Shown in pieces: positions 1-37,679 of a stretch of DNA of 37,679 bases. Position 1 is the first letter of the stretch. Every line of letters starts with the position of its first letter. Below the pieces are notes generated by a model. It ran no database searches and had not been told where the DNA came from. It saw only the letters and a list, made by a program, of their open reading frames with translations. The stretch is from the NCBI GenBank assembly GCA_011800155.1, contig JAALGH010000018.1, forward strand, positions 1-37,679, given 5' to 3'. A program made the position numbers and the translations under genes. This DNA comes from Flammulina velutipes. Lineage: Eukaryota > Basidiomycota > Agaricomycetes > Agaricales > Physalacriaceae.

Positions 1-452
1 ACGTACCATTTAGACTCTGCGTGTTGTAGTTGATAGTTAACTAGGCTGCTAGGCGGAGCCAGGAGCCGGGCGGAAGGATATCGGGAATACAGCTGTAGTA
101 AGGCGCAGTGGAAGTACCGGCGACATGAGAGTCTCCCCGACAACGCGGGATTGCTATGTGCATGCTCTGTGGACATGTATGGCGCGCTTCCCCGTGCCAT
201 CTAAGTTCATGGAGAGTGTGGCGCTTGGGACACACATGAGGGGGCGGCGCGGCAGAAAGGCGGCGGCGGCGCAGCGGAAACGAGACGACACGAGTTGTTC
301 AAAGTGATCTATGCATTCCGTGTACACGTTACTATTGTAGATGGAACAGGATGCGTCCATATTTGGATTGATGTAGCGGCCGATTGGAGACGGGTACACA
401 ACGCTATCACGGAGCGTTAGTGCGACACAGTCCCGCTGAAGGACTATCCCGC
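1..452. other. Left flank, no recognisable gene
   Basis: Sequence outside the outer retrotransposon. Short open frames exist on both strands but none shows a recognisable domain or splice structure. It ends with CCCGC directly before the LTR terminus TGATGTGC. The bases after the other end of the outer element begin GCGGG, so there is no matching direct target duplication. I see no repeat of the element's CCG-N9/10-CGG motif here. Confidence 0.5.
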
Positions 453-2187
453 TGATGTGCAGTGTAGAAGAACGCCACAAAAACACACACAAAACACACA
501 CTAACAAGTCAATGGTGCGATGCGGGAAAGTCCGAGGTTTATAGCGGGATTTCACGTTATAGTAGCAATCGTTCGTTTTGTAATGGGTGGTATGGGACGG
601 GTTCTTGTTCTTTGTATCTTTGTTTTATGGGACTGTTTCTCTCTATCTTCTGCTCAAAGGCTTATACTAGTTCGACGGGGTAACAGGGATCTGATCTTAA
701 ACTGAGTTCTAGTTTGCCACTAAGTCACAGGCCGATTGGGATGTGTGTAAAGAGACCTAATGAGGCTCTTCCCAGGCCAACAACCTTCAACCACACTAGG
801 GAGCGGGAGCTCTGGTATCTATCTGTATAATCAGGACTCTCCAACAACTAGTCGGGGCCTGAATAGATAGCCTAGCACAGTCTGAACCACACTTGTATGG
901 GACTTGGGACTCCAACCAGAGTTGGTAGGTTCTTTAGATGGAATTTCCCGCGGAAACTCGGATCGTTTGAATCGCAAAGGACTTGGCTTCAACTTCTTTA
1001 ATATGGGAAGTAGCTCCAATGAGTTCTTAGATCTTTGGTTCTGTTTCTTATTTCCACCTATCTAAACAGTGGTTCTTTTTCTAACTAAATCTTAGAGTCT
1101 ATTCCTCCAGTATATACGGCTTGTGGGCTGGATACGGGGGGCGTAAGCTACTGTAAATAGTACAAACGAGCTAGCTTTATAGTGTTTTCTATATACGTCT
1201 GAATAAGGATATAATACCGAGTCCGCTGGTTCGGGGGAATATTCCGATAGGATGTACGGAATATCCCTCTAATGGTGCCCTTGGCATTGCTGCCTATTCG
1301 TTCTGGCTTCTATTTGCTTTGAATCCAACCAATGGTGGCGCCGTAACTGAGTTTTCAGCGGCGCCAGGTTGTTCCTTGTGCTTGGAAGCTCCACTATTTC
1401 ATCGTTTCCACTATTATTAGCGGTCGAGTCCTGGCTAGCAGGAACTCTTAGCCTTTGTTCATATTCATATTTCATACTACGAGTCCGAGTAGTACCGACT
1501 AGGTTTGGTATACTGGACGCGCAAGTATGTTCTTAGTATCATGTTCGGACTTTTCCGGTAGTACTCCGGAAAAGCTATCGTTGTATCTTTACGAGTTGTC
1601 GATAGTACTCGCATTGTAGGTCCTTGTAACGATTTACTTGTGGATCCCGAGAATCGATCAGGAACAGTCCACCGGAGTAAGTCGATCGGTGATCGAGCAG
1701 TATCTTTTGAAAGCCTAAAAGGTTACCCTGACTCCTGAGTCTCCTATGTAATATCCGACGTCTGAGTAGTATGAACATTTGGTTTGCTAGTCCAGCCAGC
1801 GTTTAACTGCTTGCTGGCGTTGCGTCTCTTTATGTAGAGTTTCCTTGTGTAAGGGTAACTCGCCGAATTCCGTTAAGTATTTCGGAGTTTCGCGCGTTCA
1901 AGTGTATTTGATCACGATGTCTCCATCGGGGTACTTTTGATGATGATATTCAAGATCGTCATGTGTGGTTTGGCTATACCTACACGCCCTTCAGCGTGTG
2001 GCGCTTTTCCGACGAATCTTAGGAGTTTTCCGGTCGTACCACGGAAACTCCTTACACTGTATCGTATACGCGTTTCGGTCTGTAACTAGAGGTTCTTGTA
2101 CTCATAGGTTCGTTCTATCACTAAGAATGCTTCTTAGAATTGCAAATTTTGGGGTCTTTCGTACTTGCATTAATACAATGCGCATCA
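453..2187 (-). repeat. LTR1 (3' LTR of outer element)
   Basis: One of four nearly identical copies of about 1.74 kb (the others start at 7585, 23263 and 33700). Ends are TGATGTGC..GCGCATCA, an imperfect inverted repeat with the usual TG..CA. It carries several 1-nt differences private to this copy. At five linked sites in its right half it agrees with LTR3 rather than with its expected partner LTR4. The right boundary adjoins the polypurine tract at 2188, which fixes it as a 3' LTR of a minus-strand element. Confidence 0.93.
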
Positions 2188-2223
2188 TCTCCCATAGACT
2201 TATTTGATGGTGTCCGCACCATC
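2188..2223 (-). other. Polypurine tract plus hairpin (module i), outer copy
   Basis: Read on the minus strand: a perfect 7-bp hairpin (GATGGTG / CACCATC, 4-nt loop), then AAATAAGTCT and the purine run ATGGGAGA directly abutting the LTR start TGATGCGC. The position next to the 3' LTR is where plus-strand DNA synthesis is primed. Related modules occur at 6002-6039 and after pol at 26553-26591. Confidence 0.75.
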
Positions 2224-2302
2224 CTGGTTCCCCTATCGTTGGATCCCTCAATATTCTTCCTGGACTCGGCTCTTGGAAAGGCCAATAGGTAGGAGGACAA
2301 TT

Positions 2303-2368
2303 CCGCTTATTTCAACGGAATTCTCCCGGCTTTGCACGTTCCATTGCCAATATTTCTTCACTATAAAA
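2303..2368 (+). promoter_or_regulatory. Promoter region of A-1, outer copy
   Basis: TATAAAA lies at 2362-2368, 44 bp before the A-1 start codon. An everted motif TTCCG-N10-CGGAA is centred near 2310 (CCG 2303-2305, CGG 2316-2318), about 45 bp upstream of the TATA box. The same arrangement occurs in the inner copy at 9441-9506. Confidence 0.6.
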
Positions 2369-2412
2369 GCAGGCTGAAAACTGTGGCGCTCTCCGTTTTA
2401 TCCTTCGTTACT

Positions 2413-4043
2413 ATGCCTCCCAAGATCCCTCAATGGCACTCCATTGGTTCTTCAATCTCTGCGGAAGCCCCCATTGCTACGCTGGAGCTCGTCCAGTATC
2501 GCCTTGCTACTGCCCCGTTGATCAACGACTTCTTGGTTAATTACTCGCTCCCGGATTCGACCAACTCCCTTATTGTCGACGCCATCGAACAGCTCACTGC
2601 CCCAGTGATGGCCTTGTTGCGTACGGTGTCTGCCAATCCGACGCCACGGGATATTCCGATTGTCGTTGTGGACAAGTTCTTTAGCAAGTTGCTGGTATGT
2701 CTTTTCGCTTTCTTTCTATGTCTCATGCTAAGATCTTTATTTATCTTCTAGCTCATCAATCAATCTCTGAAGGGAACCACCGCCGCGGAGGCTTCCTTCG
2801 AGATTTTCTCCTTCTTCTGGAATCTGCGCAACGTCCTTGGGGTCTATCTTTTGGAGTTAGGCGTTAGCCCAACTCATCACCGTATCAACCTTGCGGATAT
2901 GTTCACTCCAGTTCTTAATACTGTGGGTCGAGGCAAGGCTTATATCGCACCGCCTTATCCCGAGAGCCACCCCCTTCATGCTGCTTCGCGTGTAGTTCCT
3001 AAGGTCAAGGCGCCAGCTCCAGCTCCTGAGCCTACGCCTACACCTAAGCTTACTGCTAAGGCCATGCGGGCTGCCGCGAAAAAGGTATGGACTTTTCCGC
3101 TTACTTCTTCGGTCTTTCTAACTTGTATCACTTTCTTAGGCTGGTAAGACTGTTAAGTCTGCCGCCGTTATCGACGATGCCCTCGAGGCCGTTGGAGATA
3201 CTGCCAACGCCACTCCTACTGAGGATATCGGTATGTTCGTTCTTGACCGGCATTTTCCGCTTTACTAAACGGACTGTCTGGTGTCTTCAGAAATGGACGA
3301 TGGTGGGTCTGAATCCGATCTTTCTGACGATGAAGATGTAAGCTCAGTTGCTCCCTTCTAGGCGTCGCAAGATTGACTCAACCCTTGCAGGACTTGACCA
3401 TTATCGATGGAGATGGAATGCGCCGCAAGGACTTCCCCCCTTCTCAGGTTCGTACTTGTCTCTTTCTTCTAAGGCTTGAACTAAAGGCATTTCTCCTTTA
3501 TTCATAGCCTACTGAAGTCGAAGGCCCCCGTGTGGTAACTTATCTTCCCTACTCGATGATCCCAGGTATGCTGATAACTTCTCGCGCATACCAGAAGGCC
3601 ATGGAGGTTATAGGAAGTACGGTCACTTTCGTGGAACCTGCTCCTTTGCTCACTAAACGCAAAGCTACGGAAGATGGATCTCCTCGTCCTCTTAAGAGCC
3701 TTAAGGTTGACTCCGTTCGTATTGACAACACCTTTGTCGAACAATTCATTGGAGGTGCGTTTAGTTCTTCTTATCTTAATCTTGTACTTATCGCATTTTT
3801 CCGTGTTTCTTAGCGGGCGCTACCGCTCAGAGTTACGGAAGCTCTGTTGCTCGAGTTATCAAACAAGTCAACCGACTCCTCGCCGCCGACGAGTTGACTG
3901 AACTCGGACCTGGTCTGGTTTCGACTGAGGTGGCGCATCGCAATGAGTTGATTAGACTCTTGAATCGTATTCACGGCGACGTCCAGACATTCAACCGTAC
4001 CAAGGACTTGTATATCGCTACTGTCAAGTCTATGCTCGAATAG
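2413..4043 (+). CDS. Accessory gene A-1, unknown protein (428 aa, 7 exons), outer copy
   Basis: Predicted exons are 2413-2694, 2752-3084, 3140-3230, 3291-3337, 3391-3447, 3508-3754 and 3814-4043. All introns are GT..AG, 53-60 nt, and joining the exons keeps one frame to a TAG stop. I recognise no family. The N-terminal half looks globular; residues about 165-205 are Pro/Ala/Lys-rich, followed by a short acidic stretch near 230-250. The gene lies antisense to gag-pol, so its introns cannot be spliced from the element's genomic RNA. Against the inner copy I count about four amino-acid differences, with splice sites unchanged, which suggests a protein under constraint. It could be a captured host gene or a very diverged element protein. 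The function is unknown. Confidence 0.72.
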
Positions 4044-4485
4044 ATATTTCCCTGTTACAACTAGGTAGTTACCCATCCCTTCTTTCCGGGTGATACTACT
4101 GTTTACCTATTGTGTTTCCGGGGCTCTTTATCTTTATCTTTATCTTTCTGATACTGTAGCCATCGCTTATTGACTTCAAATATAACTGTCCCCTAAACTT
4201 CGTGTGATTTGCACTTCAAGCTAGACCCCGAAAACACTTGTGCGCCACTTCCGTGATTCCTAGCGGAATTTCGCATGAAGTTTTCGCCGGTCTCCTTTCT
4301 TGTTCTTAGGGGTTTACAATTTTCGTTTTCCGCATTGGCAATCTTCTATAGCCTATACGTTCGTTATTTTCTTCGCCTTGACGAATACCCGACCCATTAG
4401 CCAGTCGATCATACACCTCCTATTAGATTTGTACATCGTTTATAAAACTGAACTTTTGTAATGTCTCGGTCTTCGTCTGTCTCAG
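4044..4485 (+). promoter_or_regulatory. A-1/A-2 spacer with A-2 promoter, outer copy
   Basis: No gene is seen. The spacer holds an everted motif TTCCG-N10-CGGAA (CCG 4251-4253, CGG 4264-4266) and TATAAAA at 4441-4447, 39 bp before the A-2 ATG. An earlier out-of-frame ATG near 4461 opens a short frame and might be an upstream ORF or lie before the true transcription start. Confidence 0.5.
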
Positions 4486-5652
4486 ATGCCTTCTCCTATC
4501 GCTTTGATTCCTCTATGGGCCAACTTCAAAATCGCCATGATTCCGGGTTTGGACAAGCGATTTTCCGAAGAGGCCTTGGACTTTTTGCAGGCTGAGACTG
4601 GTCTCGCCGTTGCTATATCGTTATATCGCACTGCTCAAGGCTTTCCTATCGTGGCCACGCCACTCAATAGCTTGGATCTTACCGCACGGTATACCGATGC
4701 GGCTGCGGACTTGCACTTAGGTCCTGCTCGTCAGATAGACGCTCCTACATTGAGGTTCACCCTAGGCGTAATGGTACGTCTCGGATTTTTCCTTACATTT
4801 CGCGGGTCTAACGGTCTTGATAGCAACACGCTTCTAGTTTGTGGCATTGCGAACATCCCGACTTTCGTACAGGGCAAGCTTACAACTTAGCTTCGTTGTA
4901 TATCGTCTGTCTTCGATTGGTGTCCAACTTCTTTCATGGACGCACGGGAAACTGTACCCTCGATGGTCTTTCCTTCGAAGGATGGCTTTCCAAAGTATAT
5001 CGCCAACCCCATATGCACTTTACGGAGTTGTACTTGGATGCTAGCGCCGATTTCATCGTGAGTTCTTTAACCTATACACCTTTTCCGTACTAAATCTCGG
5101 GATTTTCCATAGACCAGCGTAATGTTGGGCTATCATAGGGGAGCGCCTGACTCTTTGGGTGGGATCTTTGCCCATCCTGAGGTCTTGGATGCTATCCCTG
5201 TCCCTCTATCTCGTTTGGATGCCAGCGATGTTCAATTGGTCGCTTGGTGGCCTCGTTATCTTTCCGCTAACAACATTCAGCCCGAGTTTGATACTCGTCC
5301 TATCATGTATGAACGGGTCGTTACCAACGGTTATTCGCCTTTACACGATTTTCCGGCTGGGTTGGTTGACGCTAGTGACCTCAGACTTGGTCCCCACGCC
5401 GAACGCTTTACTGAGTTCGTACCAGAGCCCCATTGTGTTGCTCAACGGCGATCTAGCTCAACGCCTGAACTTGTTCCAATCAGTTCTCCAGTACCAGTGG
5501 TCAGATCTTTCGTAAGTCTTCTGTTCGACGTCTAGTGTATTATTCTAACACCTTTCTTCTGATAGACCCACTTCAATACGCTAGGACAGACTATGTGTAC
5601 CCACTGTCCCACTAGTCATCCCGCCGTCGAATGTACTCCTCCGACCCAGTAG
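4486..5652 (+). CDS. Accessory gene A-2, unknown protein with C-terminal zinc-knuckle-like motif (335 aa, 4 exons), outer copy
   Basis: Predicted exons are 4486-4773, 4824-5057, 5113-5511 and 5566-5652, with all introns GT..AG and phase 0. The last 28 residues, reached only by splicing the third intron, contain CTHCPTSHPAVEC, a CX2CX3HX4C arrangement. This is one residue shorter than the retroviral CX2CX4HX4C knuckle. The rest (residues 1-307) matches no family I recognise. The third intron is 54 nt here and 55 nt in the inner copy, a 1-nt indel that leaves the coding frame untouched and supports the intron call. The gene is antisense to gag-pol and converges on A-3. A nucleic-acid-binding role is a guess from the knuckle alone. 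Confidence 0.7.
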
Positions 5653-6420
5653 TCGGATTTTCCGTTAAAAGTCTATCATCTTGGTGTTAGACACTTAGTC
5701 TATATCGTTTGTCGGTTATCCTATGTCGTAGCGCTATACCTTCAATTTAGACCCTTTCCTTGTTACCAAGTTCGTTCTGTGGTTCAAATTGATGGTGGCG
5801 CGGGAATTCCCGTATCTTCATCGGAGTTGAGTATTTTTCATGCTATTGCATTCATACTCGTAGCCTCAGGTATATATGGCTTAAGACCTTCGTTGGCTTG
5901 TTCTTCTATGTAACTTGAGACGTACTAGCCTTAGCGTAGTCTCTAGTCATAACCAATGTTCGCGCTCCTGATAAGTCCGGAGATCGTCATGATTTATGGC
6001 GTCTCCCATTGACTTATTAGATGCTATCATACTGGTATCTTTGTTAGTCTACTAAGCTTTCATCCTAGAAGAGTCTGTTTTTCCACTTGAAAACCCGGAG
6101 AATCCCTTGTCTCAATGACTTGGTATCTTTTGTAGGTTTTCAAGTTTTTCTTGATCTTAGTTCACACGGTTTCTCACAATAGTAGCACGCTCGCTTTCTT
6201 ATTGTAAGTATCCTTTTGTGTGTCGTATATATATATATATCTTTTTGGCACTACGGCCGCTAAATCCCATGTATGTATATAGGTACAATGAAGAGAGGCT
6301 TCGACGAAGAGGAAGTCCGACTAAAAACCCGGAAAAGAACCAATGGCTTTAGACAAGAAAACCCACTCTTAAGTATTCAAGGGAGCTAGGCTTCGACCTT
6401 GTTTACTTAAGAACCCTTTT
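5653..6420. other. Spacer between the 3' ends of A-2 and A-3, outer copy
   Basis: No coding signal. It holds the internal purine-tract module at 6002-6039 and an AT microsatellite-like stretch near 6228-6241. Up to about 6170 it is nearly identical to the inner copy (12793-13310). From there to the A-3 stop the two copies diverge strongly with indels. Confidence 0.6.
6002..6039 (-). other. Internal purine-tract module (module ii), outer copy
   Basis: On the minus strand the tract TAATAAGTCAATGGGAGA matches 16 of 18 bases of the PPT at the LTR edge (AAATAAGTCTATGGGAGA). The hairpin part preceding it is degenerate. It could act as a second, central polypurine tract or be a relic of an earlier 3' end. 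The inner equivalent is 13142-13179. Confidence 0.5.
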
Positions 6421-7584
6421 TCAACGACGACGACTGGGTCCTGCCACGGAATTTCCCGACGCCAACCCATAGTACTTTAGGACATTGGGATCTCCCCAAT
6501 GCCTAAGTAGATCGTTCACGGCGTCCGTGAGTCTGCCGTTTTGCTCGACCAGCTGGTCGACGTCGTTTCGCAGGTCTTGGATCGTTTCCAGCAATGCTTG
6601 AGGTCGACGTTTGACCGCGTCAGACTCCGGGTCCAACTTCTCGCATTTCAGCTTCATCACTTGGCACCGTATGCAAGACTTGGTCGTAGGGGTCGCGTAC
6701 TTGCACTCCTTGTTTTTCTTGAGACAATCCTTGCAAAGTACTTGAGAGTACTTCCAAAGCTTGTCTGCTGGAATCGGCTCCTTTGCCTTGCGCTTGCCTT
6801 TGCTCTTGGCTGATGGTACGGCGCCCTTAGCCGTTTTTCTCCTCTTTCTCGCAGGCCCTTCACTTTCCGACCCTTCCTCGGAATTGTCCGTTGGTTCGTC
6901 GGAGGGTTGGAAATCGTCGTTGTCGGGCTCGAAGTCATCATCGTTCGGCTCGAAGTCGTTCTCCTGCTGTTCTTCGTCTTCATTCCCATCATCATCACCA
7001 CTGCTACCATCGGCGTCGCCATCTTCTACTTCGCGAGTCCTCTTCGTTCCTTTGGCTTTCGCGGGCGAATCCGGTTTTGACATCGGAGTCGACTTGACGC
7101 TAGGTTTGGGTTTGGCTGCTGGAGCCACCTTCTTACCCACTGCTTTCGTCGTCGTCTTCTTCGTCGTCTTGGTCTTTTTCTTGGGAGAAGGTGCCTCTTC
7201 ATCCACGACCTCCTGTCCGGAGTCATCTTCCATTCTCGCTTGCTTGGCGCGAAAGCTCACCGCTCGTATGAAAGCTACCTCCGGGTCCTCTACCGGAGCT
7301 GCTGCGGGAGCTGCCATTGTCGATAGCTTCGACAACTTTCGGTTTCCCAAGCCCTTGATTTCTTCTGGCGAAGGCATCGCAATGGACGGAAGGGGCATCT
7401 GCTGGGAACCTTGGGTTGGCTTAGCCATCGGAGCCCTAGCAGGCCTAACCATTGCCATTGGTGGCATCTGCATGGGTGCTTGGACGGGTCGAGGTGCCAC
7501 TACCTTTGGACTTGGAGCCTTTGGCATGGTTTTCGTCTTTCGGGGAGGTGGTCGTGGGATCTCTGAACTTGGAGACCTTTCCGG
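6421..7584 (-). pseudogene. A-3, 3' part (Zn2Cys6 and coiled coil), severed by the inner insertion
   Basis: This is the last exon of outer A-3, cut at CCGG (7581-7584) by the inner element. It encodes a Pro-rich stretch, an acidic/basic region, a Zn(II)2Cys6 cluster with the same cysteine spacing as the inner copy (CX2CX6CX9CX2CX6C) and the C-terminal coiled coil. The open frame runs by chance into LTR2 and gains an unrelated start there. About 30 of the roughly 370 residues differ from the inner copy, yet all six cysteines are kept. The matching 5' part is at 25004-26123. Confidence 0.82.
7581..7584. repeat. Target-site duplication CCGG (left)
   Basis: CCGG precedes LTR2 and is repeated after LTR3 at 25004-25007. 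The uninterrupted site is visible in the inner element's own A-3 at 14690-14693, where GACCTTTCCGGGGTTGG is continuous. Confidence 0.95.
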
Positions 7585-9325
7585 TGATGTGCAGTGTAGA
7601 AGAACGCCACAAAAACACACACAAAACACACACTAACAAGTCAATGGTGCGATGCGGGAAAGTCCGAGGTTTATAGCGGGATTTCACGTTATAGTAGCAA
7701 TCGTTCGTTTTGTAATAGGTGGTATGGGACGGGTTCTTGTTCTTTGTATCTTTTGTTTTATGGGACTGTTTCTCTCTATCTTCTGCTCAAAATGCTTATA
7801 CTAGTTCGACGGGGTAACAGGGATCTGATCTTTAAACTGAGTTCTAGTTTGCCACTAAGTCACAGGCCGATTGGGATGTGTGTAAAGAGACCTAATGAGG
7901 CTCTTCCCAGGCCAACAACCTTCAACCACACTAGGGAGCGGGAGCTCTGGTATCTATCTGTATAATCAGGACTCTCCAACAACTAGTCGGGGCCTGAATA
8001 GATAGCCTAGCACAGTCTGAACCACACTTGTATGGGACTTGGGACTCCAACCAGAGTTGGTAGGTTCTTTAGATGGAATTTCCCGCGGAAACTCGGATCG
8101 TTTGAATCGCAAAGGACTTGGCTTCAACTTCTTTAATATGGGAAGTAGCTCCAATGAGTTCTTAGATCTTTGGTTCTGTTTCTTATTTCCACCTATCTAA
8201 ACAGTGGTTCTTTTTCTAACTAAATCTTAGAGTCTATTCCTCCAGTATATACGGCTTGTGGGCTGCGGATACGGGGGGCGTAAGCTACTGTAAATAGTAC
8301 AAACGAGCTAGCTTTATAGTGTTTTCTATATACGTCTGAATAAGGATATAATACCGAGTCCGCTGGTTCGGGGGAATATTCCGATAGGATGTACGGAATA
8401 TCCCTCTAATGGTGCCCTTGGCATTGCTGCCTATTCGTTCTGGCTTCTATTTGCTTTGAATCCAACCAATGGTGGCGCCGTAACTGAGTTTTCAGCGGCG
8501 CCAGGTTGTTCCTTGTGCTTGGAAGCTCCACTATTTCATCGTTTCCACTATTATTAGCGGTCGAGTCCTGTCTAGCAGGAACTCTTAGCCTTTGTTCGTA
8601 TTCTTATTTCATACTACGAGTCCGAGTAGTACCGACTAGGTTTGGTATACTGGACGCGCAAGTATGTTCTTAGTATCGTGTTCGGACTTTTCCGGTAGTA
8701 CTCCGGAAAAGCTATCGTTGTATCTTTACGAGTTGTCGATAGTACTCGTATTGTAGGTCCTTGTAACGATTTACTTGTGGATCCCGAGAATCGATCAGGA
8801 ACAGTCCACCGGAGTAAGTCGATCGGTGATCGAGCAGTATCTTTTGAAAGCCTAAAAGGTTACCCTGACTCCTGAGTCTCCTATGTAATATCCCGACGTC
8901 TGAGTAGTATGAACATTTGGTTTGCTAGTCCAGCCAGCGTTTAACTGCTTGCTGGCGTTGCGTCTCTTTATGTAGAGTTTCCTTGTGTAAGGGTAACTCG
9001 CCGAATTCCGTTAAGTATTTCGGAGTTTCGCGCGTTCAAGTGTATTTGATCACGATGTCTCCATCGGGGTACTTTTGATGATGATATTCAAGATCGTCAT
9101 GTGTGGTTTGGCTATACCTACACGCCCTTCAGCGTGTGGCGCTTTTCCGACGAATCTTAGGAGTTTTCCGGTCGTACCACGGAAACTCCTTACACTGTAT
9201 CGTATACGCGTTTCGGTCTGTAACTAGAGGTTCTTGTACTCATAGGTTCGTTCTATCACTAAGAATGCTTCTTAGAATCGCAAATTTTGGGGTCTTTCGT
9301 ACTTGCATTAATACAATGCGCATCA
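7585..9325 (-). repeat. LTR2 (3' LTR of inner element)
   Basis: 1741 bp, ends TGATGTGC..GCGCATCA. It contains four everted CCG-N9/10-CGG motifs (8381-8396, 8692-8706, 9008-9023, 9168-9182). A TATAAA on the minus strand at 8313-8318 would place U3 at about 9325-8285 and R-U5 at about 8285-7585. At five linked sites in the right half it agrees with LTR4 and not with LTR3. Confidence 0.94.
8687..8711. promoter_or_regulatory. Strongest everted CCG-N9-CGG palindrome in the LTR
   Basis: Perfect 9-bp arms CTTTTCCGG / CCGGAAAAG flank a 7-nt centre. It is present in all four LTRs (1550-1574, 24365-24389 and 34800-34824 are the equivalents, within a base or two). In minus-strand terms it lies in U3, so it could be a protein-binding site for the LTR promoter or form an RNA hairpin at the 3' end of the transcript. 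Confidence 0.5.
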
Positions 9326-9361
9326 TCTCCCATAGACTTATTTGATGGTGTCCGCACCATC
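9326..9361 (-). other. Polypurine tract plus hairpin (module i), inner copy
   Basis: Same structure as at 2188-2223: minus-strand hairpin GATGGTG / CACCATC, then a purine run ATGGGAGA directly before the LTR. It defines LTR2 as the 3' LTR. Confidence 0.75.
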
Positions 9362-9440
9362 CTGGTTCCCCTATCGTTGGATCCCTCAATATTCTTCCTG
9401 GACTCGGCTCTTGGAAAGGCCAATAGGTAGGAGGACAATT

Positions 9441-9506
9441 CCGCTTATTTCAACGGAATTCTCCCGGCTTTGCACGTTCCATTGCCAATATTTCTTCACT
9501 ATAAAA
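9441..9506 (+). promoter_or_regulatory. Promoter region of A-1, inner copy
   Basis: An everted motif ATTCCG-N10-CGGAAT (CCG 9441-9443, CGG 9454-9456) is followed by TATAAAA at 9500-9506 and the A-1 ATG at 9551. The TATA-to-ATG spacing (44 bp) is like that of A-2 (38-39 bp). Confidence 0.6.
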
Positions 9507-9550
9507 GCAGGCTGAAAACTGTGGCGCTCTCCGTTTTATCCTTCGTTACT

Positions 9551-11180
9551 ATGCCTCCCAAGATCCCTCAATGGCACTCCATTGGTTCTTCAATCTCTGC
9601 GGAAGCCCCCATTGCTACGCTGGAGCTCGTCCAGTATCGCCTTGCTACTGCCCCGTTGATCAACGACTTCTTGGTTAATTACTCGCTCCCGGATTCGACC
9701 AACTCCCTTATTGTCGACGCCATCGAACAGCTCACTGCCCCAGTGATGGCCTTGTTGCGTACGGTGTCTGCCAATCCGACGCCACGGGATATTCCGATTG
9801 TCGTTGTGGACAAGTTCTTTAGCAAGTTGCTGGTATGTCTTTCCGCTTTCTTTCTATGTCTCATGCTAAGATCTTTATTTATCTTCTAGCTCATCAATCA
9901 ATCTCTGAAGGGAACCACCGCCGCGGAGGCTTCCTTCGAGATTTTCTCCTTCTTCTGGAATCTGCGCAACGTCCTTGGGGTTTATCTCTTGGAGTTAGGC
10001 GTTAGCCCAACTCATCACCGTATCAACCTTGCGGATATGTTCACTCCAGTTCTTAATACTGTGGGTCGAGGCAAGGCTTATATCGCACCGCCTTATCCCG
10101 AGAGCCACCCCCTTCATGCTGCTTCGCGTGTAGTTCCTAAGGTCAAGGCGCCAGCTCCAGCTCCTGAGCCTACACCTGCACCCAAGCTTACTGCTAAAGC
10201 CATGCGGGCTGCCGCGAAAAAGGTATGGACTTTTCCGCTTATTCTTCGGTCTTTCTAACTTGTATCACTTTCTTAGGCTGGTAAGACTGTTAAGTCTGCC
10301 GCCATTATCGACGATGCCCTCGAGGCCGTTGGAGATACTACCAACGCCACTCCTACTGAGGATATCGGTATGTTCGTTCTTGACCGGCATTTTCCGCTTT
10401 ACTAAACGGACTGTCTGGTGTCTTCAGAAATGGACGATGGTGGGTCTGAATCCGATCTTTCTGACGATGAAGATGTAAGCTCAGTTGCTCCCTTCTAGGC
10501 GTCGCAAGATTGACTCAACCCTTGCAGGACTTGACCATTATCGATGGAGATGGAATGCGCCGCAAGGACTTCCCCCCTTCTCAGGTTCGTACTTGTCTCT
10601 TTCTTCTAAGGCTTGAACTAAAGGCATTTCTCCTTTATTCATAGCCTGCTGAAGTCGAAGGCCCCCGTGTGGTAACTTATCTTCCCTACTCGATGATCCC
10701 AGGTATGCTGATAACTTCTCGCGCATACCAGAAGGCCATGGAGGTTATAGGAAGTACGGTCACTTTCGTGGAACCTGCTCCTTTGCTCACTAAACGCAAA
10801 GCTACGGAAGATGGATCTCCTCGTCCTCTTAAGAGCCTTAAGGTTGACTCCGTTCGTATTGACAACACCTTTGTCGAACAATTCATTGGAGGTGCGTTTA
10901 GTTCTTCTTATCTTAGTCTTATACTTATCGCATTTTTCCGTGTTTCTTAGCGGGCGCTACCGCTCAGAGTTACGGAAGCTCTGTTGCTCGAGTTATCAAA
11001 CAAGTCAACCGACTCCTCGCCGCCGACGAGTTGACTGAACTCGGACCTGGTCTGGTTTCGACTGAGGTGGCGCATCGCAATGAGTTGATTAGACTCTTGA
11101 ATCGTATTCACGGCGACGTCCAGACGTTCAACCGTACCAAGGACTTGTATATCGCTACTGTCAAGTCTATGCTCGAATAG
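9551..11180 (+). CDS. Accessory gene A-1, unknown protein (428 aa, 7 exons), inner copy
   Basis: Predicted exons are 9551-9832, 9890-10222, 10277-10367, 10428-10474, 10528-10584, 10645-10891 and 10951-11180. Introns are 57, 54, 60, 53, 60 and 59 nt, all GT..AG. The frame is kept through phase-0 and phase-1 joints to TAG. I recognise no domain; there is no signal peptide or membrane segment in the predicted protein. Introns 2, 3 and 6 each contain or overlap the everted T-CCG-N9/10-CGG motif (10235, 10394, 10938). The gene has its own TATA box, reads away from the 3' LTR and is antisense to gag-pol. The start is chosen because it follows the TATA box by 44 bp and gives the longest spliced frame. 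The function is unknown. Confidence 0.75.
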
Positions 11181-11624
11181 ATATTTCCCTGTTACAACTA
11201 GGTAGTTGCCCATCCCTTCTTTCCGGGTGATACTACTGTTTACCTATTTGTGTTTCCGGGGCTCTTTATCTTTTATCTTTATCTTTCTGATACTGTAGCC
11301 ATTGCTTATTGACTTCAAATATAACTGTCCCCTAAACTTCGTGTGATTTGAACTTCAAGTTAGACCCCGAAAACACTTGTGCGCCACTTCCGTGATTCCT
11401 AGCGGAATTTCGCATGAAGTCTTCGCCGGTCTCCTTTCTTGCTCTTAGGGGTTTACAATTTTCACTTTTCGTATTGGCAATCTTCTATAGCCTATACGTT
11501 CGTTATTTTCTTCGCCTTGACGAATACCCGACCCATTAGCCAGTCGATCATACACCTCCTATTAGATTTGTACATCGTTTATAAAACTGAACTTTTGTAA
11601 TGTCTCGGTCTTCGTCTGTCTCAG
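11181..11624 (+). promoter_or_regulatory. A-1/A-2 spacer with A-2 promoter, inner copy
   Basis: Contains CTTCCG-N10-CGGAAT (CCG 11390-11392, CGG 11403-11405) and TATAAAA at 11580-11586, 38 bp before the A-2 ATG. An out-of-frame ATG lies at 11601. No other gene is seen. Confidence 0.5.
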
Positions 11625-12792
11625 ATGCCTTCTCCTATCGCTTTGATTCCTCTATGGGCCAACTTCAAAATCGCCATGATTCCGGGTTTGGACAAGCGAT
11701 TTTCCGAGGAGGCCTTGGACTTTTTGCAGGCTGAGACTGGTCTCGCCGTTGCTATATCGTTATATCGCACTGCTCAAGGCTTTCCTATCGTGGCCACGCC
11801 ACTCAATAGCTTGGATCTTACCGCACGGTATACCGATGCGGCTGCGGACTTGCACTTAGGTCCTGCTCGTCAGATAGACGCTCCTACGTTGAGGTTCACC
11901 CTAGGCGTAATGGTACGTCTCGGATTTTTCCTTACATTTCGCGGGTCTAACGGTCTTGATAGCAACACGCTTCTAGTTTGTGGCATTGCGAACATCCCGA
12001 CTTTCGTACAGGGCAAGCCTACAACTTAGCTTCGTTGTATATCGTCTGTCTTCGATTGGTGTCCAACTTCTTTCATGGACGCACGGGAAACTGTACCCTC
12101 GATGGTCTTTCCTTCGAAGGATGGCTTTCCAAAGTATATCGCCAACCCCATATGCACTTTACGGAGTTGTACTTGGATGCTAGCGCCGATTTCATCGTGA
12201 GTTCTTTAACCTATACACCTTTTCCGTACTAAATCTCGGGATTTTCCATAGACCAGCGTAATGTTGGGCTATCATAGGGGAGCGCCTGACTCTTTGGGTG
12301 GGATCTTTGCCCATCCTGAGGTCTTGGATGCTATCCCTGTCCCTCTATCTCGTATGGATGCCAGCGACGTTCAATTGGTCGCTTGGTGGCCTCGTTATCT
12401 TTCCGCTAACAACATTCAGCCCGAGTTTGATACTCGTCCTATCATGTATGAACGGGTCGTTACCAACGGTTATTCGCCTTTACACGATTTTCCGGCTGGG
12501 TTGGTTGACGCTAGTGACCTCAGACTTGGTCCCCACGCCGAACGCTTCACTGAGTTCGTACCAGAGCCCCATTGTGTTGCTCAACGGCGATCTAGCTCAA
12601 CGCCTGAACTTGTTCCAATCAGTTCTCCAGTACCAGTGGTCAGATCTTTCGTAAGTCTTTCTGTTCGACGTCTAGTGTATTATTCTAACACCTTTCTTCT
12701 GATAGACCCACTTCAATACGCTAGGACAGACTATGTGTACCCACTGTCCCACTAGTCATCCTGCCGTCGAATGTACTCCTCCGACCCAGTAG
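11625..12792 (+). CDS. Accessory gene A-2, unknown protein with zinc-knuckle-like C terminus (335 aa, 4 exons), inner copy
   Basis: Predicted exons are 11625-11912, 11963-12196, 12252-12650 and 12706-12792; introns of 50, 55 and 55 nt, all GT..AG and phase 0. The C-terminal CX2CX3HX4C motif lies within the last 20 residues. The body contains no family I can name; it is rich in Trp, His and Pro around residues 97-140. The unspliced frame runs past the third donor to a TAG at 12755, so intron retention would give a longer protein lacking the knuckle. Intron 2 holds TTTCCG-N10-CGGGAT (12224-12239). I see only one amino-acid change from the outer copy in the long third exon. The 3' end faces A-3. 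Confidence 0.73.
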
Positions 12793-13526
12793 TCGGATTT
12801 TCCGTTAAAAGTCTATCATCTTGGTGTTAGACACTTAGTCTATATCGTTTGTCGGTTATCCTATGTCGTAGCGCTATACCTTCAATTTAGACCCTTTCCT
12901 TGTTACCAAGTTCGTTCTGTGGTTCAAATTGATGGTGGCGCGGGAATTCCCGTATCTTCATCGGAGTTGAGTATTCTTCATGCTATTGCATTCGTACTCG
13001 TAGCCTCAGGTATATATGGCTTAAGACCTTCGTTGGCTAGTTCTTCTATGTAACTTGAGACGTACTAGCCTTAGCGTAGCCTCTAGTTATAACCAATGTT
13101 CGCTCTCCTGATAAGTCCGGAGATCGTCATGATTTATGGCGTCTCCCATTGACTTATTAGAAGCTATCCTACTGGTATCTTTGTTGGTCTACTAAGCTTC
13201 CACCTAGTAGAGTCTGTTTTTCCACTTGAAAACCCGGAGAATCCCTTGTCTCAATGACTTGGTATCTCTTGTTGGTTTTCAAGCTTTTTCTTGATCTTAG
13301 TTCACACCATTTTACCAATCTGAAGCGCGCTCGCTATTCTTTTCGTATCTGGCATATCGTATGTATATATATATTTTTGGCACTGAGGCCGCTAAGTCCA
13401 ATGTTCATATATAAGTCCGCGAAGAGGAAGAGTCCGACAAAAACCCGGCATAGAAAACCAAGACTAAAGATTACAAATGTTAGAGGGAGCTAGGCTTCGA
13501 CCTCCTTCACTTGCAAAATCCTTCCC
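12793..13526. other. Spacer between the 3' ends of A-2 and A-3, inner copy
   Basis: No gene. It holds the internal purine-tract module at 13142-13179 and a TA-rich run near 13362-13375. Similarity to the outer copy is very high up to about 13310 and then drops abruptly, marking one edge of a divergent block that continues through A-3. Confidence 0.6.
13142..13179 (-). other. Internal purine-tract module (module ii), inner copy
   Basis: Minus-strand TAATAAGTCAATGGGAGA again matches the terminal PPT at 16 of 18 positions. It lies about 3.8 kb from the LTR-proximal PPT. Confidence 0.5.
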
Positions 13527-15687
13527 CTAACGACGACGACTTGGTCCAGCAACGGCATTTTCCGTTGACAACCCATAGTACGTTAGGACGCTGGGATCTC
13601 CCCAATGCCTAAGTAAATCGTTGACGGCGTCCGTCAGTCTGCCGTTTTGTTCGACCAGCTGGTCGACGTCGTTTCGGAGACCTTGTATCGTCTCGAGCAA
13701 GGCCTGAGGTCGTCGTTTGACCAAGTCGGATTCTGGATCCAACTTCTCGCACTTCAACTTCATGACCTGGCAGCGTATACAGGACTTAGTTGTCGGGGTC
13801 GCGTATTGGCATTCCTTATTTTTCTTGAGACACTCCTTGCAAAGCACTTGGGAGTACTTCCAGAGTTCGCCTTCAGGAATGGGCCCCTTTGCCTTGCGCT
13901 TGCCTTTGCTCTTGGCTGATGGTACGGCGCCCTTAGCCGTTTTTCTCTTCTTCCTCGCAGGCCCTTCACTTTCCGACCCTTCTTCGGAATCGTCCGTTGG
14001 TTCGTCGGAGGGTTGGAAATCGTCGTTGTTGGGCTCGAAGTCCTCATCGTTGTTCAGCTCGAAGTCATCCTCCTGCTGTTCTTCGTCTTCCTTCTCGCCA
14101 TCATCATCGCCACTGCTATCATCTGCATCGCCATCTTCGATCTCCCGAGTCCTCTTCGTTCCCTTGGCTTTCGCGGGCGAGTCCGGTTTTGACATCGGAG
14201 TCGACTTGACGCTGGGTTTAGCTTTGGCTGCGGGAGCCACCTTACCCACAGCTTTCGTCGACGTCTTCTTCGTCATCTTCGTCTTCTTCTTGGGAGAAGG
14301 TGCCTCCTCATCCACGACCTCCTGTCCGGAGTCATCTTCCATTCTCGCTTGCTTTGCGCGAAAGCTCACCGCTCGTATAAACGCCATCTCCGGGTCTTCT
14401 ACCGGAGTTGCTGCGGGAGCTGCCATGGTCGATAGCTTCGACAGCTTTCGGTTTCCCAAGCCCTTGATTTCTTCTTGCGAAGGCATCGCAATGGGTGGAA
14501 GGGGCATCTGTTGGGAACCTTGGGTTGGCTTAGCCATCGGAGCCCTAGCAGGCCTAACCATAGCCATTGGTGGCATCTGCATGGGTGCTTGGACGGGTCG
14601 AGGTGCCACTACCTTTGGACTTGGAGCCTTTGGCATGGTTTTCGTTTTTCGGGGAGGTGGTCGTGGGATCTCTGAACTTGGAGACCTTTCCGGGGTTGGC
14701 GCGGACTTTTCCTTGCGCTCCCCGGAATCCTCTTCCTCGCTCTATCGTAGATCGTATTAGCTGTAATATAGCCTTTAGATTCAAGCTACTTACATCTTGC
14801 TCTTGGCCCTTGGAAGAGCCTTTCTTTTGTCGTGGCTCCTCTTGAGCCTCGCTATCTTCCTGATCCTAACAAATTCCGTTAACATTAGCGGAATTCGCTA
14901 TAACCTGGTATCGTACCTTGTCGACTCGCTTGTCTTCTTCAGGACCCTCGGATCCTGAGTCCTCTTCAACTTCGCTGGTCCTTGCTACGGCCATAGCCTT
15001 GACGGCCTCTTCGTCGTCCGAGCTCTCGCCGCTTGAGTCCTATAACAAGTCCGTTGAATATGCCGGAATCTAGTTCTTCTTCAAATCTCACCTTGACGTT
15101 GCCTTTGGCCTTTGCTCCCTTAGCTTTGTCTTGGTTTCGATCTTCTTCTTGGTCGTCGTCTTCGTCGTCGGACTTGTCTTTTTCGTCGACGACACCCTTG
15201 TCGACCTCTTTGCCTTTACCTTCAGGCGTCTAAGGTTTTTCCGTTGAGTTTCCCGGAATTTACCCGTTTGACTCAAGGAAACTTACTTTGACGTTTCTTT
15301 TCTCTTCAGCCTTCTTCTCGACCTTTTCTTCGTTACCACTTTCATCTTCACTTGTCTAGTTTGATTCCGTTAAATTATCGGAATCTGCCGAAGTGATCTT
15401 CATCTTACCGTAACATCCGGCAACTCATCATATAGTTGCCAAGCCCTCGTAAGGACTTGATCCAACCATACATCGTTGCTCGTTGCCGAATGCTTGAGTT
15501 CGTCGGCGGCTTTCTCGAACTGTCTCCAGAAGACCTGGTAGTCTTCCGGAACGTGGCAGACCGGCAGAGTCCGCCAATTGCCGGGAATAAATCGAAGTCG
15601 TCTGATCGCATTTTTGGAGAAGTGGCGGCGCTCGTATGCGAGCGCCTTGGGTCGGTTTTGTATTTTAAAGAAACTAGTCGAAGACAT
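13527..15687 (-). CDS. Accessory gene A-3, Zn(II)2Cys6 and coiled-coil protein (631 aa, 6 exons), inner copy
   Basis: Predicted minus-strand exons are 15687-15409, 15355-15287, 15229-15092, 15039-14917, 14865-14794 and 14741-13527; introns of 51-57 nt, GT..AG, all phase 0. Residues 1-93 form an unrecognised, probably globular domain. Residues about 94-260 are a highly charged Glu/Asp/Lys region; 263-330 are Pro/Ala/Met-rich; 370-500 alternate acidic and basic blocks with NLS-like KKRK. Six cysteines at about 528, 531, 538, 548, 551 and 558 (CX2CX6CX9CX2CX6C, at 13749-13841) fit the fungal Zn(II)2Cys6 cluster, with a longer central loop than Gal4. A Leu/Val heptad-like stretch (573-605) follows, as in dimeric zinc-cluster factors. 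Four of the five introns carry an everted CCG-N9/10-CGG motif. DNA binding in the nucleus is inferred, not shown. Confidence 0.8.
14690..14704. other. Intact counterpart of the insertion site, itself a CCG-N9-CGG motif
   Basis: In the inner A-3 the sequence TTTCCG-N9-CGGACT is uninterrupted. In the outer A-3 the second element is inserted here, duplicating CCGG. The target is therefore one half of the same everted motif seen elsewhere in the element. Confidence 0.7.
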
Positions 15688-16158
15688 TGTACTTGAAATA
15701 GACGTTGTCGCGTTGATCTGTATCGCGTTTTGGCAGAGTCGCGTCGCTGCGATGGTGGTTGAAGGATGAGTTCGTTTTTCTCAAATTTTCTCTTTAAGTT
15801 CACCATCACGGACCCGGTCCGGTGATCCTGTCGATCAACTCCGAAATGGAAAGGGCCATTCCGTTTTGATGGGCCTAGCTCTTCGGAATCTTATCTTAGA
15901 TTGTGGGGAATTTCCCAACCCCGCATCGGAAATGGTACCTTTTACTTAAAGAAAAGATATTCATCATTTGTACGGTTTGTATGCAGTATATCTTTAACGT
16001 TACTGCTATACTATCTTCGTTCTCAATGATAATACATCTTGAACGTATCGTTGGTATGTACCAAGTAAAATCGAAAATTCCTGGTAAATTCCGTTCGTTA
16101 TTCGGGAATGCCTCTATATCCCCCACAAGCTTTATATGATGGTATCCCTACCATCAGC
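15688..16158 (-). promoter_or_regulatory. Spacer between pol and A-3, inner copy
   Basis: This is the leader or promoter side of A-3. It holds ATTCCG-N9-CGGGAA at 16091-16105 and TATAAA-like sequence on the minus strand near 16131-16136. The 5' leader directly before the A-3 ATG differs by a 1-nt indel from the outer copy, so the longer upstream frame visible there is not conserved and the ATG at 15687 is the better start. No separate gene is supported. Confidence 0.45.
16117..16155 (-). other. Hairpin plus purine tract after pol (module iii), inner copy
   Basis: Three bases after the pol stop the minus strand has GATGGTA-GGGA-TACCATC, then ATATAAAGCTTGTGGGGGA. It resembles the LTR-proximal module: the hairpin differs at three of 18 positions, two of which are a compensating G-C to A-T pair change. 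This is where the 3' end of a compact gypsy element would be expected. Confidence 0.55.
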
Positions 16159-19100
16159 TCATGCTTTCTTGTTTAATTCGTCCATAACTTTGCCTACAGA
16201 GCCACGTATCATGTGTAGTCTCTTGAAGAACAAGTCTCCTAAGAAGCTAGGGTCTTTCCGTGAATAAAACGGAATAACCCGAAACTGCGCAATCTTGTCT
16301 TTGAGTAAGGATCCGTCTAGCTCACATAGGACATAGTTTCCACCAGTCGTACGCGATACTACGGCGTATGGACCCATGAATCGTTCTTTGAACTTGTGAT
16401 TAAGTTCCTCTTCAATCCTAGTATTCCGGACTAATACCAGTTCACCCGTTTTGAACTTGTGAGATGGCATTCTGTTCCTATGATCTTCCATGAACTTAGC
16501 CGCTGCTCGAATCTTGGCATCTGTGACTCTTTGCTTCATACGTTTCACATCTTCTTTGTGTTTAATGAGCTGTTGTGCACGAAACGCTATCAAGTCTGAA
16601 TGCGACACTAAGGAGTCCGGAATATCCACTAACCAAGTCACTTCGTTTATATCTAACGGTAGGATGGGTTCACATCCTGTTACCGCGTAAAACGGTGACT
16701 GTCCAAGTGTTCGTTTAACAGTGATTCGTTCTGCCCATAGTACTTCGTGTAGGTATGCCGGCCATTCTTCGGGATTTCCCCTACAGACTTTGAATAAGGA
16801 TTGTCTTATGTCCCAATGTCCGCGTTCGACCTTCCCATTAGCCTGTTTATTATACGGCGTAATGAGGATACCCTTGACTCCATACTTGGCTTCAATATGA
16901 ACCATTGCCTTCTTAATGGCAGGACCATTATCTGTTATGATCTGCTTTATACATCCCCAACGACATAGGATATCTTCGAAGAGCCAGTCTCCTAGAGTAT
17001 CCGCGTTCTCGTTGATCAAGGCCCTTGCTTCCGGCCAACCACTAAGTCCACATCGAGCCACTGTGACAGCATTATAGCCGTCATACTTTTTGATCTTCGG
17101 ATTTTTCCCGCCTGATTTCGGCATTCGGAATGTGTCCACAAAAGCAGTCTCAAATATTCCTGGTGTTGGTGTAATCGTAGGTTCCTTATGGATGATAATC
17201 TTCTGTCGTTTTTGGCAAAGAATACAAGTCTTAACAAACCAGTTCATGTCGTCTTCCATGCCTGGCCACCAGAACCTCTTGCCAACTAATTGTCGAACTG
17301 AATATTGTCCTTTATGGCCATGTTTATCATGTACTATAGTCACTACTGGCAACCGTTTCCCTACTAAGAGGACTCGTCGGTGCTTGTTTTCTTTGTGCTT
17401 CTTGTATAACTTCCCACCCGCAATGAAGAAATCCTTAGATGCCCAGTCCTTCAACGTTGATAGTTGTCTGGTGGACAATTCTTCAGTTTCATATTCACTG
17501 TTGCGTAGGCAAGCTTCAACGTGTGGCAAGAGAGTTTCCCAGAGTGCTTCTCTACTCGATCTTTCTAAGTCCGGAAACTCATCAATTGCTACCCATTTCT
17601 CAAGGTCTTCTACCGCCATTGCTGCTAGCTGACTAGCGCGGTATTCTTCTGAGGGCTGCTCGAAGTCGTTTACTGAGCTTTCCGGTAAACTTACGGGAAT
17701 TTCCCGTACTTCTTGCAGGTAACCTGTCTTAGTATCTATAGCATCTTTGAAGTCCTCGAAGGGGAGAGGCTTGTCCTCGTCCGCTAAGTCGTTAGGTTCT
17801 TCATACTCAAAGCTAGGCAGCTCGTCTTCTTCTTCATCTCCTGGAGGACGGGGTATGATAATGTCTTCAGGTGCAGGCACCCTTCGACTCAGTCCGTCCG
17901 GACCATGGACTTTTCCAGGTACATGTACCAAAGTGAAGTGGAACATGAGTATCTCTTCTGCCCATCTTTGTAGGTTCCCGTTGGTAAGGGAGTCGATGTT
18001 TGATAGCATTCCCTTAATGTACTTTGCATCGACTTCTACCTTCAGCTTTCGACAACCTAATAGATAGTACTTGCACGCCATTAATGCGCGGTGAAGTCCG
18101 AATAATTCCCTCTTTGATTGTGAGTATCTAGCCTCACGTTCGTCCAAGGTAATCGATAGGAACTTCGCATAGTATCGTTTCTTAGGGTCTTCAGGATCTT
18201 CTTGACTAAGATAAAATCCTACCGCCATATAAGAGGTATCCACCGATAATATAATCGGAGTATCCCAATCATAGTTCAAGGGCTTCAGCATGGGACTTGT
18301 CTCAAGGGCTCTTTTTAATGAGTCCATCGAGGCTTGTTCTTCTTCTCCCCAATGAAACAACACACCATCTCTTGTCAACCTGGTCATTGCCAGTGCTTTC
18401 TTAGAGTAGTCTTTCACAAACGTTCGGAAAACGCCTGCGGTTCCAAGGAATGAACGAACGTCTCTTAAGCATTCACAAGGCACCCAATCTGATATGACTT
18501 TTACTCGTTCTTCTGCAGGTTTACGTCCCTCATAGCAACAGGTATGACCTACTACTACGGTTTCGTTCGCGCAAATGATAGCTTTATGTCCAGAAAAGGT
18601 TCCCCCCGAGTACTTCATGCGTTGTATGATCCTATTCATGTTGATCATATGTTCCCATACGAATCGGCGGATTCCGTTATTTTCACGGATTGTCTCGTAG
18701 TTGCCATCTTTATCTTGGTACCTAGTAGCTGGCCCTCTAACTGGTACATCGTCTATGTAAGGCCTAGTAAAGGCTGGTATTTCGTCTTTGAGAATATGAG
18801 TAACATCTTCGTGGAAGATGGGTACTGAATTCGTCCAACCCATGGGTAAGGTCTTGAGTCGTAATGCCCCATACGGAGTAGAGAACGTTGTCATGTCTCT
18901 GGATTTTTCCGCTAAGTGTCGTTCGTCGTACCCGACATACAAGTCTAGGGTACCCCCACAAGCTCTTCCAGCAAACGCTTCCGCTAATTCTTCGGTGGCG
19001 GGAGGTAAGCCTGAATGCGCAATAGTAACTGCATTCAATGGTTCTAAGCTATGGACCAATCGAAGTTTCTTGCCATCTTTCTTAACTACACAGAACCAAC

Positions 19101-20103
19101 GCGACCTGTATGACGAGTTCGAAGGCTCATACACGCCGGAGTCCAGCTTGTTCTTTATTATCGCGCAGACTTCGTTGAAGATTCCCGGTGGAATCTTGAT
19201 TGGCCTTAGTACCCATGGTACATGAGGTATGACTGGCATGTCTACTGGCGGGAAGAAGTCTTCCCGGAATCTTCCCTTCTCTGATTCTTCCCATGCAAAG
19301 CCTTCATTCTGTTTGCACATGAGGTCGTCTATCAAATCTCGTTCTTGAGGCCATAGGAAATTTCCGGTATGGTCCTTCTGTACTTGTTCTCTTCGTTCTC
19401 CCGTGTATCGCCCGGTGGGTTGAAACTTAGGTGGATTGGGATTCAATACAGGCATTCCCTCCAGGGGATCACCTACAATGTTTCGCACAATTCTGAACTC
19501 GTCTGGTAAGGTTCCTAAGTGAGGTTTGACTTTCAACGCCACTGGCTTATATTTCTTCGAAGCTAGCACTTGTACAGGAGCGGCTTTCTGTTTGACTTGC
19601 TCTAGGAACTTGACTTGTTCTGAGCCCCATGCGTCAGGAGGTAGTGTAACCGTTAGATTGCTAAACACTTTACTTAGTTCGGCGGGAACGTCGTAGAATA
19701 TATTCGCTGTATCCAACTGATGGCTAGCTAAGTCCTGTTCAAAACTTGGAGGATACTTTTGATCGTCTGTTAAAGGCTGACTCCAAGTTTCTATCGTATT
19801 GGACAGGTTTCCATGTTTATGGAAGCCCGCTATCTTCTTGCGTGGAATTTTCCGTTGATTCCCCGGAAATTCCCTTCCTGTGCTATCGTATGCTACAGGC
19901 GGTTCTTCGTATTGATATTCATTGCGCAAGGGTTTAACTGCATTGTGAATACCCTCTGTGGATTTTCTTAGGTATAGGTTCGTAACGGCTTCGGTTGTGA
20001 AAGTTGACCGGGAATCTCCGGGCACATAGGTTTCCACCAAATGTATCCCCTGAGACCCTTGATCACTTAGGATTAGAGCAACCTCTCCTTGATCCTCGAT
20101 CAA
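16159..20103 (-). CDS. Pol: reverse transcriptase, RNase H, integrase (1314 aa open frame), inner copy
   Basis: Intact. RT carries LDLYVGYDE (first Asp about 387) and YIDD (449-452). RNase H has DTS (622), E666, D692 and GPDGLS (736). Integrase has an HX4H..CX2C zinc domain (925-963), catalytic D990, D1058 and E1093, and a GPY-type module near 1245. No chromodomain is seen. The open frame has no ATG at its head: the first codon counted here is TTG, and the frame is open back to about 20151, overlapping PR. It is therefore probably made by -1 frameshifting from PR, with a U5 run at 20121-20125 as a candidate slip site. This copy is the likely source of enzyme activity for the family at this locus. 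Confidence 0.95.
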   Translation of the reverse strand: MIEDQGEVALILSDQGSQGIHLVETYVPGDSRSTFTTEAVTNLYLRKSTEGIHNAVKPLRNEYQYEEPPVAYDSTGREFPGNQRKIPRKKIAGFHKHGNLSNTIETWSQPLTDDQKYPPSFEQDLASHQLDTANIFYDVPAELSKVFSNLTVTLPPDAWGSEQVKFLEQVKQKAAPVQVLASKKYKPVALKVKPHLGTLPDEFRIVRNIVGDPLEGMPVLNPNPPKFQPTGRYTGERREQVQKDHTGNFLWPQERDLIDDLMCKQNEGFAWEESEKGRFREDFFPPVDMPVIPHVPWVLRPIKIPPGIFNEVCAIIKNKLDSGVYEPSNSSYRSRWFCVVKKDGKKLRLVHSLEPLNAVTIAHSGLPPATEELAEAFAGRACGGTLDLYVGYDERHLAEKSRDMTTFSTPYGALRLKTLPMGWTNSVPIFHEDVTHILKDEIPAFTRPYIDDVPVRGPATRYQDKDGNYETIRENNGIRRFVWEHMINMNRIIQRMKYSGGTFSGHKAIICANETVVVGHTCCYEGRKPAEERVKVISDWVPCECLRDVRSFLGTAGVFRTFVKDYSKKALAMTRLTRDGVLFHWGEEEQASMDSLKRALETSPMLKPLNYDWDTPIILSVDTSYMAVGFYLSQEDPEDPKKRYYAKFLSITLDEREARYSQSKRELFGLHRALMACKYYLLGCRKLKVEVDAKYIKGMLSNIDSLTNGNLQRWAEEILMFHFTLVHVPGKVHGPDGLSRRVPAPEDIIIPRPPGDEEEDELPSFEYEEPNDLADEDKPLPFEDFKDAIDTKTGYLQEVREIPVSLPESSVNDFEQPSEEYRASQLAAMAVEDLEKWVAIDEFPDLERSSREALWETLLPHVEACLRNSEYETEELSTRQLSTLKDWASKDFFIAGGKLYKKHKENKHRRVLLVGKRLPVVTIVHDKHGHKGQYSVRQLVGKRFWWPGMEDDMNWFVKTCILCQKRQKIIIHKEPTITPTPGIFETAFVDTFRMPKSGGKNPKIKKYDGYNAVTVARCGLSGWPEARALINENADTLGDWLFEDILCRWGCIKQIITDNGPAIKKAMVHIEAKYGVKGILITPYNKQANGKVERGHWDIRQSLFKVCRGNPEEWPAYLHEVLWAERITVKRTLGQSPFYAVTGCEPILPLDINEVTWLVDIPDSLVSHSDLIAFRAQQLIKHKEDVKRMKQRVTDAKIRAAAKFMEDHRNRMPSHKFKTGELVLVRNTRIEEELNHKFKERFMGPYAVVSRTTGGNYVLCELDGSLLKDKIAQFRVIPFYSRKDPSFLGDLFFKRLHMIRGSVGKVMDELNKKA

Positions 20104-21131
20104 TTCCTCGAGTGTTGCAGAAAAACCGGTATAGCCGCGGGTTGCTGATACCTAGGCATTTGCCCTCTCTTGTATGTAGGCAAAGTGATTTTCTTCCCAT
20201 TGCTGGGATCTGTTATAGTCGCTACGACAGCACCATCTTTAAGGGTGGTTGTATTGATACTCGAGATCACATCAAAGGGTCGTCCTAAAAGGACTTCGTA
20301 TGCAGGGTCTCTGATGATATGAACTTGTAGATAGAACGTTATTCCACCAAAGTCAAATGCTACGTTTCTGGCTAAGCCTGCAGTGCGGGTTTGTCCTTTG
20401 TCGGCGCTTTCCATAATAATGTTGAATGAAGGATCGAATGGGATTCCTAATTCAAGCGCGGCTTTTAACGACATCGATACAATTTGGGACCCGCTATCAA
20501 GTAGACTTTCCTTCTTGCCGGCCCCAAAGATCGTGGGCCATAGGGTTCGAAGGTCAGCACTTTCAGCTGCAACGTTTGATCGTGGTAGTTGGTATGGGCC
20601 AGCGTAACCCGTATGGTTAAACAGTTGTTCGACCAAATCATGGCATACCACTGATCCTAGAGGTAGCTGACTCGAATTTTGTAAGTTAATCGAGTAGTAC
20701 ATAGGATCTTCACTTGCGTGATATTCCGGGATTTCGTCGGATTCAACTGTCTGCTGGTTGACCTTAACGTTCTTTGCTCTTAAGTTTTCTAACAGGTCTT
20801 TCTGCCAAGCCTCGTTAGTCGCTAACAGTTCTTCGGGGAGTAGTTTCTTCCATAGAGAACGCCATCCGGGATTCCGACTAAGGAGATCCTTTAGCTTTGA
20901 TATGCGTTGGTAGCTCTTATGTTTTTCTACTTCCTTCTTTACTGCGGCTTCTTCCGTGGCGTTAGCGGGATTTTCCCGTTTATCTTCAGTCTTGCGACTA
21001 TCTATGGGTTCTGGTCCTTCCAGTACCTCCTCGAGTATCTCACTCAAGTCGGGTTCTTCATCGTCTATTTCCGCCACTGGTGGCTCCACGAATTTTACTT
21101 GTTTCTGTCGAGTAGGGATCACTACTTCCAT
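20100..21131 (-). CDS. Retropepsin-containing protein (PR), inner copy
   Basis: An open frame of 343 aa from the first ATG. LLDSGS (about 211-214) is the aspartic-protease active site, and LLGRPF (281-286) is the conserved C-terminal strand. Residues 1-200 are charged and less typical. The frame is open further upstream, without a stop, to the end of gag (about 21370), reading a Gln/Arg/Pro/Glu-rich linker. It is in the -1 frame relative to gag, so expression by frameshifting is likely, with initiation at the ATG as the alternative. It overlaps the pol frame by about 50 nt. Confidence 0.88.
   Translation of the reverse strand: MEVVIPTRQKQVKFVEPPVAEIDDEEPDLSEILEEVLEGPEPIDSRKTEDKRENPANATEEAAVKKEVEKHKSYQRISKLKDLLSRNPGWRSLWKKLLPEELLATNEAWQKDLLENLRAKNVKVNQQTVESDEIPEYHASEDPMYYSINLQNSSQLPLGSVVCHDLVEQLFNHTGYAGPYQLPRSNVAAESADLRTLWPTIFGAGKKESLLDSGSQIVSMSLKAALELGIPFDPSFNIIMESADKGQTRTAGLARNVAFDFGGITFYLQVHIIRDPAYEVLLGRPFDVISSINTTTLKDGAVVATITDPSNGKKITLPTYKRGQMPRYQQPAAIPVFLQHSRN
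20121..20125 (-). other. Candidate -1 slip site between PR and pol
   Basis: A run of five U on the minus strand within the short PR/pol overlap. It is not a canonical X-XXY-YYZ heptamer in the PR frame, but a single-codon UUU slip would move into the pol frame. The outer copy is identical at 30556-30560. Confidence 0.35.
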
Positions 21132-21304
21132 TCTTAGACCTCTGGGTTGAGGTATCTTCTTTTGTGGTTCAACTGGTTCAGGCTCTTCTGGTTTTTCCTT
21201 TTCTATCGCGCTATGACTTCTTGTACGATGCTGAGTATTTTGGCTCTCAGGAGGGAGGGTTCGCTGTCGCAGTATTTCAGACGAACCTCCGTCCGTCCTC
21301 GAGC

Positions 21305-23198
21305 CTAATCGAAATCCTCCCTTGAATACGCGGGATCGACCATCGACTGCTGTTGGTATATGGATGTGTCAATCGTTCCAGATGGAGCAAAGAAGTCCTC
21401 CTGTTGGATTCCTTCATATGCTTGCACCTGTGGCGTTTCTGGTAGAGTAGATCCCGATTCCCTCTGGAACTTTGCCACTTGCTCGAGCGGATTAGGTCCA
21501 TTCTTGTTTCGTGTAAGAGAAATTCCATTGCGCAGGAAATACCAGTTCGAGTTAGCTGGTTTGTAAATCCAGCCTTCCTTCTCTAGTTTGTTCTTTTCCG
21601 GGCATTCCATAAGGAAATGTCCGGGTTCGTCACAGAAGAAGCACTTCCCGTTCACCGCAGCTGGTCTGCGTTGGGGTAAGAAGTTCGCGGGCATAGGGAC
21701 TAAGCCTTTGGGTGCGGAGGATCCCGAGTTTTGCACGGGATATGGCGCTTGTTGACTTTGTTGTATGTACTGTGGGTATCCCATTTGTTGGGTAGGATAC
21801 TGCTGTACTTGAACTTGTCTGGCCGTTGACATCCGTTCCATGAGGTTCATCATCCTCCGAGTATCTTCTTGTCTAGCTTTCTCCATCTCTTTCATTTCAT
21901 CCTGTCGTGCTTTTTCCAAAGCTTTCAAGGTATCCGTGAGCGAGTTGATACTGGCCACTTGATCGTGCATATCTTCAATCTTTACTCGAGCAGTGGAGGG
22001 TGTTACTAATTCGCGTTCGTTGGTAGCACCTCCATTAACTACAGGGGCTCCTCCGAACGTCTCCACTTCTTCTAAGTATTTTTCAGCTACTCTGACCACG
22101 TCAACTAAGGTCCATCTTTGTCCAAGAGGATTGTTGGGTGGGATCGGTAAAACCCGCAAGTCGGTGTATATTGCTGCCCATGCTGGACCAGCAAAGCAAT
22201 ACTGTAACATATTCAACACCGTCTTTTGAGTAACATCTCCAATATCGATTAGATACTGTAGTTTGTGTACTACCTCTCTTTGAACTCCATCAATCTCATC
22301 TTATTCGCGATCGGCCTTGCCCGAAAGTGGCGAGTGACTTCTTCGACTTCTTCAAGAGTAAACTCTTTATCTTGGTCGCCTTTGTTATACAGTTTTTGTA
22401 CTGCGTTCTTGAAGGCTTGCCAATCTCCGGCTGAATATTCGGGTAAAGCCGCCCATTGGCGTCTAATTTCATATCCCACATACAAAGTTGCTATCTCGAT
22501 TTGGGCTGTAGGGCTCATGATGCCCCTGCCGTAGAATAAGAACTCGCAACTAGTTAGGAAGTCCCTAATATTATCGCCTTTGAATCTTGGGTATCTTTGC
22601 ACCGGGAACGGGCATACGTTTCCCAGCTATCTGTTCTTGTGTCTCTGCGCTTAGCTGGTTAACATAACCAGCTGCCGCTGGGGCACGGGATTTTCCTGTC
22701 TTCTTGCACCATCTTCTTCGTTGTCTCCTTGGTCTGACATTGGGAATAATGGTCTTCCAAGGGGAATCGACTGTCTTAATCGTTCAAGAAGGGATGCGGA
22801 GTGACTGGGAATAGGTTATCGAACTGAGGAAGTTCGTTGGGAGAGGGTGTTAAACTCGGTAAAGGACTAGGACTCGGAATAATCCGAGGTAGTCTAGGGA
22901 AAATAGGGATCGTGGATAGTATATATCCAGGTGGGTAGCCTGTATCCGTTGATGGATTTGCTTGGGCTTTTTGAGACTGAACGTGTTTTAAACGTTGAGC
23001 TTTAGTTCCGTCGAATAATGCGCCTGGAGGCGGTCGTTCGTGTCGGAGTTCTCTTTCAACTGGAGCACTTGAGTTTTCACCCAAGTTAGCTCTACGGCTG
23101 ATTTGTTCTTGATCGTTTGAGCTTTGGCTAGGCGCGGGGTTCGCGTTACTGGCTTTGGGCTTTCGTGCAATTTTGAAGTAGGTGTAGAAGTAACTCAA
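21305..23198 (-). pseudogene. gag with several frame-disrupting indels, inner copy
   Basis: Compared with the intact outer gag, this copy is broken into three open pieces (23198-22776, 22602-22270, 22219-21305). Single-base deletions occur near 22280, 22590, 22599, 22680 and 22789, plus a 3-base insertion near 22712. All fall within about 500 bp. The zinc knuckle CX2CX4HX4C near 21625 is still encoded. The density of 1-nt losses could reflect decay or, if the assembly rests on noisy long reads, sequencing error. Confidence 0.85.
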
Positions 23199-23240
23199 GG
23201 AACCTCAATAAGAGGGATCGTTTAAGTCAAATTTATCACC

Positions 23241-23257
23241 CCTCGCGGTGGGCTCCA
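23241..23257 (-). other. Primer-binding site, inner copy
   Basis: TGGAGCCCACCGCGAGG on the minus strand begins five bases after the 5' LTR end, as expected for pairing with a tRNA 3' CCA end. The deduced discriminator base is U. I cannot name the tRNA. Confidence 0.65.
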
Positions 23258-23262
23258 AAATA

Positions 23263-25003
23263 TGATGTGCAGTGTAGAAGAACGCCACAAAAACACACAC
23301 AAAACACACACTAACAAGTCAATGGTGCGATGCGGGAAAGTCCGATGTTTATAGCGGGATTTCACGTTATAGTAGCAATCGTTCGTTTTGTAATAGGTGG
23401 TATGGGACGGGTTCTTGTTCTTTGTATCTTTTGTTTTATGGGACTGTTTCTCTCTATCTTCTGCTCAAAATGCTTATACTAGTTCGACGGGGTAACAGGG
23501 ATCTGATCTTTAAACTGAGTTCTAGTTTGCCACTAAGTCACAGGCCGATTGGGATGTGTGTAAAGAGACCTAATGAGGCTCTTCCCAGGCCAACAACCTT
23601 CAACCACACTAGGGAGCGGGAGCTCTGGTATCTATCTGTATAATCAGGACTCTCCAACAACTAGTCGGGGCCTGAATAGATAGCCTAGCACAGTCTGAAC
23701 CACACTTGTATGGGACTTGGGACTCCAACCAGAGTTGGTAGGTTCTTTAGATGGAATTTCCCGCGGAAACTCGGATCGTTTGAATCGCAAAGGACTTGGC
23801 TTCAACTTCTTTAATATGGGAAGTAGCTCCAATGAGTTCTTAGATCTTTGGTTCTGTTTCTTATTTCCACCTATCTAAACAGTGGTTCTTTTTCTAACTA
23901 AATCTTAGAGTCTATTCCTCCAGTATATACGGCTTGTGGGCTGTGGATACGGGGGGCGTAAGCTACTGTAAATAGTACAAACGAGCTAGCTTTATAGTGT
24001 TTTCTATATACGTCTGAATAAGGATATAATACCGAGTCCGCTGGTTCGGGGGAATATTCCGATAGGATGTACGGAATATCCCTCTAATGGTGCCCTTGGC
24101 ATTGCTGCCTATTCGTTCTGGCTTCTATTTGCTTTGAATCCAACCAATGGTGGCGCCGTAACTGAGTTTTCAGCGGCGCCAGGTTGTTCCTTGTGCTTGG
24201 AAGCTCCACTATTTCATCGTTTCCACTATTATTAGCGGTCGAGTCCTGGCTAGCAGGAACTCTTAGCCTTTGTTCATATTCATATTTCATACTACGAGTC
24301 CGAGTAGTACCGACTAGGTTTGGTATACTGGACGCGCAAGTATGTTCTTAGTATCATGTTCGGACTTTTCCGGTAGTACTCCGGAAAAGCTATCGTTGTA
24401 TCTTTACGAGTTGTCGATAGTACTCGCATTGTAGGTCCTTGTAACGATTTACTTGTGGATCCCGAGAATCGATCAGGAACAGTCCACCGGAGTAAGTCGA
24501 TCGGTGATCGAGCAGTATCTTTTGAAAGCCTAAAAGGTTACCCTGACTCCTGAGTCTCCTATGTAATATCCCGACGTCTGAGTAGTATGAACATTTGGTT
24601 TGCTAGTCCAGCCAGCGTTTAACTGCTTGCTGGCGTTGCGTCTCTTTATGTAGAGTTTCCTTGTGTAAGGGTAACTCGCCGAATTCCGTTAAGTATTTCG
24701 GAGTTTCGCGCGTTCAAGTGTATTTGATCACGATGTCTCCATCGGGGTACTTTTGATGATGATATTCAAGATCGTCATGTGTGGTTTGGCTATACCTACA
24801 CGCCCTTCAGCGTGTGGCGCTTTTCCGACGAATCTTAGGAGTTTTCCGGTCGTACCACGGAAACTCCTTACACTGTATCGTATACGCGTTTCGGTCTGTA
24901 ACTAGAGGTTCTTGTACTCATAGGTTCGTTCTATCACTAAGAATGCTTCTTAGAATTGCAAATTTTGGGGTCTTTCGTACTTGCATTAATACAATGCGCA
25001 TCA
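23263..25003 (-). repeat. LTR3 (5' LTR of inner element)
   Basis: 1741 bp. It adjoins the PBS on its left side, so it is the 5' LTR. Length and a T4 run match LTR2, but at five linked positions in the right half it matches LTR1, and at one site near the left end it matches LTR4. Confidence 0.94.
23991..23996 (-). promoter_or_regulatory. Candidate TATA box of the inner 5' LTR
   Basis: TATAAA on the minus strand, in context ACTATAAAGC, about 1010 bp into the LTR from its U3 end. It is present in all four LTRs. It would drive gag-pol transcription with a start near 23965. Confidence 0.4.
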
Positions 25004-25007
25004 CCGG
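25004..25007. repeat. Target-site duplication CCGG (right)
   Basis: Second copy of the 4-bp duplication flanking the inner element; see 7581-7584. Confidence 0.95.
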
Positions 25008-26123
25008 GGTTGGCGCGGACTTTTCCTTGCGCTCCCCGGAATCCTCTTCCTCGCTCTATCGTAGATCGTATTAGCTGTAATATAGCCTTTAGAGCTTAGC
25101 TACTTACCGCTTGCTCTTTGCTCGAGCCTTTCCTTCGTCGTGGCTCCTCTCGAGCCCCGCTATCTTCCTGGTCCTAGGAATTCCGTTAACATTAGCGGAA
25201 TTCACTATAACCAAGTTCGAGTTTCAACCTTTTCTTGAGCAGGCTCTTCAGCTTGCTCGTCTTCTTCTTCTCGTGGCTCATCTTGAGCCTCTTGATCTTC
25301 TTGATCCTAAGAATTTCGTTAAACTCAACGGCTTTCTTTTAAAACAAGTCGATATCGTACCTTGTCGACGGGCTTGTCGACTTGTTCTTCGCCATCTGAA
25401 TTTTCCGGACCCTCGGATCCTGAGTCTTCTTCAGCTTCACTGGTCTTTGCTACGGCCATAGCCTTGACGACCTCTGCGTCGTCAGAGCTCTCGCCGCTTG
25501 AGTCCTATACCAAATCCGTTGAATATACCGGAATCTGGTTCTTTTCAGATCTCACCTTGACGTTGCCTTTGGACTTTGCTCCCTTAGCTTTGTCTTCGTC
25601 CTGATCTTCTTCTTGTTCGACATCTTCGTCGTCGGACTTGTCTTTTTCGTCGACGACACCCTTGTCGACATCTTTGCCTTTCCTTTCAGGCGCCTAAGGG
25701 TTTTCCGTTGAGTTTCCCGGAATTTACCCGTTAGACTCAAGGAAATTTACCTTGACTCTCTCTTCGTTGTCACTTTCCTCTTCACTTGTCTAATCCAAGA
25801 TTCCGTTAATTCTTCGGAATCTACCGAAGTGATCTTCATCTTACCGTAACATCCGGCAACTCATCGTATAGTTGCCACGCCCTCGTAAGGACTTGATCCA
25901 ACCATACGTCGTTATTCGCTACCGAACGTTTGAACTCATCGGCGGCCTTCTCGAACTGCGTCCAGAAGATCCGGTAATCTTCCGGAACGTGGCAGGCAGA
26001 CAAAGTCCGCCAATTGCCGGGAATGAACCGTAGTCGTCTGATCGTGTTCTTTGAGAAGTGGCGGCGCTCGAACGCGAGCGCCTTGGGTCGGTCTTGTAAT
26101 TTAAAGAAACTAGTTGAAGACAT
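25004..26123 (-). pseudogene. A-3, 5' part, severed by the inner insertion
   Basis: Predicted minus-strand exons are 26123-25845, 25789-25751, 25693-25556, 25504-25361, 25306-25229, 25173-25108 and 25055-25004, the last cut at CCGG. Relative to the inner copy, exon 2 is 30 nt shorter. There is also one additional exon (25229-25306), which looks like a duplicate of the next exon (both start DQED). The donor of that extra exon is GTTGAA, a weak site. Of the first 93 residues, 14 differ from the inner copy. Intact A-3 needs this piece joined to 6421-7584, so the gene is broken here. Confidence 0.8.
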
Positions 26124-26594
26124 TTGTACTGGAAATAGAAGACGTCGCGTTGATCTGTGTCGTGTTTTGACGAAATCGCGTCGCTGCGATGGTGGTTGAA
26201 GTGTGAGTTCGTTTTTCTCAAATTTTCTCTTTAAGTTCACCATCACGGACCCGGTCCGATGATCCTCGATCAACTCCGGAAATGGAAAGGGCCATTCCAT
26301 TTCTGATGGGCCTAGCTCTTCGGAATCTTATCTTAGATTGTGGGGAATTCCCCAACCCCGCATCGGGAATGGTACCTTTTATTAAAGAAAAGATATTCAT
26401 CATTTGTACGGTTTGTATACAGTATATCTTTAACGTTACTGCTATACTATCTTCATTCTCAATGATAATACATCTTGAACGTATCGTTGGTATGTACCAA
26501 GTAAAATCGAAAATTCCTGGTAAATTCCGTTCGTTATTCGGGAATGCCTCTATATCCCCCACAAGCTTTATATGATGGTATCCCTACCATCAGC
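26124..26594 (-). promoter_or_regulatory. Spacer between pol and A-3, outer copy
   Basis: Like 15688-16158. It contains the post-pol hairpin and purine tract at 26553-26591 and an everted motif near 26527. From about 26300 toward pol it is nearly identical to the inner copy; toward A-3 it diverges. Confidence 0.45.
26553..26591 (-). other. Hairpin plus purine tract after pol (module iii), outer copy
   Basis: Identical in structure to 16117-16155: hairpin GATGGTA / TACCATC at 26574-26591, three bases after the pol stop codon. Confidence 0.55.
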
Positions 26595-29500
26595 TCATGC
26601 TTTCTTGTTTAATTCGTCCATAACTTTGCCTACAGAGCCACGTATCATGTGTAGTCTCTTGAAGAACAAGTCTCCTAAGAAGCTAGGGTCTTTCCGTGAA
26701 TAAAACGGAATAACCCGAAACTGCGCAATCTTATCTTTGAGTAAGGATCCGTCTAGCTCACATAGGACATAGTTTCCACCAGTCGTACGCGATACTACGG
26801 CGTATGGACCCATGAATCGTTCTTTGAACTTGTGATTGAGTTCCTCTTCAATCCTAGTATTTCGGACTAATACCAGTTCACCAGTTTTGAACTTGTGAGA
26901 TGGCATTCTGTTCTTATGATCTTCCATGAACTTAGCCGCTGCTCGAATCTTGGCATCTGTGACTCTTTGCTTCATACGCTTCACATCTTCTTTGTGTTTA
27001 ATGAGCTGTTGTGCACGAAACGCTATCAAGTCTGAATGCGACACTAACGAATCCGGAATATCAACCAACCAAGTCACTTCGTTTATATCTAACGGTAGGA
27101 TGGGTTCACATCCTGTTACCGCGTAAAATGGTGACTGTCCAAGTGTTCGTTTAACAGTGATTCGTTCTGCCCATAGTACTTCGTGTAGGTATGCCGGCCA
27201 TTCTTCGGGATTTCCCCTACAGACTTTGAATAAGGATTGTCTTATATCCCAATGTCCGCGTTCGACCTTCCCATTAGCCTGTTTATTATACGGCGTAATG
27301 AGGATACCCTTGACTCCATACTTGGCTTCAATATGAACCATCGCTTTCTTAATAGCAGGACCATTATCTGTTATGATCTGCTTTATACATCCCCAACGAC
27401 ATAGGATATCTTCGAAGAGCCAGTCTCCTAGAGTATCCGCGTTCTCGTTGATCAAGGCCCTTGCTTCCGGCCAACCACTAAGTCCACATCGAGCCACTGT
27501 GACAGCATTATAGCCGTCATACTTTTTGATCTTCGGATTTTTCCCACCTGATTTCGGCATTCGGAATGTGTCCACAAAAGCAGTCTCAAATATTCCTGGT
27601 GTTGGTGTAATCGTAGGTTCCTTATGGATGATAATCTTCTGTCGTTTTTGGCAAAGAATACAAGTCTTAACAAACCAGTTCATGTCGTCTTCCATGCCTG
27701 GCCACCAGAACCTCTTGCCAACTAATTGTCGAACTGAGTATTGTCCTTTATGGCCATGTTTATCATGTACTATAGTCACTACTGGCAATCTTTTCCCTAC
27801 TAAGAGGACTCGACGGTGCTTATTTTCTTTGTGCTTCTTGTATAACTTCCCACCCGCAATGAAGAAATCCTTAGATGCCCAGTCCTTCAACGTTGATAGT
27901 TGTCTGGTGGACAATTCCTCGGTTTCATATTCACTGTTGCGTAGGCAAGCTTCAACGTGTGGCAAGAGAGTTTCCCAGAGTGCTTCTCTACTCGATCTTT
28001 CTAAGTCCGGAAACTCATCAATTGCTACCCATTTCTCAAGGTCTTCTACCGCCATTGCTGCTAGCTGACTAGCGCGGTATTCTTCTGAGGGCTGCTCGAA
28101 GTCGTTTACTGAGCTTTCCGGTAAACTTACGGGAATTTCCCGTACTTCTTGCAGGTAACCTGTCTTAGTATCTATAGCATCTTTGAAGTCCTCGAAGGGG
28201 AGAGGCTTGTCCTCGTCCGCTAAGTCGTTAGGTTCTTCATACTCAAAGCTAGGCAGCTCGTCTTCTTCTTCATCTCCTGGAGGACGGGGTATGATAATGT
28301 CTTCAGGTGCAGGCACCCTTCGACTCAGTCCGTCCGGTCCATGGACTTTTCCAGGTACATGTACCAAAGTGAAGTGGAACATGAGTATCTCTTCTGCCCA
28401 TCTTTGTAGGTTCCCGTTGGTGAGGGAGTCGATGTTTGATAGCATTCCCTTAATGTACTTTGCATCGACTTCTACCTTCAGCTTTCGACAACCTAATAGA
28501 TAGTACTTGCACGCCATTAATGCGCGGTGAAGTCCGAATAATTCCCTCTTTGATTGTGAGTATCTAGCCTCACGTTCGTCCAAGGTAATCGATAGGAACT
28601 TCGCATAGTATCGTTTCTTAGGGTCTTCAGGATCTTCTTGACTAAGATAAAATCCTACCGCCATATAAGAGGTATCCACCGATAATATAATCGGAGTATC
28701 CCAATCATAGTTCAAGGGCTTCAGCATGGGACTTGTCTCAAGGGCTCTTTTAATGAGTCCATCGAGGCTTGTTCTTCTTCTCCCTAATGAAACAACACAC
28801 CATCTCTTGTTAACCTGGTCATTGCCAGTGCTTTCTTAGAGTAGTCTTTCACAAACGTTCGGAAAACGCCTGCGGTTCCAAGGAAGGAACGAACGTCTCT
28901 TAAGCATTCACAAGGTACCCAATCTGATATGACTTTGACTCGTTCTTCTGCCGGTTTACGTCCCTCATAGCAACAGGTATGACCTACTACTACGGTTTCG
29001 TTCGCGCAAATGATAGCTTTATGCCCAGAAAAGGTTCCCCCCGAGTACTTCATGCGTTGTATGATCCTATTCATGTTGATCATATGTTCCCATACGAATC
29101 GGCGGATTCCGTTATTTTCACGGATTGTCTCGTAGTTGCCATCTTTATCTTGGTACCTAGTAGCTGGCCCTCTAACTGGTACATCGTCTATGTAAGGCCT
29201 AGTAAAGGCTGGTATTTCGTCTTTGAGAATATGAGTAACATCTTCGTGGAAGATGGGTACTGAATTCGTCCAACCCATGGGTAAGGTCTTGAGTCGTAAT
29301 GCCCCATACGGAGTAGAGAACGTTGTCATGTCTCTGGATTTTTCCGCTAAGTGTCGTTCGTCGTACCCGACATACAAGTCTAGGGTACCCCCACAAGCTC
29401 TTCCAGCAAACGCTTCCGCTAATTCTTCGGTGGCGGGAGGTAAGCCTGAATGCGCAATAGTAACTGCATTCAATGGTTCTAAGCTATGGACCAATCGAAG

Positions 29501-30538
29501 TTTCTTGCCATCTTTCTTAACTACACAGAACCAACGCGACCTGTATGACGAGTTCGAAGGCTCATACACGCCGGAGTCCAGCTTGTTCTTTATTATCGCG
29601 CAGACTTCGTTGAAGATTCCCGGAGGAATCTTGATTGGCCTTAGTACCCATGGTACATGAGGTATGACTGGCATGTCTACTGGCGGGAAGAAGTCTTCCC
29701 GGAATCTTCCCTTCTCTGATTCTTCCCATGCAAAGCCTTCATTCTGCTTACACATGAGGTCGTCTATCAAATCTCGTTCTTGAGGCCATAGGAAATTTCC
29801 GGTATGGTCCTTCTGTACTTGTTCTCTTCGTTCTTCCGTGTATCGCCCGGTGGGTTGAAACTTAGGTGGATTGGGATTCAATACAGGCATTCCCTCCAGG
29901 GGATCGCCTACAATGTTTCGCACAATTCTGAACTCGTCTGGTAAGGTTCCTAAGTGTGGTTTGACCTTCAACGCCACTGGTTTATATTTCTTTGAAGCTA
30001 GTACTTGTACAGGAGCTGCCTTTTGTTTGACCTGCTCCAGGAACTTGACTTGTTCTGAGCCCCATGCTTCAGGAGGTAGTGTAACCGTTAGATTGCTAAA
30101 CACTTTACTTAGTTCTGCGGGAACGTCGTAGAATATATTCGCTGTATCCAACTGATGGCTAGCTAAGTCCTGTTCAAAACTTGGAGGATACTTTTGATCG
30201 TCTGTTAAAGGCTGACTCCAAGTTTCTATCGTATTAGACAGGTTTCCATGTTTATGGAAGCCCGCTATCTTCTTGCGTGGAATTTTCCGTTGATTCCCCG
30301 GAAATTCCCTTCCTGTGCTATCGTATGCTACAGGCGGTTCTTCGTATTGATATTCATTGCGCAAGGGTTTAACTGCATTGTGAATACCCTCTGTGGATTT
30401 TCTTAGGTATAGGTTCGTAACGGCTTCGGTTGTGAAAGTTGACCGGGAATCTCCGGGCACATAGGTTTCCACCAAATGTATCCCCTGAGACCCTTGATCA
30501 CTTAGGATTAGAGCAACCTCTCCTTGATCCTCGATCAA
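26595..30538 (-). pseudogene. Pol (RT-RNase H-integrase) with stop and frameshift, outer copy
   Basis: The same polyprotein as the inner pol, but with a TAG at 28784-28786 (Trp codon TGG in the inner copy) and a 1-nt deletion in a T run near 28750. The two open parts are 30538-28784 (N-terminal region through RT and its connection) and 28727-26595 (RNase H and integrase). All catalytic residues listed for the inner copy are still encoded. The lesions fall between RT and RNase H. Confidence 0.92.
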
Positions 30539-31566
30539 TTCCTCGAGTGTTGCAGAAAAACCGGTATAGCCGCGGGTTGCTGATACCTAGGCATTTGCCC
30601 TCTCTTGTATGTAGGCAAAGTGATTTTCTTCCCATTGCTGGGATCTGTTATAGTCGCTACGACAGCACCATCTTTAAGGGTGGTCGTATTGATACTCGAG
30701 ATCACATCAAAGGGTCGTCCTAAAAGGACTTCGTATGCAGGGTCTCTGATGATATGAACTTGTAGATAGAACGTTATTCCACCAAAGTCAAATGCAACGT
30801 TTCTGGCTAAGCCTGCAGTGCGGGTTTGTCCTTTGTCGGCGCTTTCCATAATAATGTTGAATGAAGGATCGAATGGGATTCCTAATTCAAGCGCGGCTTT
30901 TAACGACATCGATACAATTTGGGACCCGCTATCAAGTAGACTTTCCTTCTTGCCGGCCCCAAAGATCGTGGGCCATAGGGTTCGAAGGTCAGCACTTTCA
31001 GCTGCAACGTTTGATCGTGGTAGTTGGTATGGGCCAGCGTAACCCGTATGGTTAAACAGTTGTTCGACCAAATCATGGCATACCACTGATCCTAGAGGTA
31101 GCTGACTCGAATTTTGTAAGTTAATCGAGTAGTACATAGGATCTTCACTTGCGTGATATTCCGGGATTTCGTCGGATTCAACTGTCTGCTGGTTGACCTT
31201 AACGTTCTTTGCTCTTAAGTTTTCTAACAGGTCTTTCTGCCAAGCCTCGTTAGTCGCTAACAGTTCTTCGGGGAGTAGTTTCTTCCATAGAGAACGCCAT
31301 CCGGGATTCCGACTAAGGAGATCCTTTAGCTTTGATATGCGTTGGTAGCTCTTATGTTTTTCTACTTCCTTCTTTACTGCGGCTTCTTCCGTGGCGTTAG
31401 CGGGATTTTCCCGTTTATCTTCAGTCTTGCGACTATCTATGGGTTCTGGTCCTTCCAGTACCTCCTCGAGTATCTCACTCAAGTCGGGTTCTTCATCGTC
31501 TATTTCCGCCACTGGTGGCTCCACGAATTTTACTTGTTTCTGTCGAGTAGGGATCACTACTTCCAT
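30535..31566 (-). CDS. Retropepsin-containing protein (PR), outer copy
   Basis: 343 aa from the first ATG, identical in the open-frame translation to the inner copy, with DSG at 212-214 and LLGRPF at 281-286. It is open upstream in the -1 frame of gag to about 31805, giving a gag/PR overlap of about 60 nt. The overlap with pol covers 30537-30586, with a U5 run at 30556-30560. Confidence 0.88.
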   Translation of the reverse strand: MEVVIPTRQKQVKFVEPPVAEIDDEEPDLSEILEEVLEGPEPIDSRKTEDKRENPANATEEAAVKKEVEKHKSYQRISKLKDLLSRNPGWRSLWKKLLPEELLATNEAWQKDLLENLRAKNVKVNQQTVESDEIPEYHASEDPMYYSINLQNSSQLPLGSVVCHDLVEQLFNHTGYAGPYQLPRSNVAAESADLRTLWPTIFGAGKKESLLDSGSQIVSMSLKAALELGIPFDPSFNIIMESADKGQTRTAGLARNVAFDFGGITFYLQVHIIRDPAYEVLLGRPFDVISSINTTTLKDGAVVATITDPSNGKKITLPTYKRGQMPRYQQPAAIPVFLQHSRN

Positions 31567-31739
31567 TCTTAGACCTCTGGGTTGAGGTATCTTCTTTTGT
31601 GGTTCAACTGGTTCAGGCTCTTCTGGTTTTTCCTTTTCTATCGCGCTATGACTTCTTGTACGATGCTGAGTATTTTGGCTCTCAGGAGGGAGGGTTCGCT
31701 GTCGCAGTATTTCAGACGAACCTCCGTCCGTCCTCGAGC

Positions 31740-33635
31740 CTAATCGAAATCCTCCCTTGAATACGCGGGATCGACCATCGACTGCTGTTGGTATATGGAT
31801 GTGTCAATCGTTCCAGATGGAGCAAAGAAGTCCTCCTGTTGGATTCCTTCATATGCTTGCACCTGTGGCGTTTCTGGTAGAGTAGATCCCGATTCCCTCT
31901 GGAACTTTGCCACTTGCTCGAGCGGATTAGGTCCATTCTTGTTTCGTGTAAGAGAAATTCCATTGCGCAGGAAATACCAGTTCGAGTTAGCTGGTTTGTA
32001 AATCCAGCCTTCCTTCTCTAGTTTGTTCTTTTCCGGGCATTCCATAAGGAAATGTCCGGGTTCGTCACAGAAGAAGCACTTCCCGTTCACAGCAGCTGGT
32101 CTGCGTTGGGGTAAGAAGTTCGCAGGCATAGGGACTAAGCCTTTGGGTGCGGAGGATCCCGAGTTTTGCACGGGATATGGCGCTTGTTGACTTTGTTGTA
32201 TGTACTGTGGGTATCCCATTTGTTGGGTGGGATACTGCTGTACTTGAACTTGTCTGGCCGTTGACATCCGTTCCATGAGGTTCATCATCCTCCGAGTATC
32301 TTCTTGTCTGGCTTTCTCCATCTCTTTCATTTCATCCTGTCGTGCTTTTTCCAAAGCCTTCAAGGTATCCGTGAGTGAGTTGATACTGGCCACTTGATCG
32401 TGCATATCTTCAATCTTTACTCGAGCAGTGGAGGGTGTTACTAACTCGCGTTCGTTGGTAGCACCTCCATTAACTACAGGGGCTCCTCCGAACGTCTCCA
32501 CTTCTTCTAAGTATTTTTCAGCTACTCTGACCACGTCAACTAAGGTCCATCTTTGTCCAAGAGGATTGTTGGGTGGGATCGGTAAAACCCGCAAGTCGGT
32601 GTATATTGCTGCCCATGCTGGACCAGCAAAGCAATACTGTAACATATTCAACACCGTCTTTTGAGTAACATCTCCAATATCAATTAGATACTGTAGTTTG
32701 TGTACTACCTCTCTTCTGAACTCCATCAATCTCATCTTAGTTGCGATCGGCCTTGCCCGAAAGTGGCGAGTGACTTCTTCGACTTCTTCAAGAGTAAACT
32801 CTTTATCTTGGTCGCCTTTGTTATACAGTTTTTGTACTGCGTTCTTGAAGGCTTGCCAATCTCCGGCTGAATATTCGGGTAAAGCCGCCCATTGGCGTCT
32901 AATTTCATATCCCACATACAAAGTTGCTATCTCGATTTGGGCTGTAGGGCTCATGATGCCCCTGCCGTAGAATAAGAACTCGCAACTAGTTAGGAAGTCC
33001 CTAATATTATCGCCTTTGAATCTTGGTGTATCTTTGGCACCGGGAACGGGCATACGTTTCCCAGCTATCTGTTCTTGTGTCTCTGCGCTTAACTGGTTAA
33101 CATAACCAGCTGCCGCTGGAGGCACGGGATTTTCCTGTCTTCTTGCACCATCTTCGTTGTCTCCTTGGTCTGACATTGGGAATAATGGTCTTCCAAGGGG
33201 AATCGACTGTCTTAATCGTTCAAGAAAGGGATGCGGAGTGACTGGGAATAGGTTATCGAACTGAGGAAGTTCGTTGGGAGAGGGGGTTAAACTCGGTAAA
33301 GGACTAGGACTCGGAATAATCCGAGGTAGTCTAGGGAAAATAGGGATCGTGGATAGTATATATCCAGGTGGGTAGCCTGTATCCGTTGATGGATTTGCTT
33401 GGGCTTTTTGAGACTGAACGTGTTTTAAACGTTGAGCTTTAGTTCCGTCGAATAATGCGCCTGGAGGCGGTCGTTCGTGTCGGAGTTCTCTTTCAACTGG
33501 AGCACTTGAGTTTTCACCCAAGTTAGCTCTACGGCTGATTTGTTCTTGATCGTTTGAGCTTTGGCTAGGCGCGGGGTTCGCGTTACTGGCTTTGGGCTTT
33601 CGTGCAATTTTGAAGTAGGTGTAGAAGTAACTCAA
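31740..33635 (-). CDS. Gag (631 aa), outer copy, intact
   Basis: Starts 59 nt after the PBS region. The N-terminal 140 residues are Pro/Ser/Arg-rich. A central capsid-like region (about 200-330) contains FLTSCEFLFYGRG and AALPEYSAGDWQAFK, typical of fungal gypsy Gag. A Gln/Met-rich coiled segment with two EKARQ repeats follows, then a canonical CX2CX4HX4C zinc knuckle (residues 520-533), then a 98-residue tail ending DPAYSREDFD. It would form the virus-like particle and package RNA. It is the only open gag in the window and could supply the inner element in trans. Confidence 0.93.
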   Translation of the reverse strand: MSYFYTYFKIARKPKASNANPAPSQSSNDQEQISRRANLGENSSAPVERELRHERPPPGALFDGTKAQRLKHVQSQKAQANPSTDTGYPPGYILSTIPIFPRLPRIIPSPSPLPSLTPSPNELPQFDNLFPVTPHPFLERLRQSIPLGRPLFPMSDQGDNEDGARRQENPVPPAAAGYVNQLSAETQEQIAGKRMPVPGAKDTPRFKGDNIRDFLTSCEFLFYGRGIMSPTAQIEIATLYVGYEIRRQWAALPEYSAGDWQAFKNAVQKLYNKGDQDKEFTLEEVEEVTRHFRARPIATKMRLMEFRREVVHKLQYLIDIGDVTQKTVLNMLQYCFAGPAWAAIYTDLRVLPIPPNNPLGQRWTLVDVVRVAEKYLEEVETFGGAPVVNGGATNERELVTPSTARVKIEDMHDQVASINSLTDTLKALEKARQDEMKEMEKARQEDTRRMMNLMERMSTARQVQVQQYPTQQMGYPQYIQQSQQAPYPVQNSGSSAPKGLVPMPANFLPQRRPAAVNGKCFFCDEPGHFLMECPEKNKLEKEGWIYKPANSNWYFLRNGISLTRNKNGPNPLEQVAKFQRESGSTLPETPQVQAYEGIQQEDFFAPSGTIDTSIYQQQSMVDPAYSREDFD

Positions 33636-33677
33636 GGAACCTCAATAAGAGGGATCGTTTAAGTCAAATTTATCACC

Positions 33678-33694
33678 CCTCGCGGTGGGCTCCA
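33678..33694 (-). other. Primer-binding site, outer copy
   Basis: Same 17-base sequence and spacing as the inner PBS, next to LTR4. Confidence 0.65.
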
Positions 33695-33699
33695 AAATA

Positions 33700-35439
33700 T
33701 GATGTGCAGTGTAGAAGAACGCCACAAAAACACACACAAAACACACACTAACAAGTCAATGGTGCGATGCGGGAAAGTCCGATGTTTATAGCGGGATTTC
33801 ACGTTATAGTAGCAATCGTTCGTTTTGTAATAGGTGGTATGGGACGGGTTCTTGTTCTTTGTATCTTTGTTTTATGGGACTGTTTCTCTCTATCTTCTGC
33901 TCAAAATGCTTATACTAGTTCGACGGGGTAACAGGGATCTGATCTTTAAACTGAGTTCTAGTTTGCCACTAAGTCACAGGCCGATTGGGATGTGTGTAAA
34001 GAGACCTAATGAGGCTCTTCCCAGGCCAACAACCTTCAACCACACTAGGGAGCGGGAGCTCTGGTATCTATCTGTATAATCAGGACTCTCCAACAACTAG
34101 TCGGGGCCTGAATAGATAGCCTAGCACAGTCTGAACCACACTTGTATGGGACTTGGGACTCCAACCAGAGTTGGTAGGTTCTTTAGATGGAATTTCCCGC
34201 GGAAACTCGGATCGTTTGAATCGCAAAGGACTTGGCTTCAACTTCTTTAATATGGGAAGTAGCTCCAATGAGTTCTTAGATCTTTGGTTCTGTTTCTTAT
34301 TTCCACCTATCTAAACAGTGGTTCTTTTTCTAACTAAATCTTAGAGTCTATTCCTCCAGTATATACGGCTTGTGGGCTGCGGATACGGGGGGCGTAAGCT
34401 ACTGTAAATAGTACAAACGAGCTAGCTTTATAGTGTTTTCTATATACGTCTGAATAAGGATATAATACCGAGTCCGCTGGTTCGGGGGAATATTCCGATA
34501 GGATGTACGGAATATCCCTCTAATGGTGCCCTTGGCATTGCTGCCTATTCGTTCTGGCTTCTATTTGCTTTGAATCCAACCAATGGTGGCGCCGTAACTG
34601 AGTTTGCAGTGGCGCCAGGTTGTTCCTTGTGCTTGGAAGCTCCACTATTTCATCGTTTCCACTATTATTAGCGGCCGAGTCCTGTCTAGCAGGAACTCTT
34701 AGCCTTTGTTCGTATTCTTATTTCATACTACGAGTCCGAGTAGTACCGACTAGGTTTGGTATACTGGACGCGCAAGTATGTTCTTAGTATCGTGTTCGGA
34801 CTTTTCCGGTAGTACTCCGGAAAAGCTATCGTTGTATCTTTACGAGTTGTCGATAGTACTCGTATTGTAGGTCCTTGTAACGATTTACTTGTGGATCCCG
34901 AGAATCGATCAGGAACAGTCCACCGGAGTAAGTCGATCGGTGATCGAGCAGTATCTTTTGAAAGCCTAAAAGGTTACCCTGACTCCTGAGTCTCCTATGT
35001 AATATCCCGACGTCTGAGTAGTATGAACATTTGGTTTGCTAGTCCAGCAAGCGTTTAACTGCTTGCTGGCGTTGCGTCTCTTTATGTAGAGTTTCCTTGT
35101 GTAAGGGTAACTCGCCGAATTCCGTTAAGTATTTCGGAGTTTCGCGCGTTCAAGTGTATTTGATCACGATGTCTCCATCGGGGTACTTTTGATGATGATA
35201 TTCAAGATCGTCATGTGTGGTTTGGCTATACCTACACGCCCTTCAGCGTGTGGCGCTTTTCCGACGAATCTTAGGAGTTTTCCGGTCGTACCACGGAAAC
35301 TCCTTACACTGTATCGTATACGCGTTTCGGTCTGTAACTAGAGGTTCTTGTACTCATAGGTTCGTTCTATCACTAAGAATGCTTCTTAGAATCGCAAATT
35401 TTGGGGTCTTTCGTACTTGCATTAATACAATGCGCATCA
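33700..35439 (-). repeat. LTR4 (5' LTR of outer element)
   Basis: 1740 bp. It adjoins the PBS. It carries private changes (for example TTTGCAGTGGCGCC near 34604 and CAGCAAGCG near 35047). At five linked sites in its right half it matches LTR2, not LTR1. It has the same minus-strand TATAAA (34428-34433). Confidence 0.93.
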
Positions 35440-35697
35440 GCGGGTCAAGGGTCGGGTCCGGCAAGGGTGCGGGGACAGAATTATGGAAAATACATGGGTA
35501 CCCACACGGGTACCATGGATCCTTGCCTAATTAAGCCTATTATAAGCCTATTTTTCATGGGTACCGTGGTCGAGTCTCAAAAAACCCGGATCCTCCGGAT
35601 CCGCAGGTCAAAAGTGGAGGGTCCGGCCAAGGGTGCAGGGGCAGTGGCCGGTGACCATGGGTACCCATGCAGGGATCCGGGGGTGCACCCGCGGGTA
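35440..35697. repeat. GC-rich palindromic repeat directly abutting LTR4
   Basis: Contains several GGGTACC-centred palindromes (near 35490, 35506, 35560, 35657), a GGATCC palindrome cluster near 35590, and a direct repeat of GGTCCGG..CAAGGGTGC (about 35455 and 35621). It begins GCGGGT and ends ACCCGCGGGTAAC. It resembles a short non-autonomous repeat; the class is unknown. Confidence 0.45.
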
Positions 35698-35715
35698 ACT
35701 CGTTGAGGTCTCTAG

Positions 35716-35861
35716 CGCGATGGGTGGATAATGGGTGTATGACTGAGAAGGAGTTGAAAGCGGCGAATCCAGTGGAATATGATGCGATGCAGGCGAGGAA
35801 GGCGGGGCGATGGAAGTGGGGATTGTCTCTATGGGCGAAAGTCTCCGACATACTTTCCTAG
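35716..35861 (+). CDS. Possible last exon of a host gene (partial)
   Basis: A plausible acceptor CTCTAG at 35710-35715 is followed by an open frame reading RWVDNGCMTEKELKAANP..., ending at TAG 35859-35861. Composition is charged and protein-like. No family is recognised and no upstream exon is visible, because the GC-rich repeat and retrotransposon lie immediately before it. The gene may have been cut by these insertions, or the frame may be spurious. Confidence 0.35.
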
Positions 35862-36080
35862 ATACTTATAAAAATGTTGTATGTAGCTACATTATTGAAT
35901 CTTCGATGCAATGACACGACCTGAACCTAATGGCAAGCCTTCAACGCACTCAGAGGTCTCTTTCAACAAGGCCCAACCCACCCTATGCTATAACAGATAA
36001 CTAGTTAATAGGTGATAGTGGCGGGGCCAAATAACTAGTTGCCAGCTCTTATTAATTAGGCCATTTTGGCAGGCTAATAT
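35862..36080. other. Short spacer after the possible host exon
   Basis: A T-rich segment with no coding signal. It contains two AACTAGTT palindromes near 36000 and 36031. Confidence 0.4.
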
Positions 36081-36084
36081 GGCT

Positions 36085-36480
36085 GGCTGGCGGGCAGGGG
36101 GCGGGCTGGAATGGGGCGGGATGGGTCCCAAATATGGATAGGAATTGATGGGAGCATGTAGGGATTGATGGGCAGGGGGAGGGGGAGCAGGGGATGGGGA
36201 AATGTGGCCACACATAAATCCGGACCTAGGGATTGATGGGTACTGATGTCATTGATTGCCCAGGGGGATGGGGGATGGGGATAGGAATTGTGGCACCAGG
36301 AAAATCCGGACCTAGGGTTTGATGGGGCAGGGGATGGGGGATGGGGACAGGGGAAATGTGGCCACAGGAAAATCCGGACCTAGGGATTGATGGGAACTGA
36401 TGGGATTGATGGGGGAGGGATGGGGATGGGGGCAGGGGACAATTGTGGCCACCAGGATAAATACTGGGCTATTGCCAGGG
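36085..36480. repeat. G-rich degenerate tandem repeat
   Basis: Units of about 70-90 bp built from TGTGGCCAC, AAATCCGGACCTAGGG, TTGATGGG and GGGGATGGGGG. At least three recognisable units start near 36200, 36287 and 36353. The many G runs on the plus strand could form G-quadruplexes. No gene. Confidence 0.65.
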
Positions 36481-37040
36481 TATGAGGAGGGTATGAGAGG
36501 GATGATTGTAGGTTGAAAAATAAAATTCTTTCTAACTATCAGAAACATGAATGGGGGTGTGGCAGCTACTGAAACCAATAATAAAACGATGTGTGGCGCA
36601 TTTTTAATCGAGGAGCACATACCTCGGATCAACCTGGGGTTGCTCTAGATGTCTTCCTATTGAAAAATGGATATGTGCAGCACAAAGAACCATGTAAAAA
36701 CACGAAGATTTGACTGAGAAACAAGCAGAACATTATTGAAAATCCATCAAAAAGCACCAAAAAGGGAGCAGCACTTTGCCCTCGTTTGGGGTGACCTAAA
36801 ACCACTTGTAGGTCGTCCAGACACCTTTGGGGCATTGTATATGTCACTCAGTTAGGTCCCCAGGTCAACAGAACCCTTGGATATGATCAAAATGCCAAAA
36901 ACCCGGACCACTCAGCTTTGGGCCACACCATCAACTTGCCATGACCTGGGGACACCTTATATTCGAAGATATATGTATATAATGCTCTAATCATGAGTTA
37001 GATGAAGTCTGGAGTGTGAAAAATGCGGTCAAAACCTTGG
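36481..37040. other. Right flank, no gene seen; diverged repeat sequence
   Basis: Contains a small local inverted pair GGTCCCCAGGTC / GACCTGGGGAC (36855-36957). A segment (about 36873-36955) looks like a diverged relative of the inverted-repeat arm that starts at 37041, sharing CTTGGATAT and ATCAACTT..TGACCT. No convincing coding frame. Confidence 0.4.
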
Positions 37041-37679
37041 ATATATCCCAAATAATGTCCCCCAGAAAGCACACATACATCAACTTCCCCTGACCTCTGG
37101 GTCGTCCCATGTGTTCTATTATCATTATAGATGATGTATTAACATCCCAGAGGTGTCCCAATGTGTCAAAATGCGAACATTCATGATACTAGGTGAACCC
37201 TTATTCACCTTCCTCCTCAAGTACACCCATCGGTTCGCATATCTACATCTTTAGGACTGTTCTAATAGTCATTTGACATTATATAGATGATATCTGGGGC
37301 CCAGGTCACAGGTAGACCTCGAAGATACACCCTTTGGTACATGGTGAGGGTATGATCTTTGTACTAATTCTCAAATGTCCATGCTCTATATTGAAGGGTA
37401 TTCAACCTGGGACATATTTTGAGAAGCTAAAAACACATTGTATGATGTTAAAATCAATAGTCCACCACTCAGATGTGTGATAGTTGGGTAGTTCTTGGTG
37501 TAGAAGGAGGGGATATAAATTATTGTACCATTTATATTCGCATTTTGACATACTGGGGACACCTCTGGGATGTTAATACATCATCTATAATGATAATAGA
37601 AACACATTGGGACGACCCAGAGGTCAGGGGAAGTTGATGGGTATGTGTGCTTTCTTGGGGGACATTATTTGGGATATAT
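37041..37679. repeat. Large inverted repeat, right arm reaching the window end
   Basis: 37041-37176 is the reverse complement of 37538-37679 with a few mismatches. The unmatched centre (37177-37537) is about 360 bp and has no long open frame. It could be a foldback or MITE-like element. The outer limits cannot be set because the window stops inside the right arm. Confidence 0.75.

Follow-up and report, generated by a model that had tools for sequence, protein, structure and literature searches.

A giant fungal LTR retrotransposon probably recognises its own copies and perhaps escapes silencing

The analysed window (37,679 nt of Flammulina velutipes contig JAALGH010000018.1) contains four LTRs, with an A region and a B region each present in duplicate. 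The repeat map and the pol domains reveal a complete 17.4-kb Ty3/gypsy-type LTR retrotransposon (7585–25003, minus strand), which has inserted into a further copy of itself and splits this outer copy into a left half comprising an LTR and the A region (453–7584, minus strand; 96% identical to 7581–14693) and a right half comprising gag-pol and an LTR (25004–35439, minus strand; 97% identical to 14822–25008). The nested element has the hallmarks of a Ty3/gypsy element: LTRs of 1741 bp, 4-bp duplications, and gag, protease, reverse transcriptase (RT), RNase H, and integrase in order, with gag-pol on the minus strand. In particular, the 5′ LTR, in the gag-pol sense, occupies 23263–25003 (minus strand), followed on the same strand by the gag region (21305–23204, with overlapping frames), an aspartic protease reading frame (20100–21368), pol (16159–20151, with RT, RNase H, and integrase identified by a pol domain search), and, at the far end, the 3′ LTR (7585–9325; TGATGT..GCATCA on the plus strand). 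Pfam matches exceed the cut-off for the protease, RNase H, and the integrase zinc domain, and fall below it for RVT_1 (17.8 bits) and the zinc knuckle of gag.

The A region contains three further genes. A-1 (9551–11181, plus strand; six introns, spliced frame of 428 aa) and A-2 (11625–12792, plus strand; about three introns from the frames as read, the first splice site being uncertain) are antisense to gag-pol. A-1 matches no Pfam family above the cut-off and has a homologue in two related element families (families 2 and 3; the present element belongs to family 1); A-2, which near its end reads TMCTHCPTSHPAVEC, matches no Pfam family. A-3 (13527–15684, minus strand; five introns, spliced frame of 631 aa) has the same sense as gag-pol and encodes a charged body, followed by a Zn2Cys6 cluster (13698–13865, minus strand), followed by a coiled coil; the protein also contains a long acidic stretch.

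Fold and profile matches support a zinc-cluster fold for A-3, whose cluster has the six-cysteine pattern. Specifically, its first half matches residues 20–39 of the Pfam profile and 27–49 of Gal4, while its second half matches profile residues 2–18 and Gal4 residues 8–27. The canonical order, with the recognition half first, is thus reversed, and the half-by-half matches in swapped order identify the cluster as a permuted variant. The halves of the family 3 cluster, when scanned apart, gave no Pfam match, and only the joined domain matched. A-3 was modelled from a single sequence (pLDDT 63.5), and that model was replaced by a 7-row model (pLDDT 69.1). In a Foldseek search of the PDB with E values up to 10, all 17 matches to A-3 were Zn2Cys6 chains, each weak alone (best E 0.096); Pfam matches of A-3 were likewise weak, such as Zn_clus and ZapB, and a PDB sequence search with the long protein gave no relevant match. 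Homologue searches, one of which scored the best 7993 candidates, returned four matches for A-3 and one for the family 3 protein, none of them named. Purifying selection acts strongly on the zinc and coiled-coil region, with dN/dS of 0.03 in 7 of 13 copies. Neither a permuted Zn2Cys6 cluster nor a zinc-cluster gene within an LTR retrotransposon was among the literature matches listed.

The element carries an array of everted CGG half-sites. TCCGN{9,10}CGG occurs 134 times in the window, counting both strands, as compared to 7.5 ± 3.0 times in dinucleotide shuffles, none of 100 of which reached 134; genome-wide, TTCCGN9/10CGGAA occurs 348 times, as compared to 85 for a reversed control. The excess predicted by the initial annotation, which had described about 22 dispersed copies, is thus borne out, and all 22 of its positions are correct. 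Because the window holds four LTRs and duplicate A and B regions, sites were counted on one unit (7585–23262, 15.7 kb). In this unit, CCG-N9-CGG occurs 23 times and CCG-N10-CGG 17 times (about 2.4 each expected under an order-3 Markov model), while other everted spacings from 0 to 30 occur 0–7 times each; the extended forms TCCG-N9-CGGA and TCCG-N10-CGGA occur 10 and 11 times, and other spacings 0–3 times. A T preceding CCG, claimed as invariant, holds for the 22 copies first noted but not throughout: 35 of 40 sites have a T before CCG or an A after CGG, and five have neither.

The sites are dispersed along the element with a mean gap of 461 bp, and 17 of 35 lie in coding sequence. For the positions given here and below, spacing is N10 unless marked N9. 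The five sites of the 3′ LTR are at 7664–7679, 8381–8396, 8692–8706 (N9), 9008–9023, and 9168–9182 (N9). In A-1, sites lie in the introns at 10223–10276 (site 10235–10249, N9), 10368–10427 (10394–10409), and 10892–10950 (10938–10953, extending 3 bases into the exon) and in an exon (10960–10975); in A-2, a weak site lies in an exon (11833–11847, N9), one in the intron at 12197–12251 (12224–12239), and one at the end of the gene (12781–12796). Two N9 sites lie between A-2 and A-3 (12950–12964 and 13434–13448). A-3 has sites in coding sequence at 13973–13987 (N9), 13994–14008 (N9), 14183–14198, and 14390–14405, in an exon at 14690–14704 (N9), and in the introns at 14866–14916 (14876–14891), 15040–15091 (15051–15066), 15230–15286 (15241–15256), and 15356–15408 (15367–15381, N9). 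In pol coding sequence are sites 16258–16272, 17682–17696, 18674–18688, 18981–18995, and 19852–19866 (all N9) and 18243–18258, and in the protease frame are 20726–20740 and 20954–20968 (both N9). The statement that gag and the host flanks lack sites does not hold: one site (22427–22442) lies in gag, and 453–7584 and 25004–35439 are not host sequence but the outer copy, which has the same sites. To the right of the outer copy, 2.2 kb (35460–37679) are free of both N9 and N10 sites.

Site density is highest in introns (10.4 per kb, 3.6 times that of the LTR), followed by the LTR (2.9), other non-coding sequence (2.6), A-gene coding sequence (1.9), and gag-pol (1.3). Nucleosome-like spacing, suggested by several gaps of 160–190 bp, was considered and set aside, the coefficient of variation of the gaps being 0.73 and the gaps being partly set by intron spacing. 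The remaining sites lie upstream of A-1 (9441–9456), between A-1 and A-2, upstream of the latter (11390–11405), and upstream of A-3 (16091–16105, N9), and these, together with those in the LTRs, would suit a plain transactivator, with A-3 activating the element's own promoters and the in-gene sites serving as extra enhancers. Zn2Cys6 proteins are typically transcription regulators, the acidic stretch of A-3 fits such a role, and a retroelement-encoded transactivator has a precedent in Tas/Bel-1 of foamy viruses. We nevertheless regard a plain transactivator as unlikely, since the sites extend along the coding sequence of pol and reach their highest density in introns, exceeding the needs of promoters.

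The array is conserved among copies. In a sample of 12 other copies, covering a 4.1-kb stretch with 14 sites, divergence is 9/977 (0.9%) in the site core, 103/1548 in the spacer, and 396/4841 (8.2%) in the flank, and 316 of 325 ungapped cells retain the motif triplet, as compared to 827 of 998 for other CCG/CGG triplets. Many sites form perfect 5-bp stems (TTCCG/CGGAA), which could act as RNA hairpins with 9–10-nt loops in genomic RNA or in introns, and family 1 shows a weak excess of pairing (p 0.0024) at positions −3 to −6. We consider hairpins very improbable: stems that do not end in CCG are not enriched at these loop lengths (16 for loop 9 and 23 for loop 10; mean 19.3), a single one of 12 positions in family 2 gives p 0.04, family 3 has no pairing signal, and what is kept is base identity, not pairing alone. 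A generic RNA hairpin was mostly rejected, with the weak family 1 signal remaining.

The two related families, whose pol is about 81% identical and whose zinc proteins are 29–37% identical to A-3, have dense arrays of their own, in which the flanking bases differ and N9 spacing predominates. A T at −1 is present in 56 of 80 half-sites of family 1 and in 23 of 148 of families 2 and 3 (Fisher p 4e-16), an outer GG is frequent in family 1 only (35/80 versus 10/124), and N9 outnumbers N10 by 74 to 10 in families 2 and 3, as compared to 23 to 17 in family 1 (p 3e-4); motif flanks and spacing thus vary between families whose zinc proteins vary. In an alignment of 599 pol codons, three sites fall in family 1 and five in family 2, with no position in common, indicating that the arrays turn over yet persist. 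Chance, or repeats inherited without function, would draw on the shared descent of the copies and is scarcely credible given the spacing peaks, the conservation of the core, and this full turnover of positions.

Arrays are present in all three element families seen with a zinc gene, whereas the five further gypsy elements examined have none. In the latter, which represent four families (6 kb each, 30 kb in total), N9 occurs 4 times and N10 9 times, with a mean of 4.8 for other spacings; the outcome that the initial annotation had set against its own reading, a density just as high in unrelated sequence of comparable composition, was therefore not found there. One family 2 stretch has the array and lacks an intact six-cysteine pattern. 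A host zinc-cluster factor, instead of A-3, could read the array as an insulator or repressor, as the host protein Su(Hw) acts on Drosophila gypsy; Zn2Cys6 factors are numerous in fungi, and binding by A-3 is only predicted. We consider a host reader improbable, since array and gene occur together in the three families examined, the motif flanks track the element's own zinc protein, and contig C2, with no family 1 match among the matches listed, has just seven scattered sites listed.

Insertion points bear on a further possibility. The nested element is flanked by a 4-bp duplication, CCGG (7581–7584, repeated at 25004–25007), that falls within the outer copy's equivalent of site 14690. Insertions of the element are at CpG and show NCGN duplications of 4 bp, except at a single flank of one copy; no account of a fungal LTR element with CpG-specific insertion was among the literature matches listed. 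A-3 might be a nucleoprotein or tether that packs the 17-kb cDNA, retains it in the nucleus or directs new integrations to copies already present, which would fit coating of the whole length and the cut within a site at 7584/25004. Not every insertion into a family 1 copy hits a site: at least one further case (C5:595160-626260, corresponding to window position 12083) does not, and CpG is all that is needed to describe the observed insertion points, leaving a packing or tethering role distinctly unlikely. Self-targeted integration at the motif was set aside as a main reading, one nested insertion cutting a site and at least one other not doing so. Separately, CpG decay as a trace of past methylation gave no signal either way. 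Host DNA-methylase matches over the cut-off are present, in keeping with an anti-silencing role.

The element has both an array of tags and a zinc-cluster gene of the kind that reads such tags, and so it probably recognises its own copies. The initial proposal that A-3 recognises the DNA of its own element is supported, short of proof, by the fold and profile matches, the co-occurrence of array and gene, the motif differences between families, and the purifying selection. In our proposal, A-3 would be a sequence-specific DNA-binding protein supplied by the element itself and would combine a Zn2Cys6 cluster with a coiled-coil dimeriser and a long charged arm. The site of the putative dimer, TTCCG-N9/10-CGGAA, would be the motif scattered about every 460 bp through LTRs, introns, intergenic sequence, and coding sequence. 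Whichever copy it came from, A-3 would coat them all and leave them open to transcription, either because it recruits activators or because it keeps silencing marks out or takes them away; its effect would be limited to the element, sparing host genes. The system would be a convergent counterpart of VANC anti-silencing in plant VANDAL transposons, and we put binding along the element that keeps it open, by convergence with VANC, at somewhat better than an even chance. The broader proposal falls slightly short of even: that a lineage of giant fungal LTR retrotransposons invented self-recognition and anti-silencing, with a half-swapped zinc-cluster protein for each family, its own DNA, introns and coding sequence included, rewritten into everted CGG arrays, and at least two distinct self-tags within a single genome.

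Plant VANDAL elements are, to our knowledge, the only transposons for which it is understood in detail how silencing is overcome without also activating other parts of the genome; VANC is not known to be a zinc-cluster protein. If true, our reading would provide a convergent case in fungal retrotransposons, built on a small, well-understood DNA-binding fold. With two or more distinct kinds of tag present in a single genome, the question could be tested by simple exchanges of protein and site, and the swapped zinc cluster may reveal how everted half-sites are read.

Arrayed protein sites and an own transactivator are found, respectively, in Drosophila gypsy (Su(Hw) sites) and in foamy viruses (Tas); Su(Hw), however, is host-encoded, and neither Su(Hw) sites nor Tas is known to span the whole element. 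A-3 resembles Leu3, Put3, Ppr1, Gal4, and Pho7 in its cysteine pattern, two short helices, linker, and coiled coil, and in its predicted CGG half-sites, which Leu3 binds in everted form (PDB matches and the available part of PMC5559640), and differs in its swapped cluster halves, spacing of 9–10, and location in a retrotransposon. Fungal DNA transposons with a TET/JBP dioxygenase, as described in the accessible part of PMC12730594, likewise carry their own presumed counter to silencing, but the dioxygenase is an enzyme, whereas A-3 is a predicted sequence-specific binder. The plant Retand LTR retrotransposons likewise belong to the gypsy group and have antisense genes, with one suspected DNA-binding product, in an extended stretch that separates pol from the 3′ LTR; the protein domain there is TRP28, and the available part of PMC11963269 reports no motif array over Retand itself. 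In the present element, the zinc protein is in sense and A-1 and A-2 are antisense. VANDAL, in the portion of PMC5735166 available, is a Mutator-like DNA transposon, whereas the element here is an LTR retrotransposon, and VANC motifs are non-palindromic and often in tandem repeats of non-coding DNA, unlike the dispersed array here. Demethylation has been shown for VANC of Arabidopsis VANDAL (Hosaka et al. 2017, PMC5735166), and VANC21 sites lie in introns, intergenic sequence, and terminal non-coding regions. The same portion of that source describes three features that recur here: an element-encoded DNA-binding protein, of which A-3 would be the counterpart, a short motif over the element itself, including introns and terminal regions, and different motifs in related families.

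Positions 7585–25003 are occupied by a complete LTR retrotransposon (family 1; gag-pol on the minus strand), nested in another copy of itself whose two halves, interrupted by the inner element, lie at 453–7584 and 25004–35439. The LTRs (1741 bp each) have the ends TGATGT..GCATCA, and gag, protease, RT, RNase H, and integrase are encoded on the minus strand. Three extra genes lie between pol and the 3′ LTR: A-3, in pol sense, and A-1 and A-2, antisense to pol. With introns assigned by inspection and an uninterrupted spliced frame as the check, A-3 (13527–15684) encodes 631 aa with five introns, and A-1 encodes 428 aa with six; the gene model of A-2 (11625–12792) is less secure than these. A-2 has no Pfam match and terminates in a cysteine/histidine stretch, CTHCPTSHPAVEC, that is to some degree zinc-knuckle-like, so A-2 may bind nucleic acid. 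A-3 matches the zinc-cluster fold, and the two halves of its Zn2Cys6 cluster (13698–13865) are transposed compared with Gal4 and with the Pfam profile. Within the genomic RNA the A-3 introns are in sense; the element can therefore be copied with its introns only from RNA that persists unspliced.

The window is contig C18 of a genome of 38.1 Mb in 23 contigs, probably that of a fungus judging by its size, short introns, and zinc-cluster proteins. A search of this genome returned at least 41 LTR matches (40 of 125 candidates scored; one match is a short fragment) and 13 full-length, stop-free A-3 matches. The left flank adjoining the LTR (1–452) is identical to that of the copy at C5:2727604, and the right flank (35440–37679) is similar to that at C12:9214; contig C18 may represent an alternative haplotype, a recombination product, or an assembly chimera. 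The right flank also contains an inverted repeat (37041–37679; arms of ~150 bp, 92%), probably a small inverted-repeat DNA transposon, with similar sequence near 1050–1600 of the fetched stretch L032.

The element carries an array of everted sites. In one unit (7585–23262), CCG-N9-CGG occurs 23 times and CCG-N10-CGG 17 times, while other everted spacings occur 0–7 times each, against ~2–3 expected. The fuller site is GG-N4-TTCCG-N9/10-CGGAA-N4-CC, with the outer GG present at 35 of 80 half-sites versus a background of 5.5%. A second spacing peak, CGG-N6-CCG (21 occurrences), is mostly explained by the outer GG, since 13 of these overlap everted sites in the site listing. Genome-wide, TTCCGN9/10CGGAA occurs at 348 places versus 85 for a reversed control; for contig C2, where the A-3 and LTR searches list no family 1 match, only seven scattered places are listed. 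When the count is restricted to the 35 sites with T or A adjoining the core, eight fall in introns totalling 768 bp (10.4 per kb; one extends 3 bases into an exon), an excess relative to the whole unit (binomial p = 2.4e-4) and to non-coding DNA alone (p = 0.007). Four of the five A-3 introns have exactly one site each. The remaining sites lie in LTR (5), other non-coding DNA (5), A-gene coding DNA (8), and gag-pol (9).

The array is conserved among copies. From an alignment of 15 copies of a 4.1-kb stretch, 12 were compared with the reference, L003 and L004 being dropped owing to a nested LTR. Over 14 sites, differences affect 9/977 core cells, 30/651 cells at the −1/−2 bases, 103/1548 spacer cells, and 396/4841 flank cells. 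CpG content was controlled for with CCG/CGG triplets picked in the same reference copy, which are kept in 316/325 cells within motifs and 827/998 outside (11 and 22 gapped cells excluded, respectively).

Two related families were reached through distant A-3 matches: family 2 (L031, L032, L034, L091, and L092) and family 3 (L033). In the stretches read, both carry genes of the same kinds. Their zinc proteins are ~60% identical to each other and ~29–37% identical to A-3 over the aligned part. Zinc-protein gene and array occur together here also: CCG-N9-CGG counts are 30 in L031 (7 kb), 18 in L032 (6 kb), 35 in each of L091 and L092 (9 kb apiece), and 32 in L033 (10 kb). The bases flanking the core differ: family 1 has 21 TCCG-N9/10-CGGA versus 1 CCCG-N9-CGGG, and each of four stretches counted from families 2 and 3, which have a common tag type, has 1 and 11–12, respectively. 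Five other gypsy elements of the same genome (6 kb of each; four families, as L090 and L093 belong to one) have no six-cysteine pattern and no N9 excess (2, 0, 0, 2, and 0) in the part searched, with N10 counts of 1, 3, 4, 1, and 0. Pol of families 1 and 2 is identical at 485/599 residues, and 279 of these 485 same-residue codons differ, indicating ample time for site loss. Within the 599 aligned codons, family 1 has three sites and family 2 has five, with no shared position, which, given that time, means that the two arrays have turned over and been independently kept up. Family 3-like copies at C15:29272–41510 and C22:20072–32310 form inverted pairs with equal numbers of stop codons.

Insertion at CpG, with 4-bp NCGN target duplications, is a second unusual trait of the lineage, since nearly all insertion flanks have a central CG, against a CG share of 4.9% among the dinucleotides of the sampled flanks. 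From 54 fetched family 1 flanks, 16 were excluded as not being insertion points. Both ends were seen for 11 insertions (10 pairs and the window's inner element), and 10 have identical 4-bp flanks with central CG, the exception being C8:154314 (TCGG and TCAG); single flanks, a few from the same insertions, have central CG in 18/18 cases. The flanks of the window's outer copy are non-identical (CCGC and GCGG). For families 2 and 3, located with their own pattern, an LTR end is present in 11 of 14 fetched flanks, all 11 with central CG; three of four loci with both ends have matching flanks, and the fourth has GCGG and CCGC.

We infer that A-3 dimers would bind the everted sites and that A-3, bound along the full element, would hold its chromatin open; such self-binding is the probable function of the array. 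The main rival is simple transactivation by A-3, and the element has no CpG decay signal, which counts against chromatin opening. The host has DNA-methylase matches above the cut-off and three TET/JBP matches, all below it. The chromatin-opening reading takes as its model VANC, the anti-silencing protein of plant VANDAL transposons. Two differences from that model count against the reading: family 1 sites also lie in coding DNA, and they are not in tandem repeats. VANC proteins are described as binding short motifs spread over the element that encodes them, both in introns and in intergenic and terminal regions, with related VANDAL families using different motifs and with methylation lost across the whole element (PMC5735166).
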